From IMG/VR virus record IMGVR_UViG_3300010413_002950, positions 26,088-90,087 of that record: DNA of 64,000 nucleotides. One strand, 5' to 3'. The DNA comes from a virus. Below, piece after piece: positions 1 through 64,000 of this stretch. The notes under the pieces were generated by a model. The model did not search any database, had not been told where the DNA came from, and saw only the letters and a program-made list of their open reading frames with translations. Every line of letters starts with the position of its first letter. Position 1 is the first letter of the stretch. Made by a program: the position numbers and the translations under genes.

Positions 1-1113
1 TCGCTTACGGTAAATAGCTACAGCTTCATCTTCGGCTATTCCAATCTGTCTGCTATAAGCTACAGCTCTTTTAGGTATCTGCCTATTTCTGTAGCCTTCT
101 TTCACAAGATGAAGAAAATACTGATTCTCATTCTCAAATTCTTTAGGGATATGGACATTAGGCAATAGGCATTTTAGCGGATCAATTTCTATTTTAGCTT
201 CACATCTATCAGCAAATTCTATGGTGTTATTCAGAGAGTCAATTATGTATTTCTTGTCTATGCCATGGCTATTAAAGCTTTCCTTCATTTCCTTTCGTGT
301 TTTATACCAATAGCTATCTCCCTCAAACTTGAAGCGATCTTCATCACTAAGCTTTGATTGCGTATTCATAGCTAGCATGACTTCGTGAAACCGGATATCA
401 TCTTCGGAGCAATAATGAGAATCTTGTGTAGCTATTAACTTATTTCCATACTTTTTATGAATTCTAACTATTTCATTATTTGTAAATATTTGCCTTTCAA
501 ACTCATGTGGCATGATCTCAAGATATAGCCGATCGCCAAATATGCCACATAACCTGTCTAGAAGACTCTCTGTTCTAAGTATTTGCTTATTATGTATTGC
601 ATCATTAAGAATTGAGCCGATACAGCCAGAGCCTAATAGAATTCCGCTATTGTATTTCTCTAGCAAATCTAGATCGATCCGTGGCTTATAGTAATAGCCT
701 TCATCCCAGCCTATGCTACTTAGCCTATAGAGATTTCTTAGACCTTCATTATTCATAGCCCATGCTGTTATGTGGTATCGCTTATTTACTCCTAGCTTTT
801 CTTCTAGCTCTTTTCTTGCTTTCTTTTGTTCTGCTTTTCCATCTATTCCAGCTATGTCTAATTTTTCTTCTTCTGTTAATCCTTTTCTACTTATATCATC
901 ACAAATGTAAAATTCAATGCCATGTAGCGCCTTGATACCGGACTTATTGCATTCTTCTTGAAGCTTGTAGCTACCTCGCATAGTGCCATGATCGGTAATA
1001 GCTACAGCTCGATAGCCTCTTTCAGCTGCAGCTGTAACATAAGCTTCAACCGTAGCACAACCATCAAGTTGTGAGTAGTCGCTGTGACAATGAAGATGTA
1101 CTAAATCTTGCAT
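1..1113 (-). CDS. dnaE: DNA polymerase III alpha subunit, N-terminal part (cut by window edge)
   Basis: The frame is open from an ATG at 1113 to the left edge, 371 codons without a stop, so the C-terminal part lies outside the window. The start reads MQDLVHLHCHSDYSQLDG, the classic first motif of the PHP domain of bacterial DnaE. It is followed by AITDHGTM and, near residue 240, by ATQDSHYC with a downstream FHEVMLAMNT, all family signatures. The protein would be the phage replicative polymerase, acting with the helicase, primase and loader encoded upstream. The palm and finger domains are not visible, so completeness cannot be judged. Confidence 0.93.
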   Translation of the reverse strand, partial: MQDLVHLHCHSDYSQLDGCATVEAYVTAAAERGYRAVAITDHGTMRGSYKLQEECNKSGIKALHGIEFYICDDISRKGLTEEEKLDIAGIDGKAEQKKARKELEEKLGVNKRYHITAWAMNNEGLRNLYRLSSIGWDEGYYYKPRIDLDLLEKYNSGILLGSGCIGSILNDAIHNKQILRTESLLDRLCGIFGDRLYLEIMPHEFERQIFTNNEIVRIHKKYGNKLIATQDSHYCSEDDIRFHEVMLAMNTQSKLSDEDRFKFEGDSYWYKTRKEMKESFNSHGIDKKYIIDSLNNTIEFADRCEAKIEIDPLKCLLPNVHIPKEFENENQYFLHLVKEGYRNRQIPKRAVAYSRQIGIAEDEAVAIYRKR

Positions 1114-1119
1114 TAGCTA

Positions 1120-1416
1120 TCAGCCGCGAGCTATAAATCTTTTTTGGCAATACAAACAATTTTCATCAGTGCATTCATCATACATGTTCAAAGCAGGAGG
1201 GCAATTATCAAGTACAATTGCATACGCTCTTTTCAAACAGGCTATAAGCTTGGAATTTTGTGAACGCAATTGTTCAATCTCATCACACTGTTTACGGATC
1301 TTTTTTATTGCAAGTGCAGTACCTTCAGTCTTCATATGTATTACCCTTTGTGCTGCCATACATCCTTCACAGTCTGGATTTAGCTCTGCTACTCTTACTA
1401 CGGGCGCATTAGTCAT
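1120..1416 (-). CDS. Cysteine-rich protein of unknown function
   Basis: This 98-residue protein begins with a CEGC pair (about residues 16-19), has a central helical, coiled-coil-like stretch (IEQLRSQNSKLIACLKRAY), and ends with a CTDENCLYC cluster. The cysteine spacing suggests one small zinc site bringing the two ends together. It ends six bases before the polymerase start, so it is in the same operon. I do not recognise the family. Confidence 0.7.
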   Translation of the reverse strand: MTNAPVVRVAELNPDCEGCMAAQRVIHMKTEGTALAIKKIRKQCDEIEQLRSQNSKLIACLKRAYAIVLDNCPPALNMYDECTDENCLYCQKRFIARG

Positions 1417-1423
1417 TTTTTAT

Positions 1424-2116
1424 CTACCTCTCAGGAATCTGCAAAATTCCCTGCTTAGCTAAAGCTGATAGCAACTCAACCAATATAGCTACTTCTTCAA
1501 AGCCACAGCGTAAAACCTTAGATCTAAATTGGCCTTCGTGAAATTTTCTGATATCTAGCTTATTGAAATCAGCTTCTTTCAAAATATCCTTTACCATTCT
1601 TCTTGATACCGGCAATTCGGCTGTTAGCTTAGCAAGATTTGTTTTGAAGTGCAATGAGATAAGGGCAAGATCCTTAACTCTATTGGTTTTACAGTACCAG
1701 CTGATATATCCAGTAGTTCTTAACTTATCTACAGAATAGATTGTTCCAGCCTTTATTACTATCAACTTCTTCTCACCAGTAGCAATCTTGTTTACCACTC
1801 TTCTTGGAAATGCCTGAGATAACAGCTTTTCAAAATGTTCGTACAAATGCCATAATTCATCAGGATAATCTACTCTAGCACCTTTCTTACCCCTTCTTCT
1901 AATTGCTGGCTTCTTCAGAAATGGTACTATCAATTCTTCAACTTCTTCAAGACTCATATCCTGAATTATATCATCTACATCAACAGAATTAGCTTTGCAG
2001 TATTTCTTTAGAGCTTTACAGCCATTTCTCCAGCCACAAGGTTTTTCTTTAGCTTGACCGTCACAGCTCGGATCACCTAGCTCATATCTACCAGCACATT
2101 CAGATAGTTTGGTCAT
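1424..2116 (-). CDS. Hypothetical protein, basic, with N-terminal cysteine cluster
   Basis: The protein has 230 residues. The first 40 contain spaced cysteines (CAGRYELGDPSCDG, then CGWRNGCKALKKYC) that could bind metal. A basic RRRGKKG patch follows near residue 95, then a helical domain. The middle segment (VSRRMVKDILKEADFN) resembles a helix-turn-helix. DNA binding is an inference from the basic patch and the position among replication genes. It overlaps the upstream gene by 17 bases. Confidence 0.7.
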   Translation of the reverse strand: MTKLSECAGRYELGDPSCDGQAKEKPCGWRNGCKALKKYCKANSVDVDDIIQDMSLEEVEELIVPFLKKPAIRRRGKKGARVDYPDELWHLYEHFEKLLSQAFPRRVVNKIATGEKKLIVIKAGTIYSVDKLRTTGYISWYCKTNRVKDLALISLHFKTNLAKLTAELPVSRRMVKDILKEADFNKLDIRKFHEGQFRSKVLRCGFEEVAILVELLSALAKQGILQIPER

Positions 2117-2426
2117 GCTTAATTCTCTTAGCTAATATACCAATATAATCACAGATATCTAAGCACTTATTAATTTCTTCTACTGGAAACCCATTTGGTA
2201 AAATCAGTAATTCTTGATCTGCAGCTACATCTTGAAGGCCAAATTTAGAATACAGTTTTACCATATTTGAAAAGTACTTTTCTACTTTTTCTGGTTCTCC
2301 GTGCTTTATCAAAACAGAATGTTTAGCATCATAGCAAAATGCAACTTGCTCATATAAAGCTACAATCTCATTTAGATCTTCATCAAATAAGTTATACTTT
2401 CCATCTTCATATTTATAATGATACAT
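2100..2426 (-). CDS. Hypothetical protein
   Basis: This protein has 108 residues starting MYHYKYEDGKYNLFDEDL. A longer frame reaches a TTG at 2480 inside the upstream gene, but the ATG at 2426 lies just past that gene's stop and gives a more natural protein start. The sequence is acidic and soluble with no visible motif. It lies in the replication operon between a DUF5662-like gene and the 230-residue protein. Function unknown. Confidence 0.65.
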   Translation of the reverse strand: MYHYKYEDGKYNLFDEDLNEIVALYEQVAFCYDAKHSVLIKHGEPEKVEKYFSNMVKLYSKFGLQDVAADQELLILPNGFPVEEINKCLDICDYIGILAKRIKHDQTI

Positions 2427-2449
2427 TATTCTACCCAGCAATCTCTCAT

Positions 2450-2935
2450 CTAACCATCTCCCAAAAATTCCCACAAACAATTCTCAATTAATAATCTACT
2501 ATTCTCATGCAATATTAGCTTATCTTTATTGGCCCTATACCAGCTAACCGGCTCACTAAATCCTTGAGCCCTACCAGCTCCAGCCCAATCGCAAACCATC
2601 TCAAGACAATACTTAAATGGTATCTCCATACACTTCAATTCGCCATTATCTTTTGGCTGTATCCAATATTGCCAATGATGTTTATTGCATTTCTGATGCC
2701 AGAACCAAGCTTTAGCAAATTCTTCATTGGCAGTTGGATCATAATAGCCTGTTTTGTCTCTCACAACTTCTTTAGAGCCATAGAATCTTTCGACATATGG
2801 AAACCACTCACGAGGCAAAAACTTGCTCATATCATGAGATATTCCTTGCCAATACAGCCCATGCTTCCAGCATTCAACAAGTACATACCATTTATGCCTA
2901 AGAACATAGCTCAAATATTTTAGGTGTTTATTCAT
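2450..2935 (-). CDS. DUF5662 family protein
   Basis: This 161-residue protein matches the DUF5662 pattern of phages and Firmicutes: an N-terminal KYLSYVLRHKWYVLVECWK helix, then HDMSKF, a FYGSKE turn, WFWHQKCNKHHWQYW, and EMVCDWAGAGRA. The conserved His/Asp residues (HD, then HKC..HHW) suggest a metal-binding helical fold reminiscent of HD domains. No reaction is established that I know of. It overlaps the primase start by four bases and is probably cotranslated. Confidence 0.82.
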   Translation of the reverse strand: MNKHLKYLSYVLRHKWYVLVECWKHGLYWQGISHDMSKFLPREWFPYVERFYGSKEVVRDKTGYYDPTANEEFAKAWFWHQKCNKHHWQYWIQPKDNGELKCMEIPFKYCLEMVCDWAGAGRAQGFSEPVSWYRANKDKLILHENSRLLIENCLWEFLGDG

Positions 2936-3894
2936 ATTCTCACATTCCTACCAGCTTCAAAAACTACAGCATTACGGTAATAGCTATGAGCTTGAAACAC
3001 ATTTAGATCTCCAGGATCTGTATTCGCTGGCAATCTTGCTACTCTAAGGTCATCGCAAATTGCGACCAGCTTATTGCAAATGGCTATAGCTGAATAGGGT
3101 ATTTGCAAATCAACTTCAGAATCATTATCCATCATAACTACTATTGTCTTTAGATTGAGCTTTAATAATAGCGCTTTCTGAGGATCGTGCAATTCTTTTC
3201 CGAATAAGCCTAAAGCATTAATTCCAAATGTTGCTAATTTCAAGACATCCATTGGCCCTTCTACAAGAGCTACTTCTCCATTAGTAATCTCGCTATAGAT
3301 CTGGCTCCAGCCATATAGCATTCTTGCAAATTTAGTACCCTTGGGATGAAAATACTTTGGCTCACGATCATCTACAGCTCTAGAAGTAAATGCAAATCCA
3401 TTTGGACAAGAGAAAGGGAATATTATTCTATTTCTGTAATCGCCCTTATTGCAAAAGCCTAAGTAATACCTAAGAGCTATTTCTCTTTCAATGCCACGAT
3501 CTACAAGGTATTTAGGCATTTGCCATTTCTTGCCATCAAATACAGAAATAAATTCATCTGGCGGTAATATCTCAATCATTTCTTTCTCTTTAGCTCTCAG
3601 GATATTCTTGTATCTATCCCAATCTTCATCTTGATGGTTATTTTGCCAACGGAATTTTACAACCTCTCTAAATCTTTTTAGCTTTATAGCTTTGTAGCTT
3701 TCGCCTGTAACTTCAGCTACTAGCCAAATGATATCACGATTTCTTTTATCACACTTGAAGCAAGTCCAATAACCTTCTTTCTGATGAATGTAAAGATGTT
3801 CAGCCTTACCGCAAAATGGACAATCGCAAATTAGTGATGGACCAGCTCCTCTGCCATTTAGTTCAGCTTTAGCCCATTCTAAGAAGCTATTCAC
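2932..3894 (-). CDS. dnaG: DnaG-type DNA primase
   Basis: This 320-residue protein begins with a CHC2-like zinc ribbon (C25-x2-C28 and C45-x2-C48) that would contact template DNA. A Toprim domain follows, with VALVEGPMDVLKL carrying the catalytic glutamate and VVMMDNDSEV the metal-binding aspartates. It is shorter than bacterial DnaG and seems to lack a separate helicase-binding C-terminal domain. The start is a GTG at 3894 inside the end of the helicase gene, preceded by GAGGCTGAAG, so the two are translationally coupled. It would synthesise primers for lagging-strand replication. Confidence 0.92.
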   Translation of the reverse strand: MNSFLEWAKAELNGRGAGPSLICDCPFCGKAEHLYIHQKEGYWTCFKCDKRNRDIIWLVAEVTGESYKAIKLKRFREVVKFRWQNNHQDEDWDRYKNILRAKEKEMIEILPPDEFISVFDGKKWQMPKYLVDRGIEREIALRYYLGFCNKGDYRNRIIFPFSCPNGFAFTSRAVDDREPKYFHPKGTKFARMLYGWSQIYSEITNGEVALVEGPMDVLKLATFGINALGLFGKELHDPQKALLLKLNLKTIVVMMDNDSEVDLQIPYSAIAICNKLVAICDDLRVARLPANTDPGDLNVFQAHSYYRNAVVFEAGRNVRI

Positions 3895-5230
3895 CTTCAG
3901 CCTCGGTTATAATCATCCTGGAAAGATCTGCATCCAAAGGAATATAGAATTTGTCTTCTTCTTCTCTCAACTTCTCAACAAAAATCTCAAAACCGCCTTT
4001 AGCTTCTTCCTCAACTGGCTCATCAGCCATAACATTCACACCATATCTCTTTCTCTCATTCAAAGTCAACATCACATCAACCAGTTTCTCTTTATCATAA
4101 CTCTCTGAAGCTGATCCGCCTTTAGCTACTTTGTTCTCATACTCTTTACCGGCATGAGCTGTAGTCCAGCCAATTAGCTCCTGGCTTTCTAGCAAATCCT
4201 TGACATCTGTATAAACTTCTTTTTGCGATAGCCTGAAGCTTTCAGTTCGTCTAATTGGCTGCATATGATCAACAGAATCTATTATTACCATATCAATATC
4301 GCTACCAATTTCGTCTCTTACATCATCCAAAGCATTCTTGATAACATCTATATTGCAACTTCTTAACGGTATACTAATGATCCTGAGCTTCTTGTCAAAC
4401 TTCTTTCTAGCTTCAGCTATCATTTCTTCATATTTTTTCAGCTCTGTTGGATTAAATTCATAGTGCTTGAATTTTCTATAGCGAATACCTGAAAATCTAG
4501 AATCATACCTTTGAGCTACTCGCTTAACCGCCATTTCTGTAGAAAATTGTACAACCGTATAGCCACAGCTAATAGCATGATAGCCAAGCTGAATAGCAAA
4601 GGAAGTTTTGCCACGGCCTTTAGTTCCGACTATCATGCCAAATTCGCCCTCGCACATACCTACTATTTTCTTATCAAGAGAATAGATACCTGTAGGAATT
4701 GTCTTAAAGCGATTAGGGTAGATCTTGCGGATTCTTCGCTCTTCCTGTCTCTCTAAAGCTTCTTCTGACCATCTTGATATCTGATAGCTTCTTTCCCTTA
4801 GCTCACCTCTCATCAAATCCTTGATAGGTTCCCAAGCCTCATCATACCTACCTTGCTGTAGCTGATCAGCTGTAGCTCTGATAGCCATTTCAAGATCTGC
4901 TGTTCGGATAAAGCGCCTTAGCTCATCTAGTGATGCTTTTGATGAAGAAGTATCAGTTTGATAAAGCTGTCTAACCACATGCAAATTAGCTTTACGGATA
5001 TCTTCGTCAGCAAACTTTCTACCAGCATATTCTATAAAGTGCTGAGCTTTAGGCCGTTCAGCAAATTCACGCCAGATTTTCTTTATTACCGTCCAGACCC
5101 AACTATGCTCTTTAACAAGAAAGTGTGTGCGATCCAAAACTTCTGCAGCTTTCCGCATATACTTCTGATCTGTTAGGCATTGAGCTAATACTTCTCGCTC
5201 AAATTCTACATTGTGCTTTATGTCATTCAC
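3887..5230 (-). CDS. dnaB: DnaB-like replicative helicase (SF4)
   Basis: The protein has 447 residues. The N-terminal 110 resemble the DnaB N domain (EFEREVLAQCL). The RecA-fold motor carries Walker A GTKGRGKTS at about 202-210 and Walker B DMVIIDSVDHM near 307-317. A terminal acidic tail ends in EAEGE. It starts at a GTG that overlaps the TGA of the upstream gene (GTGA). Its partners encoded nearby are the primase immediately downstream and the DnaC-like loader at 8426. It would unwind the fork for the phage polymerase III. Confidence 0.93.
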   Translation of the reverse strand: MNDIKHNVEFEREVLAQCLTDQKYMRKAAEVLDRTHFLVKEHSWVWTVIKKIWREFAERPKAQHFIEYAGRKFADEDIRKANLHVVRQLYQTDTSSSKASLDELRRFIRTADLEMAIRATADQLQQGRYDEAWEPIKDLMRGELRERSYQISRWSEEALERQEERRIRKIYPNRFKTIPTGIYSLDKKIVGMCEGEFGMIVGTKGRGKTSFAIQLGYHAISCGYTVVQFSTEMAVKRVAQRYDSRFSGIRYRKFKHYEFNPTELKKYEEMIAEARKKFDKKLRIISIPLRSCNIDVIKNALDDVRDEIGSDIDMVIIDSVDHMQPIRRTESFRLSQKEVYTDVKDLLESQELIGWTTAHAGKEYENKVAKGGSASESYDKEKLVDVMLTLNERKRYGVNVMADEPVEEEAKGGFEIFVEKLREEEDKFYIPLDADLSRMIITEAEGE

Positions 5231-5457
5231 TTATCGATATCTGGAAGAAGCCAACCTTCTGGCAATTGCTCTGGTTCAAAAAAATCTACATTTTCTATAT
5301 TTACTATACCATGATCAGCTTCATCTACTAACACCTTGCCAAGGAACACTCCTTTTCTGCCATCTTCAAGTGTAATTAGTATTCGCTGACACCAGCTTCC
5401 ATCATATTTTTTCTCCGACACTTTGCCATCCTCCAGAGATATTGCTCTTAATTTCAT
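5227..5457 (-). CDS. Hypothetical protein
   Basis: The predicted product has 76 residues, MKLRAISLEDGKVSEKKYDG at the start, and is beta-rich. The ATG at 5457 is preceded by GAGGTG at normal spacing, which I prefer to a further upstream frame start at 5469. It overlaps the preceding gene by more than 50 bases and the helicase start by three. No family recognised. Confidence 0.6.
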   Translation of the reverse strand: MKLRAISLEDGKVSEKKYDGSWCQRILITLEDGRKGVFLGKVLVDEADHGIVNIENVDFFEPEQLPEGWLLPDIDK

Positions 5458-5899
5458 CACACACCTCAAGTATTATTTGCTCATAATATTTCTTAGCTAT
5501 TCTGCTAGCATACCAATTGTCACAATTCTTGTGAATGTCTAAAAGAATTAGTAAAATTGGTTTTGTATTTAGATCATGCTTATAATGTATATAAATATTA
5601 TAGCTACCACGCTCTTTGAATTTTTTTCGTATTACTTCTTTAGCTATTTTCTTATTATGCTGATCGCCACCAAACCGCTTCTTAAATTTCTTCTGAATCT
5701 TATTGAAATTCTCATTCCCCAAAAATTCTCTCAACCTATCATCCAATTTCCAATCAACCTTATCTACAATCTTATTAACTGTAAAATTATATCGAATAGC
5801 TTTTCTGTCATCAAGCATATCATCAACTCGATACCCAATAGTTGACACTCTTCTTTCATCAATTGGATCTTTCAGATAGACAAATTTGAGATCGCACAT
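5402..5899 (-). CDS. Hypothetical protein
   Basis: This 165-residue, lysine-rich soluble protein begins MCDLKFVYLKDPIDERRVS, with AGGAG five bases before the ATG. The centre is strongly basic (KIQKKFKKRFGGDQHNKK), and a helical C-terminus contains CDNWYASRIAKKYYEQ. It resembles nothing I can name. The long overlap with the next gene is unusual for this otherwise tidy operon, so one of the two may start or end differently. Confidence 0.6.
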   Translation of the reverse strand: MCDLKFVYLKDPIDERRVSTIGYRVDDMLDDRKAIRYNFTVNKIVDKVDWKLDDRLREFLGNENFNKIQKKFKKRFGGDQHNKKIAKEVIRKKFKERGSYNIYIHYKHDLNTKPILLILLDIHKNCDNWYASRIAKKYYEQIILEVCDEIKSNISGGWQSVGEKI

Positions 5900-5907
5900 A
5901 GTTACTC

Positions 5908-5991
5908 CTAAGAATTAATCCATGCAAAAATACCAAACAAAATTATAATGCTTACATCAATAAGCATACCTATTATGTCATCATCCTTCAT
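5908..5991 (-). CDS. 27-residue single-span membrane peptide
   Basis: The frame reads MKDDDIIGMLIDVSIIIL and ends FGIFAWINS: a short acidic head and one hydrophobic span. Its ATG lies two bases after the stop of the 58-residue membrane protein, and its stop is a few bases before the next gene's ribosome binding site. The packing fits a real gene. The length is so small that chance cannot be excluded. Confidence 0.45.
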   Translation of the reverse strand: MKDDDIIGMLIDVSIIILFGIFAWINS

Positions 5992-5993
5992 AG

Positions 5994-6170
5994 CTATTTT
6001 GCCGATAGCTTTGTAACCGTAGATCCACCTAGAAGACCAACTATTAATGTAATCACTGGCATTCCAACATCGCTACCTATCTTGTCAGCATACATTAGAA
6101 ATGTAACTGCTCCTATAACCACTAGGCTTATAACACCATTCTTAATCATTGTTGCGTATTTTTCATTCAT
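5994..6170 (-). CDS. 58-residue membrane protein, two spans (holin-like size)
   Basis: Starts MNEKYATMIKNGVISLVVIG and contains two hydrophobic segments (about residues 12-27 and 36-52) separated by a short ADKIGSDVG turn. The TAG of the preceding small gene is three bases before the ATG, and GGAG sits upstream. Its size and topology fit a small holin-like or other phage inner-membrane protein. The endolysin is far away at 14205, so a lysis role is only a possibility. Confidence 0.65.
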   Translation of the reverse strand: MNEKYATMIKNGVISLVVIGAVTFLMYADKIGSDVGMPVITLIVGLLGGSTVTKLSAK

Positions 6171-6173
6171 TGC

Positions 6174-6344
6174 CTACTCCTTTGAAACAAATTTCACATC
6201 ATAATTCTTAGATGCAAAATAGCGAAATACATACTTTGAAGTTTTGCCAATAGCCCATTTTAGTATTGGTGCTGCTTCAGCTACATAGCCATTTCTGATT
6301 ACTAACCCAGCGCAATAGTATGGCGATGTTATTTGATATAGCAT
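6174..6344 (-). CDS. 56-residue conserved phage protein
   Basis: The product starts MLYQITSPYYCAGLVIRNG and continues AAPILKWAIGKTSKYV. The pattern TSPxxxAGxVxxxG...AAPILKW is one I have seen in many small phage and bacterial proteins of unknown function, so the gene is very likely real despite its size. The ATG overlaps the TAA of the upstream gene (TAATG). Function unknown. Confidence 0.75.
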   Translation of the reverse strand: MLYQITSPYYCAGLVIRNGYVAEAAPILKWAIGKTSKYVFRYFASKNYDVKFVSKE

Positions 6345-6595
6345 TATTTGCTTATCTCAACTAGCTTCAGCTCTCCATCAATTTCTTTTTCTTCAAGTAT
6401 TGGCTTTTGAGTAGCTTTTATCATATAATTCAAATTATTCTTTAATTCTAAAAAACTTTCTCCGTATGGAGCAATCTCATCAGTCCAGCCATCTATTTGA
6501 TCATTGTCATCATACCAAACTTCATGAATACCATACATATAGTCATCTGACCGTTCTATTTTCTTACGAATAACCCTATAGTTCCATCCCGACAT
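6344..6595 (-). CDS. Conserved small protein (WNYRVI...HEVWYD family)
   Basis: The product has 83 residues from MSGWNYRVIRKKIER. It contains YGIHEVWYDDNDQI and, towards the end, a LxLKNNLNYMIKATQKPIL helix. This layout is a widespread small bacterial and phage family of unknown role. The ATG at 6595, two bases after the preceding stop, is preferred over an ATG/TTG inside the upstream gene. It is part of a run of overlapping tiny genes. Confidence 0.75.
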   Translation of the reverse strand: MSGWNYRVIRKKIERSDDYMYGIHEVWYDDNDQIDGWTDEIAPYGESFLELKNNLNYMIKATQKPILEEKEIDGELKLVEISK

Positions 6596-6597
6596 AG

Positions 6598-6903
6598 CTA
6601 CTCCAGAAAGCATTCATCAGCTTTTTCACAGCTACTAGCTACAGCTACACATTTAGGATGCAAGGAAATACCAGTGCCGCTAGTTTCTAGCTCAATACAG
6701 ACATCGCTACAGCTAACATCATCAGCAGTTCCATATTCGTCATCTTCTCCAGCTGATCCTTCCCAACCAGGGCAATCCAGCTTCAGCATATTGCTACAAG
6801 CTAAAGCACATAGCTCAACTACATCACCTGTTGGCTCTGGAACTACCGGATCAGGGTTAAATGTACAAGCCGATAGTAAAATCAAAATACCTAAATGTTT
6901 CAT
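6598..6903 (-). CDS. Cysteine-rich secreted lipoprotein
   Basis: The protein has 101 residues. It starts MKHLGILILLSAC, a short signal with a lipobox (LSAC, cysteine at 13), so it should be lipidated and exported. The mature part is cysteine-rich (ELCALACSNML, CPGW, SCSDVC, CVAVASSC) and holds an acidic loop, GEDDEYGTADD, resembling a calcium-binding loop. Such lipoproteins are common in predatory and delta-type Gram-negative bacteria. On a phage it may alter the host surface, for example to block superinfection; that is inference. Confidence 0.72.
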   Translation of the reverse strand: MKHLGILILLSACTFNPDPVVPEPTGDVVELCALACSNMLKLDCPGWEGSAGEDDEYGTADDVSCSDVCIELETSGTGISLHPKCVAVASSCEKADECFLE

Positions 6904-7094
6904 ACTTCAATTACCTTTAGAAAGTCAGAATAGAGTACCCAACGAAAACTGACATTTTGATACCAATTATCTGGATAATATCCTACTTTGCTATAGATAT
7001 ATTCATTTTGACCGTATTTGTTTTTATCCCACACCTCAAATATTAATAATTCATTCTCAGGCGGTTCGCCAGTTTGCCATTTTAGTTTATTCAT
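6900..7094 (-). CDS. Hypothetical protein (DUF551-like pattern)
   Basis: This 64-residue, aromatic-rich protein starts MNKLKWQTGEPPENELLIFE and ends near VGYYPDNWY...FRWVLYSDF. The spacing of an opening W..GEPP, a beta strand, GYY and a later W vaguely resembles the DUF551 family. The identification is weak. It overlaps neighbouring genes by four bases at both ends, as expected for a translated operon member. Confidence 0.6.
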   Translation of the reverse strand: MNKLKWQTGEPPENELLIFEVWDKNKYGQNEYIYSKVGYYPDNWYQNVSFRWVLYSDFLKVIEV

Positions 7095-7888
7095 GCTTCA
7101 ACCCTCCTTAGCTTCTTCCAGCCATAAACAATGTTGAAATCGCTTGAATATTTCCACTTAATCACATCTTCTGTAACCTCAACAAAACCGCCATCACGCC
7201 AAAATTCAGACCATGAATTTACTTGCTTGAAAATCACAATTCCGTTGTGCTCTCGATAGCCAACTAGCGTTTGCATATGACCACCAACTAAAGGATCATT
7301 AGCTGAAGGCACATCAACAATGCTAGGGCCATCATCCTCAAGATATGACTTAGAAACCTGGCTACCATAGATCACAGGATACTCAGCATCTATAGCGGCT
7401 TGTACAGCCTTTACACGCTGATCGCCTACATCAAATATCTGCACGTACTTGCCATCTTTTCTGGAATGCCCTTTCATGTAAGCGTTCCAAGGAGGTTGCC
7501 TATTGATCTTAAATCGGCTATCAGAAAACGGCCAATACTTTTCAGATGGAACTCCAAACTTTCTTAGCATTTCCAGAGCGCTTCTTGGATAAGTTCCAGA
7601 ATCAGTTATTCTACCGCCATCATATTTTCTTGGATTCCAATATGCAAATAGCCTAGAAATTGGATCATATTCTAATCCAACTACTGACTCTAAAATCATA
7701 ATAGCATAAGCTATAGCCTGAGCTACACAGGAGCTACTGCCACCCTGATTAAGGATTTTTACTATATGCTGCTCTAGACTTTTAGCTTCAGATAAGCCGT
7801 ATAGCGATAGCCCTAGTTTATCTATATCGTGATCTCTAATGTCAAATTCGTTAGGTATCCAACCTAGCTTTTTCTTTCTTCTACCCAT
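7091..7888 (-). CDS. Papain-like (C1 family) cysteine peptidase
   Basis: This 265-residue protein has the papain triad: QGGSSSCVAQA with oxyanion-hole Q48 and nucleophile C54, GGHMQTLVGY with H204, and VNSWSEFW with N224. The N-terminus (IPNEFDIRDHD) matches prodomain-free bacterial C1 peptidases. No signal peptide or membrane segment is visible, so the enzyme is probably cytoplasmic. It is flanked by two lipoprotein genes with overlapping starts and stops. The substrate is unknown; processing of host or phage proteins is inference. Confidence 0.88.
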   Translation of the reverse strand: MGRRKKKLGWIPNEFDIRDHDIDKLGLSLYGLSEAKSLEQHIVKILNQGGSSSCVAQAIAYAIMILESVVGLEYDPISRLFAYWNPRKYDGGRITDSGTYPRSALEMLRKFGVPSEKYWPFSDSRFKINRQPPWNAYMKGHSRKDGKYVQIFDVGDQRVKAVQAAIDAEYPVIYGSQVSKSYLEDDGPSIVDVPSANDPLVGGHMQTLVGYREHNGIVIFKQVNSWSEFWRDGGFVEVTEDVIKWKYSSDFNIVYGWKKLRRVEA

Positions 7889-8157
7889 TATTTACTCAAT
7901 CCTGTTTTCTTAGCTGCAGCTTTCTGAGCCGATAACACTTCATCCAGAAATGGCTGTAGGTTATCATGAATTGCGCACCACTGCTGTGGGCTTAAGCCTT
8001 GTAGCTCTTCTGGTTTCTCTGCAGCTACTAGCTCACACAGAATAGCAGCTGCGTCATTAGCCGTTCTACCTACATCCTTTAGCAACCCACAGCTAGCAAC
8101 TATTACCAAAGTTGAAATTATTAGTAATTGTCCGATTATTAGAGTTATAGCTTTCAT
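7888..8157 (-). CDS. Small lipoprotein
   Basis: An 89-residue protein: a hydrophobic signal (about residues 3-21) ends in the lipobox IVASC with cysteine near 23, followed by GLLKDVGRTANDAA and a helical, lysine-ending tail. It overlaps the peptidase gene by one base. Such short lipoproteins can be outer-membrane spanins or surface proteins, but no endolysin is adjacent, so I leave the role open. Confidence 0.7.
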   Translation of the reverse strand: MKAITLIIGQLLIISTLVIVASCGLLKDVGRTANDAAAILCELVAAEKPEELQGLSPQQWCAIHDNLQPFLDEVLSAQKAAAKKTGLSK

Positions 8158-8435
8158 TTATTTACCTCATATTTTATTGTTTTTTGAAACCAATACTCGT
8201 TCATTTTATCCAAGAAATCAGCCGTAATAGGATACCCAGATTTTGAACCTATAACAGAATCAATTCCACAAAATGGACACATAGCCGTTTGTTCAATATC
8301 AATCCACCCCATAATCTTTGATGGAGCAAAAATTTCCCCACAGTAGAAACAGCCACATTGCTCACTGGCTAATATCTCATCTCTATGATAACTAGATCTA
8401 TCATGAGCAGCTATATGGTCTTTATTTATTTCCAT
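8154..8435 (-). CDS. Conserved zinc-ribbon-like protein
   Basis: The protein has 93 residues. Two cysteine pairs (CGCFYCGEIF, then CPFCGIDSVIGS) are followed by SGYPITADFLDKMNEYWF. This pattern is a conserved cytoplasmic protein family found across bacteria and phages, of unknown function. The four cysteines should bind zinc. It overlaps the loader gene at its start and the lipoprotein start at its end. Confidence 0.8.
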   Translation of the reverse strand: MEINKDHIAAHDRSSYHRDEILASEQCGCFYCGEIFAPSKIMGWIDIEQTAMCPFCGIDSVIGSKSGYPITADFLDKMNEYWFQKTIKYEVNK

Positions 8436-9073
8436 CCCATATCCTCTTGCATTTTCTTTCTTAGCTGTGGCCTATAATCTCCTGGTTCCATAACAACTTT
8501 CTCAAAGCAACCAGAGATCAAGCTTGTTAGTGTTGCCCCATAGTCTTTATTTGTTATATCCTTGTTACTTGCCAATAGCGTAGGCAATAGGTTATCATTC
8601 CTATTCTTCAATATTCTTTCTACCTGAGTTCTCATCCAAGAATCAGCTTCTTTATATTTCTCTTTTAGCAATTCATCAATACAGAGAAAATCGCTCTGTA
8701 TCATCAGCTCTAGCCGATCAGCCCACTTGTTATCTGAGAAACCACGCTTCAGATCGTATTCAAGCTGTGACACAGTTGTGTAATAAGCAAAGTAGCCTCT
8801 TTCCAAAGCTTTGCATAAAATGAAAGAAGCTAGCATTGTTTTGCTAGAGCCGTTATCTCCTATCAGACACAGCCCATAGCCATTAGCTCTAGCTGCTTTT
8901 AGATTCTGACAATATGGTATAATATATTTTAGAAATTGTCTTTTTGATGTTTCTATATCTTCTATCTTTACATTCCAAAAGCGCATAGGAATACAAGCTT
9001 CAAACTTAGCAAGTTGGCCCTTGCCAGTCTGGTTTCTGTATTTGAATTCGTCTACGTGGCTTTCAGTGCGCAT
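8426..9073 (-). CDS. dnaC: DnaC-like helicase loader ATPase
   Basis: This 215-residue AAA+ protein has a slightly unusual Walker A (GDNGSSKTM, residues 72-80) and Walker B FLCIDEL. A sensor-like LLPTLLASNKD follows, then a C-terminal SLISGCFEKVVME segment as in DnaC/IstB proteins. It would load the DnaB-like helicase (3887) onto DNA. The serine-rich P-loop (GSSKT instead of GxGKT) is worth noting but keeps the key lysine and threonine. Confidence 0.88.
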   Translation of the reverse strand: MRTESHVDEFKYRNQTGKGQLAKFEACIPMRFWNVKIEDIETSKRQFLKYIIPYCQNLKAARANGYGLCLIGDNGSSKTMLASFILCKALERGYFAYYTTVSQLEYDLKRGFSDNKWADRLELMIQSDFLCIDELLKEKYKEADSWMRTQVERILKNRNDNLLPTLLASNKDITNKDYGATLTSLISGCFEKVVMEPGDYRPQLRKKMQEDMGWK

Positions 9074-9076
9074 TGG

Positions 9077-9280
9077 TTATCTCTTATATTCAATATTCTC
9101 TTCTAAGCAACGTAACCTATAACGAACTTCTTCACATATTCCAAGTAAATTTAAACCCTTATTTTCACCAATCTTTTCTCTTCGCAATTTTCTAATACCA
9201 TTTGGAAATTCGTAATAATCAACATTAGCAAACCAGCCATACTTTGATTTATTGTAAGTTACTTGATACTTGGATTCCAT
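9077..9280 (-). CDS. Hypothetical protein
   Basis: This 67-residue basic protein starts MESKYQVTYNKSKYGW and is preceded by GAAGAG. A beta-strand pattern (YQVTYNKSKYGWFANVDYYEF) leads into a helix. No family recognised. It is tightly packed between the 94-residue gene and the helicase loader. Confidence 0.6.
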   Translation of the reverse strand: MESKYQVTYNKSKYGWFANVDYYEFPNGIRKLRREKIGENKGLNLLGICEEVRYRLRCLEENIEYKR

Positions 9281-9282
9281 TG

Positions 9283-9567
9283 CTATTTCTCTTCTTCAGA
9301 AATAAGAACCGGGCCAACTGGCTCAACCAACATATGCTTTTCTCCGATATGAGCAATTTCAAAAGTATAGTTATTGATAACTATCTTTTCACCAACTTGA
9401 AACACAGACCAATGCTTTGGAACAGGAGAACCATCAGGACGAATCAAATTGCCAATATTCGTTTCGTATTGCTTTACCAATTTCTCATGTTGTTTCATGT
9501 ACTCAATCAAATCTTCTTTGGTTGTGCAATTAATCAAATACTCAAATTTGTTTGTCTCTGGATTCAT
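9283..9567 (-). CDS. Hypothetical protein
   Basis: This 94-residue protein starts MNPETNKFEYLINCTTKEDL with GAGGAAAT before the ATG. An N-terminal helix is followed by a small beta domain (FQVGEKIVINNYTFEIAHIG) that reads like an SH3-type barrel. It lies in the replication operon. Function unknown. Confidence 0.62.
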   Translation of the reverse strand: MNPETNKFEYLINCTTKEDLIEYMKQHEKLVKQYETNIGNLIRPDGSPVPKHWSVFQVGEKIVINNYTFEIAHIGEKHMLVEPVGPVLISEEEK

Positions 9568-9573
9568 ATTTCC

Positions 9574-11004
9574 TCAGTTATAAAAATTCTCCACAAGGTA
9601 ATCAACAATCTCTTTCATGCTATCACTCATACCTAAATCGCCCGGTTGCTCTTTCTCATGTCTAGCTGCTACCTGGTAAGTCATTAGCTCACGATCTGTC
9701 ATCTTCAACGCTTTATCAAAACCTCCTGATCTTAGCGCATCTCTAAAGCCCCTGTCAAGTTCTCCGATAAAAGAATGTCCATATTCTTCATTTTGCTTTT
9801 TTCCATTCTTTCTACTTTTTCCATTAGTTTTAGAAAATGCAATATTTGCAGCTTCTATCTGCTTGTCTCCAGACAAGAATGTCATGGTAGGAAAATCCAA
9901 GTTTGTAAAATTGTTTTCAACCCAATAGCCAATATATTTTTCTGGCCTGATATTTTGCTCAAGGCAATATATTGCAAGTTTGATACACGCTGGTTGAATA
10001 TGTTTTCCATCTGGCGGTAGCCCATTTCCGGTTTCTCGATATTTCTCAGCACAGTATACACGCAAAAATTCTTCATGCAAGTCAGCTTCAAGCTTTTTCT
10101 TCTTTTGCGTAAAAGCTTTTTTCTTAGAGTCAAGAATTGTAAGCATGGTATTTCTATTAGCTTCATCCGTAGCAAATAGCTCATCCTTGCTCTGGCTAAG
10201 GTCTGGAGTGGGTAGCGAATTGTTTTTCAATCTGCTTTTAGCTTTTTCCTTAGCTTCAGCCAATCGCTTTTTCTTTTTCTCAAGAGATGGGTTTCGTTTT
10301 TTTGGTTTTGAAGGAGGTTGAGAATTAGATTTAGGATCGTCCTCCTTGGAGGCATCACAACTCGTTGTGATAACGTTTTCCATATCTTTAGATATAGCTT
10401 TAAGCTTTAATTCTTTTTCTTCTTTAACTTTAATGTTAATTTTAAGGCTTGAATTCGGTTTAACTTGCTCGCAAGTTGCGCGCAAGTTGTCAGCCATATT
10501 AAAATAGCTTTTCCCAAAGCATAATAAGAAGGCTTCAATTGTTTCTAAAATCTCTATTTTTAAAGCACAATTTGGTATATCGTTCCAAGCATAAATCCAC
10601 GTTCTAACTGTATTCAAATTGTGGGGTGGATTATCGAATAAAGACATGGGAACAAATATCAATCCAACGTCCCAATCTGCTTTTGAAAGATAAGAAATCT
10701 TTAAATTTTTTGAAAAATCTTTAAAATTCTTAAAATTTAAAATCGGTTTAACTTGCGCGCAACTTGCTCGCAACTCGTCAAAGTGTTTTTCAAGAGTCGG
10801 AATATCCCACCCCAATCTTGATGCTAACCCACCCTTTGTAATATTAATTATTCCTGGTATCATGCCATTTTCAGAACAGGTTAATAGGTATAGAAATAAG
10901 GTTTGAGCATCTCCCTTAGATCTGCTTAAATTTCTAAAATTCTCGTCTGTCCAGATGGTAGGATATATCTTTTTATATCTTCTTTTAGTTTGTTTTTGCT
11001 TCAT
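9574..11004 (-). CDS. Replication initiator-like protein (winged helix, DnaD/O-type)
   Basis: The protein has 476 residues. The first 90 (YPTIWTDENFRNLS, LFLYLLTCSENGMIPGII, GGLASRLGWD) are a winged-helix domain like that of phage O/DnaD-type replication proteins. A long charged linker (PSKPKKRNPSLEKKKKRLAE) follows, then a helical C-terminal part. Its place directly upstream of the DnaC-like loader fits a role in opening the origin or recruiting the loader. The family assignment is by pattern only. Confidence 0.68.
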   Translation of the reverse strand: MKQKQTKRRYKKIYPTIWTDENFRNLSRSKGDAQTLFLYLLTCSENGMIPGIINITKGGLASRLGWDIPTLEKHFDELRASCAQVKPILNFKNFKDFSKNLKISYLSKADWDVGLIFVPMSLFDNPPHNLNTVRTWIYAWNDIPNCALKIEILETIEAFLLCFGKSYFNMADNLRATCEQVKPNSSLKINIKVKEEKELKLKAISKDMENVITTSCDASKEDDPKSNSQPPSKPKKRNPSLEKKKKRLAEAKEKAKSRLKNNSLPTPDLSQSKDELFATDEANRNTMLTILDSKKKAFTQKKKKLEADLHEEFLRVYCAEKYRETGNGLPPDGKHIQPACIKLAIYCLEQNIRPEKYIGYWVENNFTNLDFPTMTFLSGDKQIEAANIAFSKTNGKSRKNGKKQNEEYGHSFIGELDRGFRDALRSGGFDKALKMTDRELMTYQVAARHEKEQPGDLGMSDSMKEIVDYLVENFYN

Positions 11005-11015
11005 TTTTTCTCCAT

Positions 11016-11330
11016 TTACAAGTTAATGAACCTATTAAAGCCACTTAGTAAACACCTATACTGTAATTTTACAATACTAGGCTGATATGGCTTTTCAAAT
11101 TCTATATCTATATAGCCCTTTCTTTTAAGCTCTTTCAATACATCATATAACCCCCTATAGGTATAACCTAGATCTTCGGCTAATTTGCTCATACCTCTAG
11201 CTAATTCCTTATCAGAATAGAGGTGTAGCCGGATCCAAACAGCAAAAGCTGAAGATTTTAGCTCCTTATAGGCTACCTCTATAGTCTTGTGATTGCTTTT
11301 AGGGCTGTATTTATATTTTACTCTAAGCAT
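11016..11330 (-). CDS. Winged-helix DNA-binding protein
   Basis: This 104-residue protein has a helix-turn-helix core: ELARGMSKLAEDLGYTYRGLYDVLKELKRKGYIDI. This is the usual recognition helix plus wing of small replication or transcription regulators. The start overlaps the end of the helicase gene by eight bases. It resembles the N-terminal domain of the downstream replication protein in style and may act with it. Confidence 0.7.
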   Translation of the reverse strand: MLRVKYKYSPKSNHKTIEVAYKELKSSAFAVWIRLHLYSDKELARGMSKLAEDLGYTYRGLYDVLKELKRKGYIDIEFEKPYQPSIVKLQYRCLLSGFNRFINL

Positions 11331-13665
11331 AATTATCCAGTATTTCTATATCGAATTCTTTCTCAGATCGATAAACTGATAGTCTATCTCTAGAGTGCTG
11401 AGCAAAATATTTATGTGTCATATCTGCAAAATCAACAAACACTGCATCTTTTTTACCTTTACAAAGTGTAAGACATCGTAGCCTCTGGTACGTGGTTTTT
11501 ATGTTTTTGCCACCTTCTGCGTTGATCACACAATCAATTTCTGGGATATCTACGCCCTCAGATAAAACAGTGCCGATAAGCGCAGAGATATGGCCTTTTC
11601 TAAAGCTCTCTATAATCTCTGCTCTTTTAGGTGCTGGGGTAGCTCCAACAATTCGCTCACAGGAAATAGACGAATTCATCATTTTAAAAAGCGTATCTAC
11701 TTGCTCCAACCTATTGGATACAATTACCACTTTTCTATTTTCAGTCTTGATTAACTTTTCCGTTATATCTGCAATTATCCTATTGCGAATTGGATTGCCC
11801 CAGATAGCAGCTTTAGGCAATTGCTGACTCCACCATTCATCAGATAGATCTGGCTCTCTAATTGGTATGATTAGAAATTTAGGCTTTACAAGATACCCGA
11901 GCTGAATTAGCTCGCTAACTGAAATATCTATAAGGATATCCCCAGCGCAAGCTCTAAGCCAAATAACCCCCAATTCTTCTTCATTAGAATTTTCCAGAAA
12001 TACTGTAGCAGAAAGGCCGATTTTGTAAGGAGCTGGACAGTCAAGAAGGATATTTCTCCATGCATCTCCAGAACTAAAATGATGGCAATTATGAACCAGT
12101 ATTTTATTTGCAAAATATGTATGTGTGTTTTCTACTTCTAAATTATAGACATAACCGTCTGGACACAATTGTTTAAATTTGTCAGAACTTCTTGATTTGA
12201 GAATCTCAACACTTTCCACCCTTGACCAATTAAGAAATTGTCTTTCCTTCGATCCGCAGCTTTTACCCTTAAAGTATTGTGACTTGAACCGTCTACCTCT
12301 ATCGCAATTTTTAATATTGGGTTCGCAATGTCTATCTTGTAATGACTCGGTAATCCACCCTTTACACCACATTTCGTTGGAAGAATAAATTCCATTTCCC
12401 ACCCAAGTGTTGTTGCCAATAGTAGTTGGGGCAGCGTTGGCCCTCTCCCATTTCCACCTTGAATTGGCGGCTTCCATCCATTTATTCTGTGTATTGTAGA
12501 AACCTTTGCTCGTATTTCTGGTCTTTTCATTGGATTGTTTTTTTTCATTCTTTCTGATGCATATTTCTTGTTTGTTTTTGCCATTGTTTCTGAAGAACGT
12601 TTGCTTCGATATGCTTTTGAACATTCTTTTGAACAATAGGCGTGACCATATCTTCTTAATTGATCTAATTTGCATCCACTTACAAATATTTCTTTTTTGC
12701 ACCAAAAACAATTTGTTTTTATTTCTTTTTTCATATGTGGTGTATAGCACCATATCACTGGTTGTCAAATCAATAGCGTTTTTCCAACCTGTTTGTGTAA
12801 AAATTGGATGTGTTGGTGTACAGGTTAGAACTTTATTATCTGTTTTGATTATTACCAATTGTTTGCATTTATTGCGAAAGATGTTGATTACCTTTTGTTT
12901 TTCTATTTTTTTTGTGTTTTCATTATAAGATGTTACATATTCACCAACCTTAATTGATTCTATTGGCCTTTCATCAATTATTGTTCCAGCTGGAAAACAT
13001 TCATCAACAAGCATAAGATCAACATTGTTTATAACATTGTGATATTCTGGCGTATTGCGTTTTGCTAATAGCGTCTGAGCTGTAGAAACGGTTATATCAG
13101 ATGGTTCCCATACTCCATCACCCAATATACCTATTTCTATTTCTAGGGCCTTAGACAATGCTTTCTGGCTTTGGTAGAGTAGCAATTGAGAAGGTACGAT
13201 GAATAGCGTTCTAACCCCTAGCTTTGCAACAATGGCAGAAGCAACCAACGTCTTCCCCCCTCTGGGCGGGATCTTGATAATTCCCCTACCAACAGACTTG
13301 CTATACCCATACGGCTCAGTAGCTAATTCTAGAGCTTCTTGCTGATAAGGCCGTAAGCCAGTAACTTGCTTCAATTCTAGTGTACGTTTAGGATAAACTC
13401 GTAGATCCGTCAATTGCCATTCAGCTCCATTTTTTTCTATTATGCTAATAATGTTTTCAGCTAATCCAGCTGGAGATTTGAATAGTTTTTCAGATTTGCT
13501 ATAGGTAATGAGATACTTCTTTCCATCCCATCTACCTTCTTGATAAGCTGTTGTATGCTGATAGCCACTTACATAATAGCTGGTTTTTTCTCGCATTTGC
13601 CCAAATATAGGACCAGGAACATTTCGGATATAAACATAATTGTTGTCTAGCGTTATAGATATCAT
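11323..13665 (-). CDS. SF2 DNA helicase (UvsW/RAD3-like) interrupted by an intein
   Basis: The 780-residue precursor would become a helicase of about 476 residues after splicing. N-extein: a UvsW-like start, GLRPYQQEALE (Q motif region), Walker A IPPRGGKT (132-139), then LMLVDE. C-extein: CHHF completing DECHH motif II, KIGLSATV (motif III), GVDIPEIDCVIN (motif V) and YQRLRC, a deviating motif VI. The intein covers residues 223-526. UvsW-type helicases resolve recombination and replication intermediates. No ribosome binding site precedes the ATG; a promoter 6-35 bases upstream suggests a leaderless message. Confidence 0.9.
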   Translation of the reverse strand: MISITLDNNYVYIRNVPGPIFGQMREKTSYYVSGYQHTTAYQEGRWDGKKYLITYSKSEKLFKSPAGLAENIISIIEKNGAEWQLTDLRVYPKRTLELKQVTGLRPYQQEALELATEPYGYSKSVGRGIIKIPPRGGKTLVASAIVAKLGVRTLFIVPSQLLLYQSQKALSKALEIEIGILGDGVWEPSDITVSTAQTLLAKRNTPEYHNVINNVDLMLVDECFPAGTIIDERPIESIKVGEYVTSYNENTKKIEKQKVINIFRNKCKQLVIIKTDNKVLTCTPTHPIFTQTGWKNAIDLTTSDMVLYTTYEKRNKNKLFLVQKRNICKWMQIRSIKKIWSRLLFKRMFKSISKQTFFRNNGKNKQEICIRKNEKKQSNEKTRNTSKGFYNTQNKWMEAANSRWKWERANAAPTTIGNNTWVGNGIYSSNEMWCKGWITESLQDRHCEPNIKNCDRGRRFKSQYFKGKSCGSKERQFLNWSRVESVEILKSRSSDKFKQLCPDGYVYNLEVENTHTYFANKILVHNCHHFSSGDAWRNILLDCPAPYKIGLSATVFLENSNEEELGVIWLRACAGDILIDISVSELIQLGYLVKPKFLIIPIREPDLSDEWWSQQLPKAAIWGNPIRNRIIADITEKLIKTENRKVVIVSNRLEQVDTLFKMMNSSISCERIVGATPAPKRAEIIESFRKGHISALIGTVLSEGVDIPEIDCVINAEGGKNIKTTYQRLRCLTLCKGKKDAVFVDFADMTHKYFAQHSRDRLSVYRSEKEFDIEILDNYA
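12138..12734 (-). CDS. Homing endonuclease (Vsr/DUF559, EDxHD-like) nested out of frame in the intein
   Basis: This 198-residue protein begins MKKEIKTNCFWCKKEIF with a zinc finger (C-x2-C ... C-x3-C by residue 36). A linker like those of nuclease-associated modules follows (NNPMKRPEIRAK), then a PD-(D/E)xK/Vsr-like core: YKIDIANPILKIAIEVDGS, DRRKDNF, and GWKVLRFSNQEVL. Family knowledge points to site-specific cleavage of intein-less helicase alleles. The frame differs from that of the helicase and intein. A longer start at 12758 is possible, but the promoter placement favours 12734. No ribosome binding site is seen. Confidence 0.88.
   Translation of the reverse strand: MKKEIKTNCFWCKKEIFVSGCKLDQLRRYGHAYCSKECSKAYRSKRSSETMAKTNKKYASERMKKNNPMKRPEIRAKVSTIHRINGWKPPIQGGNGRGPTLPQLLLATTLGWEMEFILPTKCGVKGGLPSHYKIDIANPILKIAIEVDGSSHNTLRVKAADRRKDNFLIGQGWKVLRFSNQEVLTNLNNCVQTVMSII
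12741..12768 (-). promoter_or_regulatory. Putative sigma-70 promoter for the nested endonuclease
   Basis: TTGACA (12763-12768) and TATACA (12741-12746) are separated by 16 bases ending in GTGC. The expected start of transcription falls at or next to the endonuclease ATG (12734), giving a leaderless or nearly leaderless message. The 16-base spacer ending in GTGC is shared with the early promoter family at 57946-63571. Activity is inferred. Confidence 0.55.
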
Positions 13666-13670
13666 GCCAT

Positions 13671-13736
13671 ATAATAAAGCAATTAATATACAATATCAAC
13701 TACTATTTCTAGTATAATAGATTTGTAAATTTACAA
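13671..13736 (-). promoter_or_regulatory. Helicase promoter with two upstream inverted repeats
   Basis: TTGATA (13694-13699) and TATTAT (13671-13676) have a 17-base spacer, placing the start of transcription at the helicase ATG (13665). Upstream lie TACTA-TTTC-TAGTA (13701-13714) and the perfect palindrome TTGTAAATTTACAA (13723-13736), both candidate protein-binding sites. This 80-base gap separates the lysis genes from the replication genes. Confidence 0.6.
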
Positions 13737-13746
13737 TTATATGAAA

Positions 13747-14202
13747 TTAGTTAGCGCAGTTGATTGTTGCGCAAAGCTCTTTTTTATCTCTAAGTCGATT
13801 CTTATTTATTCGTCTGATACGGTCACGGGCTAAATCTTTTTTACGTTCACACCCCTTATCCCATTTCTTACATTCTATTTCTTCTACAAGCCTTCTAGCT
13901 TCTCTAGATGCTATATCTTCATGCTGTCTCTCTTGAACGTCTTGAACAACGATTAATACTTTGCCTATGGTTTCTGTGTTGTTATCAACGTTTTTTGAAA
14001 GAGATTCATATTTAGTATCAGATTCTTTTTGAGCTTTTGAGATCATTTCTTCAGCTTCAGCATAAGAGACTAGCCTAAAGCCAGCATAGCCACCAGTTCC
14101 ACCAATTAGAATCATAAGAAATGTGATTACTACTTTCCAATTCGTTGTTACATGATTTCCGTTTAGCTCAAATATTTTTATTGTCGGTGGAATACTTGCC
14201 AT
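13747..14202 (-). CDS. Membrane-anchored coiled-coil protein (possible spanin or holin)
   Basis: The protein has 151 residues. A cytoplasmic head of about 20 residues precedes one membrane span (WKVVITFLMILIGGTGGYAG, about 22-42). A long charged coiled coil follows (EAEEMISKAQKESDTKYESL) and a basic, cysteine-containing end (CATINCAN). The topology and place directly after the endolysin fit an inner-membrane spanin or a holin-associated protein. No lipoprotein partner is nested in it. The role is inferred from context. Confidence 0.72.
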   Translation of the reverse strand: MASIPPTIKIFELNGNHVTTNWKVVITFLMILIGGTGGYAGFRLVSYAEAEEMISKAQKESDTKYESLSKNVDNNTETIGKVLIVVQDVQERQHEDIASREARRLVEEIECKKWDKGCERKKDLARDRIRRINKNRLRDKKELCATINCAN

Positions 14203-14204
14203 AG

Positions 14205-14876
14205 TTACCTCTCATAATATTCAAAATGCATTGGATCTTTAGTTTTCCATCTTCCTCCCCAGCTAAATCCATGTTTCTCAAAAGCGTTGATAATATCTGG
14301 ATGCATATTGCCATTTGTGCCATATCTATTTTGAGACCAGTTGATATCACAAGCTATACCCCAAGAATGAAGTGATAGTGGTCTATGAATGTTGTGTGAC
14401 ATATGCCTTGGAGACCATGTTCCAAATTGATAAATCTTGTTGGCTAATCCGTGTTCTTCTATTAGGTTAAGAGCATCTGTAAAAGCATTAATCAATTTCT
14501 TATGTATCCATTTCTTTCGCACTATTGGTAAATCAATTTTTACTATATTGTCTTTTGCCCAATCATTGGTAATTTTAATATTACCATTGGTTAAATCTCT
14601 ATATTCTATCTTGCCAAATGTCTTAATTACATCTTGTGAGCTTTTAGGTATCGGCGTATCTATAGCTATTTTGTCATGTTCGTTTTGAATGACTATGTAG
14701 GTAATATTGTTTATACAACCTGTTACTAAATGGTCTTCTTGGAAATGGACTATAGCTTTTTGGGTTATAGGCCCGAAATCTCCATCTACCTTTCCCCCAT
14801 AATAGCCAAGTCTTTTTAGTTTTAGCTGAATTTCTTCAACTTCTTTGCCTTTATCGCCTATAGATAAAATTTTCAT
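14205..14876 (-). CDS. Endolysin: peptidoglycan-binding domain plus M15 peptidase
   Basis: This 223-residue protein starts MKILSIGDKGKEVEEIQLKL, a PG_binding_1 repeat (KRLGYYGGKVDGDFGPITQKA). The C-terminal half is an M15-type D-Ala-D-Ala carboxypeptidase/endopeptidase: HSWGIACDINW supplies the His and Asp zinc ligands and DPMHFEYYE the third His. It should cleave peptide bonds in the host wall at lysis. The ATG at 14876 is four bases after the fibre gene's stop; a longer frame to 14966 would overlap that gene. Confidence 0.9.
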   Translation of the reverse strand: MKILSIGDKGKEVEEIQLKLKRLGYYGGKVDGDFGPITQKAIVHFQEDHLVTGCINNITYIVIQNEHDKIAIDTPIPKSSQDVIKTFGKIEYRDLTNGNIKITNDWAKDNIVKIDLPIVRKKWIHKKLINAFTDALNLIEEHGLANKIYQFGTWSPRHMSHNIHRPLSLHSWGIACDINWSQNRYGTNGNMHPDIINAFEKHGFSWGGRWKTKDPMHFEYYER

Positions 14877-14880
14877 AGTC

Positions 14881-16761
14881 TTATTTTTTAGTTCTAATAG
14901 AACTCCACATGGCACCTTCATTATAGTCTTGTGGAAATCCAACTGCAACCCATTTACTATGCTCATATGTTATACCATAAGCATGTATACGATATGAATT
15001 TGCTGCAACTGCATTGTCTATACCGGTTATATCATGCCATGTTAATGCATTATCCGTTGAATATATTAATTTTCCCTGTGTTGAATTTATAACTGTTGCA
15101 ATTAACACCCCGTTGTTGTTGCTTGCAACCCTATATATATCCATACTTGAGCCACCAATGTTTACCAATGACCAACTAATTCCATCTGACGAATATTGAA
15201 TATCGCCATTGTCTCCAACGGCAACAAACACTGAACCATTCCAGCAAACACCCAAAACACGATTTGATGAAGCTGATGTTCTGCTTGTCCAAGTTATACC
15301 ATCAGGACTAGTAACAATTAATGGAGATGTTCCATTATATCCAACTGCGACAAATAACCCATTACCATAACATATATCTATAAGATCTCCCGTTATAGCT
15401 GCAGAACTACCGCGATTTGTCCATGTTGTAACAGAAGAGCTGGTAAATATTACTGCATAACCAGAAGCATCATTGGTTCCAACCGCAACAAATACTGAAC
15501 CATTTGAAGCAATACCCACAAGAGACGGTGTTCCAGACGGTGCATTACACGTTCTTAACGTCCAAGTTCCACCAGGACCATTTGTATCTGTATAATTACA
15601 GGTTACAACTGTCATGGCAGTTCCAGTTCTATATTGTCCAACTGCAACCCATTTACCACTATCTATATTTTTATCAAAAGTTACAGCATATAGATCATAT
15701 ACGCCACTTCCAGAGGCTATTTCCTGCCAGTATTTACCCTCTCTACTTATCCATAATTCTGCATCACCAGTCGGATAGTCACCAACAGCCACAAACCATT
15801 CATAATCACCTTCGGCATTATATTGAAAACCGCCACAAACAGCTTCTATAAGAGCTGCTTTGCCTGTTTCAAAAGGCCACCAATTATGTATTGCCATTAC
15901 ATCAAATTTTTGATCGCTTATATATCCCTCTAATAAATCTGACAAGCTATATGATGCTAATCGCTGATCATCAACAGACGTACCGGGAATTGTTGGTGGA
16001 TCGCCCACACCAGCTCCAGTAAGTGTGCCTATGTACCAGTAATCATCTAATGGCTCAAAATCAACATTGGCAACCCTAGCTACAGATGGACCAAGCATTA
16101 ATACAGTATAATCTGCAGCTGTAGTGCTAACTGTAGCTTGCCCCATTACTCCAGAAGTGCTTGTGTCTATTAGGTTGTTACCACCAGAATAATAGACTGT
16201 GCAAATTTCCATAGCCAAAGCTTCAGATGTAGCACCTAAAGCTGGGGTGTTTTTCCAAACAAGACATTTTCTTCCAGCATGACTTTCAGAGCTATCTGGA
16301 CATACAGAATTAACATTAAATGTGATATATGTAGTATTATCTACAACGGATGTAGGATCAGCTGATTCACCATAAAATTCAACCCATCTATCAAATTCTG
16401 GATAACCAGTTCTTGGGTTAGTCACTATTCCTTCTGGCTTTATAGCATATTTTAGAGCAACATTATACAAGATAGTATTTGAATTTTCAAATTGGACATT
16501 AGCACAATAGGTACTATCTGTAATAAGCAAGTGTCCAGATCCATCTGTGCCTTTTTTATCGGCAGTAAGATCAAATTCATCGTTGCCAGAAGCGCTAATT
16601 ATTACTTTAGAAGTTGGATCTATTGTTGCATCTTTATTGTATACCGCTGCAATAAATTCTTGCATATTGTTATTTAGATAATCTAGAAAATAATCTTTAA
16701 ATGAAGATGATCCTAATAGCCGCGTAGGTAATATGTTTATATACTTATCGTCGGTAGCCAT
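14881..16761 (-). CDS. Tail fibre with C-terminal beta-propeller
   Basis: This 626-residue protein has an N-terminal attachment region (INILPTRLLGSSSFKDYFLDYL) that resembles the start of tail-associated proteins. From about residue 330 onwards it consists of repeated blades such as FVAVGDNGDIQYSSDGISW and WVAVGQYRTG, an Asp-box/BNR-like propeller with five to seven repeats. Such propellers bind or cleave glycans. It lies between the small fibre-associated gene and the endolysin and is probably a receptor-binding protein. Confidence 0.8.
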   Translation of the reverse strand: MATDDKYINILPTRLLGSSSFKDYFLDYLNNNMQEFIAAVYNKDATIDPTSKVIISASGNDEFDLTADKKGTDGSGHLLITDSTYCANVQFENSNTILYNVALKYAIKPEGIVTNPRTGYPEFDRWVEFYGESADPTSVVDNTTYITFNVNSVCPDSSESHAGRKCLVWKNTPALGATSEALAMEICTVYYSGGNNLIDTSTSGVMGQATVSTTAADYTVLMLGPSVARVANVDFEPLDDYWYIGTLTGAGVGDPPTIPGTSVDDQRLASYSLSDLLEGYISDQKFDVMAIHNWWPFETGKAALIEAVCGGFQYNAEGDYEWFVAVGDYPTGDAELWISREGKYWQEIASGSGVYDLYAVTFDKNIDSGKWVAVGQYRTGTAMTVVTCNYTDTNGPGGTWTLRTCNAPSGTPSLVGIASNGSVFVAVGTNDASGYAVIFTSSSVTTWTNRGSSAAITGDLIDICYGNGLFVAVGYNGTSPLIVTSPDGITWTSRTSASSNRVLGVCWNGSVFVAVGDNGDIQYSSDGISWSLVNIGGSSMDIYRVASNNNGVLIATVINSTQGKLIYSTDNALTWHDITGIDNAVAANSYRIHAYGITYEHSKWVAVGFPQDYNEGAMWSSIRTKK

Positions 16762-16773
16762 AGCAACCTCTTT

Positions 16774-17136
16774 CTAGTACTGTTTTGGCAATTTCTTTAC
16801 AGACAAACTCATATACAGTGCTGTAGGAGGTGTAGCCGATGTAAAATCAAACTTAATTTTATAATACTTGTTTGGAGTATCTAGCTCTTGCTCCCCAGTT
16901 GCTGCAGTTCCAGCTGGATTAGTATCAAAGGTAGCAGCTGTTTCCCACCAGCCAATTGGATCGCCAGCTGGATCTTCATCGTTTGTAGTCCAAACTTCAA
17001 AATCTCCAGTTAGATTATCTAACCAATTATAGATTACACTAATGCTATTTACCGTTCTACAATCTATAACGGGGCTTTCAAGATCGCCAGTTGGATTTTT
17101 TAGTTCAAAAAGATAGCCATTTGTTATTCCGTACAT
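16774..17136 (-). CDS. Small fibre-associated protein, paralogue of the next fibre's N-terminus
   Basis: This 120-residue protein (MYGITNGYLFELKNPTGDLE...) aligns along its whole length with the first 115 residues of the 499-residue fibre (MYGQTDGYIFNEKNVSGDRE...). Shared landmarks are GDFEVW, TFDTNPAGT, EQE, PNKYY and LYMSL. It could be a free-standing adaptor or a remnant left after insertion of a new fibre cassette. It is A+T-rich like the phage backbone. Confidence 0.78.
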   Translation of the reverse strand: MYGITNGYLFELKNPTGDLESPVIDCRTVNSISVIYNWLDNLTGDFEVWTTNDEDPAGDPIGWWETAATFDTNPAGTAATGEQELDTPNKYYKIKFDFTSATPPTALYMSLSVKKLPKQY

Positions 17137-17166
17137 TTTTTGCTCCCTATTTCTAAAATTTAATTT

Positions 17167-17706
17167 TTATTTCGTAATCTCCACGACTGATACAGTTGGA
17201 TTTTTGGATATCACATTAGGCATGTCAACCCCGCCTATCGTGCCCTCTATTGACGGCTCGGCGCTCGTTACGGTTAGGTCACCTAGTACCCATGGTGTTG
17301 CTACAGACGGCAACTTTGCCGGTACAGTGCCCACAGCAAAAGTGTATACCAGATCGGTAAACGGTTTTGGTTGGCCTGATGTCGGATCTAGTCGAGTCCC
17401 AGATAGCCGATACGTGAGACACGCTGTTCCAAGATCCGATAGCTTTACCCCTGCATTAGTTGGATCAAGTTCTGCCAGCTTCGCGTCTTCAGAGCATACT
17501 AGATATCGGCCGTCAGCAAGCTGTTTGCAAAATGCCACCACTTGATTCGGGCCTCGCATCCATTTGGTGTTTACGCCGGGCACAAAGTCTCCGTATGCTG
17601 TGATATAACCATCTGCTTTCTCAACATCTAACGCGCCGGGTATCACAGGCACAGTCTGCCCAGCCTGATTTGATGTTTCCGGTAGTGTGAGTATCTTGTA
17701 GTTCAT
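17167..17706 (-). CDS. Fibre-associated hypothetical protein in G+C-rich cassette
   Basis: This 179-residue protein starts MNYKILTLPETSNQAGQTVP. The start overlaps the stop of the fibre gene (TGATG at 17706), so it is translated with it. The sequence is beta-rich (DGYITAYGDFVPG, YTFAVGTVPAKLP) without a recognised fold. Base composition is near 50-60% G+C in parts, well above the backbone. It may be a fibre chaperone or accessory tip, judged only from pairing with the fibre. Confidence 0.72.
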   Translation of the reverse strand: MNYKILTLPETSNQAGQTVPVIPGALDVEKADGYITAYGDFVPGVNTKWMRGPNQVVAFCKQLADGRYLVCSEDAKLAELDPTNAGVKLSDLGTACLTYRLSGTRLDPTSGQPKPFTDLVYTFAVGTVPAKLPSVATPWVLGDLTVTSAEPSIEGTIGGVDMPNVISKNPTVSVVEITK

Positions 17707-19205
17707 CAGTACGGCTCGCTTCCCAATCCTCCCCATTGCTGAGTATTGGATTCTGTTTGCAAATGATATACATTGCCGGCGCTAGTTGACCATGCTGTCC
17801 CTGTGGTTGTTCCATTACCCGTTGTAAAACCAGACAGTATCACCTGGCCTGCCGATGGCTTTAATTGCACAGTAACCTTTTGTCCTCGTGATGCCGTAAC
17901 AGCACCGGTGGTTACCAGATTGGATACACCGGTTTCATCGTCAACATATATCTTACCATCACTTGCCTTAAGATACACATGGATATTAGGGCTTGCGCCA
18001 GATTCATCAAACTCGATTATTGTCCCGTCACCTCCACTCATCCCAGCTGCAATAGCGCGATTGCATATTAGATCTATTTTGATATCCCTTCGCAATGCAC
18101 TTGGAACATCAGCAGATGCCCAGTATAGTTGATCGGCATTACGGGTAACAGATGATGACGATGGAGTGTGAATCGGAGATGATGGATATGTGCCAATTTC
18201 CAGCTGTGGATTCCATACATACAACCCTGATGTACCGTTCCCTTGATACGATAATGTGTTATCCGCGCTGCACATGTAAAGCCCAAAAGTCGTGGTTGCT
18301 GCCGCATTGGACGCCTTAGAGTGATAGATCCTATACCAACCATTACCTGCTGACTCTATACCATACGCCAAAGGAGTTCCTGATACAGTGCCTACAGCTC
18401 CCGTGGATGTATTAAAATTGGTTATAACATTAACTCCGAATCCTTCAGAGGTATACACAAGAGCCATCCAAATTCGTTCTTTTGGTTTTATGTATGCGCT
18501 AAAACAATACCGCGAACTACCATCTGGAGTGTATGCATGAGTTATACGGTGGTTGCCATTGTTTCCGTTTTCAATTATAGTGTCCGCCGTTACTGTCCCA
18601 TCTGGAGCCATGATACTATTTACCCCAAACGAACCAATACCCACTTGGGATTTTTGATCCGTTTGCTGTGAGTACGTCCAGTAGTTTGTTCTTGAGATCT
18701 CGATCTGAGCGAACAATCTCCCACTAATACGCCGTGTAGCCAACACGCCACCGGCGAATGCTTCAATACTCGGCCATTTGTTATTATACCCAAGATAGCG
18801 CGGGGACGTGTTCGTGAAGCTTGCGTCGGCAAAGCGGACTATCGGCTTAGAGATAAGCGATCTATCAAATCTTGTTGCTAAACTCATATATAAATTACCA
18901 GCTGTTGCAACAGTATGATCAAACTTAATCATATAGTATTTATTTGGCGAATCTATTTCCTGCTCTGCTATACCTGGAGTACCAGCTGGATTTGTATCAA
19001 AAGTGATATTAGTTTCAAAAAAGCCAATTCCCATTCCTCCAAAATCATCATTACTTGCCCAAACTTCAAAATCCCCAGCTAAATTGCCAGTCCACTTATA
19101 AACTACGCTAATTTTGTTAGCTCTGGTAGCATCAATAATAACACTTTCACGATCTCCACTTACGTTTTTTTCGTTGAAGATATAGCCGTCTGTTTGTCCG
19201 TACAT
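17706..19205 (-). CDS. Chimeric tail fibre with carbohydrate-binding-like modules
   Basis: The protein has 499 residues. Residues 1-115 are the backbone attachment module shared with 16774-17136. From about residue 120 the DNA becomes G+C-rich. The protein then holds a jelly-roll-like fibre module (YWTYSQQTDQKS, APDGTVTADTI, GNGWYRIYHS, GLYVWNPQLEIG, SVTRNADQLYW) and a further beta domain to the end. The pattern is typical of phage fibre sugar-binding domains. The join between attachment and binding parts suggests recombination. Confidence 0.8.
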   Translation of the reverse strand: MYGQTDGYIFNEKNVSGDRESVIIDATRANKISVVYKWTGNLAGDFEVWASNDDFGGMGIGFFETNITFDTNPAGTPGIAEQEIDSPNKYYMIKFDHTVATAGNLYMSLATRFDRSLISKPIVRFADASFTNTSPRYLGYNNKWPSIEAFAGGVLATRRISGRLFAQIEISRTNYWTYSQQTDQKSQVGIGSFGVNSIMAPDGTVTADTIIENGNNGNHRITHAYTPDGSSRYCFSAYIKPKERIWMALVYTSEGFGVNVITNFNTSTGAVGTVSGTPLAYGIESAGNGWYRIYHSKASNAAATTTFGLYMCSADNTLSYQGNGTSGLYVWNPQLEIGTYPSSPIHTPSSSSVTRNADQLYWASADVPSALRRDIKIDLICNRAIAAGMSGGDGTIIEFDESGASPNIHVYLKASDGKIYVDDETGVSNLVTTGAVTASRGQKVTVQLKPSAGQVILSGFTTGNGTTTGTAWSTSAGNVYHLQTESNTQQWGGLGSEPY

Positions 19206-19214
19206 TTTTCTCTC

Positions 19215-21539
19215 CTACTCTGTAGGATAAATTTCTGATACATTACCATTTAGGTAAGTTGCTAAATTGTAATCGTATTCATGACCCAAGAATAAAGTCA
19301 TCAATGGTGTAAAATATTGCTTCCAAGATCCTACCAATGATGAAGCTCCGCCAGTAGTAGCTCCTTCAACTTCAATTGTTCCATCTATTGGATTTAAGTT
19401 GATGATTTTAGCTGAAGATTGAGGAAATGTTATAGCTGTGGTATTAGCTAATAGATCAGTGCCATTTCTTTTAACACATACATATTTATTAGTATAATCC
19501 CATAATACAGTAATTCTTTCTGAAACTGATAAATATAGATCGTAAATAATAGAATCATCTGTAAGAATATCGTCTGTTCCCCAATGTGGAGCCCAAATAA
19601 TAGAATGTTTTTTTGAAGCTATTACAGAAGAATAATTTCCAGGTAGCCAATAACATTTGCTCTCTCTTCTTTCCATAGAAGTAGAAACATTAGACATCGG
19701 AGATGTTAGAAATGTAGCTTCATTAGCTCCATATCCTTCTTGTAAGCTAGATAGCCAAAAATATAATGCACTAGTTCCATCACTAGCAAATGTTTCAGAG
19801 GTGTCGCTACTAGCTCCAAAGTAAAACGGAACTTCTGTATCTGTGGTGTTGCAAAGTCCAGTAATAGCTATATGAAACCAGTCTTTTTGTAATCGCCTTA
19901 TTGTATTTTTAGTATTTGTGGCTATTACTACTTCATCTTCCAAATCAAATCTAGCATAAGCTGCTCCAGCTGATTCAGTACCATCAAAATGAGAAGCTGG
20001 AAGAAATAGATTTACATATCTAGATCCATCATTTCTTACACAAATACTAAGATTATAGTATTTACCAGAAGTAACAGAATTAGCATTACGGTATAGCTGA
20101 TGTAACGAATTATCAGTACTTGGTGTAAATTTTTCAGCAGTATTTGAACCAAAGTATGTAGTAGGATCCTGAATAGCATTAGATGTTATAACATCGTTTG
20201 TTTGTGTTTTAAGATATAGGTTGATGTTTTCGCTAAATTCTGCATAATCGGTTATTCTACTTTCTATAGCTACACAAATTCTGTTTAGTATTCTGCGTAG
20301 TGGCTTTTCATCTGTATCATAATTGCCACCCCATATTCCACCAGAACCAATTGAGAATCTGTCATTTGTACTAGCATTTTCATAATTCATGTCTATGAAA
20401 TTAGCATATGGTTCAGACATATAGTTTGGATACATTGTTTCAACTTCGCTACATTCTAAGTACGAATTAATTAAATTGAATGCTGGGTATCCAGTTTCTA
20501 ATGAAGTGGATTTACTTATAGCTGTATATTCCAAATTGCCATCTATGTAGATTTTTAAAATTACAGATCCTTCAAAGTGTGACAAATCAAATCTTAGACC
20601 GTACCAAATTCCTTCATAAAAATTAAACGTAAATGACCCAATTAATCCATCAAATGAATAAACGTTTACATTTCCACTAAAATCATATGATATTGCATAT
20701 CCAGATAAAAACGGATATGCGTATTTTCCATACGGACTAATTGTAGCCGTATCAGATCCACCATTACTCCAAAATCTAACCCTAAAATAGGTTACTTGGT
20801 TAATCCAATTGGTTTCTAATTCTGTAGTCCATGCAAATTCAACCGTAGAAAGAGAATCTCCAACTTTTAAAACGCTATCTTCTACTGTTAAATTATAAGT
20901 TATTGGATCTTGCCATTGAGTAAGATCTCCCTCTATTAAAAATTGATCAAGAAATTTCAAATAGGTTATTTCTATGGTTTCATTAACTGCCCTCATTAAT
21001 TCTATAATTCCTTCAAGAGCAATTTTTGATTCAGGTTCAACAACTCGAAGATTAGAAACGTTTTCAGCTCCAGAAATATCAGGATCTGGTAATTCTATCA
21101 ACCATGGATCTAGACCTTGATGATCCTCTCCAAATTGTGTTTCATCTAATACCCATCGAAAATCAAACCAATTCCATATCCTATTTCTAGAATTGAATGC
21201 AAAGTAAATAATATCATTTATAGTATCTTCTGGTCCCTTATTTTTCCAAAGATTAACAGATACGGATATTAACCTTCTAAGAGAATCGTAATCTAATTCG
21301 TTCGTTATGTAGTCAAGTTCAGGTGTCCAACCAACTATGTTTTTCAGATATTGTAATATTCTGTCTGGACATTCAGTTATTGACCAAATTGTCGGAATAG
21401 ATTGAAGTATTTCTGAATTAATTTCCCATATTGTCTGTGGACCCACAAGATATCTTTCTAAAAATTGATATCCTTCTTGCTGATCTAGCTTCCTAATTTC
21501 TTCTATAAGAAAATTGTATATTTGTGTAGGTACAGTCAT
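19215..21539 (-). CDS. Baseplate protein I (P2 gpI-like) fused to fibre domains
   Basis: The protein has 774 residues. The first 200 match tail protein I of P2-type baseplates (PDRILQYLKNIVGWTPELD, RRLISVSVNLWKNKGPEDTI, IELMRAVNETIEITYLKF). The rest is beta-rich. It includes a lectin-like stretch and a module (FHIAITGLCNTTDTEVPFYF, ALYFWLSSLQEGYGANEATF) similar in style to that in the 499-residue fibre. It directly follows baseplate J, as expected. The fusion makes it a probable fibre-attachment or side-fibre protein. Confidence 0.82.
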   Translation of the reverse strand: MTVPTQIYNFLIEEIRKLDQQEGYQFLERYLVGPQTIWEINSEILQSIPTIWSITECPDRILQYLKNIVGWTPELDYITNELDYDSLRRLISVSVNLWKNKGPEDTINDIIYFAFNSRNRIWNWFDFRWVLDETQFGEDHQGLDPWLIELPDPDISGAENVSNLRVVEPESKIALEGIIELMRAVNETIEITYLKFLDQFLIEGDLTQWQDPITYNLTVEDSVLKVGDSLSTVEFAWTTELETNWINQVTYFRVRFWSNGGSDTATISPYGKYAYPFLSGYAISYDFSGNVNVYSFDGLIGSFTFNFYEGIWYGLRFDLSHFEGSVILKIYIDGNLEYTAISKSTSLETGYPAFNLINSYLECSEVETMYPNYMSEPYANFIDMNYENASTNDRFSIGSGGIWGGNYDTDEKPLRRILNRICVAIESRITDYAEFSENINLYLKTQTNDVITSNAIQDPTTYFGSNTAEKFTPSTDNSLHQLYRNANSVTSGKYYNLSICVRNDGSRYVNLFLPASHFDGTESAGAAYARFDLEDEVVIATNTKNTIRRLQKDWFHIAITGLCNTTDTEVPFYFGASSDTSETFASDGTSALYFWLSSLQEGYGANEATFLTSPMSNVSTSMERRESKCYWLPGNYSSVIASKKHSIIWAPHWGTDDILTDDSIIYDLYLSVSERITVLWDYTNKYVCVKRNGTDLLANTTAITFPQSSAKIINLNPIDGTIEVEGATTGGASSLVGSWKQYFTPLMTLFLGHEYDYNLATYLNGNVSEIYPTE

Positions 21540-21540
21540 A

Positions 21541-23724
21541 TTAACCAGCGGTAATAATTATATTTCCAGCTAATGGCAATTGTCTAGTTTCTAGTATTAA
21601 ATCGGATGCAACACCATTAATAAGTAAATTTTCAACATTAACGATATTAGAATCTGTAAGATGTATTTTATGTGTCATATCTGATAAATAGATAGTATCT
21701 CCAAATTCCCACTCAAATGTTACTCCATCTTCGGTTTTAGCTTCTGGGTTTAATAATGCCGTTAGCGCATCTTCTACAGCATCAACACTGGTTGCACCAT
21801 ATACTGTGGCTGATATGTTGACAGTTTTTGGCTCATAATTTGTGGCTACCACTTCCTGATTTGCCACTAGCCTTTTAGGGGCTGGAGGTAAAGCATATTT
21901 GTCACCATTGAAATACAATTCTAGAGCTTCTAATTGCTCTGTAGATGCTGGACTACCACCCGAAGCTACAACTATTATCTCTGTTGTTTTTGGACCAAAT
22001 GCCCCTTCATTAGCAAAAGCTCTAGCGAAAATTCTAGAACCTGTAATTGGATCTATATATGCTTCGGTAAGTGTTTCTATATCTCCTGGACCTAAAGCTA
22101 CAGAGCTTACTCTTAAAGAAGCTGGACCAAGAATTTTAGCCAATTCAAGGCTTTCTTCACTAGCACTTTGTGATTCTTGCCAACCAAAAGATGGCCTTGG
22201 ATTCCACAGTGAAGCTATATTGATAAGACCAGATTTGTCAACTGTTATAGAATTTTCACCAACTGTTCCATTTATATCCACACCATATCTATATGTTGCA
22301 GCTATTGTTTGTCCACTACCAGGAATCAATCCTCTAATTCCATCTCCAAATTTAATAACCCCTCTATCATTTTCTCCAAGCTTGAACGTATAGTGCAACG
22401 ATGTAGCGGTACTTTGAAGAAAGTTATCAACCTTTTGCCACACAATACTATTAACTGTTACTGTTTCAGAATTATCTATTACTCCTTCTCTAACTGTTTG
22501 AAATTCTTGATTAGCGGTTCCATCTGAAATTCCTAAGGATGATTCCTGTTGTAATTTACCTTGAATAGCTAAAGCTTTAACATATTGATCTCCAATATCT
22601 ATTCGCAATTGATCTATAATAGGAGCTGTAGGTGTACTTACAGAAATAATTCTGTAGCGTAACCAATAATTATTTTCATTATTTACTTCGCCTTTAACCC
22701 ATTCTAGTGTCAAATTCTCTGGTAGTATATAGTCTACATCTCCAGCTGCAGCTAAATTGATAGCAGTTCCAGAAACGGATAACTCTTTCCAATTTCTACC
22801 AGCTGTATAATGCTCTGGGTTATTATCCCAATCGCTAACTTGTTGACCTAGCAAGGTAGATGTAGTGATATAGTTTTTATTACCGCTTCCATAATCAGCC
22901 CATTCAGAAACTATATTTTCTTCTGCAGATCCAGTTTGATCTAGCTGAATTCTAACTAGTGTTCCAGATCTATCGCTAGTACCTAATAAATTATTAATCT
23001 CAAATCGCAATGTAGATCCAACTATAGCTACAGAATTTGGATGATCATCGAGAACATTACCATCATAGAATTCCCAGATACCTGTTAATCCAGATCCAAC
23101 TGTATCAAAAGCCACATTTAGCTTATTCCACAAAATGCCACTATGTCCTATATACAAACAATCCCTAGCTGCAGGACTAGCCCATGGTGTAAAGTCATCT
23201 CCAGGAGCGCTATTAGCTTTGGCTGTATAATCTGTGTAAGTATCTAAGCTATAGTCATAGGCAAATACTTTGGTTATATCACCTTCGCTACTTGCAGCTA
23301 CAGTAAGAGCTTCTAAAACCTCAAATGTAATTACTTCTCCTGTAACTTGAGATCTAGTAGCAACCTGAGCATATTGGTTAATAACTTGGGTAGCTACAGT
23401 TAATGGTTGTGTAAGCTTAAAAACAATATCAACTTTAGCTGGAGAAGCAGAAGCTAATTCATAATCTATAAGCCTAAGCATATTGCGAATAGTTTCAGCA
23501 AGTCTAGCTGTAGGTAACGTGTTCTCATTGGCTAGCATATCAGCATTAGTATTATTGAGGTGACCAACCAAAGCAAAAGCTCTAAGCAATTGAATTAATG
23601 GCTCATGTACAGATTCATCTGTTAATTCTGGTACATTGATACGCTTAAATTGAATTAACTGCTCTAATATTTGAGGATAATAAAAGGCAGACCAATCAAA
23701 ACTAGGAATTTCAATATTTGCCAT
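21541..23724 (-). CDS. Baseplate J-like protein
   Basis: This 727-residue protein starts MANIEIPSFDWSAFYYPQI, two bases after the gp25-like gene's stop (a longer frame to 23772 would overlap it). The middle and end show the baseplate J pattern (GDGIRGLIPGSGQTIAATYR, ITGSRIFARAFA, TTEIIVVASGG, GDTIYLSDMTHKI). It forms the baseplate wedge together with I and the gp25 homologue. It is longer than P2 J (about 300 residues), closer to T4 gp6-like size. Confidence 0.88.
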   Translation of the reverse strand: MANIEIPSFDWSAFYYPQILEQLIQFKRINVPELTDESVHEPLIQLLRAFALVGHLNNTNADMLANENTLPTARLAETIRNMLRLIDYELASASPAKVDIVFKLTQPLTVATQVINQYAQVATRSQVTGEVITFEVLEALTVAASSEGDITKVFAYDYSLDTYTDYTAKANSAPGDDFTPWASPAARDCLYIGHSGILWNKLNVAFDTVGSGLTGIWEFYDGNVLDDHPNSVAIVGSTLRFEINNLLGTSDRSGTLVRIQLDQTGSAEENIVSEWADYGSGNKNYITTSTLLGQQVSDWDNNPEHYTAGRNWKELSVSGTAINLAAAGDVDYILPENLTLEWVKGEVNNENNYWLRYRIISVSTPTAPIIDQLRIDIGDQYVKALAIQGKLQQESSLGISDGTANQEFQTVREGVIDNSETVTVNSIVWQKVDNFLQSTATSLHYTFKLGENDRGVIKFGDGIRGLIPGSGQTIAATYRYGVDINGTVGENSITVDKSGLINIASLWNPRPSFGWQESQSASEESLELAKILGPASLRVSSVALGPGDIETLTEAYIDPITGSRIFARAFANEGAFGPKTTEIIVVASGGSPASTEQLEALELYFNGDKYALPPAPKRLVANQEVVATNYEPKTVNISATVYGATSVDAVEDALTALLNPEAKTEDGVTFEWEFGDTIYLSDMTHKIHLTDSNIVNVENLLINGVASDLILETRQLPLAGNIIITAG

Positions 23725-23725
23725 C

Positions 23726-24106
23726 TTATGCTCCTGTTCTGAAAGCGTGCCTAAACACCGTTGGAGTATCACTTTCCAAATTGATAAACTGAAATTCTAA
23801 TATAAGCTCCTGTCTTGAAACATCTCTAGACCACTTAATTGTATTACGTGCAAGCTTATATAGCAAATCATCTTCAAATTCTTTAAATATTTTATACAAT
23901 CTACGGGTTATATCTGCTCTAAGTTGATCTGTATTTGATCCAAATATCATAGACTCACCTAAAGATACATCTTGTTGATAAGCATTATCATTATAGCCAG
24001 ATCCAAGAGCTGTTTTTATAATCTTAATAGCTTGCTCGTCTCCTTCTATAATTTTAGAGCCGCCAAAATTATTTACACCTACTGGAATTTTTAAGCCTTT
24101 TGCCAT
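23726..24106 (-). CDS. Baseplate wedge protein, gp25/gpW-like
   Basis: This 126-residue protein from MAKGLKIPVGVNNFGGSKI contains QQDVSLGESMIFGSNTDQLRADITRRLYKIF and a final strand ILEFQFINLESDTP, the arrangement of the gp25/gpW lysozyme-like wedge family (small helical core plus strand). The ATG at 24106 is just after the preceding stop. It sits directly upstream of baseplate J, the conserved order in contractile tails. Confidence 0.85.
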   Translation of the reverse strand: MAKGLKIPVGVNNFGGSKIIEGDEQAIKIIKTALGSGYNDNAYQQDVSLGESMIFGSNTDQLRADITRRLYKIFKEFEDDLLYKLARNTIKWSRDVSRQELILEFQFINLESDTPTVFRHAFRTGA

Positions 24107-24107
24107 A

Positions 24108-24548
24108 TTATGACCAATTAATTGGGCTACCTCCACCACTAGGAGTAGCCGTTCCTGTTCTTATCCAATTGTCAATTGCTGTAGCAAATCGCTGTGCTCC
24201 TTCAGCCCACGTGTCAGGAAACATCATGGTAAATAAATTGTAAAACCCTACAGATCCAGGGGGTGGCGTACCAACATAAGCTGGTAACATTCCGATAGCT
24301 ATAGCATTAGCAAAATTAGCAAAGGCCAATTCCATTTCAGCTGAAGCTTCAACCTCTAATATAAATATAGCCATTAATTCTGTTTCCAAGCTAGAAGCAG
24401 CACTATCAACAGTTGTTGAAGAAGGAATAATATTAGAGGAGTAAAGTCTCATAGCCTCCTTCCATTTATATGCTGCATCTTCAGCACAATCGCTACAATC
24501 TTCTGCTAAATCGCACAAATCTTCTCTTAGCTGTATTGGATCTAACAT
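24108..24548 (-). CDS. Baseplate-region structural protein, unknown
   Basis: This 146-residue protein has an acidic, cysteine-containing N-terminus (LREDLCDLAEDCSDCAEDAA) and a long helical, alanine-rich centre. It ends TATPSGGGSPINWS, like small proteins placed between the spike and gp25 genes in other contractile-tail phages. It is probably part of the baseplate. The family is not recognised. Confidence 0.68.
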   Translation of the reverse strand: MLDPIQLREDLCDLAEDCSDCAEDAAYKWKEAMRLYSSNIIPSSTTVDSAASSLETELMAIFILEVEASAEMELAFANFANAIAIGMLPAYVGTPPPGSVGFYNLFTMMFPDTWAEGAQRFATAIDNWIRTGTATPSGGGSPINWS

Positions 24549-25150
24549 TATTTACTAAATACCTCTGTTGATAATGTATTAGCTGGCAATGGAACAATTG
24601 GTACACCAGTTGGTCCCATAGCAGAAGAATGAGTATGAGTATCATAAGCTGTCTTAAATGAAGTACCTAAAACAACTGGCTCTACAGCGCCTTCACCCAA
24701 CTGTATAATTCCATTCTGTAGATCTATCCTAATATCACCATTTTTTAGTGATATAGAAATCTTTTCTTGTCCAGTGCTATCATCAAATATAACAATGTTT
24801 CCAGCTGGAGAAGCAAAACCACGCCTTTTCCCATAGTTCGTTTTGAATTCATCATTAATAGGCGTATCTTGATTATATTCTCTTTTGCCTTCCCAGTGGA
24901 TATCAGGAGCTTGGATAAAGCCTTGACCATATGATCTATCTTTATCGTTACTACTAACTACAACAATTTCTACTTCTTCGCCGATATCAGGAACATAGAA
25001 CCAACCCCAGTCAAATCTAGGATCGATCCATCTATTGTATTTAATTTCATCTGAGCCAAGTAGCCCTATGCAAGAAACCTGTATCCTTCCTCTAGTTTCT
25101 GGATCCTGGTTGTCTACTACTGTAGCAGGAAATTTCTCTTCTGTATTCAT
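24548..25150 (-). CDS. Baseplate spike protein (gpV/gp5 OB-fold)
   Basis: The protein has 200 residues. The N-terminal OB-fold (FPATVVDNQDPETRGRIQVSC, YVPDIGEEVEIVVVS) is characteristic of the gp5/gpV spike family. It is followed by a short beta-helix (GNIVIFDDSTGQEKISISLKNG, IRIDLQNGIIQLGEGA) and a PLPANTLSTEVF end. It forms the membrane-piercing tip attached to the hub encoded directly upstream. Confidence 0.9.
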   Translation of the reverse strand: MNTEEKFPATVVDNQDPETRGRIQVSCIGLLGSDEIKYNRWIDPRFDWGWFYVPDIGEEVEIVVVSSNDKDRSYGQGFIQAPDIHWEGKREYNQDTPINDEFKTNYGKRRGFASPAGNIVIFDDSTGQEKISISLKNGDIRIDLQNGIIQLGEGAVEPVVLGTSFKTAYDTHTHSSAMGPTGVPIVPLPANTLSTEVFSK

Positions 25151-26344
25151 CTATATAACTTTCCTTGCTGTGAAGTCTATGAGATATCCACTAGTTGGAT
25201 TGAATACATGTCTCACTCTAGTAAAATAATAATCACCACTAAGCCCCACATCTGGAAGCTTTATCTCATGAATCTGTCTAGCAAAAACATCTGGTACACC
25301 AATTGTTGTACCCCTCCCCACAATGAAATTCTCTCTTCTTTTATTCCACCACATTTGAGCCCACAGCTTAGCCTCAATAGGTGTTTTAAATTTTATATCG
25401 CTAACTACATCTATAGCATAATTGCCAAAAAATAGTTTTAGAACTGCACCACCAGTGGTATGAGATTCTCCAATTGTTTCACTTGCATTTCCAGTGTATC
25501 TAACATCAGGTACTGATTCCGTATCATCAAATTCTTCAAGTACGGTTTGTGGTCCTGACTCATCTGTCCCAGGAATTCTGCCTTGAACCTGAAGCTTAGT
25601 AATTGCTCCTTGCAAGGCCATTTCTGGAACAAAATCTAATAGTGTTCCCTTATTTCCAGCATAATATTGAAATGTATGTTTGCTTACTTCTTGCTCAAGA
25701 GCTAAATTAGCTGGATCTTTAAAATGAAGTGTCCATCCACCATCGTAGTCAACCCAAAAGCTATAGCCCATGATATTAGCTAGGGCGTCAACAAATTCAT
25801 AGTCGCTCATATCGGCTTTTTGAGGCGAAGAATATCTGCCTGGAGTTTCATCTATATCAAGATTTGAAAATGAATAAGCGTCTCTATTGGCTACATTCTC
25901 TACAGCTTCATGGATTAATGTACTTTCTTCTATAATTCTATCTTTAGATCTATCTATTGGCGGTCTATGTTGCATCATAAGAAAATCAGCAGTATTAGCT
26001 ACTACATTAATTGTCGGAAAGCTATCTCCAGATGGATAATTGATTTTTACATTAGTAATAATAGCTCTACCAACTTCACTCACAGAAGGCCCATAACCAA
26101 AATAGAGCCCTAGCTCATTTCCTGGTTGCCATAGCTTGGAATCACTAAGCATAAAATCAGGATTAATTAATGTTAATCTAGCCTCATCAGCTATTCCATC
26201 AGCGCTTTCGTATTCTAATTCTTGTACAAATTTGCTTATATTGACACCTATCTCAACACCTTCAACCGTAATGTCAAAATTAGGAGCTGAAAAATCTGTT
26301 TTTTCTCCTAGTAATGAACTAGCTATGTCTCCTAATGCTACCAT
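25151..26344 (-). CDS. Baseplate hub protein (late control D / gp27-like)
   Basis: This 397-residue protein shows the gpD pattern: FDITVEGVEIGVNISKFVQEL, DEARLTLINPD, LGLYFGYG, then MSDYEFVDALANIMGYSFWV and, at the end, YYFTRVRHVFNPTSGYLIDF. The hub sits between the tube and the spike, and the spike gene follows directly. Length matches other gpD/gp27-type hubs. Confidence 0.9.
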   Translation of the reverse strand: MVALGDIASSLLGEKTDFSAPNFDITVEGVEIGVNISKFVQELEYESADGIADEARLTLINPDFMLSDSKLWQPGNELGLYFGYGPSVSEVGRAIITNVKINYPSGDSFPTINVVANTADFLMMQHRPPIDRSKDRIIEESTLIHEAVENVANRDAYSFSNLDIDETPGRYSSPQKADMSDYEFVDALANIMGYSFWVDYDGGWTLHFKDPANLALEQEVSKHTFQYYAGNKGTLLDFVPEMALQGAITKLQVQGRIPGTDESGPQTVLEEFDDTESVPDVRYTGNASETIGESHTTGGAVLKLFFGNYAIDVVSDIKFKTPIEAKLWAQMWWNKRRENFIVGRGTTIGVPDVFARQIHEIKLPDVGLSGDYYFTRVRHVFNPTSGYLIDFTARKVI

Positions 26345-27252
26345 TATAACCCTATAGGAACTAACACAGAAAAATAAGGCTGATTAGTTCTTTCAAAAGT
26401 TTCATTTCGTAGATCTCGCTGTGGTGTTTCTTTAGTGCCAAAGCTATTTTTGAAAGTAGTTGACTTAGGTGTTATAACTTCTCGCTTAATAGCTCCGGCT
26501 GAAGGAAGCTTTATGATATCGCCTTCAGCTATAACCTGCTTATCGGGATGTAACCTTCTAATTACATCTCCCAATTTAGGCTCTCCATATTCTCTATAAG
26601 CAAGTAATTCGTAATAATCACCTTCTTGAGCCCTATGATATCGAGTCAAAGGAAATGGCTTTGGCTCTAAACTAAATTCTTCTACAGCTCTTATTGTAAT
26701 TGAGCATTGTACGCCACGGATACCGCCATTTTTCTTAGGAAATCTGAAATATCTAATTTCGCCTAAGCTCATTCTGCCACGAGCTAAATTAATGTTGCCA
26801 TCTCCATATTCAAATGATACATATGGCGGTCTTCCCAAGGAATCATCTTTCTTAGTCCATTCCTTGAGCTTAGCTATCTTATCTCCAGGAGCTGTATCAT
26901 CAGAGGCCACAAAGCTCTCAACAGAGAAAGTAGCTGCGGCTGCTATGCCACTAATTACATCTGTGGGTGGCCCTTCATGATTTGCGAAAAAGAAAGCTCC
27001 AAAGGTTATAGTATCTGGTGTGCCACGCAAGTATTGTGTTATCGGATTAGTACGGTTAAGGGATGTGTGTTCTATCCATTCAGATCCAACATTTTCGGTA
27101 AGATCTATTGGGCCAAATTGTCCAGTAACTGGCTCTTCATCGGTATCTACATTCTTAATAGTCCATACGATAGGCTCATCAGCCAATAGCTTATTTATAG
27201 CTGATGCTATTGGCCCAGCTGCTACTTGACCTATTGCTCTACCTATTGCCAT
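26344..27252 (-). CDS. LysM-containing tube/baseplate protein
   Basis: The protein has 302 residues. The N-terminal two thirds are of the contractile-system tube-associated type (ITFGAFFFANHEGP, YVSFEYGDGNINLARGRMSL). A LysM-like module follows (RYHRAQEGDYYELLAYREYG ... LHPDKQVIAEGDIIKLPSA). This gene normally lies between the tape measure and hub genes and anchors the hub to the first tube ring. The start overlaps the hub gene by one base. Confidence 0.87.
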   Translation of the reverse strand: MAIGRAIGQVAAGPIASAINKLLADEPIVWTIKNVDTDEEPVTGQFGPIDLTENVGSEWIEHTSLNRTNPITQYLRGTPDTITFGAFFFANHEGPPTDVISGIAAAATFSVESFVASDDTAPGDKIAKLKEWTKKDDSLGRPPYVSFEYGDGNINLARGRMSLGEIRYFRFPKKNGGIRGVQCSITIRAVEEFSLEPKPFPLTRYHRAQEGDYYELLAYREYGEPKLGDVIRRLHPDKQVIAEGDIIKLPSAGAIKREVITPKSTTFKNSFGTKETPQRDLRNETFERTNQPYFSVLVPIGL

Positions 27253-27254
27253 AA

Positions 27255-29675
27255 TTACCTACTTATTGGCATTGCGCCATGATATGCTACTATTCCTGGT
27301 TGCCAAGGTTTCTCTTTTCCTCCCCTACGTTGTATCTCTCTTTCTGCCCTGCTATTGGCTTTAGCTACCTCTCTACCATCAATATTTATGCTAGTGCATT
27401 TGTCCTTGCTAACGCTATCAGCCGCCTGCTGAGCGGCATTTCGTGTCTCTCCAGCTACTTCTGCTAGATTCTCAGAAGTTACCGTTAATTGTTTAGCAAA
27501 ATCTTGCATGAATTTAGCGTTTCCAGACTCTGATTCAGCAATGTATTTCTGGATCATTTCTTGATCCATTTGCATACCTTTCTTTTGGATTGCAGCTATT
27601 TGTGGTGCCCTTTTGGCTTTAGCTTCTTCGGGACCAAGCAAACCAGCTGCTTCTCTTTCTTCCATGGAAACAGCTTTTCTAACAATTATCGGTTTAGCTA
27701 ATTCTTCTGACCACTTTTTCCAGGATTCAGGAGCTTGAATTCCGGCAAATTCTAAACCTTTAACAACCCAGCCTACAGTACTTTTAGCTAAATTGATAAT
27801 GCCGTTAAACAGAGTTTCAAAAGCTGTAGCTATATGGCCTATAATTTCTTGATAGAAATTCAAAAAGCTTTGTCCTGGTCTTTTAAGCGCTAAAACTGCT
27901 ATTCCAATAGCAGCTAAAGCTCCTAATAGAACCAAAACAGGACCAGAAACTAATCCCAACATAGCTATTCCTACAGCCTTTATTGAAGCACCAAAGGCTA
28001 ATAATTTTTGAAATGCAAGAATACCAAGTAATTGACCTAATAACCATAGATCCTTAATAACTGTAATCAAATTTGCAGAGAATGCTACTTGTAAAATTGG
28101 CCCTAACCCTAAAAGAATTCTACCAAAAACAGATAACATTGGAAGCAAACCAGATACTGTCCACCATAGCCCCTTAAATAACATAGACACACCTTTAAGA
28201 GCCACTCCAAAAATTGGCATCATTGCCCCAAAGCCCATAAAGGTAAATGCAAATTCGCTTATTTTCCTTTTAGCACCTGGACCAAAAGCTTCATCTCCAG
28301 CTACACCCCACTGGAATAGAATCTTATGAATTGCTTTGAATGAATTGGATATATTGTTCATAGCATCATCAAAACCTTGAGCTATGGCTACCATATCCCA
28401 GCCAAATTTATCTCCAGCTTCTCTAAGCTTATCAAAATCTGCTCCACTTTTTCTAATTTCTCGAATAGCCTTAACTGCATATAAGAAATTATTAAGTGAT
28501 TCAGTTACAGTTTGAAAAGCTTTTTTACCAGCTCCTTGAAATGGCAAGAATATCTCAATAGCTAAACTCTCCATTGAAGACATAAACAAAGTAAAAGCAC
28601 CAGCTAAATTGTCTAATCTTGTTTTAGCTGCTTCAGATGCAGCTCCCATGCTATCAACTAAAGCGTTTTTCAATGTATTGGTTGATTCAACTCCAGCATC
28701 AGCTAAAGCAGCAAAAGCTCTAGAAGCACGCTGTGGGAAGATAACAGATTCAATTTCTGCTCTTTTAGCAAGATCTGGAATTCTATCTAATGCTTTTCTA
28801 TAATCTGCAACCACTTCAATAAGCGGCCTAAAGCCTTTCCCATCGGCTCTTATAAGGCTAACGCCTAACTTCTCCATAGCCTTAGCTGCTTGTTTAGAAG
28901 GAGATACTAGAGCATTAACTAGGTTCATCATTAACATACCACCGGTGGAACCCTTATGCATTCGATTAGCCAATTGGCCCAAAACAGCTGTAGTTTCTTC
29001 AAGTGTCATCCCCCATTTTTGAGCACTAGATGCACCATAGCTCATAGCTTCAGCCATTTCAGGAAGCGTAGTAGCCGATTTCTGTCCAGCTACGGTTAAT
29101 ACATCTGAAACCCTAGCCGCATCTTTCATCTCTAGCCCCATAGCTCTAGTTACGCCACCAACATATTGAGCTGCTTCTCCTAACCCAATACCAGCAACTG
29201 CAGCTGCATCCATGGTAGGACCAATAGCTTCCATGATTTCATTGGCATTGAAGCCTAAAACACCCAATTCTTTTATAGCCTGAGCTGATTGGGTAGCAGA
29301 AAATACAGATTCAATACCTAGCTGTCTAGTTTTATCAACTAGCATTTTATATTCTTCTTGGCTAATTCCTCTCATTACAGCTTTGATATTAGAAAGCTCT
29401 TTTTCATATTCTACAGACTTCATTATACCAAAGCCCATAGCTGCAGTTAATGGCAACATTGCTTTAGATATTTCTGTAAGCCCCTTAGCTGTAGTTTGAG
29501 CACCCCTACCTATACTACTAAAGGCTTTAGACATATTAGATTCCATGCCAGATCCAGCATTTCTGGTTGATTGCTCAAGGCTAGAAATTGCACGTTTACC
29601 TCTACTCGCTCCAGCTTCCATTTGAGTTGGATTGAGTGTAAGTAGCGCTCCTAAACCCATGGATTCTAATGCCAT
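27255..29675 (-). CDS. Tail tape measure protein
   Basis: The protein has 806 residues. The N-terminal half is of the TIGR01760 type (helices with KELGVLGFNANEIMEAIGPT, AAQYVGGVTRAMGLEMKDAA). A central hydrophobic region (about 460-600) has several membrane-like segments, and the C-terminus is charged. It sets tail length and is ejected first. The ATG overlaps the stop of the frameshifted chaperone extension (TAATG at 29675). Confidence 0.93.
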   Translation of the reverse strand: MALESMGLGALLTLNPTQMEAGASRGKRAISSLEQSTRNAGSGMESNMSKAFSSIGRGAQTTAKGLTEISKAMLPLTAAMGFGIMKSVEYEKELSNIKAVMRGISQEEYKMLVDKTRQLGIESVFSATQSAQAIKELGVLGFNANEIMEAIGPTMDAAAVAGIGLGEAAQYVGGVTRAMGLEMKDAARVSDVLTVAGQKSATTLPEMAEAMSYGASSAQKWGMTLEETTAVLGQLANRMHKGSTGGMLMMNLVNALVSPSKQAAKAMEKLGVSLIRADGKGFRPLIEVVADYRKALDRIPDLAKRAEIESVIFPQRASRAFAALADAGVESTNTLKNALVDSMGAASEAAKTRLDNLAGAFTLFMSSMESLAIEIFLPFQGAGKKAFQTVTESLNNFLYAVKAIREIRKSGADFDKLREAGDKFGWDMVAIAQGFDDAMNNISNSFKAIHKILFQWGVAGDEAFGPGAKRKISEFAFTFMGFGAMMPIFGVALKGVSMLFKGLWWTVSGLLPMLSVFGRILLGLGPILQVAFSANLITVIKDLWLLGQLLGILAFQKLLAFGASIKAVGIAMLGLVSGPVLVLLGALAAIGIAVLALKRPGQSFLNFYQEIIGHIATAFETLFNGIINLAKSTVGWVVKGLEFAGIQAPESWKKWSEELAKPIIVRKAVSMEEREAAGLLGPEEAKAKRAPQIAAIQKKGMQMDQEMIQKYIAESESGNAKFMQDFAKQLTVTSENLAEVAGETRNAAQQAADSVSKDKCTSINIDGREVAKANSRAEREIQRRGGKEKPWQPGIVAYHGAMPISR

Positions 29676-30651
29676 TACTTTATCTCTTCAGCTTTCTTTT
29701 TTGCTTCAAAATATTTAATCATTCTATCAATATATTCTTCCATATATTTAAATTCCATCTCCATAGCTTGATCAAGATTAACTCCGCCACGCGAATGAAA
29801 TGTTATAGTAAATAAGCTATCGTAAACCTCCTTATCCCCGATTAATGGGAAGTAACTGAGAAAAAATTATCATATGTCCAATCTATAGGCACTTTCCATT
29901 GATTATTGCAAATTAGCCTATCACAAACTGCATCTATACTCATATCTGGCCCTAAAGAATTATCATTTACCAATTTTAGAATTGTTTCAAAGTCTCTTTT
30001 GCCTATTTCATTTAATTCTCCATCAACAAGAGCCATATCTTTACCATTGACAGATTTGATAGATCCTAACACTATAGTTGATTCCATTTTTTCTAGATTT
30101 GCTGTATCTATATTTTTCATCGAAAACCATCTATTTTGTGTAAAGAGAATGGTTTCAGCCATTTCTCCCCTAATTTCAAATGGTTCTCTAAGCTTATATT
30201 CAAATTCAATATCTTCAATTTTATCAGCCGATCGAATAGGCAATGTGTTTAAATCTCCGCAAAATGAAGTTTTCCACCCACATCTTGGACAATTAAGGTT
30301 AACATCTATTTCTTCACCCATAGTCTCATAGCGAAGTAGTACATAAGCTTGTAAAACATCTCCATGATACATATGATAAATTGCAGCTAGCCTATCATTT
30401 TCTTCCATCTGTGTGAAATCATGTGGCCCAATTCTAGTACACATCTCTGATAGCACCACAGCCACATACTGAAAGAACGTAAGAGCCCCTTTGCCCTTTT
30501 GCCGCTGCTTACGCTTTAGCTCTTCGTTCATCTTTAGATTCCAACGTCTAAAAGCAAGATCTTTATGATAATATCCTGCTTTATCTGGAATGCCAAGAGC
30601 TAATTTTATACCATAATCTTTTAGATCTATTGTCTTAAATTTTTCTATCAC
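29675..30651 (-). CDS. Tail assembly chaperone, -1 frameshift product
   Basis: The unshifted product (29842-30651, GTG start, 269 residues) has a CPRCGWKTSFC zinc-like site and ends NFFSVTSH. At TTTTTTC (29866 down to 29860), a -1 shift continues into an open extension of 61 codons (LSYFPLIGDKEVYDSLFTIT ... FEAKKKAEEIK), giving 325 residues. The extension ends exactly at the tape measure start. A two-product chaperone immediately before the tape measure is the conserved arrangement of tailed phages (lambda G/GT, Mu 41/42). A 0-frame stop ends the short form. Confidence 0.82.
29860..29866 (-). promoter_or_regulatory. Programmed -1 frameshift slippery site
   Basis: On the coding strand, T TTT TTC is in the correct phase (0-frame codons TTT and TTC), so both tRNAs can re-pair after slipping back one base. 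Nine bases downstream, TCCC and GGGGA can pair around a seven-base loop, at the spacing usual for a stimulatory stem. Confidence 0.75.
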
Positions 30652-30702
30652 AGCACACCTCCAATCGGATTATCCTTGATAGGCCCTGCTGTATGGGCGT
30701 TA

Positions 30703-31143
30703 TTATACCGGGTTAACCTCATCAGCTTCAAAAAAGTATGTAAACATTGCTGGTTCACCTTCATTTTCCATATCGCCACCAGGAACGGTCCTTCCAGAGA
30801 TCCATAGATTTACTAGCGAAAACGTTCTAGGCGTTCTATCTAGTCGATAGAAAACCATAGATCCGGCTTTTCTATGAGCTGGATCAACTGGAGCTTGACA
30901 CTGTTTATACCATGCTTCTAATGATGCAACTTCTACATCATGATGCATAAATATAGTACCAGTAAATGACACTGGCATTTTCTCTCCAGAAGTTCTTTTA
31001 GTTCTATCTGGCATTTCTATAACATTTAATCTCTCTTCAATGTCATCAGAAGTTTTTAGTGTCAATGGCACTACTCCTGGAACTACCAATTCAAAACTAT
31101 GAAGAGGTATATGATTCTCTTTAATCTTACCTTTTAAACCCAT
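30703..31143 (-). CDS. Tail tube protein
   Basis: This 146-residue protein follows the tube-protein pattern of contractile tails (FELVVPGVVPLTLKTSDDI, SFTGTIFMHHDVEVASLEAW, AGSMVFYRLD, AMFTYFFEADEV). It lies directly after the sheath gene and before the chaperone. The start is preceded by AGGAGG. Size matches gp19-like tube proteins. Confidence 0.88.
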   Translation of the reverse strand: MGLKGKIKENHIPLHSFELVVPGVVPLTLKTSDDIEERLNVIEMPDRTKRTSGEKMPVSFTGTIFMHHDVEVASLEAWYKQCQAPVDPAHRKAGSMVFYRLDRTPRTFSLVNLWISGRTVPGGDMENEGEPAMFTYFFEADEVNPV

Positions 31144-31184
31144 GTTTTCCTCCTAGCTAGTTCACTCTATTACAGTGTCTATCA

Positions 31185-33515
31185 CTATACAGCTGCTTCA
31201 AAAATGCCAGCTTTGCCCATGCGAATAACAAATCTTTCTACTGTGTTGACGAACCTAAGCTGAACTTCAGCTATCAGATCGCCATTCTCTTTTGTTAATG
31301 GTGTATTAAGCTCATCATCAAGCTTAATGATAACGGCTTCATCAAATGGATATGCATCATCAAAAGCTTTATTGTTATATTCTACTTGAAAGAATCCACG
31401 CAATGAAGCCAAAGCTAATTGCTGTGTTCTAACATTGTTGAGAGCGAATATGATCCAATCATAACTCTCTTGCAGAACATGCTCATAGTAGCTCATAGCT
31501 TCACGCTGATGCTTCCATCTCCAAGTAGGATCAGTAGCAGGTAGACGATCTCCCCAGATAACAAAGTTACCTTGTTTCTTGATAATAACAGGAATTCCCT
31601 TTGGATTAAGAAGTTCCTGATCAAGAATAGCGTCTCCAGTTGGTAGCTTCAGGATAGCTGGCAACGTTGCATCGATACCAGCTTCAGCTTTATGATAACC
31701 AAAGTTGTCTACAGCAATTCTAGCTTCTCTACCATGAACCATTCCCGTAACAGGAACTAGTTTTAGCTTACCTTCTCCATTACCTTGTGGATCTGCCATG
31801 TAAGCGTAACTTGGGAAGATTGTAGCTGAATAATTACTTCTTCCAATTGTATCATTGATATAGTCAATTGCTGCATCTTCAGTAGTAATATTGCTCGGAA
31901 TTTCAACTCTATATTGATGGTTTTTAGCATCTGCATAAGCTATACCAGCTTTTTGTACTGCTGTAGAATTTACACCTGGAGTAGCCAATTTCAATAGCCC
32001 CATATTAAGTCCAAGAACTCTATTGAATGGACTAGAATCTACATCCCATAGTTGTTGATTATAGCTAGCATCTACAACATCTGCATTACCATCTCTACCG
32101 CCTTCAAGCTCTAGAGTTGCTTCAACTCGAAAGTCATCTGCAGTAGTAGCTACAGCTGTCATGTCAGATCCATCAGCTACAGTGATAATCTGATGGGTGT
32201 TATCTACAATCCGAAACTTTTTGTTTCTATCAGCAGAATTGGTTTGATCTGGAAACAGATAGCCACCGATCAAGGAATCAGCTATAAATGGCTTGTAGTT
32301 AATAATCAATGTATCTGTAGCAACCAACGGAGTAGCTCCAGCTGTAACCGTAAACGGTGGAGCCCACCAGATATCAGGTGTAAATAGAGATCCTAGCGTA
32401 ATAGATCCAAGATCACCAAACTTATCACTAACTGCATCTCCAGCTGTAGGTGATGTCATGGTAACAGTAATCTTCTGAGCTACCATCAAATCAGAAGTAG
32501 TTCCCAATGCAAAGGTTGGATTTCCACCAGTAGGAGAGTTGATAGTAAAATCTGCTATTTCAGCTGTCAAAGTCAAAGCTGTTACTGCAGAATTCTTGCC
32601 ATAGATATTAGCTGGTCGAATAGCGCTAGTAATAGATCCAACCCAAACATTAGTGGCTTCGATCTCATAATTGGCAGAATCGTTATTTATAATATCTACC
32701 CAATACCTTGAGGATGCAGGATCCATAGAGAGGTTTGGATAGCTAGTGATCAAATCTCCATCAACATATACATCTAATGCAAATTCAGTATCTGGATTTT
32801 CTTCACCATTCCTGATTTTGATGCTAATAGCTTTACTTTCGTTTTCACGAGTAATATAAACCTGAAGATCTGTTGGTGAACCCCCAAGATCAGTAGCCAT
32901 AGTTAGATCTGGCTCAACTGTGAAATCCCATTCACTGGTTCCTGAGTTCCAGACATTACCAAGGATCTTATACTGTGTGGTTCCAACTTCACCAAACTGA
33001 ATGTATCCACCCTTATATTCATCAGTCTCAAAAGAGCTTTCAACAACTGTAGGCACCTCTGAAGCACCTAATGAAAGAACAGTCTCAGTTACTTGACCTA
33101 CAGCACTTAAGAGAGTTGTATATCTCTTTAACTTACCGCCCCAGCGTCCGCCATTATGAGCTTTGATAGTACCTACATGTGTTAGAACAGAAGACATGCG
33201 AGCATATAGCTTCATTTCAGCTTGTAGCTCATTGCCATCAGTAACTCGCACAAGAACCAAGCCTCCAGCTCCATTAGCATTTTTGTAATACTCATAGATT
33301 GCATCTGGGCATAGGCTATCATCCAAATAGCTTCCAACCCTACGCTGTGCCAACTTGCTAGTACCAGCAAAAATCAATTCACCAACTGGCCCTTTTTCAA
33401 GGATACCGCCATAACCTGCCCATCCAAGAGCCCCTGGAGAAATTTGCTTTTCTCCTTCAAGTTCTTGAATCTGAGTTCCCGCTCCAAAAATAGGCCCATA
33501 AACCTTATTTGCCAT
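31185..33515 (-). CDS. Tail sheath protein
   Basis: This 776-residue protein has a family N-terminus (KQISPGALGWAGYGGILEKGPVGE, YEYYKNANGAGGLVLVRVTD) and C-terminus (YDWIIFALNNVRTQQLALAS, FFQVEYNNKAFDDAY, VQLRFVNTVERFVIRMGKAG). The middle holds an inserted beta-rich domain, making it longer than T4 gp18 (659). It forms the contractile sheath around the tube encoded next. Confidence 0.93.
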   Translation of the reverse strand: MANKVYGPIFGAGTQIQELEGEKQISPGALGWAGYGGILEKGPVGELIFAGTSKLAQRRVGSYLDDSLCPDAIYEYYKNANGAGGLVLVRVTDGNELQAEMKLYARMSSVLTHVGTIKAHNGGRWGGKLKRYTTLLSAVGQVTETVLSLGASEVPTVVESSFETDEYKGGYIQFGEVGTTQYKILGNVWNSGTSEWDFTVEPDLTMATDLGGSPTDLQVYITRENESKAISIKIRNGEENPDTEFALDVYVDGDLITSYPNLSMDPASSRYWVDIINNDSANYEIEATNVWVGSITSAIRPANIYGKNSAVTALTLTAEIADFTINSPTGGNPTFALGTTSDLMVAQKITVTMTSPTAGDAVSDKFGDLGSITLGSLFTPDIWWAPPFTVTAGATPLVATDTLIINYKPFIADSLIGGYLFPDQTNSADRNKKFRIVDNTHQIITVADGSDMTAVATTADDFRVEATLELEGGRDGNADVVDASYNQQLWDVDSSPFNRVLGLNMGLLKLATPGVNSTAVQKAGIAYADAKNHQYRVEIPSNITTEDAAIDYINDTIGRSNYSATIFPSYAYMADPQGNGEGKLKLVPVTGMVHGREARIAVDNFGYHKAEAGIDATLPAILKLPTGDAILDQELLNPKGIPVIIKKQGNFVIWGDRLPATDPTWRWKHQREAMSYYEHVLQESYDWIIFALNNVRTQQLALASLRGFFQVEYNNKAFDDAYPFDEAVIIKLDDELNTPLTKENGDLIAEVQLRFVNTVERFVIRMGKAGIFEAAV

Positions 33516-33524
33516 AATTCCTCC

Positions 33525-34766
33525 TTATTGGACTTCTACGTCTAAATCGCCTCCAATATCAAACTGAGCCACAAGATTTCCATCATAAGCATCTTTTGCC
33601 CATACACAGAAATTAGGGATTCGGAACGTTGCGACCCAAGAATGCAAATCTTTTTCTTCCTCGGAATTTGATTGCTCGTATTCCTCTACTAACCATAGCC
33701 TATAACGTTCATCTAATCCTGTCGATACAATGATAAAATTATTCGCGAAATACCGCTTAACAGCAGATGTGAGGCGAAGGTGATCTACTTGTTTATCGGT
33801 TATACCTCGAATAGTAAAATTTAGATTCCCCTGTATGGGACCTGGCAAAACTTTAGCTGTTCCGTCTGATTTTTTACCTACATAGTCTTCTGTGTACCAC
33901 TGTACTGCATCTGTAAAACTAACATCTTCTAGTATCAACGATGGAATTTTTTCTACTTCATACCAATCTCTGCTAGTAGAAATAGCCACTATTGGCTCAT
34001 ACTTGAACCTAATCCACATTAGCTGACCAGCTACAACTGAAGCTGAAAGCGTTAGCTGTTTGGTAACTGGATTATAGCTACTAAATATGTCGTTATTATG
34101 ATCCGGATCTGTAGTATGGTTGAATACAGAGTCAATATCAACTATGTTATAATCTGTATCAATTTCTATATCCATATCAACATAGGTTCCAGAATTTTGC
34201 TGTACCAAATTGATTCTAGCTATCGGTCTGATATTTGTCTTCAATTTTCTGACAATAGTTCTGAGAATCATATCCTCTTCTTCAGAATCAAGAAGAGCAC
34301 CATAAGCTACACGAATCTCTATCAATTCTGGAGTCACAGTTGAATCTGATGTTCTGAGATTAACTATTACCTGTAGCTTTCTTTCTGTAGCTGGAAAGGA
34401 AACTATGTTCTCAGCTATTTCATCTTCTGTATTCCAGTTGTTTGTGGTTACAGCCCATGCGGATCCATTCCAGTAATATTCGTTTGTTCCATCTCCAAGT
34501 CTAAAATATGCCGAAGTTACTTGCTCGCCATTAATCTTTTTATGTAGAATTTCTGCGTCAAAGCCTTGCCATTCTCTTACTGCGTCTGGATTAGCTATCC
34601 ATGATTTTACATAAAGATCTGTAGCTGTAGGATAAACATTTGAGCCATAAGTTCCTAGCTGTGCTCTATGTGTTTTTGGATCAATTCTGGTATTTGGACC
34701 TAATTCTACCCTAGCCCTATCGGCTTCTTCAAATGTAAAATGCTTTATGTAAGTTCTTAAATCCAT
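33525..34766 (-). CDS. Tail/neck structural protein, unknown family
   Basis: This 413-residue beta-rich protein sits between the neck protein and the sheath, where the tail terminator or a neck-associated protein is expected. It has an LRTYIKHFTFEEADRARVEL start, a DMILRTIVRKLKTNIRPIAR helix, and an ending VATFRIPNFCVWAKDAYDGN. I cannot match it to a known terminator. The overlap with the upstream gene (one base) fits a cotranslated virion gene. Confidence 0.7.
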   Translation of the reverse strand: MDLRTYIKHFTFEEADRARVELGPNTRIDPKTHRAQLGTYGSNVYPTATDLYVKSWIANPDAVREWQGFDAEILHKKINGEQVTSAYFRLGDGTNEYYWNGSAWAVTTNNWNTEDEIAENIVSFPATERKLQVIVNLRTSDSTVTPELIEIRVAYGALLDSEEEDMILRTIVRKLKTNIRPIARINLVQQNSGTYVDMDIEIDTDYNIVDIDSVFNHTTDPDHNNDIFSSYNPVTKQLTLSASVVAGQLMWIRFKYEPIVAISTSRDWYEVEKIPSLILEDVSFTDAVQWYTEDYVGKKSDGTAKVLPGPIQGNLNFTIRGITDKQVDHLRLTSAVKRYFANNFIIVSTGLDERYRLWLVEEYEQSNSEEEKDLHSWVATFRIPNFCVWAKDAYDGNLVAQFDIGGDLDVEVQ

Positions 34767-35413
34767 TATCTTGTTTTCTTCTTACCACGCTCAGCTAATT
34801 CTTTAAACCCATCACCAATTGACTTTAGCCAATTTGCTTCAGCTATTTTCTTAAGGCTAGGATCTTGCATTGCATATCGTATAAATGGCCTTTTAGGAAT
34901 AACTATTGCTTTAGTTGAAGCTTTTAGGGGATAGAATTTTTTGGTTTTTGACATTTCCCAAATAGCTTTAGCCCTACCGCTTAATTTTGAAATAGGAATA
35001 TTACCATTTGAGGCTTGCCATAAGTACCAAAACATAGCTCTCATTTTTTTAGTAACCTTAATGGTAACTCCATTATGTACGGCTTTACCCACATTGTAAT
35101 TCTTGTCTGTTCTAAGAAGCCCTATAAAAGCTATATTCCAAGCTGGAACAGAATAAGTAATAGCATTAAACATATCAGCTCCAGCTGTTCCAACTATTGG
35201 CTTATTACCACCCTTAATAGCCCTTGTAAGTTCTGCGTTTCTAGGTGGTACACCTGTCTTTATCTCTTGCCTTATCTGTCTCCTAATGGCTATAGCGTTT
35301 TTTGTAGTGCCTTTTTTGATATGCTTCTGCATTCCTATCATTAGAGTTTTTGGAGAAAGTCCATTAATTAGCACTCTCCAATTTCCATCTAATTGTATTG
35401 ATACACTAGCCAT
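34766..35413 (-). CDS. Phage virion morphogenesis/neck protein (Mu gpG-like)
   Basis: This 215-residue basic protein from MASVSIQLDGNWRVLINGLS has the virion morphogenesis pattern: TPxTKNAIAIRRQIRQEIK, a central GADMFNAITYS, and RPFIRYAMQD near the C-terminus. These proteins help complete the tail end or neck. The ATG at 35413 lies inside the end of the preceding gene (eight-base overlap), chosen over a frame start at 35437. Confidence 0.78.
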   Translation of the reverse strand: MASVSIQLDGNWRVLINGLSPKTLMIGMQKHIKKGTTKNAIAIRRQIRQEIKTGVPPRNAELTRAIKGGNKPIVGTAGADMFNAITYSVPAWNIAFIGLLRTDKNYNVGKAVHNGVTIKVTKKMRAMFWYLWQASNGNIPISKLSGRAKAIWEMSKTKKFYPLKASTKAIVIPKRPFIRYAMQDPSLKKIAEANWLKSIGDGFKELAERGKKKTR

Positions 35414-35804
35414 GTTTTGCTGGTTGCCGATCTGCAAAATAGCATTTTAGTAGAGTGTGACCAAAGGCTGAATAATGCCCCATTGGCTCTATGCGAGAAA
35501 TATAAGAATCATGAGATATATTGCCTATTTGTATAATTCTGTCATTAACATTTATTGTAATACTAGCGCTATCCAAATCTCTCTGTCTAAAAAGCACATA
35601 GCCTCTTTCATTTTCCTGAACTCCACCAGTATGGTAAGATTGCTCCTTGCTAGAGCCATACTTCACTTGACCAGGAATTGTTACTGTAGAATTTCTAGCA
35701 GCTTGTTGAATTGGCTCTCTAGCATCTTCATCATAGATTGTTTCACTATAATTAATTTGCTCAATCTGCACATTTACCGGATGTAGCAATCTAGGATAAG
35801 GCAT
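35406..35804 (-). CDS. Head-tail connector/head closure protein candidate
   Basis: This 132-residue protein starts MPYPRLLHPVNVQIEQINYS; its ATG overlaps the preceding stop (TAATG). It is beta-rich with a ERGYVLFRQRDLDSASITIN stretch and a late GHTLLKCYFADRQ strand. Position between the adaptor-like gene and the neck protein suggests head closure. The family is not certain. Confidence 0.7.
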   Translation of the reverse strand: MPYPRLLHPVNVQIEQINYSETIYDEDAREPIQQAARNSTVTIPGQVKYGSSKEQSYHTGGVQENERGYVLFRQRDLDSASITINVNDRIIQIGNISHDSYISRIEPMGHYSAFGHTLLKCYFADRQPAKHG

Positions 35805-36904
35805 TAGTAGTATCTCCAATGGCTAGGAGTGGCTATTCCGATTGGAGCTTTATAAAGCTTTACGATATCAAGAATTTCTTGATCCTGAGTTATACCCGTA
35901 AGTCCTACTCTTCTATCTACAAAATCTGCATCTCCATATTTGATAGAATGCCCATCTGTTTTTTCTTCAATTACTACTCCAGCTATAATCGTAGGGGGTG
36001 GAGCTGGAGCTGGATCTCCAAGAGCTATATAAACCGGATTTGTAAGCTTTTCAATTACAAGCTTTAGCAGTGCTCTCTGAATAAGCAACGGTGTTGTTCC
36101 ATCTGGTTCTGTAAAACCAAATGTGCCACTAACTACATGGTTCTGATAACCTTTTTCAAAAACTATTGGGTATCTGCTATATGGAGATACGAATAAGCTT
36201 CTTCTAGTATCTGTACTTCTTCTAAGCTTAATTCTTGGATTTCTTCTATCATCAGGATAGGTGCGAGAATTATAAACTCTATATAGCGATGTATCTAAAT
36301 TATCAGGAGAATTGTTAATTCTTAGATAGTCACAGGTTATAATTGGAACTCCAAGATGAATGGTATCCGTATTATCTCCATCAAAATTTATCGTTAACGC
36401 TCTAGAATTAAACCATTGCCTACACATTCGATCTAAAGCTTGTTGCCAAGTTATAATTGCCGTTTCTATTTGGTAATCTGGAAAATCATCAGATGCAGAT
36501 CCTAAAGCTGCCTTAACATCTTCAACAGTTATATAGGTATCTGTTGGTACTCCATCTACAGCTATTAGCTCAAAATCTTCAGCGCCATATTGAAATGAAG
36601 ATGTAGATTGATATTTCCATCTCCAGAATATCCTATGTGTTCCAACCCAAGCATCAGCTTCTGGCGTCCAGCCTTGGGAATTAGCATTGTCGTAAGCATA
36701 GTAAGATCCTGTATCAAATTTACCAGGAGCTGCAGAAACATCTTCCCAACCGGACAATGGAAAGATCTGTGTGCCTGGTAGTCCATCTTCAATTCTAAAG
36801 ATCTGAAATTCAACTGAATACATATCGGTTTTTACACTATTTAGCGTAGTAAACCAATTGATGTTAGTAGTTGTATTTTCTTCTTCTCTAGCTATTCTTG
36901 GCAT
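35804..36904 (-). CDS. Head-tail adaptor-like protein with N-terminal beta domain
   Basis: The protein has 366 residues. The C-terminal 230 follow the gp6/adaptor pattern: YITVEDVKAALG, YQIETAIITWQQALDRMC, and PIVFEKGYQNHVVSGTFGF with LLIQRALLKLVIEKLTNP. The N-terminal 110 are a separate beta domain (YSVEFQIFRIEDGLPGTQIF). It connects portal and tail, consistent with its place at the head-tail boundary. Confidence 0.75.
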   Translation of the reverse strand: MPRIAREEENTTTNINWFTTLNSVKTDMYSVEFQIFRIEDGLPGTQIFPLSGWEDVSAAPGKFDTGSYYAYDNANSQGWTPEADAWVGTHRIFWRWKYQSTSSFQYGAEDFELIAVDGVPTDTYITVEDVKAALGSASDDFPDYQIETAIITWQQALDRMCRQWFNSRALTINFDGDNTDTIHLGVPIITCDYLRINNSPDNLDTSLYRVYNSRTYPDDRRNPRIKLRRSTDTRRSLFVSPYSRYPIVFEKGYQNHVVSGTFGFTEPDGTTPLLIQRALLKLVIEKLTNPVYIALGDPAPAPPPTIIAGVVIEEKTDGHSIKYGDADFVDRRVGLTGITQDQEILDIVKLYKAPIGIATPSHWRYY

Positions 36905-36911
36905 AATTTAC

Positions 36912-37181
36912 CTACGGAATTGCTCCATCTGGATCAAATGGTGAACCTTCTGCGTCTTTTTCTACATAAAACCCTTGAACTACATCTCCAGCCAAAGGTG
37001 CTGTAGTCATAGTAACTTGGGTTTCGCTATTTTCCACACAGCCAAAGCGATCATCATCTTGCTCATAGCTAGTTCCATTAATAACTGGCCTAAAGCTACC
37101 AGCAAGAAATGCTTCAGGCGTAGTAAATACTGTATTTACTCCATTTACCGTTCCAGTTAATTCTACGATTACGCTTGCCAT
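36912..37181 (-). CDS. Small beta-rich virion protein
   Basis: This 89-residue protein (MASVIVELTGTVNGVNTVFT..., FYVEKDAEGSPFDPDGAIP end) resembles short fibre-tip or decoration proteins with one small beta sandwich. It is encoded between the adaptor-like gene and a series of fibre-like genes. Function inferred from context only. Confidence 0.65.
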   Translation of the reverse strand: MASVIVELTGTVNGVNTVFTTPEAFLAGSFRPVINGTSYEQDDDRFGCVENSETQVTMTTAPLAGDVVQGFYVEKDAEGSPFDPDGAIP

Positions 37182-37187
37182 GATAAC

Positions 37188-37625
37188 CTACTGATAATCT
37201 TGATCAAATGTTCCTAGCCAATTCGTACCGTCAAAAATAAACTTAATTAGATCTACGGCGCTAGAACCTACAGATATTGTTGGAGCCGTTCCACCAGGCC
37301 AAAGTATTTTTGCTGGATAATTTGTAATATTGTAAGGGGTTGTAGCATCTTGAATTACCTTTAGATAAAGCTTAGCTGATCCAGCTGGATCTGTAAATGC
37401 TGGGGCTGTAACATTTTCTGTGAGCGTAATAACTAGAAAATTGCTATCGCTAAAATCAAAAGTAGCAGCTCCAGAAACAGAGGAAACAGTTGGTATAGCC
37501 TTATGAGATACAGCTCCAGCTTTTTCTATATTAACCTGAGTGGTTGAACCCTTGCCAATTTCGACTACATCTGAATCGCCATCGATAGTGATTTTTGTGT
37601 TTTCTACACCAATTCTACCAACCAT
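37188..37625 (-). CDS. Beta-rich fibre-like protein
   Basis: The protein has 145 residues. The N-terminus (NTKITIDGDSDVVEIGKGST) shares with the next fibre gene an opening of the type KVxIxxGDDxxEIG. The rest is a jelly-roll-like domain (LVITLTENVTAPAFTDPAGS, ILWPGGTAPTISVG). It is probably a subunit of the same capsid or tail fibre set. Confidence 0.68.
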   Translation of the reverse strand: MVGRIGVENTKITIDGDSDVVEIGKGSTTQVNIEKAGAVSHKAIPTVSSVSGAATFDFSDSNFLVITLTENVTAPAFTDPAGSAKLYLKVIQDATTPYNITNYPAKILWPGGTAPTISVGSSAVDLIKFIFDGTNWLGTFDQDYQ

Positions 37626-37627
37626 GA

Positions 37628-39127
37628 TTAATTTCTCCTTATGGAGCCATGAATAAAATCGTTAAAAAAGCTTCCACTTACCAATTCAGATATTGATCTT
37701 GTTATTAATCCGTTATTTTCTGAAAAGTCTCCACCACCTGTAGACATTATCGGTGTTTCTAACGACACAAGTACCTTACCACCTTCTCTAACATTGATCC
37801 CTATTCCAATCGTTGTTTCAATTTCTATTCCTCCAGTTACACTAGATAACATCGCGTCTCCGTCGCCAATAACATTTATTGCGTTTCCAGAGCTTTTAAT
37901 TACTATTTTTTTAGATGGCCCGAAAGCTAAAGTTGCCAATTTTCCATTTATTGATAGTCCAACATCGCTTGATAATGAGCCAATAAGAATGTCTGTGTTT
38001 ATTGCATTGATGTACGCAAATGCCCTAGGTGTCACAGAAACGCAATTATAACCTCCACCCCAAATTGATCCAAAGAGCATAAATAGGGATCCATAGGTTA
38101 TAGACAAACCTTCTGCATTAACGCCTCCCCTAATAGAGCTATTTTCATCGCCTCGTAAATAAAACGTCCCTTGATCAAAAGTTTGACTTTCTACAACTAT
38201 GCCCCATCCATTCCAGCTTAATTCGTTATCTATCCCTAAATCGCTAACAGCAGATGGTGCAGCAAAATATCCAGACAAGCTATTAAAAATCTCATATCCG
38301 CTATGTATAGAACTATTATTTAGGTGCATATCTACTTCTTCTGTGAATAGTATGCCAAACATATTTATACCGCTATTTATAATATTAAATTCCCAATATC
38401 CATAGCTTGTTGATTTTGTAAATCTAAAATTAATTAGCCATAGTCTTGGCTCTATGTACCTTGGAAAATGCTCAGGAGAAGGTGGAGAAAAATTACTAGC
38501 AAAAACCTTGGTATATTCATCCGAATAATAAATTACAACTTCAGGTTTTATAATTCTATAGGTATCGTTCTCTGCTACAGCTGCGCTAAATAATACATTA
38601 GGGTATATGTCTGTAGCTGTATTATTTCTTATCGTCCTTCTATCTCCAGCTGCAGCTCCAGTTAATATTTCTATAGTAGCTCCATAATATTCGCCAAAAC
38701 CATCATATTCTGTGGTACTTAAACCAGAAGTTTTTACCGATTGGTTAGAGCTACCAGCTAAAGCTGCAGTAGAACTAAGAATTTCAGTAAATCCATCGGA
38801 TGATCCACCCCCTCCATCACCTATTATATAAACATGAGCGTTTAGATCGCGCTTCCTAAATGACGGCACTTCATACCCGTTTCCGCTGTGTGGACCAACA
38901 TGTATTCTTATAGTGTGATTAACATGAGACGGTATTCTTTTTTCTGCTTCAACAATTGAAGCTAATGGTTCAGAGCTGGTTCCAGAATTTGAGTCACTCC
39001 CATCTGGTTCTCTAACATATATGTCCATTTCACTAGAAGTTGCAAAATCAACACCACCAATTTCTATATTATCATCGCCAGAATTGATAACAACTTTTCC
39101 AGCTTCAACTTTTACACTACCCGCCAT
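37628..39127 (-). CDS. Fibre/spike protein, beta-helix type (paralogue 1)
   Basis: The protein has 499 residues. The N-terminal strand module (AGSVKVEAGKVVINSGDDNI) is followed by a beta-helix opening (MDIYVREPDGSDSNSGTSSE, HTIRIHVGPHSG, VYIIGDGGGGSSDGFTEILS) and a long parallel beta-helix (ILFTEEVDMHLNNSSIHSGY). It is the closest relative of the 540-residue neighbour, with a stretch of near-identical DNA. Start and stop overlap neighbours by one base. Receptor binding or glycan degradation is inferred. Confidence 0.78.
   Translation of the reverse strand: MAGSVKVEAGKVVINSGDDNIEIGGVDFATSSEMDIYVREPDGSDSNSGTSSEPLASIVEAEKRIPSHVNHTIRIHVGPHSGNGYEVPSFRKRDLNAHVYIIGDGGGGSSDGFTEILSSTAALAGSSNQSVKTSGLSTTEYDGFGEYYGATIEILTGAAAGDRRTIRNNTATDIYPNVLFSAAVAENDTYRIIKPEVVIYYSDEYTKVFASNFSPPSPEHFPRYIEPRLWLINFRFTKSTSYGYWEFNIINSGINMFGILFTEEVDMHLNNSSIHSGYEIFNSLSGYFAAPSAVSDLGIDNELSWNGWGIVVESQTFDQGTFYLRGDENSSIRGGVNAEGLSITYGSLFMLFGSIWGGGYNCVSVTPRAFAYINAINTDILIGSLSSDVGLSINGKLATLAFGPSKKIVIKSSGNAINVIGDGDAMLSSVTGGIEIETTIGIGINVREGGKVLVSLETPIMSTGGGDFSENNGLITRSISELVSGSFFNDFIHGSIRRN
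38597..38832. repeat. 236-bp repeat, copy A
   Basis: This segment is about 94% identical to 40084-40319 (about 15 mismatches by eye). The last roughly 85 bases are unbroken identity. The flanking parts of the same two genes are far more divergent. Confidence 0.88.
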
Positions 39128-40749
39128 TAAAATACACCTCTATAAATTGAGCCATGTGTTAAGTCATCAAAAGATGTATTATTAGTTAATGTAGCAATAG
39201 CCCTAATAGTTGCCCCATTGTCTTCTGAGAAATCATTCCCGCTAGCAGAAATTGTTGGAGGGAAAAGAGATACTTGTATTTGACCATGGTTTTTTGTTAC
39301 CATGCCAATTCCCGATGTTGTATATAGCTCAATTCCACCTGTTGTAATAAATAAAGCTAATCCATTTTGTTTACTTATTATGGAGTTTCCAGAAGACTTA
39401 AGTATTGTTTTAATTGATCCAAATGTAGCTATATTTAGGTAGCCACCATTATCAATGCCAATACCAGTAGCTGTAAGAGAACCTATTAATATGTCCGTAA
39501 AAGTTGAAGAAATATATAATATAGATTCATGCGTATTTGAAATTGCTTGATATTGTCCGCCCCAAATTGAGCCAAATACCAATGTGCATTTACAACGAAC
39601 ATTTGCTAACGATTCAATATTAATTGAACCAATATAATCTCCACCACCATATAGTGATAAGCTTCCTTGACCAACTGTTGAATTAATTATAACACAACCC
39701 CACCCAGCCCAACTTTTTTCGTTTGGCGCTCCCAAATCATTATAAGCCGATATAACATTGTAATCAGCAACGCTATTAATATTTTCTATACCAGAAGCAA
39801 ATAATGCTCTAGTATTTGTGATTTTTGCCCTTTTAGCAAATTCAACACCTAAAAATACTACGCTACTATTTGAAAATGACACCTCAAAAAAACTTTGTGT
39901 TGTTTCTAGCTTAAAATTAATAAGGAATAAGGAATTGCCACGATCTGTAGTGTATTGTTCATTTATATATAAACCAACGCCAGAAGCTAATATTAGATCA
40001 TTTGGATCAGAATAATAAATTACAGTTTCTGGTTCAACAATTCTATATGTGTCTCCAGTTGAAATAGTTGCACTAAATGGAGTATTAGGGTATATGTCTG
40101 TAGCTGTATTATTTCTTATCGTCCTTCTATCTCCAGCTGCAGCTCCAGTTAATATTTCTATGGTTTTTCCCCAATATTCGCCAAAACCACCATATTCTGT
40201 GGTACTTAAACCAGAAGTTTTTATTAACAAATTTGAGCTACCAGCTAAAGCTGCAGTAGAACTAAGAATTTCAGTAAATCCATCGGATGATCCACCCCCT
40301 CCATCACCTATTATATAAATGTTTTGACTCAAAACTTTTTGTCTAATGTTTGGTCTAATGTAGCCACTTCCAGTATGTGGGGCTACATGAATCCTAATCG
40401 CATGATTGACATGAAATGGAATTCTGTTGACGGCTTCTGTGAGTGTAGCTAAAGGCTCAGAGATAGTACCAAGGTTGCTATCGCTACCATCTGCAGCTCT
40501 TACATAGATGTCCATTTCCTCATATGTTTCATTTATACTGGCTATTATCCAAGAGTTGGCTGCAGATGTTCTTTTGCGCCAAAAAATAGTACCAGTTTGT
40601 TGTAAAAACCACGTACCTTTAGGAGCCCCTTGCAAAGCAGCTGGAGCCGATCCACTATTTGGATTTCCATCATAGCTAGTTATTTCATAAGTTAAAAATG
40701 CCGATCTTCTCGGAAGCTCCAAATTTACAAAATCTTCAAAGGCGGTCAT
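39127..40749 (-). CDS. Fibre/spike protein, beta-helix type (paralogue 2)
   Basis: This 540-residue protein starts with a capsid- or tail-fibre-like segment (LELPRRSAFLTYEITSYDGN, APKGTWFLQQTGTIFWRKRT). It then matches paralogue 1 (EMDIYVRAADGSDSNLGTIS, HVNHAIRIHVAPHTG, EILTGAAAGDRRTIRNNTAT) and a beta-helix to the end. The N-termini of the paralogues differ, so they may attach at different points or stack in one fibre. Confidence 0.78.
   Translation of the reverse strand: MTAFEDFVNLELPRRSAFLTYEITSYDGNPNSGSAPAALQGAPKGTWFLQQTGTIFWRKRTSAANSWIIASINETYEEMDIYVRAADGSDSNLGTISEPLATLTEAVNRIPFHVNHAIRIHVAPHTGSGYIRPNIRQKVLSQNIYIIGDGGGGSSDGFTEILSSTAALAGSSNLLIKTSGLSTTEYGGFGEYWGKTIEILTGAAAGDRRTIRNNTATDIYPNTPFSATISTGDTYRIVEPETVIYYSDPNDLILASGVGLYINEQYTTDRGNSLFLINFKLETTQSFFEVSFSNSSVVFLGVEFAKRAKITNTRALFASGIENINSVADYNVISAYNDLGAPNEKSWAGWGCVIINSTVGQGSLSLYGGGDYIGSINIESLANVRCKCTLVFGSIWGGQYQAISNTHESILYISSTFTDILIGSLTATGIGIDNGGYLNIATFGSIKTILKSSGNSIISKQNGLALFITTGGIELYTTSGIGMVTKNHGQIQVSLFPPTISASGNDFSEDNGATIRAIATLTNNTSFDDLTHGSIYRGVF
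40084..40319. repeat. 236-bp repeat, copy B
   Basis: This is the partner of 38597-38832, in the same orientation and reading frame. It encodes the part around IGDGGGGSSDGF through EILTGAAAGDRRTIRNN of the second fibre. Confidence 0.88.
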
Positions 40750-42554
40750 TATACAATCTCCTCTACATTTGTAATTTGGGCAGTTCCACCGCTATTAGCT
40801 CCAGCTGCAGCTACATCATTCCACCAAAGTGTTTGAGGGTTTGTATTCAGGGGAGAATCTATAGTATACTCATTAGCTGCATCAGCGTGATCTCCTTGTG
40901 GAGTATGCCGTACAGCTGGTTGATTAGTTGATGTAAATATTCCAGCTTGAATTTTAGTATAAGTTACAACTGCTACATTTAGAGTTGTAGTTTGGCTAAA
41001 TGCTGCAAATGTTAAGGTTCTTGCCACAAACCCACCTAGCACATAGCTATCATCTCCGGTTATAACAGTAGTTACAATTCCAGCCAAGTTTGTAGCTGAT
41101 AGACTTTGCCAATTATAGGTAGCTTTTACATCATCATCATGCACTTGTAGCGTTCTAGTATAAACCGTTGGGCCACCAGACCACGAGCCAATAAATGTTC
41201 CACCGCCAGTATCTTCAGATAAAGAAGGAGCTGATAGCAATTGCTGATTGCTAGTTAGTGTTATGGTGTGATTCTGAATACTGGTTCCATCGTTTCCACC
41301 AGATCTAAGCCTAGCAGCTGGTTCAGCTACAGTAATCTGAGCTGCAACATTAGCTATATTGACGGTAGTGTTAGCAATTGTATCTGCATCATTAGCAGCT
41401 CTATTAGCTGTGATCCTAAAGTTTGTAGTAGATACATTATATGTACCACCAATTCTAGATACTGACTTAGAAGCTTCATAGGTTGTAGCATTAGCTATAT
41501 TTAATTGAGTACCTGTTGGATCAGAGTAAACAATTGTATCAAAGTTTGAACATGTATTGGCTACATTAGCCGATTCTGAAGCCTTAAGTGCTCCTTGTGC
41601 TCCAGGATATGTTACAGATCCTATAGCTACACTAGGATGCAAATTGTTACAATTAACTACGTGAACACCCTCTGTTGTTCCACCGCCAAAATCTGTATCT
41701 CTAGTTGATCCCCATGCTCCAGTTACTGCATCTCTAGCCCTTACTCTAGCTGGTCTAAGAACAGGAGAATTACCTCTATCTGCTACAGTTATTTGCTCAC
41801 TAAATGAGCTTCCAGATAACCCTGTTATAAGCTCATACTTACCAGCTTCATAGTCGTAGATTTCTATAGCATCAATTGCTTTGTCTGTAGTCCCTGTTAT
41901 CCCGTAATTGTCATCTTCCTTAAGTTCAGTTTGAGAACCGGGGTAGCCACCTGTAAAAGATAGTGTCAATAATTCTGGTGGAGCTACTAGCGTTACAGCT
42001 ACTGTGTCTGTGGCTCCAGGATTATCATCAGCTGTTTGTATTTCAATTGCAACATCTCCGCTACCAGCTATAGTAATATCTATAGCTCCTTCATAATATC
42101 CACCACCAACATCCCTGGTAAGCTCAAAGGGGCTTCCACCTATCTCTACCTTTGGATAGCTAGAGCGAATTGAAAGAGTAATATCTACGGTGCTAGTAGT
42201 AAAGGATTGAAGAACTGTATTGCCTGTATCTTGATAAACCTTATTAGAAATTGTTCCAGACACTTGAACGTCTGCATCTGTAATATAGACCCAACCACTA
42301 CCTCCAGCTCCACCGCCACTATAAAATAAAGATTTTAGAGATGCATCTCCACCGAAAACAGTAACTGGATCATCGTGCCAATTACCTGCATCATTACCAT
42401 AGATAATTCGCTTTAGCTGACTAAGTATGCCTGTAAAGAAATCTGATAAATCTGTAGATGAAGCCTCTATTCCTGATACTTCTGCTCCTGTTAGTGAGTC
42501 ATCAAGATTATCTGGTTTAGCTATTTGCCGAAACCTTTTGAATCCTATTGTCAT
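40749..42554 (-). CDS. Large beta-rich virion protein with Ig-like repeats
   Basis: This 601-residue protein begins MTIGFKRFRQIAKPDNLDDS and continues with Ser/Thr-rich strands. Apparent Ig-like units include VSGTISNKVYQDTGNTVLQS, LTLSFTGGYPGSQTELKEDD and HTITLTSNQQLLSAPSLSED. It is likely a structural protein exposed on the particle. It overlaps its neighbours by one base on both sides. Exact location on the virion is unknown. Confidence 0.72.
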   Translation of the reverse strand: MTIGFKRFRQIAKPDNLDDSLTGAEVSGIEASSTDLSDFFTGILSQLKRIIYGNDAGNWHDDPVTVFGGDASLKSLFYSGGGAGGSGWVYITDADVQVSGTISNKVYQDTGNTVLQSFTTSTVDITLSIRSSYPKVEIGGSPFELTRDVGGGYYEGAIDITIAGSGDVAIEIQTADDNPGATDTVAVTLVAPPELLTLSFTGGYPGSQTELKEDDNYGITGTTDKAIDAIEIYDYEAGKYELITGLSGSSFSEQITVADRGNSPVLRPARVRARDAVTGAWGSTRDTDFGGGTTEGVHVVNCNNLHPSVAIGSVTYPGAQGALKASESANVANTCSNFDTIVYSDPTGTQLNIANATTYEASKSVSRIGGTYNVSTTNFRITANRAANDADTIANTTVNIANVAAQITVAEPAARLRSGGNDGTSIQNHTITLTSNQQLLSAPSLSEDTGGGTFIGSWSGGPTVYTRTLQVHDDDVKATYNWQSLSATNLAGIVTTVITGDDSYVLGGFVARTLTFAAFSQTTTLNVAVVTYTKIQAGIFTSTNQPAVRHTPQGDHADAANEYTIDSPLNTNPQTLWWNDVAAAGANSGGTAQITNVEEIV

Positions 42555-42916
42555 TATAGCCTCACTATCGGGTTAAAAACAGAAGTACCAGTTTTAGCTA
42601 AGGTTATCCTTGAAGCCTTTTGCGCTAGATGAATCATTACAGCTAGCCTAGTATCATCAGCTTGAACAATAAGCCTTTTGCCACCCTTAAATTTCTTCTC
42701 AGAAATACTATCCAAATGTTCTGCGTACATGAACGTACTTTTATAGCTATCTGGCCTAGTAACAGAATATTGCACTCCATCATATACAATAGTTAATGCT
42801 GTAATTAATTTCTGAAAGCCAGTATCCTTACAAGAATTAACCCATTTTTCACACTGAGCTTTATCCTCTAGATCAAACCGTAAAGTTTTTCCATCATTTA
42901 GATGCACATGAAGCAT
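42554..42916 (-). CDS. Head-region hypothetical protein
   Basis: This 120-residue protein from MLHVHLNDGKTLRFDLED has a DNA/RNA-neutral charge and a beta-then-helix pattern (KLITALTIVYDGVQYSVTRP). An AAAGGGG ribosome binding site is five bases before the ATG at 42916. Longer frames (42985 or 43048) would add a hydrophobic segment overlapping the upstream gene. It lies just after the two small head genes. Confidence 0.62.
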   Translation of the reverse strand: MLHVHLNDGKTLRFDLEDKAQCEKWVNSCKDTGFQKLITALTIVYDGVQYSVTRPDSYKSTFMYAEHLDSISEKKFKGGKRLIVQADDTRLAVMIHLAQKASRITLAKTGTSVFNPIVRL

Positions 42917-42959
42917 TGATCCCCTTTGAGAAAAGACCAAACAGGAGATTAGTAATATG

Positions 42960-43331
42960 CTAATCGCTGCTAGTTTTATCCTCACTTTCAATGCCTTTGT
43001 CCTTCTTCTTTCTTTTACGGCCGATTTTTCTAGTATCTTCAGAATCAAAATTCAACAATTGCTGTGAGAAAATATCTTCATCTACTTCTATTTTCACATC
43101 ATCCATAGAGAAAACTTTTGCTTCTTTTTTAACAAGTTTCTTTTTTATAGAAACTTTTAAGCTTTTAGCAAATTCAGGATATTGCTCTTTTAGATACTCA
43201 AATTCTTCTTCGGTCATAGAAGTTGTAGCACCTGGTTTAAAGTGTATAGCTCCTTTAACTGAACGTGCTACAGAATCAGGAAAATCAATTTGGCAAGGAC
43301 TGATAAATTGTGATGCAATTACGTTAATCAT
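42960..43331 (-). CDS. Head-region protein with basic C-terminus
   Basis: The protein has 123 residues, starting MINVIASQFISPCQIDFPDS. A TEEEFEYLKEQYPEFAKSLK helix precedes a very basic end (RKIGRKRKKKDKG). The next gene upstream has the same style of tail (KKPKKRGRKKVERK), so the two may form a pair of related head proteins. The start overlaps the previous stop region. Confidence 0.65.
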   Translation of the reverse strand: MINVIASQFISPCQIDFPDSVARSVKGAIHFKPGATTSMTEEEFEYLKEQYPEFAKSLKVSIKKKLVKKEAKVFSMDDVKIEVDEDIFSQQLLNFDSEDTRKIGRKRKKKDKGIESEDKTSSD

Positions 43332-43641
43332 TATCAACCAATACAGCCTTTCTTTCTACTTTCTTCCTACCACGCTTCTTAGGCTTCTTTTCTACCGATA
43401 AAGCTTCAGCAACATCTGGTGTTTTTTCCACGTGTTGAGCAGACACCTGTTTATTATCCTCTACTTCATCCTCACTAATCTTTAGTAGTGTAACACTGAA
43501 TTTCTCAGGATAATTTCTACAATACTGAATTAGCTCTGGATTGCTAGTAGTTATATGCTTCCCATACATAAGCTTAATTCCAACAGCCTTACAGGTATGG
43601 GATCTAATTCCGCCGTTAAGTTCTATTCTTACAGTTTCCAT
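43324..43641 (-). CDS. Small head protein with basic C-terminus
   Basis: This 105-residue protein starts METVRIELNGGIRSHTCKAV, with GGAGG nine bases before the ATG. HITTSNPELIQYCRNYPEKF resembles the head-tail/FI-like small proteins that follow capsid genes. It ends in KKPKKRGRKKVERK. The role is probably connector or capsid-accessory; no family identified. Confidence 0.68.
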   Translation of the reverse strand: METVRIELNGGIRSHTCKAVGIKLMYGKHITTSNPELIQYCRNYPEKFSVTLLKISEDEVEDNKQVSAQHVEKTPDVAEALSVEKKPKKRGRKKVERKAVLVDND

Positions 43642-43673
43642 GCTTGAGTCCTCCAAACACATGGGTTTAAGAT

Positions 43674-43707
43674 TAGCCCCTAGACACACCATGTTATCTA
43701 GGGGCTA
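43674..43707 (-). terminator. Stem-loop after the major capsid gene
   Basis: An 11-base perfect inverted repeat (TAGCCCCTAGA ... TCTAGGGGCTA) with a 12-base loop lies 12 bases after the capsid stop. No clear U-run follows (ATCTTAA), so it may be a partial terminator, an RNA-stabilising hairpin or an attenuator that lowers expression of downstream genes. Confidence 0.6.
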
Positions 43708-43718
43708 TATCTAATAGT

Positions 43719-44915
43719 TTATGTTACATTGATGTTGTATGCTTTTACAAGTGCGTCGGTTTCTTCAACCTGACAGGAAATTTTCATATGCATGACATAC
43801 TCATTTCCACGCTTGTAAATATCACGTTGCTTTTCCATGGTCATATCCCGACCGATACCAACAAGGTAGTTTTCCATATGGGTCAGAATAATCTGTGGAT
43901 ATGCCTTATAGGTAATTTTCACAGTTGCACCATCACCAATCACGCCACCACCATTACGAGCAATAGTACCATTGGTGTAGTTCATATCATAGTCTGAACC
44001 TTCAACATATGGTGTGGTTGGTGTAGTACCAAGAGTGCTAGGGGTAACAACCTCAGAAGCAGAAACAATTGGCTTATACCTAAGAGCAACAGCAGTGGTT
44101 CCAGGAAGTGCCACATGCTCAACAACTGTAGGATTGAACTCCATCAAAGGAACTTCCACAATGGGAATACCAAAAGGAGTCTGCATTTCGCCTTCTGCAG
44201 CTCTGACGCCCTTCATGTCTTCACGTGCTGAAATCTTCTCAACATACAATTGAGCTAGATTTGGAGCCATGAAGAATCGAAGTGATCTCTTATTCCTACG
44301 GAATTTAGTTGGCATAGAGTTGATCATATCACTAAAAACCGTCAACGAAATATCAGCTCCAGCTACATTTAGGGTGTGACCTGCATCGGCAAGCCGTAGC
44401 CAACCCTGATATAGGGAAAGCAAAGGATCCTTTACGTATTGCGATGTAGATCCACCTTCCCATAGATCGCTCTCAAGGCCAGCTTCACCAAGAATGTCGC
44501 CACGTAGGCATAGATGCTCAAGATCATTAGCTGCTTGCTTAGCAAACATACGCATAATGTGATCTTCGCCTTTTGCACCCTCAATACTCAGCTCCAGAAA
44601 AGAGTCAGAGATTTCCCAAGGCAGAATAACTTCCTTTGGATTAAGGCTGATCTTGGAAGTGGTAACGCCACGCCGATTACTAGGAGCAACCATCTCTGTA
44701 GCCGGTTGCATAACACGTGCACCAATACCGATCTTATCAATATCAAACTGCTCATTCCTGAATTTAACAATTCTAGCATTGTTCTTCAAAAATGATTCAT
44801 CAACTACATAGTCGATCAACGTATCAGCTTGCCTTGGGTTGAACTTACCGTATGAAGCCAACGCATCAGCGGCCGTGATAGCAGACTTGATTATCTCATC
44901 ATTAGTCATTCCCAT
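43719..44915 (-). CDS. Major capsid protein (HK97 fold)
   Basis: The protein has 398 residues. It shows the capsid pattern of myophages with XkdG-like proteins: DTLIDYVVDESFLKNNARI, VILPWEISDSFLE, NDLEHLCLRGD, RSLRFFMAPNLAQLY, and GIPIVEVPLMEF. AGGAGG with seven bases precedes the ATG. Local G+C is higher than the surroundings, as expected for a highly expressed gene. Between it and the scaffold gene a short GAGCG/CGCTC stem is possible. Confidence 0.92.
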   Translation of the reverse strand: MGMTNDEIIKSAITAADALASYGKFNPRQADTLIDYVVDESFLKNNARIVKFRNEQFDIDKIGIGARVMQPATEMVAPSNRRGVTTSKISLNPKEVILPWEISDSFLELSIEGAKGEDHIMRMFAKQAANDLEHLCLRGDILGEAGLESDLWEGGSTSQYVKDPLLSLYQGWLRLADAGHTLNVAGADISLTVFSDMINSMPTKFRRNKRSLRFFMAPNLAQLYVEKISAREDMKGVRAAEGEMQTPFGIPIVEVPLMEFNPTVVEHVALPGTTAVALRYKPIVSASEVVTPSTLGTTPTTPYVEGSDYDMNYTNGTIARNGGGVIGDGATVKITYKAYPQIILTHMENYLVGIGRDMTMEKQRDIYKRGNEYVMHMKISCQVEETDALVKAYNINVT

Positions 44916-44959
44916 TATTAATTCCTCCTATTGTTAGGGAGCGATAGTAGGCCGCTCTC

Positions 44960-45598
44960 TTATAAGATGCCCTTGAATACGGATTCATCTTGATCAAGTT
45001 TTTTCTCGACAGAATCTTCTTTAGATTGCGCCTCTTTTCTAGTTCCTTCAACTGCTTCAAGGCGTTTCTCAAAAGCTTCAAACTTTTCTACTATATCTGA
45101 AGTAGCTTTTTCAGAATCAGCTTTGCTTTCCTCTGATTTGTCTACAGGAAACATTTCTTTACTAATGCCCTCTATAATGTTCTTGGTGGCTTCAAGATCA
45201 ACGCTAGCCAAAACATTCAGAAGTTCTTGAACGGATTTTGTCAAAGCAGAAATTCTGTTGGTCGTAAACCTTTTGCCCTTTTCCACTTTTTCATTATCAA
45301 ATTCAATATTGCCATCTTCATAAACCTTTAGAACAGCTTCATTCTTGGGCTCTTCTGTTTGAGTTTCTTGAGATGCTTCGGGTTCTTTCTCTGGCGTCTC
45401 TTCAGCCTTTTGAGTAGGTTCTTTTGTTTCGTCCTTTTCAGGATCAAATACTCCCATGTCTTGCCTCCTGTAAATTATAAATTCACGCAAAATTGCTGGT
45501 TTATCAACAATAGATACCTCTTTAGTATCTAGCGCCTTAATTTCTCTTGGTTTATTTTCTGATATATTTTCTGTGCTATTGATATCAGATTCTGACAT
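44960..45598 (-). CDS. Capsid scaffolding protein
   Basis: This 212-residue, highly charged protein has an N-terminal motif (EVSIVDKPAILREFIIYRR) usually found in XkdF-type protease/scaffold proteins. A glutamate-rich linker follows (EETPEKEPEASQETQTEEP), then a coiled coil (VEKFEAFEKRLEAVE), and it ends in KLDQDESVFKGIL. It sits between the protease and capsid genes, the standard place for a scaffold. Confidence 0.82.
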   Translation of the reverse strand: MSESDINSTENISENKPREIKALDTKEVSIVDKPAILREFIIYRRQDMGVFDPEKDETKEPTQKAEETPEKEPEASQETQTEEPKNEAVLKVYEDGNIEFDNEKVEKGKRFTTNRISALTKSVQELLNVLASVDLEATKNIIEGISKEMFPVDKSEESKADSEKATSDIVEKFEAFEKRLEAVEGTRKEAQSKEDSVEKKLDQDESVFKGIL

Positions 45599-48500
45599 TA
45601 TCTACCTTCTACTGTGGCTATACCGCCAATACTAAAGCCTGTCAGATCGCCACTTTTCACCTTATTCCATACACTATCACTGGAAACATGCACTGTCATC
45701 ACCCAACTGCCCTTTTTTATCATTTTTTTATTTAGTGTAAGTTTTACTGGTGCAATGTATGACTCTACTAATTCTATCCCTATATCATCAAATTCTGAAT
45801 GCATTAACCCCATTCTGGTATCTTTATTGTAGTTAGATAGAAACTTATGTGCTGTTTTGCGAATAGTTTCTGGCTTTTCGTAATCGTTATGTGCATCAAC
45901 CTCATTAGGTTCTAATACTATTCCAGTAACTAATCTAAGCTCTTTACCATCTTCAGCCTTTTTCAGTTCATGCTTTTCAATAGATAGATTGAAATTATTG
46001 AAGTTTCCAACTCTTGAAAAACTCCAATTATCCTCAACTTTCTCTATTTTATATAGGCCATTTAGTACATCACCTTTGAAAATAACCTCTATCAATTCGT
46101 CTGTTTCTGATGTAATTGTTGCATTGCCACTATCCAGAATTTTAATATCTGAAGCTGAACCAATACTCTTATTGATGTAGTGCTTAGAGCTAGTTCTGCC
46201 ATTTAGATCTATTGAGTCTTTATGCTTATCTCTCCAAATTGTTATATCAACTACATCATTATCTATTGGATTATCAGATAAATCTAATACAGTAACAAAG
46301 TCATTGCCTACATCTATCCTAATAGCATTCTTACTTTCATCTCCAAAAGATTGTTTCTGTAAAACGAATTTAGCATTAGCTTTAGAAAGTGTAGTTGACT
46401 TCTTGTATGGGGCTGAAAAATCAATATCAACTTCGCCATTTTTGATAGCTTTGACCAATTCATCTCTGGTCTCTTTTGCTCCTTCGGTCTCATTCCAATA
46501 TTGGAATTTCTCTGGAATCTGCTTTCTAATTTCTGAAGGAAGCGCTGAATAACCTGCTTGTGGCATCCACCTTTTGCTAACAGCTCTATCGCTAATCGCA
46601 TATGGCGTTTGGTCATCTGGCCGTATTGCCAACCATGCAATTCTCTTCTCTGCTTTTTGGACAGACGAGAATACGCCTTGAGCTTTTAGAAATTCAACAA
46701 AGCAGTTTTCGCATAAATGCAATAGCTCATTGCTTCCAGACCATGCTATTTCAAGAATCTTCTCTTCATCTTTAGAACCACAGCCACTGCAAATAGCTAA
46801 TTCGCTCTTTTTTATGTTGAGTTGCCTAAAGATAATTCTTGAATTTAGCCCAGATCCTTTAAAGAAGTACTCATGGAAATCTTGCTTTTGAGCGCCATAT
46901 TCAAAAGTACCCTTAGCTACTATGTCTATGATACCAGGATATTCTCTGGTAGCTCCAGCTGGAACCGGATCATTTGGCTCTGGCTTTTCTATCTTGCCTT
47001 CTACATTGAGCCATTCCCAAGGCATTTGAGATTTTTTCTCAGATAGAATCTCTGATTTACCCCAATGGTCATTATTCCAATCAATTTTGCTTATATTGGA
47101 TAGATTTTTAGCCAATTTTTCAGCTTGATCCAAAGTTACAACTGGTTCTTTTACAGCTCCAGGGATCTGAGTATTTAGTGTCCATCCAATAAGCTTTTTG
47201 CCAGGGCTATAGCTCATTCTAATATCAGAGTGGACAGATTTACCCCTCCAGTGCTGTTGCACAACGTACTTATAAATCTGTCCTTCTTTTGGTGGAGAAG
47301 TGTATAGATCTGCCTTCTCTAGCGATCTAGTAACTCTTTCTCTTTTCTTATTCTCATCTTCAAGAATTTTTCTTGCTTTATTCTGTAAGCTTTCAAGCTG
47401 ATCTGCTGATAAGCCAATTTTGCTTTGTGGAATTCTAGCTATAGCGTTGCGTAGATGAGGTAAATCAACATTGCCATTAGCATCTTTATATGGAAAGTGT
47501 CTTAATGTTCTAGGTATAGTTTTTCCTTCATCATCTTTTTTGCCACCGCTTTCAACATATAAGAAAGCACTATCTGGAAGCGTATTGATATAAGCCGTTG
47601 ACCAAACAGCTTTTTGTGTTTCTTCTTCAAGAAGCCTTCTTGCTTTATCCTGTAGTCTGCTTATTTCGTCTGCACTTAAGCCAATTTTGCTTTGTGGAAT
47701 TCTAGCTATGGCATTCCGCAAATGTGGAAGATCTATTTTGCCACTTGCGTCTTTATAAGGGAAATGCCTTAAGCTTCTAGGTACGGTTTTGCCCTCCTCA
47801 TCCTTCTTACCACCAGTTTCGACATATAGAAAAGAGCTGTCTGGCAATGTATTGATATATGCTCCAGACCAAACGGCTTTCTCTAATTCAAACCATTTAT
47901 TTTGCTTTTCAGCATAAATCTCAAAATCATACGACTCTTGATCTAGCCCGTTGTCTGGTGGAACAGGATGTAACTTATTTCTTACATATAGCTCATCAAC
48001 AACCAATGAATGCAAGTTCATTATTTCTTCTGCATAAAGCGTTTCACTTTTCTGATATGCTTTATGCAAATTGAAATGAACGTCCACTAATTCATCTATA
48101 GTTAGATTTTCTGGATTTAGATTATTCGTGATTTCTATTTCTCTTTTCTCAATTATTTCTGGCCCATTAGCTTCAGACTCTTCTTTTGGTTGATCGCTAA
48201 TCCAGATTTTTTTTGCCAAAATTTCTAATGAGCTTCTATCGTATTTGCATTTCATGGGTTCATCAAACTTATTAACAGATTTAACCTCCCATGCAACAAA
48301 AGGTCCGTAATTCCATGAAGGCTGAACTTCTCCCCACTCTTTTTGCATTTCTTCTGTAATAAGATGCTTTTCTTCATATTTTGCAAAATCGTTGGGCTCA
48401 ATTATGAAAGACTTGCCAAATTCTATAGTACCCAAGGCTTTATCCATACTAAGGAGCAAAAATCTTTTATCATCTATGGCTTCAAAATTTGGTAAAGATG

Positions 48501-48666
48501 TTCTTACAAATAGTTTAGCTTCACCATTAGCAATTGATTTTGCTATTTTTGGTGGAGTTATTTTGATACCTTCATCTGGTAGCAAATTGCTTTTATATCC
48601 GCTAGTTGGATATAGCTTTCCGCCATCTTCTAAAGTAGTTGATGTGATCGATTTTTCTTTTTCCAT
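45598..48666 (-). CDS. Prohead protease polyprotein with LigD-PE-like and repeat domains
   Basis: The protein has 1022 residues. Domains: a leader; two tandem repeats of about 85 residues (264-348, 353-436; FLYVETGGKKDEEGKT, LRHFPYKDASGKIDLPHLRN); a region like the 3'-phosphoesterase domain of ligase D (463-615; YVVQQHWRGKSVHSDIRM, FEYGAQKQDFHEYFF); a CxxC...CxxC zinc site (626-655); an RPDDQTPYAISDRAV...LP module; and a C-terminal XkdF-like protease (about 905-1022; GIVLEPNEVDAHNDY, MGLMHSEFD, GDLTGFSIGG). It would mature capsids and may self-cleave. The fusion is unusual. Confidence 0.85.
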   Translation of the reverse strand: MEKEKSITSTTLEDGGKLYPTSGYKSNLLPDEGIKITPPKIAKSIANGEAKLFVRTSLPNFEAIDDKRFLLLSMDKALGTIEFGKSFIIEPNDFAKYEEKHLITEEMQKEWGEVQPSWNYGPFVAWEVKSVNKFDEPMKCKYDRSSLEILAKKIWISDQPKEESEANGPEIIEKREIEITNNLNPENLTIDELVDVHFNLHKAYQKSETLYAEEIMNLHSLVVDELYVRNKLHPVPPDNGLDQESYDFEIYAEKQNKWFELEKAVWSGAYINTLPDSSFLYVETGGKKDEEGKTVPRSLRHFPYKDASGKIDLPHLRNAIARIPQSKIGLSADEISRLQDKARRLLEEETQKAVWSTAYINTLPDSAFLYVESGGKKDDEGKTIPRTLRHFPYKDANGNVDLPHLRNAIARIPQSKIGLSADQLESLQNKARKILEDENKKRERVTRSLEKADLYTSPPKEGQIYKYVVQQHWRGKSVHSDIRMSYSPGKKLIGWTLNTQIPGAVKEPVVTLDQAEKLAKNLSNISKIDWNNDHWGKSEILSEKKSQMPWEWLNVEGKIEKPEPNDPVPAGATREYPGIIDIVAKGTFEYGAQKQDFHEYFFKGSGLNSRIIFRQLNIKKSELAICSGCGSKDEEKILEIAWSGSNELLHLCENCFVEFLKAQGVFSSVQKAEKRIAWLAIRPDDQTPYAISDRAVSKRWMPQAGYSALPSEIRKQIPEKFQYWNETEGAKETRDELVKAIKNGEVDIDFSAPYKKSTTLSKANAKFVLQKQSFGDESKNAIRIDVGNDFVTVLDLSDNPIDNDVVDITIWRDKHKDSIDLNGRTSSKHYINKSIGSASDIKILDSGNATITSETDELIEVIFKGDVLNGLYKIEKVEDNWSFSRVGNFNNFNLSIEKHELKKAEDGKELRLVTGIVLEPNEVDAHNDYEKPETIRKTAHKFLSNYNKDTRMGLMHSEFDDIGIELVESYIAPVKLTLNKKMIKKGSWVMTVHVSSDSVWNKVKSGDLTGFSIGGIATVEGR

Positions 48667-48675
48667 GTTCGCCTC

Positions 48676-49749
48676 CTAAGACAAATTTGGCAAAATTGAT
48701 TCAATTTCTTCTTGTGTAACATCAAGATTACATCTACATAAATAATGAAATGGTGGCATAATTACATTAGCACCCGATAAATTTCTTGTACCACGAGGAG
48801 CTACCTTGCCAGTTCTACCAGCTAATGACTTTATCTCATTAACAGATCTCCATGGTTGAATTGTTTTTATAGCTGTAGGATTTTTAGCTCCAAGGATATT
48901 GTCTAATTGCGATTGTGCTTCAGACACATAGAATTGCTTGCCATCAAGATACTGACATCTTTCACAAGTTCTATGATCCATTGGATTAATAACTTCAATT
49001 ACCGTATATCCAACCTTTGAGAATTCTCTAAGCTGTGTTGTTGATCTTGCTGAAGTTGCGGCATTAGCTACAAGTCCTTCAAAATACTTTTCATTAGTTC
49101 CGTTAAAGCCACCAGGAACTCTAGCTTCTTTAAGGGCCAGCCTAACAACCCTTTCCATTACCTTACCAGCTGCAGTTCTATTTCTTCCAAGTTCTAGGAT
49201 CTGCCTTTGTGTTGTTTTAGCTATATATGGAGATACATTGTTTTCATAATGTTCACCGATCCAGAATATCTGATGATCGTTTAACACATCCATAGCCCTT
49301 GCATCAGCAAGTTCTAAATCTGGTCTAACCGTTATCTCTTGCTTGGTTACAAATGTTCCTGGATCAAATGTCATTGGCTTTTTTCTAACGCCATAGGCAC
49401 GCTTTCTAGCTGCCATATGTGCCAATTCATATATTCTCTCTGTCTCTTTTGTAAACCTTTTCCTTATAGACTTAGGCCATTCGGCCATAACAGATGCTAT
49501 TTTCTTTAGCATTCTATCAATTTCTGTATCCGTTATTTCTTCTGATTTGCCTTTCTTTATGATATTAGCTGCTTCTTTAGCTGCATCTATAGATATTGTA
49601 TCCCATTGTCTATTAATATAAGTATGAAGATTTTTCTCTATCTTAGCTGCCTGAATCAATTCATCGTTGGATACAGCTTTAGCTATTAGATAATCAACAG
49701 CCGATATTCTATCAAAGTAATGATCGTTATGTCCACAACTACAGATCAT
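48676..49749 (-). CDS. Head morphogenesis (MuF-type) protein
   Basis: The protein has 357 residues from MICSCGHNDHYFDRISA; the ATG at 49749 lies within the end of the portal gene. A helical N-terminus is followed by the MuF domain at the C-terminus (MDHRTCERCQYLDGKQF, PPFHYLCRCNLDV) with its metal-binding cysteines. These minor head proteins enter the capsid with the portal. An N-terminal CSCGHND cluster is an extra. Confidence 0.85.
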   Translation of the reverse strand: MICSCGHNDHYFDRISAVDYLIAKAVSNDELIQAAKIEKNLHTYINRQWDTISIDAAKEAANIIKKGKSEEITDTEIDRMLKKIASVMAEWPKSIRKRFTKETERIYELAHMAARKRAYGVRKKPMTFDPGTFVTKQEITVRPDLELADARAMDVLNDHQIFWIGEHYENNVSPYIAKTTQRQILELGRNRTAAGKVMERVVRLALKEARVPGGFNGTNEKYFEGLVANAATSARSTTQLREFSKVGYTVIEVINPMDHRTCERCQYLDGKQFYVSEAQSQLDNILGAKNPTAIKTIQPWRSVNEIKSLAGRTGKVAPRGTRNLSGANVIMPPFHYLCRCNLDVTQEEIESILPNLS

Positions 49750-51439
49750 CTTCACCTTTCAGCTCATTAACCCAATCTTCTTCAAGCTGTTTTCTCAATT
49801 CAAACAATTCTTCAACGTATTCCTTATATCCTAATCTCTTTAAGGCTGTTACTTGTTGCCCTGGCTCAGAAGCATCAGCCATATTCTTGACAGCTTCAGC
49901 CATAGACAAGCTAAATGGAAGATCTGGATTGAACCTTGGATCATCAGCAAATGGCGGTAGCTCTTGTCCAAGAATATCCTGAAGGACCATGTCTGCCCTT
50001 CTTGGAGTCATACCGCCGGTTTTTTCAGCTCCAGCCAATATCTTGACAAGCTCTGAATTGTCTGTTGTGTTAGGGCTATTGCTCTTAAATTTATGATAGA
50101 CAATTCCCATATGCGGAAATAAAATTCTGTTAATCCAGTTATCAAATGAATTTCTCTCAGGAGCAAATACCTGCTCATCAGCTAATCTTCTAGAAGTTTC
50201 AGCTGTAGCTCTACTATAATCATCTGCTTTTCCAAGGAATATAGGTGGAAGCCTAAAAGATGAACGAACCTTTTCCCTATTAGCTGCAGAATATTCTTTA
50301 TACATAGCATCAGTTAGGGTTTCATCTGTTAATGATTTGATATCTACCTTAACCTGTCCTGAATCTTCTCCCTCTTCTCCAAGTGATTCGGCCTCAACCA
50401 CTAGAACCTTAGATCTGTTGTCGTCTCCTTGTAGCTTTGTGATAAATTCCTGAATTCTGTCAACCGTTTCTTGAGTAAGTTGGCCATTACTTACCATGAT
50501 AACTTTGCTAGGTATATTGTTATTTGTAAGAGTTATAAAGTTTACTTCAGAAGCTTTTCTATCGCCTTCTATATCTACTATGCACCCCATAAATCTAGGC
50601 AACCCATATGAACTTCTAGAAGAATATAGCCTCCAATGCTTAACTTCATTTGCCTTTCTGTCTTCTGGCATTGGGTTTCCATTACCATCCCAATCCTTAA
50701 TCTTTTCTTCAGAAACCAATTCTCCAGTTTCAGAATCATATGTTCTTGGATCGCCAAATTCCTTGAACCATTTTGTTTTATAGGTTCTTGTTTCAAATTC
50801 TCTAATACCAACATATATACTATTTACATAACGCCTAAACCGTTTCCACACTGGTATCTTCTTAATTGTTACGCTTTTATCTTCATTAAGCTGTAGAATT
50901 GGGACCTGTACTAAATAAGATTCTCGATCAAGCCTTCCAAGCCTAACCTCATGTGGTCTCATCAATTGGAAATACTGAATTTTACCAGCTGAATCTCTAA
51001 TAATTTCCCAATATGCATTTCCCGTAGATTCTAGATCGTTTCTGGTAGCTTTCCTAAGATCAACAAAGCAATCTTCCATTCCAGCATATAAGAAAAAGTT
51101 CTCTAGCTTAATTCTTTCTAATTCAACCTTCTTCTTTATATCTTCTGGTATTTCTGCGTTATCATTAAGGCGAGAAACAAAATAATGCCCAAAGCCATCA
51201 ATATTTGTAGCCATAGCATCAAAGCAAGATCTAAGCTCTGTATTTCTTTCTTCGAGAGTAACCAAATAGTATGGATCAATTGGTGGAGACAGAATTTTAC
51301 CCATCTCTGTAAGTTGAGTAAATGGATCATCTTCTGGAAGCTGTTTTGATTTTCCTGGTTCTGTAGCTGCCTTAAGGACAATAGCTCTAACTTTTCTAAC
51401 TTTCTTTTTGCTATCCACTATCTGAGTTGCATCTTGCAT
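49739..51439 (-). CDS. Portal protein (PBSX/HK97-type)
   Basis: The protein has 566 residues. The body has the PBSX-type pattern: LVTLEERNTELRSCFDAMAT, DLESTGNAYWEIIRDSAGKI, PHEVRLGR, AAELxHLRxYSSRSSYGLPR, and NIPSKVIMVSNGQLT. Residues 380-420 (FRLPPIFLGKADDYSRATAE) form the stem region. It forms the dodecameric ring for packaging, next to the large terminase gene. Confidence 0.92.
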   Translation of the reverse strand: MQDATQIVDSKKKVRKVRAIVLKAATEPGKSKQLPEDDPFTQLTEMGKILSPPIDPYYLVTLEERNTELRSCFDAMATNIDGFGHYFVSRLNDNAEIPEDIKKKVELERIKLENFFLYAGMEDCFVDLRKATRNDLESTGNAYWEIIRDSAGKIQYFQLMRPHEVRLGRLDRESYLVQVPILQLNEDKSVTIKKIPVWKRFRRYVNSIYVGIREFETRTYKTKWFKEFGDPRTYDSETGELVSEEKIKDWDGNGNPMPEDRKANEVKHWRLYSSRSSYGLPRFMGCIVDIEGDRKASEVNFITLTNNNIPSKVIMVSNGQLTQETVDRIQEFITKLQGDDNRSKVLVVEAESLGEEGEDSGQVKVDIKSLTDETLTDAMYKEYSAANREKVRSSFRLPPIFLGKADDYSRATAETSRRLADEQVFAPERNSFDNWINRILFPHMGIVYHKFKSNSPNTTDNSELVKILAGAEKTGGMTPRRADMVLQDILGQELPPFADDPRFNPDLPFSLSMAEAVKNMADASEPGQQVTALKRLGYKEYVEELFELRKQLEEDWVNELKGEDDL

Positions 51440-51447
51440 ATTAACCT

Positions 51448-52953
51448 CTATAATAATCCAAATGATTTACGCTTTTTCTTTTTACCTACTCTTCTTTTTG
51501 CTGATCCAATTGCATGATCAAGCGCATCAAAAAAATCCCAATGCTTTTTAGAATTCGGCTGAATAAGAACTAGATTTTCTATTGGCTCATGGTGTACACC
51601 TTTTCTAAAATACATTCGCTTATTATCAAAAACAGATCCAGCCAATTTCCATGCTCTAGAAATCTTATCCTTGCTGGTTTGCCTCTTGTAAATTCTAAAA
51701 TTTGGATGTTTCTCTTTTATGATTTGCCGAAGTGAATCTTGATACTGATTAGATTCTATACCAGCATAAATTGGATCCCACTTGAGATAGAATTCTACAA
51801 ATTTATCTGGTTGCTTAGTTGGCCTAAGATGTCCAAGATAATAGTCTAATAGATAAACATAGAAATCATCTTTTCTGATATTGCCTCTAATACCCACTAC
51901 AGCTATAGCAAATTTGTCATTGATTTCTTTTTCAGTTGAAGCAAGATCAACTCCCATGAATACCTTTAGATCATTAGCTTTGGGGAATTCTTTATCTTCT
52001 AATTCTATGCAATTATCATACTTGAAGATCTCGCCCTTCATCTCTTCTGTAGAACATTGATATTGACTAGCAAAAATTATTAGTCCTGCATTTTGCCTAA
52101 TCTCCTTAAATCTAGCAGGCGAAAATTTCTCAGGCCATGGCGAATTTCCCATTTCATCCAATGCTGGAATTACCTGAGTATAATTCTTAAGCTCATTAGC
52201 TTCTAGATGACCATATAGATCTTCAAAATGATATCGTGTACCTTGCCTATGAATTTCTCCCCTATGTGGAATGTCTGGATCTGGTTGCTCCATCATGGGA
52301 AGGACAGTCTTATAATAATATGTTTTTGTCTTATCTCTCATTACTGATGTTCTAGCATTTTCTTCTGTAATGAGATCATCTATAAAAGCTATATCAAAAT
52401 GCTTAGAGGTAATTGTACTATCTTCACCAACACAGGTTATAGTTGATTCTTTGGCTACTTGCGTTCTACCAAGAACCATTATCTCAGAATTGTCCCACTT
52501 CTCTACCTTTCTAGGATCATAGAATTCACCAAATATCTCTATTAGCCTTTCATTACCTACGAGCTGTGATTTTACCTCTCTAAGAAAGCCTTCAGAATTT
52601 GTCTTGCTTTTACTACAGAAAAGCTGTCTAATATTTCTGTTTTTGATAATATGGAATATTGATCTGGTTACTGTGCAAATAGTTGTTTTGCCAGATCCAC
52701 GAAAAACAAGCTGTAAATTGTCAGGATGCAAAAATTGCCATTGCATCATTTTTAAATGAAATGGCTTTACTGTATAACCAAGAACCTCTTTGGCAAGTAT
52801 GTCAACCCGATTATTTTCTATAACCTGAGTTCTGATCCAATTATTCATCGCGGTTTTTTGCTGTTGGTATACCAGCTGAAGCTCAGATCTTTCCATTTTA
52901 TCAAGCTTCTTGGCTACTCCGCGATATAATGGAACTATGTTGGTCTTGCCCAT
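51448..52953 (-). CDS. terL: Terminase large subunit
   Basis: The protein has 501 residues. The ATPase has Walker A FRGSGKTT (84-91) and Walker B FDIAFIDDL (187-195). The nuclease part starts at VFMGVDLASTEKE (about 335-347) and continues YAGIESNQYQDSL. It ends in KRRVGKKKKRKSFGLL. It pumps DNA into the prohead. A strong terminator directly upstream (52957-52991) separates it from the previous gene, so it probably depends on readthrough or a promoter not recognised here. Confidence 0.94.
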   Translation of the reverse strand: MGKTNIVPLYRGVAKKLDKMERSELQLVYQQQKTAMNNWIRTQVIENNRVDILAKEVLGYTVKPFHLKMMQWQFLHPDNLQLVFRGSGKTTICTVTRSIFHIIKNRNIRQLFCSKSKTNSEGFLREVKSQLVGNERLIEIFGEFYDPRKVEKWDNSEIMVLGRTQVAKESTITCVGEDSTITSKHFDIAFIDDLITEENARTSVMRDKTKTYYYKTVLPMMEQPDPDIPHRGEIHRQGTRYHFEDLYGHLEANELKNYTQVIPALDEMGNSPWPEKFSPARFKEIRQNAGLIIFASQYQCSTEEMKGEIFKYDNCIELEDKEFPKANDLKVFMGVDLASTEKEINDKFAIAVVGIRGNIRKDDFYVYLLDYYLGHLRPTKQPDKFVEFYLKWDPIYAGIESNQYQDSLRQIIKEKHPNFRIYKRQTSKDKISRAWKLAGSVFDNKRMYFRKGVHHEPIENLVLIQPNSKKHWDFFDALDHAIGSAKRRVGKKKKRKSFGLL

Positions 52954-52956
52954 ATT

Positions 52957-52991
52957 AAAAAGCTAGGTAGCAGCCAAAGCCACTACCTAGC
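52957..52991 (-). terminator. Rho-independent terminator
   Basis: A nine-base perfect stem (GCTAGGTAG/CTACCTAGC) with a 12-base loop is followed by TTTTT on the coding strand. It lies 18 bases after the 103-residue gene. This is the clearest intrinsic terminator in the window. Confidence 0.88.
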
Positions 52992-53008
52992 ACCATGCGA
53001 GTTACGGC

Positions 53009-53320
53009 CTAGTCGAATGCCTCCCAAACAATTAGCTCAGCAGAAGCGTTAAGATCTGCATCAGCACCAATAGTAAACCCGTTAGACAAAGGAGTAATAC
53101 CATTGGAAGTCACATAAGAGAGATCCGTGGTTCCAGCCCCAGAATCAACGGTTTTTTGCATAGAAGCGTCGGGCATCTCACGATTCCAATATGCCTGAGC
53201 ATTTCCAGTCAAATTGAATAAGCGTACAAGCCGTGGCCGAAAGCTCAACTTCGTAACATTGATTGCACTGCCAGTGCCATTTACGCTACCTACCATTACT
53301 CTATTTTTACCACTTGCCAT
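53009..53320 (-). CDS. Small structural protein (decoration-like)
   Basis: This 103-residue protein (MASGKNRVMVGSVNGTGSAI...) is beta-rich and ends FTIGADADLNASAELIVWEA. This pattern is familiar from many phage small virion proteins that lie near terminase genes. An excellent AGGAGG ribosome binding site and a slightly higher G+C content suggest high expression. A terminator follows directly. Confidence 0.75.
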   Translation of the reverse strand: MASGKNRVMVGSVNGTGSAINVTKLSFRPRLVRLFNLTGNAQAYWNREMPDASMQKTVDSGAGTTDLSYVTSNGITPLSNGFTIGADADLNASAELIVWEAFD

Positions 53321-53323
53321 TTT

Positions 53324-53410
53324 TCACCTCCTGTGAAAGGCGCTCTTGACAGCTACATGACCAGCAAGAACCAAGTAGCCTGTTTCACCATGAAACTGGA
53401 GCGCATTAAT
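53324..53410 (-). other. 28-codon open reading frame with ATT as only likely start
   Basis: The frame reads (I)NALQFHGETGYLVLAGHV and ends KSAFHRR, with TGA overlapping the ribosome binding site of the next gene. The sequence looks protein-like. It lacks a usual start codon and a well-spaced ribosome binding site. It could be a leader peptide or a gene remnant. Confidence 0.25.
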
Positions 53411-53411
53411 T

Positions 53412-54050
53412 TCATTTTGTTTTTACCTTTTTATTCTTATCCTTAAGTATTGGAACTTTAGGAATTGGCTGATGGATAGGGCCTACATCAAGGGCAGTAA
53501 TGTCCCTATCGCCATATCGCATCATGGTTTCAGAAAACCCTTTCATTTCACTGGTAAGATATTGAATGATCTCAACCTTACTCATGTTGAAGATCACATC
53601 TCCAGGATTGGCTTTAGCTTTATCTTTTTGTTCGATTAGTCCAAACTCTTGCCCAGTTTTGACTATCTTATCGATTATATCCGACTTTGCCCTAACAGCC
53701 CCTACATAGCCAGCTATGTTTCTGGCTTTATGCTGCTTGCGACGGCTATACGATTCATCTAAATCATCATCAATCTCATCTTCTACAAGCCCAAAGCTTT
53801 TGATGAGATTGTCTAGATCGCTTATGCAACGCTGTTGCTCCAGAACATACTCAACATAGGTATGCTCGGATGGCTTCTTTAGAGCAATATCAACTTCGTG
53901 ATCTAAGTATTTCTGCTTTAGATCTTCAAATTCCTCGAATGAGATGCCAAATTCAGAAGCTATCTCTTCATCGGAATTCCCCTCTGTAATGAAAGCTCTT
54001 AGCTTAGCAAAAGCCGAACGTAGTTCTTTCCCTCGTAATACCAGCGACAT
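53412..54050 (-). CDS. terS: Terminase small subunit candidate
   Basis: This 212-residue protein has an N-terminal helix-turn-helix (TEGNSDEEIASEFGISFEEFE), a central helical oligomerisation region, and a basic tail (ILKDKNKKVKTK), the usual layout of small terminases. It lies upstream of the large subunit. No ribosome binding site precedes the ATG. A TAGACA / CATATT pair with 17-base spacing in the gap could be a promoter giving a near-leaderless start. Confidence 0.75.
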   Translation of the reverse strand: MSLVLRGKELRSAFAKLRAFITEGNSDEEIASEFGISFEEFEDLKQKYLDHEVDIALKKPSEHTYVEYVLEQQRCISDLDNLIKSFGLVEDEIDDDLDESYSRRKQHKARNIAGYVGAVRAKSDIIDKIVKTGQEFGLIEQKDKAKANPGDVIFNMSKVEIIQYLTSEMKGFSETMMRYGDRDITALDVGPIHQPIPKVPILKDKNKKVKTK

Positions 54051-54128
54051 AGGAAAAATATGCCACTAGTAGAACTATGTGTCTAGCTTTTGTGTAATTT
54101 GATATTGAGATTGTAACTATTGATATTG

Positions 54129-54305
54129 CTAATGGTCTATTTGTTGCTCATGTTTTGGCAGTGGCTCAAATCCATTTAGCATAACAAAAGTTGTTTTTGC
54201 CAAATCTCCCATGCAGTGGATATTTCCGTTCTCATCCCAGCATTCAGGAGATAAAAAATGGCACTTTTCGCATAATCTTCTCTGCTTTTCACTGGTTACT
54301 TGCAC
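54129..54305 (-). CDS. 58-residue cysteine-rich protein
   Basis: The frame starts at a GTG (54305), reads MQVTSEKQRRLCEKCHFLSP, and has C-x2-C plus two further cysteines (ECWD, HCMG). It overlaps the end of the lipoprotein gene by 17 bases, with AGAAGG upstream. A small zinc-binding protein is likely. The 78 bases between it and the small terminase carry no gene. Confidence 0.6.
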   Translation of the reverse strand: MQVTSEKQRRLCEKCHFLSPECWDENGNIHCMGDLAKTTFVMLNGFEPLPKHEQQIDH

Positions 54306-54891
54306 GACAACCTTCTATCTCTTCAACTTTTTTACCACAATGCTGTAAGTTAAGGCCGATTTCATTAGATTTTTTGCCATCAGGGTTTATGATCATGAGC
54401 GTATAGCTACCTGGCACAAAGCCATATTCATCATTCAAGATAAGATCGTCTCTAGTTCTAAAACTAATCATACTAATATCAACCCAATCAATTAGCTTTC
54501 TATTGCATTCATCTACAAGATTTCGATCAATTGTTGTATATTTTTTATCCAATTTGTATTTTATCTTTAAAGTAGATCTCCAGTGTATAAACATACCAAC
54601 TATATATATTTCTATATCTTTATTTATACACCCATCCTTAGGTACAACTTCATACAAAATTGGCTTTGGCAAAATCTGTTCTCTTATTTCTGATTTAGAT
54701 TCTGTTGGGCTTGTTTCTTTTTCAATATCAACTACAGCTGAATCAATATCAACTGCTTCAATTTGCTTAGAGCTATCTGTTTCTATTACCGTGTAGCTAT
54801 CAGCTATAGTTTCTTCTGCCATTTCATCTTCAGTTGTGTAGCTCATGTAGCAGCAATTAAGAAATATTAATAAGATTATTGGTTTTTTCAT
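54289..54891 (-). CDS. Secreted/lipoprotein with IPT/TIG domain
   Basis: The protein has 200 residues from MKKPIILLIFLNCC, a signal with a probable lipobox (FLNC). An acidic linker leads to an IPT/TIG fold (about 85-190; ILYEVVPKDGCINKDIEIYI, GSYTLMIINPDGKKSNEIGL). These Ig-like domains occur on surface proteins of Gram-negative bacteria. It may modify the host envelope. The start at 54891 has GGAGAG upstream. Confidence 0.72.
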   Translation of the reverse strand: MKKPIILLIFLNCCYMSYTTEDEMAEETIADSYTVIETDSSKQIEAVDIDSAVVDIEKETSPTESKSEIREQILPKPILYEVVPKDGCINKDIEIYIVGMFIHWRSTLKIKYKLDKKYTTIDRNLVDECNRKLIDWVDISMISFRTRDDLILNDEYGFVPGSYTLMIINPDGKKSNEIGLNLQHCGKKVEEIEGCRASNQ

Positions 54892-55130
54892 TTTACTCTC
54901 CAATTTACAGTATCAATTACATTGACATCACAGTTAATCCAATTTTGCTTTAGCCAGATTTCTGCAAATCCAGCTTCTGTTTCCATCTGTAGTTTGGGCT
55001 CAATGCACATTTTCATAGCCACAGACTTTTCTGGGAATGGCGTAGTACTATCTGATACACGAAAAACAATAGTGTCTACAAATTTGCCACGTAGTATATC
55101 AACCGATTTTACTTCAAATGATATTTTCAT
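54888..55130 (-). CDS. Hypothetical protein
   Basis: This 80-residue, beta-rich protein starts MKISFEVKSVDILRGKFVDT with AAAGGA before the ATG. The centre contains a CIEPKLQME stretch and the end VNVIDTVNWRVK. It overlaps the downstream lipoprotein start by four bases. No family recognised. Confidence 0.6.
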   Translation of the reverse strand: MKISFEVKSVDILRGKFVDTIVFRVSDSTTPFPEKSVAMKMCIEPKLQMETEAGFAEIWLKQNWINCDVNVIDTVNWRVK

Positions 55131-55333
55131 TTGTTTCCTTTCAAGATCCTAACCCTATGCTCATAGCCATAGCCACCAGGAGCTTTTTTGAATTCGGCAA
55201 AAGCTATGGTAAATTTATCTGTACAGCGATTGCCACATTGTTCTGCAGATACAGAGCACACTGGGCAATCTAGTAAGTTATCTCCAGCTTCTTGGTATTT
55301 GCGAAATAGCTTTTGAAATTCGGTTTCTGTCAT
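55127..55333 (-). CDS. Small cysteine-rich protein
   Basis: This 68-residue protein has an N-terminal helix (TETEFQKLFRKYQEAGDNLL), then CPVCSVSAEQCGNRC, a compact zinc site, and a basic end. It overlaps the pentapeptide gene's stop and the next gene by four bases. The fold looks like a short zinc knuckle. Role unknown. Confidence 0.65.
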   Translation of the reverse strand: MTETEFQKLFRKYQEAGDNLLDCPVCSVSAEQCGNRCTDKFTIAFAEFKKAPGGYGYEHRVRILKGNK

Positions 55334-56115
55334 TTTTCACACTCCACCCAAAAATCGGTTACTCGCCATTTGGTTATAGCTTTATGACAGTCTATGTCTC
55401 TAAACCATACTGCAATTATGGTTACGTCTTTATATTCATAGCCATTTTTCTTAAGCCAAAACTTTACATGTTCGATTGTTGGTTTAACATGTAAGCCAGG
55501 ATGACAATCGGTATATGGACACGTACTAAAAACTGGAGCTGTATACAAATTGCCAGAGCTATATCCACTGCTTTTTACGACAGGACTATGAGCTGTACGA
55601 TAACCCTTACACCATACTTGCCCTGAACGGGTAGTAATTTTCTCAAAGTCGTTAGCATTTGCATTAGGCAAATTTGTTAGATCTAACACAGTATTTGCCA
55701 AATCGGCTCCTTGCAAATTGGCTCCTTGCAAATCGGCTTCTCGCAAATTGGCATATCGCAAATTGGCATCTTGCAAATCGGCTCCTTGCAAATCGGCATA
55801 TCGCAAATTGGCTCCTTGCAAATCGGCATATCGCAAATCGGCTCCTCGCAAATTGGCATCTTGCAAATTGGCATATCGCAAATCGGCATATCGCAAATCG
55901 GCATCTTGCAAATCGGCATATCGCAAATCGGCTCCTCGCAAATCGGCTCCTTGCAAATCGGCATCTTGCAAATCGGCATATCGCAAATCGGCTTCTCGCA
56001 AATCGGCTCCTTGCAAATCGGCTCCTCGAAAATCGGCATATCGCAAATCGGCTCCTTGCAAATCGGCTCCTTGCAAATCGGCAAATGGTTTTATTTCATG
56101 TCCGTTTCTTTTCAT
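55330..56115 (-). CDS. Pentapeptide repeat protein, 26 repeats
   Basis: The protein has 261 residues. MKRNGHEIKPF is followed by 26 repeats of A(D/N)LXX (residues 12-141), forming a right-handed quadrilateral beta-helix. Related phage and plasmid proteins mimic DNA and bind gyrase. The C-terminal 110 residues (GYRTAHSPVVKSSG, CPYTDCHPGLHVKP) are a separate cysteine-containing domain. The start at 56115 has AAAGGA before it. Function beyond the fold is inference. Confidence 0.85.
   Translation of the reverse strand: MKRNGHEIKPFADLQGADLQGADLRYADFRGADLQGADLREADLRYADLQDADLQGADLRGADLRYADLQDADLRYADLRYANLQDANLRGADLRYADLQGANLRYADLQGADLQDANLRYANLREADLQGANLQGADLANTVLDLTNLPNANANDFEKITTRSGQVWCKGYRTAHSPVVKSSGYSSGNLYTAPVFSTCPYTDCHPGLHVKPTIEHVKFWLKKNGYEYKDVTIIAVWFRDIDCHKAITKWRVTDFWVECEK
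55693..56082. repeat. 15-bp tandem repeat array (26 units)
   Basis: On the plus strand, units of 15 bases of the type caaatcggcnnnnng recur with near-perfect period and encode the pentapeptides. Because the period is a multiple of three, all other frames also stay open, which explains the spurious long reading frames here. Confidence 0.9.
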
Positions 56116-56136
56116 CTTGTTTCCTTTCAACGGTTT

Positions 56137-56334
56137 CTATACTTCTGTAAGTGTTTCAATATCCTCAAGATCAGAGATAAGAAAATCAATCATTCTTATC
56201 ATTTCTGATGGATCTTCCAATTCTGAAACCAATTTCTTAAGATCGTTTGCATACTCTTTAGCTGATTCTATAGATTTGCCAATTTCTCTTGATGCTTTTT
56301 CAAGATAAATATCTACATCTCTTAAACTATTCAT
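56137..56334 (-). CDS. Small coiled-coil protein
   Basis: This 65-residue protein (MNSLRDVDIYLEKASREIGK..., LVSELEDPSEMIRMIDFLIS) is nearly all helix with heptad-like leucine/isoleucine spacing. It overlaps the following gene by four bases. No family recognised. Confidence 0.62.
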   Translation of the reverse strand: MNSLRDVDIYLEKASREIGKSIESAKEYANDLKKLVSELEDPSEMIRMIDFLISDLEDIETLTEV

Positions 56335-56522
56335 TGTTTACTCCTTTCAACTATGTAGATAGTGCGATCGGCTACTTTGCCAGTTTTCAAGAATAGCACT
56401 TTCCAATATTCTGTTTCTCCCTCATAGATTATATGTAATTTGCGAATAAGCTTAGCTAAGCCTTGAGAATGTCTTCTGGTCAAAGGATCATCATAGATCT
56501 CTACTATGTCTCCAGCTTTCAT
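56331..56522 (-). CDS. SH3-like small protein
   Basis: The product has 63 residues, starts MKAGDIVEIYDDPLTRRHSQ and alternates strands (EYWKVLFLKTGKVADRTIYI), typical of a short SH3-type barrel as in many phage and bacterial proteins. GGAG lies upstream. Function unknown. Confidence 0.62.
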   Translation of the reverse strand: MKAGDIVEIYDDPLTRRHSQGLAKLIRKLHIIYEGETEYWKVLFLKTGKVADRTIYIVERSKQ

Positions 56523-56525
56523 GTC

Positions 56526-56693
56526 TCACTCTGTCACATCCGTTACGGTTGCTAAGCCCACAGCTTTACGAATGATCTCTTTCATTAGCCGATGTCTTTT
56601 TACTCCAGCTTTTTTGGCCTTTTTGTCTAAGGCATTGAATTCTTCAGCTGATAGCCTTATTGATACTGGTCTTGTTTTTGTTTCAGTCTTCAC
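56526..56693 (-). CDS. Ribbon-helix-helix DNA-binding protein
   Basis: This 55-residue protein from a GTG at 56693 (GGAGG seven bases before) reads KTRPVSIRLSAEEFNALDKK, then AKKAGVKRHRLMKEIIRKAV. This is a clean RHH fold with a basic strand. It is likely a dimeric repressor of early promoters or a regulator of host genes. The alternative upstream start at 56768 would overlap the previous gene. Confidence 0.78.
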   Translation of the reverse strand: MKTETKTRPVSIRLSAEEFNALDKKAKKAGVKRHRLMKEIIRKAVGLATVTDVTE

Positions 56694-56880
56694 CTTGCAT
56701 CCTCCATATCTTTTCTTGGATATCATCAAGAACTTCGTCCACAGAATATCCATCAAATAGTTTTTCATTCAATGCCATTACAGCATATATAGCATATCTA
56801 GCTTTTTCTTTATCGAAATTGCTTCGATCGTCATAAGTCATGTTCCACACAAAATTGCTTATGAATTCATGTAGGTTCAT
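56683..56880 (-). CDS. Hypothetical protein
   Basis: This 65-residue, acidic helical protein (MNLHEFISNFVWNMTYDDRS, GYSVDEVLDDIQEKIWRM) shares with its upstream neighbour the order NxxR..YA....F..EVLDxIxEKI, hinting at an old duplication. It overlaps the RHH gene start by 11 bases. Confidence 0.58.
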   Translation of the reverse strand: MNLHEFISNFVWNMTYDDRSNFDKEKARYAIYAVMALNEKLFDGYSVDEVLDDIQEKIWRMQGED

Positions 56881-57077
56881 TAGTTACAATACCTTTCATA
56901 GAAAATGATATCTTCTATAGCGTCTAGCACTTCATCTTTAACCAAATGTTGCCAGCTGCCTTCAACCTTGATCACATCAGAAACCGCATAGCCCCATGAT
57001 TCGCGATCGTAGTTAATTACCTCTCTTGAATTCATGGCATCTACAATTTCTGTAGCTGCCTGTTTAGCCGTTATCAT
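56880..57077 (-). CDS. Hypothetical protein
   Basis: This 65-residue protein starts MITAKQAATEIVDAMNSREV and ends LVKDEVLDAIEDIIFYERYC, similar in layout to the following gene. It overlaps neighbours by one and 14 bases. No motif recognised. Confidence 0.58.
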   Translation of the reverse strand: MITAKQAATEIVDAMNSREVINYDRESWGYAVSDVIKVEGSWQHLVKDEVLDAIEDIIFYERYCN

Positions 57078-57291
57078 GAAACCTCCATTTTAGCTCTAGA
57101 TTTAGCTTATGAACTTCTTTATTTGCGCCTAAGTATAGATTAATTCCGGTTCTTACATTAAAGAATTGAACATCTAAGATACGTGCGTTATCACGTTCTC
57201 GTATTACCCTATAAACCGGAAGAACCAACTTTGTTCTCAAATCTTCTGCAAAGCAGAAATAGTCGTCTTTCTTAAGGTCAAATAGCTTCAT
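57064..57291 (-). CDS. Hypothetical protein
   Basis: This 75-residue beta-rich protein (MKLFDLKKDDYFCFAEDLRT, VYRVIRERDNARILDVQFFN) has strands typical of a small barrel. GAAA-rich sequence lies before its start. It overlaps the next gene by 14 bases at its stop. Confidence 0.58.
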   Translation of the reverse strand: MKLFDLKKDDYFCFAEDLRTKLVLPVYRVIRERDNARILDVQFFNVRTGINLYLGANKEVHKLNLELKWRFHDNG

Positions 57292-57553
57292 TTCTCATTC
57301 CTTTCTTCCTACATGGAATTGTTTGTCCCACAGTGGTGTAGACTCGTGGCAATTTATGCTCTGGAGCGGGTGGAGGACAGCAATTAAGATGTGACTCTCT
57401 AGCTCCTTCTGGAACCAGGACGATAGCTTTTAGCTGCTCTGGTCTGGTTGATCTATCTTCTGGTTCAAATACTTCTAGAATTTCATAGACACGCTCAGGA
57501 AGTATCCTTGGTATTTGCATCATATCCAGCCAGAATCTATCTTCTTTTTGCAT
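57278..57553 (-). CDS. Hypothetical protein
   Basis: This 91-residue protein starts MQKEDRFWLDMMQIPRILPE and has a proline-rich, cysteine-containing end (NCCPPPAPEHKLPRVYTTVG). A ribosome binding site (AAGGAG) precedes it. No family recognised. Confidence 0.58.
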   Translation of the reverse strand: MQKEDRFWLDMMQIPRILPERVYEILEVFEPEDRSTRPEQLKAIVLVPEGARESHLNCCPPPAPEHKLPRVYTTVGQTIPCRKKGMRNEAI

Positions 57554-57570
57554 TTTTGGCTCCTTATGGC

Positions 57571-57624
57571 TAATCTCTATGTCTAGGCCCGTCGCATATA
57601 GCAGCGGGCTAAGAGCTAGGATTA
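57571..57624 (-). other. Compound stem-loop after the 57622 gene
   Basis: TAATC (57571) can pair with GATTA (57624), CTAG with CTAG inside, and GCCCG with CGGGC around a five-base loop (about 57587-57609). The structure overlaps the stop of the 57622 gene and lies 20 bases before the next start. There is no U-run, so a simple terminator is doubtful. Confidence 0.45.
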
Positions 57625-57915
57625 GCTAGCACACAGCAAGTAAGCTACCATGCAAGTTCCAACGCCAGAAGCATCGCAATCATCAAAAGCTTTTCGGATA
57701 TTGACCACTACTTTATCGCGATCTTGCGGCCATACAACCTTTTCAATCCAGCTACAGATATCAGCCCATGTCCACCAACCATTATAAGGGTGTTGAGCCT
57801 TAATGCATACTGCTTTAGCAGGATAGATACCAAGGTGAGATGGTACATCTCTTGATGGATCGTGTACGCAATGTGCAATTTCCGTATCTGTTTGGTAATA
57901 TGTAAAGTCTGCCAT
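57622..57915 (-). CDS. Hypothetical protein
   Basis: This 97-residue protein from MADFTYYQTDTEIAHCVHDP contains a WWTWADICSWIEKVVWPQDR stretch and ends with cysteines (DDCDASGVGTCMVAYLLCAS). A promoter of the early family (57946-57973) lies directly upstream. The start with GAAAGGAAATAAG is preferred over the frame start at 57939. Function unknown. Confidence 0.65.
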   Translation of the reverse strand: MADFTYYQTDTEIAHCVHDPSRDVPSHLGIYPAKAVCIKAQHPYNGWWTWADICSWIEKVVWPQDRDKVVVNIRKAFDDCDASGVGTCMVAYLLCAS

Positions 57916-57945
57916 CTTATTTCCTTTCGTTGTTGCCATAATTAT

Positions 57946-57973
57946 ATTGTAGCACTATTAGGATACTATGCAA
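57946..57973 (-). promoter_or_regulatory. Early promoter P1
   Basis: TTGCAT (57968-57973), a 16-base spacer ending GTGC, and TACAAT (57946-57951). The leader then carries ATGGCAAC and AAAGGA before the 57622-57915 gene. Confidence 0.75.
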
Positions 57974-57975
57974 TA

Positions 57976-58338
57976 CTATTTTGATCTTTTTTGAAATTTT
58001 TCTATGCGCTTCTCGTGATTCCCAATTCCTGGATTGTTTGCTATTGGCAACTCCATTGTATGCATATCCCTACCGGCAAATCGATATTTGTTGATCGTTT
58101 CTTGGCTATAGCCCATTTCCTTCATCTGTCGTAGCAATCTAGCTCTTTCTTTCTTAGCTCCCTTGCCAGGTTCAAATTTTGAATTCAGGACATCCATCTG
58201 CTGAACTGGAGTTAATTTGCTTCTAGCTTCAGCCCTAGCTTCAGCTTCAACCTTTTTCATCTCTCTGTAAGCCTGTAGGATACCACCGTTTTTGTTATTT
58301 CTGACAGCCAATTTCTTAATTTCTTCAGTTATTTGCAT
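57976..58338 (-). CDS. Hypothetical basic protein
   Basis: This 120-residue, strongly basic protein starts MQITEEIKKLAVRNNKNGGI. It is helical (KKVEAEARAEARSKLTPVQQ) with a SQETINKYRFAGRDMHT segment. It overlaps the upstream gene by ten bases. DNA or RNA binding is possible; no family recognised. Confidence 0.58.
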   Translation of the reverse strand: MQITEEIKKLAVRNNKNGGILQAYREMKKVEAEARAEARSKLTPVQQMDVLNSKFEPGKGAKKERARLLRQMKEMGYSQETINKYRFAGRDMHTMELPIANNPGIGNHEKRIEKFQKRSK

Positions 58339-58517
58339 TTCAAAATCTCCTGTAGCTTTGGCGAAGAAAATTGCACATTGCTCTCAAATGTAGCGTTTCT
58401 AAGCCACTGCCTAAAAGGAATGTAGTTATCTCGTCTTTCCCTCGGTTTGCCCTTCTCAACTCGTTTTGTGAAAAGGAATTTGTGCATTCTTCTTGCTTGC
58501 TTCATTGTTAATGTCAT
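58329..58517 (-). CDS. Hypothetical basic protein
   Basis: This 62-residue protein (MTLTMKQARRMHKFLFTKRV...) is highly basic and helical. An in-frame second ATG (residue 5) might be the real start. It follows the next upstream gene by a few bases. Confidence 0.55.
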   Translation of the reverse strand: MTLTMKQARRMHKFLFTKRVEKGKPRERRDNYIPFRQWLRNATFESNVQFSSPKLQEILKCK

Positions 58518-58521
58518 TGTC

Positions 58522-58992
58522 CTACCTTTCGTATAATTTGCGATATCGATCTAGCAAAATTGTAATACCCTCTCTATACAATGATGCCATAGGCTTATTA
58601 GTTTTACGAGAGATTTCTTGCAAATCAAGATATTTGTCATATTGTAAGAAAAACCCCACTCGTTTTTTTGTGGGCCAATTACTTTTTTCTTCAACAATCT
58701 TGAGTATTGGCTTAAATTTCTTGTAATTATTGACTACCCATATACTTGGATCTATCCATTTATCGCCTACCTGTCTTACTTCTTTTGCATACGGTAACAA
58801 GTAGGTAAACAAATAGATTGCTACGCCATGAGCAAATGGAATTCCAAAATGCTTCCAGCGTTCCTTGTATCCATAACATTTATCCGCATGAGCCGAAACC
58901 AATCTATCATTATATTCAACTCCAACCAATTTGCAGAAAGCTTCAAGGTTGCTTTCTAGCCAGTCGTAATGATTTCTATGGCCCTTACCCAT
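58522..58992 (-). CDS. Hypothetical protein with RHH-like C-terminus
   Basis: This 156-residue protein starts MGKGHRNHYDWLESNLEAFC. The N-terminal part is cysteine- and aromatic-rich. The C-terminal segment (VGFFLQYDKYLDLQEISRKT, then NKPMASLYREGITILL) resembles a ribbon-helix-helix. It could be a DNA-binding regulator. The start overlaps the previous stop (TAATG-like). Confidence 0.62.
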   Translation of the reverse strand: MGKGHRNHYDWLESNLEAFCKLVGVEYNDRLVSAHADKCYGYKERWKHFGIPFAHGVAIYLFTYLLPYAKEVRQVGDKWIDPSIWVVNNYKKFKPILKIVEEKSNWPTKKRVGFFLQYDKYLDLQEISRKTNKPMASLYREGITILLDRYRKLYER

Positions 58993-59285
58993 TAATTACT
59001 CCTATTGGCTATGGCCTTGGTATATATGCGCCTGGTAATTCTTGCAGCTTTTCTAAGCCTTTTAGCTACTTGCACATACATCCTTCTAGCCCTAATTGAT
59101 TTTGTTGTAACTGCAGATTTGCGCTCATTCTCTCTTGCTCTACAAATATAAAGATTGCTCTCTCCTTCTAGCCAGTTAAGAAATTCTTCTGGCGTTCTAA
59201 TGCCACTCATGTAAGCAGAGTGTAAGCTATCTAGTAGTTGCCTGATTTCATTTTTAGAGAGTTTCAACTGTGTTTCCTTTGTCAT
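58992..59285 (-). CDS. Hypothetical basic protein
   Basis: This 97-residue protein from MTKETQLKLSKNEIRQLLDS is helical and arginine-rich at the end (RARRMYVQVAKRLRKAARIT). A promoter (59291-59318) lies just before its leader. The ATG at 59285 is close to the predicted transcription start, so the message may be nearly leaderless. Confidence 0.6.
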   Translation of the reverse strand: MTKETQLKLSKNEIRQLLDSLHSAYMSGIRTPEEFLNWLEGESNLYICRARENERKSAVTTKSIRARRMYVQVAKRLRKAARITRRIYTKAIANRSN

Positions 59286-59290
59286 ATTAT

Positions 59291-59318
59291 ATTGTAGCAT
59301 TATGGTGTGACTTTGCAA
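59291..59318 (-). promoter_or_regulatory. Early promoter P2
   Basis: TTGCAA (59313-59318), a 16-base spacer ending TGC, and TACAAT (59291-59296). It drives the 58992-59285 gene and probably those after it. Confidence 0.68.
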
Positions 59319-59320
59319 GA

Positions 59321-59845
59321 CTATTTTATTCTAAACCAGAAATGAGTTTGTAGCCCATAAGCTGTATTGAAATTAGCTACAGCATTCTTGTAGCCTTTTG
59401 ACGAAAACTGCAAACCAGTAAAAGCTTTTTGGCTATGGGTTGGAGCTGCTTCCAAAGGCTCTAGGATCCATTCCTTAACCAAATAGCGAATTACCTGCTC
59501 TGTTGTGTAGCTATCAACAAAGCATCTTCCATGATACCAATCCAAAACTAGATTATGGATTTCTGAGCCGTCAAGAGTATCATCAATTACCGACATATCA
59601 AATTCTATAGACTTGAAGAACCAGTCTATATCTTCGATTTCAACTAGTACTACTGTTTCATCAGCTTCTAATGTGCTATATCCTGGATCGCCAAATAGGT
59701 TTCTACATTCATAGCTATTATCATGCAAGCCAAGAAATACATATACGGGTATACAATTTATTGCTGATTCAAATATATCTTCTTCCAAAACATATAATTG
59801 TCCTCGATATAGATTTTTTGCCGTTTTTCTATCTAATGCTTTCAT
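59321..59845 (-). CDS. Hypothetical protein
   Basis: This 174-residue acidic protein starts MKALDRKTAKNLYRGQLYVL with AAAGGA upstream. It has alternating strands and helices with no visible catalytic motif. In the 93-base gap upstream, TTAGC and GCTAA (59871-59887) form an inverted repeat that may be an operator. Confidence 0.6.
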   Translation of the reverse strand: MKALDRKTAKNLYRGQLYVLEEDIFESAINCIPVYVFLGLHDNSYECRNLFGDPGYSTLEADETVVLVEIEDIDWFFKSIEFDMSVIDDTLDGSEIHNLVLDWYHGRCFVDSYTTEQVIRYLVKEWILEPLEAAPTHSQKAFTGLQFSSKGYKNAVANFNTAYGLQTHFWFRIK

Positions 59846-59938
59846 CTTTTTATCCTTTCATTTTCAGATATTAGCGGTTATTGCTAACTTTTGTAATCAT
59901 AATTGCACACTAAACTAAATTGGTTTATCATGCAGAAT

Positions 59939-60286
59939 TTACTTTTTGTGTGGCACAAGAAATTGGTTGCCAACTCCACAGTGATCGCAACCTTCATCAT
60001 AAGAGTCTGGCTGTATTGTGCCACACTTAGTACATATCCACCAATATTCTTCTGGCCTTGTTACCTTAGCAATTTCGGCTTTTCTTTTTTCTTCAAGTTC
60101 TTTAAGTCTTTTCAGCCTAGTAGCTTCATCTAATAACACTAGCTCAAGACTATCGTTCTGTAGTGGACAAGTGTCTATTGTAAAATCATCTTTCCAATGT
60201 GTATTTGGATGACCACAATGTTCACCATAGTCATAATCATGATAAAATAGCGGACAATTCTCACAATCTAAAACTTCAAATTTCAT
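59939..60286 (-). CDS. Two-zinc-ribbon protein
   Basis: This 115-residue protein from MKFEVLDCENCPLFYHD has one cysteine cluster at the N-terminus (CENCP...CGHP...CPL) and a rubredoxin-like ribbon at the end (CTKCG...CDHCG), joined by a helix (LLDEATRLKRLKELEEKRKA). AGGAGA precedes the ATG. Zinc binding is likely; the role is unknown. Confidence 0.7.
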   Translation of the reverse strand: MKFEVLDCENCPLFYHDYDYGEHCGHPNTHWKDDFTIDTCPLQNDSLELVLLDEATRLKRLKELEEKRKAEIAKVTRPEEYWWICTKCGTIQPDSYDEGCDHCGVGNQFLVPHKK

Positions 60287-60297
60287 TTTATTTTCTC

Positions 60298-60723
60298 CTA
60301 ATAATTTGGACATCCGACATTATGCCAAACAGCTGTTTCGATAGAATTCTCAGATGTTCCATCCCACAGCTCAGGTAAATCATGATCTCCATCAGAATCA
60401 TCCAACATACACTTAGCTAAAAAATGCTCTAATTCGTGAGTAGCGGTTTTAGCTCTCATACATGCTGGCGCATTATTTAGTGCATCAAAGTAGCCAGAAT
60501 TTGTATGAGCGCACCCGCCGAAATCTCCTGGTCCACCACAGCTATCGATCTTGCTTACACCTACTTCTTTAACAGTCCAAATATTACTACAAGAATCAGG
60601 CAATAAGCCAAACCTACTTTCCCATTCATCAACCGTAGCTATTCTAACTTCTTCGAGATCGTAGCTGTATAACTTTGAGCCACAGGCAGATAGCAGAAGC
60701 AGGATTGATAGTAGGTATTTCAT
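60298..60723 (-). CDS. Lipoprotein with HExxH metallopeptidase motif
   Basis: This 141-residue protein from MKYLLSILLLLSACGS has a lipobox (LSAC, cysteine 14). The mature part contains ATHELEHFLAKC (HExxH at 96-100) followed by DDSDGDHDLPELW, which could supply a third metal ligand. This fits a small zinc metallopeptidase on the outer surface or in the periplasm. Cysteines (CSN, CGG, CAH, CM) suggest disulphides. A promoter of the early family is directly upstream. Confidence 0.75.
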   Translation of the reverse strand: MKYLLSILLLLSACGSKLYSYDLEEVRIATVDEWESRFGLLPDSCSNIWTVKEVGVSKIDSCGGPGDFGGCAHTNSGYFDALNNAPACMRAKTATHELEHFLAKCMLDDSDGDHDLPELWDGTSENSIETAVWHNVGCPNY

Positions 60724-60743
60724 GTTTCCCTTGCCATAATTAT

Positions 60744-60771
60744 ATTGTAGCACTATCTAGCTACTATGCAA
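60744..60771 (-). promoter_or_regulatory. Early promoter P3
   Basis: TTGCAT (60766-60771), a 16-base spacer ending GTGC, and TACAAT (60744-60749). The leader has AAGGG before the lipoprotein start. Confidence 0.75.
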
Positions 60772-60823
60772 GAACTAATTGCGATTAGATATAGAATTTT
60801 TTGCTCTAGCTTGTAGCTATAAC

Positions 60824-61006
60824 TTATATTTTTGGGTTTAACCATAAAAGAGCTATATGAAACACCCAAGAAATCGCAACCCATAATATCGATAACCAAA
60901 TTGGAGCCAAGATATAACTCCAGCCAATCGTGGTTTGATCAAAAACTCTCAATGCTATAATAGTTGTTTGCACACCAGCTAAACAGCCGATTAGTATATT
61001 TTTAAT
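60824..61006 (-). CDS. 60-residue membrane protein with likely ATT start
   Basis: The frame reads (I)KNILIGCLAGVQTTIIALRV and TIGWSYILAPIWLSILWVAI, two or three hydrophobic spans. AGGAGG stands eight bases before an ATT; no ATG, GTG or TTG fits. The W..LAPIWL pattern is shared with the 48-residue membrane protein at 63607, supporting that it is real. ATT starts are known for infC in bacteria. The gap upstream (61007-61119) carries a 26-base repeat and no gene. Confidence 0.65.
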   Translation of the reverse strand: MKNILIGCLAGVQTTIIALRVFDQTTIGWSYILAPIWLSILWVAISWVFHIALLWLNPKI

Positions 61007-61055
61007 AGTATTTTCCTCCTGTTATTTTGCTATTAGGTTTCTACTATTAGCTCTA

Positions 61056-61081
61056 GCATGTAGCTATTTGCCTACATCTGT
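61056..61081. repeat. 26-base palindromic repeat, copy 1
   Basis: Identical to 61713-61738. It contains ATGTAG-(8)-CTACAT, a perfect inverted repeat (61058-61077). It lies about 50 bases before the ATT-started membrane gene, so it could be an operator. Confidence 0.75.
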
Positions 61082-61119
61082 TTATTGCCAATTTCTATCA
61101 GCCGTTGCTTTCTACTAAA

Positions 61120-61377
61120 TTATGCCAATTGTAAATTTAGTTTCTTAGCGTGTTGTGTGCCGTAAGTATCAAAGCCATCTGCCATATCCAGGTAGCTCAT
61201 GTAACCATCATAATATGCCCTATCTTGCAAGGTACTGCGAGATAGATTTCTAGCTTGTGTGCGAAGATATGAGAGAGAAATTTGCTTTTCGTCTTGATCT
61301 TTATTGTCTTGCCATCCCCGAGTAAATAACGGATTGTATATTTCTGATTCCAGTGTCCTATTTCTTCTTTTAGCCAT
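61120..61377 (-). CDS. Hypothetical protein
   Basis: This 85-residue protein from MAKRRNRTLESEIYNPLFTR has an SD AAGGAG nine bases before the ATG. It is helical with LSYLRTQARNLSRSTLQDRA and SYLDMADGFDTYG. A promoter (61407-61434) precedes it. Function unknown. Confidence 0.62.
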   Translation of the reverse strand: MAKRRNRTLESEIYNPLFTRGWQDNKDQDEKQISLSYLRTQARNLSRSTLQDRAYYDGYMSYLDMADGFDTYGTQHAKKLNLQLA

Positions 61378-61406
61378 TGTGTTTCTCCTTGTTGCGTCCA
61401 TAATTA

Positions 61407-61434
61407 ATAGTAGCACTCTTTAGCTACAGTGCAA
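61407..61434 (-). promoter_or_regulatory. Early promoter P4
   Basis: TTGCAC (61429-61434), a 16-base spacer ending GTGC, and TACTAT (61407-61412). It lies upstream of the 61120-61377 gene. Confidence 0.7.
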
Positions 61435-61461
61435 GGAGAAAGAGATAATTTATAAAAAAAA

Positions 61462-61689
61462 TTATAACATTAAATTAGCTAATAATAACAATTCTTGATA
61501 AACAGACCATAACCCTTCACAGTGGTATTCCTCAAACGCTTTGTCGAAAGCCTGATTAGCTTTTGGGTGATCGCTTAAACCAACAGCATTAATAACATCT
61601 TGCTCAAATTCTTTTATCCTACTCGGCATATCATCATGTATAAGATAATAGCCGTTTCTTATTTTCTTTTCAAATTGTGTTGCTTTCAT
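61462..61689 (-). CDS. Hypothetical protein
   Basis: This 75-residue helical protein from MKATQFEKKIRNGYYLIHDD ends LWSVYQELLLLANLML. AAGGGAAAT precedes the ATG at 61689. Copy 2 of the 26-base repeat lies 24 bases upstream of the start. No family recognised. Confidence 0.6.
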   Translation of the reverse strand: MKATQFEKKIRNGYYLIHDDMPSRIKEFEQDVINAVGLSDHPKANQAFDKAFEEYHCEGLWSVYQELLLLANLML

Positions 61690-61712
61690 TATATTATTTC
61701 CCTTTTGCTTTG

Positions 61713-61738
61713 GCATGTAGCTATTTGCCTACATCTGT
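61713..61738. repeat. 26-base palindromic repeat, copy 2
   Basis: Same sequence and inverted repeat as 61056-61081, 24 bases before the start of the 61462-61689 gene. Two copies at the same side of two genes fit a shared regulator. Confidence 0.75.
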
Positions 61739-61895
61739 ATCTTCAGCAAATTTGCCGTAGCTTCAGCGTGGGTCAGACAAACACTAAAATTTCACGCTCG
61801 CTCCAATTCTAAGGCTAGTGGGGGGTGCTCTCCCCAGCTACCTATGCTACCTGGCTAATATGCCAATAGCCAAGGCTCAAGGCAAGAAGCAAGGG
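61739..61895. other. Non-coding, possibly structured segment
   Basis: No gene is visible in these 157 bases. AGCGTG (61765-61770) and CACGCT (61793-61798) form six-base arms. A second G-rich/C-rich hairpin (GGGG...CCCC) lies near 61821-61836. G+C content is higher than in the flanking genes. It may be an untranslated RNA, a leader or a remnant. Confidence 0.5.
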
Positions 61896-62138
61896 CTAGC
61901 TATTAGCCAACAGCCAATGGCTACTAGCTTCTTCAGCCTTAAGAACCTTGGCATCAATACCATCAGCCACAAATCTAGCTACAGCTTCACTGGCTAGCGC
62001 TTTATTGCCATAGACATAGTAAGAAGCGGTAGATTCAGATATGGGCAATCTCACTACTCTGCCATCAGCTACAGCTTTAGTCCAGTTTCTCTTTCTATGT
62101 AGCTTTTTCTTGTTTTTCTGTTTTGCTCTCCATTTCAT
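61896..62138 (-). CDS. Hypothetical basic protein
   Basis: The protein has 80 residues. The start (MKWRAKQKNKKKLHRKRNWT) is extremely basic. The rest (VVRLPISESTASYYVYGNKA, ARFVADGIDAKVLKAEE) is a small alpha/beta domain. AAAGGA precedes the ATG. Nucleic-acid binding is likely from charge alone. Confidence 0.6.
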   Translation of the reverse strand: MKWRAKQKNKKKLHRKRNWTKAVADGRVVRLPISESTASYYVYGNKALASEAVARFVADGIDAKVLKAEEASSHWLLANS

Positions 62139-62152
62139 TGTTCTTTTCCTTT

Positions 62153-62833
62153 CTACTTCTTTGGGTATGGCTTACATGCTCTAGCTGCAGCCATCACTAC
62201 TGGCTTCCATTGTGTCCACCATGCTAATGCTCTTCGATCCATTTGATTAATTTCTTCATCTGTAAACTTCTTCCACTCTTTGGCTGTATGATACTCGCAG
62301 CCCATCCTGATATTGTCCCTTTGTATATGAGCTATTGACCATATACATTGCATCACAAAATCAGTTTCAGGCAAATTAGCTCCTCGCAAATCGGCTCCTC
62401 GCAAATTAGCTCTATACAAATTAGCTCCTTGCAAATTAGCTCCTCGCAAATTAGCTCCTCGCAAATTAGCTCCTCGCAAATCGGCTCCATACAAATCGGC
62501 TCCATACAAATCGGCTCCTTGCAAATTAGCTCCTCGCAAATCGGCTCCTTGCAAATTAGCTCCATACAAATTGGCTCCATACAAATTGGCTTCTCGCAAA
62601 TTAGCTCCTCGCAAATTAGCTCCATACAAATTGGCTTCTCGCAAATTAGCTCCTCGCAAATTAGCTCCATACAAATCGGCTCCATACAAATCGGCTTCTC
62701 GCAAATTAGCTTCTTGTAAATCAGCTTCTTGTAAATCGGCTTTTTGCAAATTGGCTTTATGCAAATTGGCTTTATGCAAATTGGCTTTTTGCAAATTGGC
62801 AAATGGTTTTATTTTGTATCCATTAACTTCCAT
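62153..62833 (-). CDS. Pentapeptide repeat protein, 30 repeats
   Basis: The protein has 226 residues. MEVNGYKIKPF is followed by 30 repeats of A(D/N)LXX (residues 12-161), then a distinct C-terminal domain (GCEYHTAKEWKKFTDEEINQ, MDRRALAWW). The N-terminus matches the other pentapeptide protein (NGxxIKPFA). The C-terminal domains differ, suggesting different partners. The start at 62833 has GAAAGGAAAGTAAG upstream. It may mimic DNA. Confidence 0.85.
   Translation of the reverse strand: MEVNGYKIKPFANLQKANLHKANLHKANLQKADLQEADLQEANLREADLYGADLYGANLRGANLREANLYGANLRGANLREANLYGANLYGANLQGADLRGANLQGADLYGADLYGADLRGANLRGANLRGANLQGANLYRANLRGADLRGANLPETDFVMQCIWSIAHIQRDNIRMGCEYHTAKEWKKFTDEEINQMDRRALAWWTQWKPVVMAAARACKPYPKK
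62351..62800. repeat. 15-bp tandem repeat array (30 units)
   Basis: Units of the type caaattagctcctcg repeat with a 15-base period and encode the pentapeptides. The array is less uniform than that at 55693-56082, so it may be older. It also creates spurious long frames on both strands. Confidence 0.9.
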
Positions 62834-62850
62834 CTTACTTTCCTTTCTGG

Positions 62851-63006
62851 CTATTTGCAAAGCTTTACACCCCTAAGATCTGCTTTCACAAGGGGTCCAT
62901 CATACAATATAGACCTAAGTCTTGCTTCTGCTTCTGCATTTTGTCTTTTAGCTCTTTTCACATCAGCTAAAACAAATCTGGCTATTTCAAGAGTGTTATA
63001 TTTCAT
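62851..63006 (-). CDS. 51-residue hypothetical protein
   Basis: The frame starts MKYNTLEIARFVLADVKRAK and ends LVKADLRGVKLCK. GAAAGG precedes the ATG and a promoter (63027-63055) lies directly upstream, which supports a real gene. It is helical and basic. Function unknown. Confidence 0.62.
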   Translation of the reverse strand: MKYNTLEIARFVLADVKRAKRQNAEAEARLRSILYDGPLVKADLRGVKLCK

Positions 63007-63026
63007 GTTTTTTCCTTTCGTTGCCT

Positions 63027-63055
63027 ATTATGCTATAGTTGTCTGCTGTAGGCAA
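63027..63055 (-). promoter_or_regulatory. Early promoter P6
   Basis: TTGCCT (63050-63055), a 17-base spacer, and CATAAT (63027-63032). The 29 bases are identical to P7 at 63776-63804. Confidence 0.68.
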
Positions 63056-63065
63056 ATGCTAAATT

Positions 63066-63305
63066 CTAGCAATAACCCCAATCCTTTAGCCATTGCTTCC
63101 AAGGGTGATTTACACCTTCATCTAGATCTCTTTCAAGTAATTTGGCTTGTTGCTCTCCATCTTCAATTATTACTATACGCTGATTTGCTGTATTAAGTGT
63201 ACATGTGGCAGCTACCCGACAAGTATGAGCCCTAATTAGATCTGCAGCTTGAAAACGATTTTTGGCTTTTTTAATTCTATCTCTGTACCCAATTTTGTTC
63301 TTCAT
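63066..63305 (-). CDS. Hypothetical basic protein
   Basis: This 79-residue protein (MKNKIGYRDRIKKAKNRFQA..., RVAATCTLNTANQRIVIIED) has a basic start and a strand-helix end. GAAAGG lies before the ATG. It overlaps the upstream gene by four bases. Confidence 0.6.
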   Translation of the reverse strand: MKNKIGYRDRIKKAKNRFQAADLIRAHTCRVAATCTLNTANQRIVIIEDGEQQAKLLERDLDEGVNHPWKQWLKDWGYC

Positions 63306-63508
63306 TTACTTTCCTTTCTATAGGTATTAGCATATTTGCAAATGATTCCCCACTTGTCATTAGCAATTTGATCCATCACCCATTTTTCTTCCATGACCAA
63401 TTCATAGATTTCCTTAGATAATTTGACATTATCTTCTATTTTGTAAGCAACATGAAATAGCTCATGCAACAATTTGTTTAATTTTTGCCTTCTTTCAAGT
63501 GGTGTCAT
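63302..63508 (-). CDS. Small protein with HExxH-like motif
   Basis: This 68-residue protein from MTPLERRQKLNKLLHELFHV contains HELFH, the HExxH pattern, in an amphipathic helix. The rest is helical and charged. With so few residues a peptidase fold is doubtful; the motif may be chance. A promoter (63544-63571) precedes the operon. Confidence 0.58.
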   Translation of the reverse strand: MTPLERRQKLNKLLHELFHVAYKIEDNVKLSKEIYELVMEEKWVMDQIANDKWGIICKYANTYRKESK

Positions 63509-63543
63509 TGTCTTTCCCTTTGTTGTCGCTCTTGCCATACTTT

Positions 63544-63571
63544 ATAGTAGCACAATCTAGCTACTATGCAA
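63544..63571 (-). promoter_or_regulatory. Early promoter P5
   Basis: TTGCAT (63566-63571), a 16-base spacer ending GTGC, and TACTAT (63544-63549). The leader carries AAAGGG before the 63302-63508 gene. Confidence 0.74.
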
Positions 63572-63606
63572 GGGCCAATTTGATCTTTTTACTATTCAGG
63601 CTACAG

Positions 63607-63753
63607 CTACCTGGCTAATACCCAAGGGATCCAGATAGGAGATAATACCCACCACCAGGACCAATCAATAACATCGACTAGCTTCAGCGTAATAAACACT
63701 ATAGCTAGCGCTCCAGCTAACCCTATACCGCCACTTGAATTGTTGTTACTCAT
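63607..63753 (-). CDS. 48-residue tryptophan-rich membrane protein
   Basis: The frame starts MSNNNSSGGIGLAGALAIVF and ends VIDWSWWWVLSPIWIPWVLAR. Two hydrophobic segments carry the W.WWVL.PIWI pattern familiar from small phage membrane proteins and echoed in the 60824-61006 gene. AAAGGA precedes the ATG, and promoter P7 lies upstream. The longer frame to 63816 would start inside the next gene. Confidence 0.68.
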   Translation of the reverse strand: MSNNNSSGGIGLAGALAIVFITLKLVDVIDWSWWWVLSPIWIPWVLAR

Positions 63754-63775
63754 TGTTCTTTTCCTTTCGTTGTCT

Positions 63776-63804
63776 ATTATGCTATAGTTGTCTGCTGTAG
63801 GCAA
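63776..63804 (-). promoter_or_regulatory. Early promoter P7
   Basis: Identical over 29 bases to P6: TTGCCT (63799-63804), 17-base spacer, CATAAT (63776-63781). It lies between the 63809 gene's stop and the 63607-63753 gene. Confidence 0.7.
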
Positions 63805-63808
63805 CTGG

Positions 63809-64000
63809 TTAATCAATTAAATACCTTAACTCAGAAAGAAGAGAATCTAGTGTTTTATGGCTCTTTACTCTTTTGCTCCATAGATCTTCATCTGTTCTAA
63901 TTTTCTCAAGAGTGTAAATTGCGGATTTCAGACCTTCTTCGAGCCTAGCTGTTCTTGTCTTTAGCTCATAGTACTTATCTTCCCATTTGATTTTATCCAT
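63809..64000 (-). CDS. Small coiled-coil protein (start at window edge)
   Basis: This 63-residue protein starts MDKIKWEDKYYELKTRTARL at the last base of the window, so its ribosome binding site and possibly a longer start lie outside. It is nearly all helix with a heptad-like pattern (EEGLKSAIYTLEKIRTDEDL). Function unknown. Confidence 0.6.
   Translation of the reverse strand: MDKIKWEDKYYELKTRTARLEEGLKSAIYTLEKIRTDEDLWSKRVKSHKTLDSLLSELRYLID

Follow-up and report, generated by a model that had tools for sequence, protein, structure and literature searches.

A viral head-protease polyprotein, member of a broad family, whose LigD 3'-phosphoesterase-like domains have an altered active site

A multidomain polyprotein gene within a viral head operon

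The window analysed here is a stretch of 64,000 nucleotides, corresponding to bases 26088-90087 of IMG/VR virus record IMGVR_UViG_3300010413_002950 (90,087 bases in total), and in its head operon the terminase gene is followed by those for the portal, a Mu-F-like protein, the polyprotein, a scaffold-like protein and the capsid (Table 1). A tail-sheath-like ORF gave no match when compared with phage sequences. The polyprotein gene is the 1022-residue open reading frame at 45598-48666 that the original prediction had described, and it lies on the minus strand. As that prediction also held, its C-terminus is an XkdF-like protease: residues 902-1018 match Pfam Peptidase_S78_2 (E 5.6e-30, 104.4 bits against a cut-off of 24), the region matches phrog_3017 (4.6e-36), and the portal, Mu-F-like and capsid genes lie in its neighbourhood, as expected of an XkdF head-maturation protease.

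Table 1. Coordinates of the polyprotein gene, its domains and motifs, and the neighbouring head genes, in positions of the window.
Feature	Position	Strand	Basis or remark
Terminase large subunit	51448..52953	-	phrog_38, 1.9e-66
Portal protein	49739..51439	-	Profile matches
Minor head protein, Mu-F/SPP1 gp7-like	48676..49755	-	Profile matches
AGGAGG, ribosome-binding-like, just upstream of the polyprotein gene's ATG	48672..48677	-	Sequence
Whole gene, polyprotein of 1022 aa	45598..48666	-	ORF list
ASCH-fold domain, aa 25-161	48184..48594	-	AlphaFold2 model and Foldseek
Small helical domain, aa 181-240	47947..48126	-	Alignment; common to relatives
Repeat copy 1, aa 264-352	47611..47877	-	Sequence
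Repeat copy 2, aa 353-441	47344..47610	-	Sequence; L004 has a single copy
PE1, LigD 3'-phosphoesterase-like, aa 452-620	46807..47313	-	Profile, fold, alignment
PE1 metal motif VVQQHWRGKSVHSDIRM, aa 468-484 (H472/H479/D481/R483)	47215..47265	-	Alignment with LigD
FHEYFF, conserved PE1 motif, aa 597-602	46861..46878	-	Alignment
CxxC...CxxC, putative zinc site between PE1 and PE2, aa 626-655	46702..46791	-	Sequence
Conserved linker, aa 677-745	46432..46638	-	Alignments
PE2, second LigD-PE-like module, aa 767-887	46006..46368	-	Profile; triad lost in the window virus
XkdF/Peptidase_S78_2 head-maturation protease, aa 893-1022	45601..45990	-	Pfam, PHROG
Scaffold-like gene, next downstream of the polyprotein gene	44960..45598	-	Family match: none
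Virion structural protein, probable major capsid	43719..44915	-	phrog_1623, 5e-71

At the N-terminus, an AlphaFold2 model that is confident to about residue 145 and weak beyond predicts an ASCH superfamily fold for residues 25-161. Foldseek searches of the PDB with this region returned 2dp9 (E 1.4e-5) and the Z. mobilis ASCH structure 5y6c (E 1.9e-5, probability 1.00), and eight of the nine matches with E < 0.001 were Z. mobilis ASCH structures, again with probability 1.00. The small helical domain that follows has a counterpart in relative L034 that Pfam recognises as Pyr_excise (31.2 bits against a cut-off of 23). The tandem repeats noted in the original prediction are identical at 70 of 89 residues, and Thermoanaerobacterium phage THSA-485A has a counterpart at 71% identity in one of its head-region genes; matches to DUF2452 and K-box at residues 405-443 were rejected as weak and as lying within the repeat. 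The cysteines of the putative zinc site were located at C626/C629 and C652/C655, and among the aligned homologues this CxxC...CxxC arrangement is confined to the window protein and its 89% relative, L004. The linker between the two phosphoesterase-like modules is conserved across alignments, with the pattern W..DQTPYV.S.RAV.K.W.P..G.SALP...IP..F.YW...RDEL.

Two modules resemble the LigD phosphoesterase

The central claim of the original prediction, that a LigD 3'-phosphoesterase (LigD-PE)-like domain lies within a head gene, is upheld by both profile and structure searches. A profile built from PE1 only matched nothing but LigD-PE chains in the PDB, with 3p43 (E 7.8e-4) and 3p4h (E 0.021) followed by weaker matches to 3n9b and 2lj6. 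The second, related module that had been suspected further along is likewise PE-like, at about residues 767-887: a profile of the linker and PE2, made without any PE1 sequence, ranked the same two LigD-PE structures first (3p43, E 0.0022; 3p4h, E 0.017).

Structure prediction gave the LigD-PE fold and not a different one. The AlphaFold2 model of residues 452-887 has a pLDDT of 84.5, and its five Foldseek PDB matches with E < 0.001 are all LigD-PE structures, indicating the PE beta-barrel fold of the LigD 3'-phosphoesterase superfamily. The TM-score reaches 0.82 by target length, a value that belongs to one module which the Foldseek output does not name, the fold of the other resting on its profile match. 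A Foldseek search of BFVD returned no useful named match. On the window protein, Pfam LigD_N gave no match (its relatives score below threshold, E 0.004-0.04), and neither Pfam, PHROGs nor NCBIfam names a PE domain there because the family is too divergent.

These profile and fold searches argue against a chance motif. A phmmer match at residues 832-883 had prompted the idea of a single PE domain with a long stretch inserted into it, which we rejected because both modules match LigD-PE separately. On the evidence of sequence profiles and the predicted structure, the polyprotein holds two LigD-PE modules.

PE1 retains a metal site and PE2 has decayed in the window virus

In P. aeruginosa LigD, manganese is bound by H42, H48 and D50 and phosphate by R52, H84 and Y88, and the H84 and Y88 mutants are inactive, so that both residues are essential (PMC8656161). 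The alignment of PE1 identifies H472, H479, D481 and R483 as the equivalents of H42, H48, D50 and R52. Among 68 PE1 sequences, some of them near-duplicate rows, the triad is kept almost throughout the ungapped rows (H472 in 60/61, H479 in 66/66, D481 in 66/66), so that the metal-binding residues are not lost among homologues, and the R52 equivalent R483 is arginine in 65/66; the H84 column holds Glu, Gln or other residues, with His in 2/68, and the Y88 column is Trp in 67/67. In PE1, judged by this alignment, the predicted metal site is kept and the predicted phosphate site is changed. The activity of PE1 may be altered or lost, since the H84 equivalent is missing and Y88 is replaced by Trp.

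The motif pair that the original prediction read as a metal-binding pattern holds up in its first half, VVQQHWRGKSVHSDIRM at residues 468-484. The second half, FHEYFF, does not: H598 varies, which led us to reject HEYFF as a metal ligand, and the PE1 alignment shows no correspondence to LigD's third catalytic His. The residues that are near-invariant and new to PE1 do include E599 of this motif (64/65).

The PE2 module of the window virus lacks the intact His...His-x-Asp pattern, which the strict pattern finds in PE2 of 18/86 sequences and inspection by eye finds in more, for example in the additional copies of PE that L100 and L102 possess. The ratio of non-synonymous to synonymous change (dN/dS) between the window and L004 is 0.134 for the whole polyprotein gene, which is thus under purifying selection. 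By region, the linker (0.048) and XkdF (0.052) have the lowest values, followed by PE1 (0.085) and PE2 (0.30); the difference between 0.085 and 0.30 implies that PE1 is constrained and PE2 is drifting. By its sequence, the window PE2 is a decayed copy. Intein-like inserts with typical ends lie inside PE1 in six relatives, within the metal motif itself in L028 and L111 and elsewhere in L032, L093, L108 and L113. Inteins prefer conserved active-site motifs, and their placement here is in keeping with an enzyme that is functional in the family.

A family of relatives with ligase-containing arrays

A scan of viral sequences with the single window protein found only two near-identical loci, on related contigs with copies of the gene at 99% and 89% identity, whereas alignment-based scans of IMG/VR found many more, until a further scan added nothing new. 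By tblastn, the PE unit is present in one of 50,697 phage records, that of ANMV-1, where the gene carrying it lies behind a portal gene and is annotated 'ATP-dependent DNA ligase'; a scan of GTDB genomes added two contigs from archaeal MAGs, one of which is also an IMG/VR contig. Local models recognised PE1 in 71 loci, or 63 once eight evident near-duplicates were removed. This PE1-linker-PE2 family of about 70 viral contigs is apparently, and provisionally, undescribed, no report of the combination having turned up in the open-access papers searched.

The 63 loci vary widely in the domains that accompany PE1, as counted with local models, of which the ligase, XkdF and metallo-beta-lactamase calls are backed by curated Pfam scans. 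An ATP-dependent DNA ligase domain is present in the cluster in 55 loci, in 34 of them within the same ORF, with Pfam E-values down to 2e-29, and of 52 long ligase stretches, 43 match a strict pattern for the K-x-D-G adenylation motif, while several others show it by eye. Also represented are a nucleotidyltransferase-like domain, known from its motif alone (GG..N.G.T.GDID; 43/63), the helical domain (41/63), the ASCH domain (32/63), a metallo-beta-lactamase fold (17/63) and a fused C-terminal XkdF (13/63). Pfam further identifies PNK3P and 2'-5' RNA ligase2 (2H) domains in L007, D12 methylases in L066 and L097, and a radical SAM domain in L034. Only the window and L004 carry repeats where the others carry nucleotidyltransferase and ligase, and neither a DNA ligase nor LigD was found elsewhere in the window virus's 90-kb record, which may be incomplete.

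Many of the loci whose flanks can be read have the array after the portal gene and before a head protease or capsid gene. Each of the five upstream neighbours tested is a portal, and each of the five downstream genes tested is a head protease. A portal model matched at 32 of the 63 loci, a lower bound given that a small number of loci supplied the models and that many contigs or flanks stop short of the portal; none was recognised at the remaining 31, partly where the contig or fetched flank ends. Portal candidates of L010 and L013 gave no PHROG match. Adjacency to a portal is not universal, since at several loci without a recognised portal (L085, L096, L099 and L102) the upstream ORFs are tail-like, and L011 has its portal on the other strand.

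Comparison with known systems

With the LigD 3'-phosphoesterase superfamily (PF13298; 3p4h, 3p43, 3n9b), the viral modules share the fold, the Q/H/H/D/R motif and an ATP-dependent ligase as the usual partner. They differ in the two changed phosphate-site positions, in an RG inserted after the first His, in occurring as tandem copies with a conserved linker and in falling below the Pfam cut-off, and the window module sits in a virus head gene. Bacterial LigD, the ligase of non-homologous end joining, combines polymerase, PE and ligase in one protein; with no ligase in its record, the window protein falls outside this class, and Pfam matched no AEP polymerase in the relatives with PE and ligase.

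The closest concept is that of the polyvalent proteins, large multidomain phage proteins found in a portal/head context and thought to be packaged and injected, whose parts include Pol-beta nucleotidyltransferases and 2H domains (PMC5512222, Iyer et al. 2017). Here too, several unlike domains are joined in one polypeptide among virion genes, but the theme is the repair of DNA ends together with a ligase, the fusion partner is a head protease, and the text of that paper (PMC5512222) mentions none of LigD, XkdF and ASCH. XkdF proteases with additional N-terminal domains are also comparable, in that a C-terminal XkdF stands behind an enzyme-like domain both in proteins such as those of PHROG 1530 and in phage genes annotated 'DNA methyltransferase/prohead protease'; the N-terminal cargo of the window protein, however, consists of ASCH and PE domains. 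The ANMV-1 virus protein AJP62006 carries the PE1-linker-PE2 unit at 31% identity directly behind the portal gene, but, unlike the window protein, it has nucleotidyltransferase-like and ligase domains and lacks XkdF; its PE part is unannotated.

A predicted role in DNA end repair

The window protein is best described as a head-protease polyprotein whose LigD-PE-like domains have a changed active site, one of a broad family of virus proteins predicted to act in end repair. We give roughly an even chance to the view that the window protein is a head-maturation protease polyprotein that carries nucleic-acid end-processing cargo, is incorporated into the head, cuts itself and serves in DNA end repair. 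The protease part would bring the polyprotein into the procapsid, where XkdF would cut it at maturation, and the freed modules would stay with the genome. Inside the capsid, or directly after ejection, they would repair 3' ends that are damaged or blocked and so make breaks sealable; the sealing would fall to the fused ligase in most relatives and to another ligase in the window virus, which has presumably lost its own ligase part. Such a role is suggested by the LigD-PE fold, the separate profile matches of PE1 and PE2, and the PE1 triad and its constraint; by the ligase in 55/63 loci and the PNK3P, 2H, metallo-beta-lactamase fold and nucleotidyltransferase-like motif among relatives; and by the portal and head-protease neighbours, the XkdF fusions and the intein-like inserts in PE1. 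The altered H84 and Y88 positions, the lack of a ligase in the record and the 31/63 loci without a recognised portal tell against it. More tentatively, and with a little less than even confidence, we suggest that a large group of uncultured tailed viruses, some of them probably archaeal, builds a DNA end-repair machine into the virion. Its parts would be ASCH, the nuclease-like metallo-beta-lactamase fold, nucleotidyltransferase, ligase and tandem LigD-type domains, fused to or placed beside the head-maturation protease, and the genome would be repaired inside the particle or as it exits.

Repair might alternatively take place during packaging, with the polyprotein mending nicks and blocked ends at the portal or scaffold before being destroyed or expelled, so that nothing is injected. 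T4 packaging stalls on structurally defective DNA, and both the position between portal and capsid genes and the fusion to a maturation protease, of a type that normally digests scaffold, are consistent with this proposal; nothing in the sequence separates it from the virion-borne model, and we consider it unlikely. That the PE folds of the window virus have become structural or scaffolding elements and no longer act on DNA would accord with the loss of the ligase, the tandem repeats in its place, the failure to find a ligase elsewhere in the record, the vanished PE2 triad and the missing H84 equivalent. It is harder to reconcile with the intact triad of PE1 and with a dN/dS far below that of PE2, and appears quite improbable.

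Known roles of phage-head enzymes are takeover and counter-defence, and the module could instead mend or degrade RNA, such as cleaved tRNA, after injection. The ASCH structures matched include the ac4C hydrolase YqfB besides the Z. mobilis proteins, L007 has its 2H domain, L014 and L096 show weaker RNA_ligase matches, and LigD PE removes 3' ribonucleotides too (PMC8656161). The ligase nevertheless fits DNA_ligase_A_M far better than RNA_ligase (2.1e-29 against 8.8e-4 in L014), LigD PE domains are part of DNA end joining, and D12 DNA methylases occur in some of the same polyproteins, which leaves this the most doubtful of the explanations considered.

As far as we have searched, no earlier description exists of a DNA end-repair kit tied to a capsid protease. 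If the end-repair reading is correct, such a kit would be a particle-carried virus counterpart of end joining, and it would give the LigD end-healing family a new setting, in which the active site is altered. It could also explain how usable genomes are maintained in long-persisting virus particles, a persistence that we infer from the sediment source of ANMV-1 and from the archaeal MAG members of the family.

Intein-like inserts in the window and in relatives of the polyprotein

One helicase-like ORF of the window carries an intein-like insert, CFPAGTIIDERPIESIKVGE...VYNLEVENTHTYFANKILVHN, within which lies a separate 206-aa ORF resembling an endonuclease of the homing or Vsr-like type. Because this ORF is read in a different frame, one stretch of DNA may encode two products, the insert itself and the endonuclease-like protein.

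Intein-like inserts were also found in the first LigD 3'-phosphoesterase-like module (PE1) of six related viral loci (L028, L032, L093, L108, L111 and L113), where they occupy several sites, the metal motif in two of the six; the ligase domains of L108 and L111 each contain a further such insert. In L008 (6531-8705), PE1 has an in-frame insert of ~47 residues between HYR and GRSVHTDF, without clear intein ends.

Domain organisation of relatives and other genes of the window

The L034 polyprotein (3230-7954) combines nucleotidyltransferase, ligase, PE1 and the second such module, PE2, with radical-SAM, DUF6884 and Pyr_excise matches. In a subgroup comprising L085, L096, L099-L104 and similar loci, PE1 and further phosphoesterase-like copies form their own gene adjoining the ligase gene; in most of these loci the upstream ORFs are tail-like and no portal was recognised. 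Within the window, the two adjacent paralogues, which have long stretches in common, are probably tail or fibre proteins.

Additional features of the window
Feature	Position	Strand	Detail
Putative papain-like cysteine protease-resembling ORF	7091-7888	-	NQGGSSSCVAQA...
Helicase-like ORF with intein-like insert	11323-13665	-	
Endonuclease-like ORF	12138-12758	-	
Adjacent paralogous genes	37628-40749	-	499 and 540 aa
Pentapeptide-repeat protein gene	55330-56130	-	
Pentapeptide-repeat protein gene	62153-62860	-
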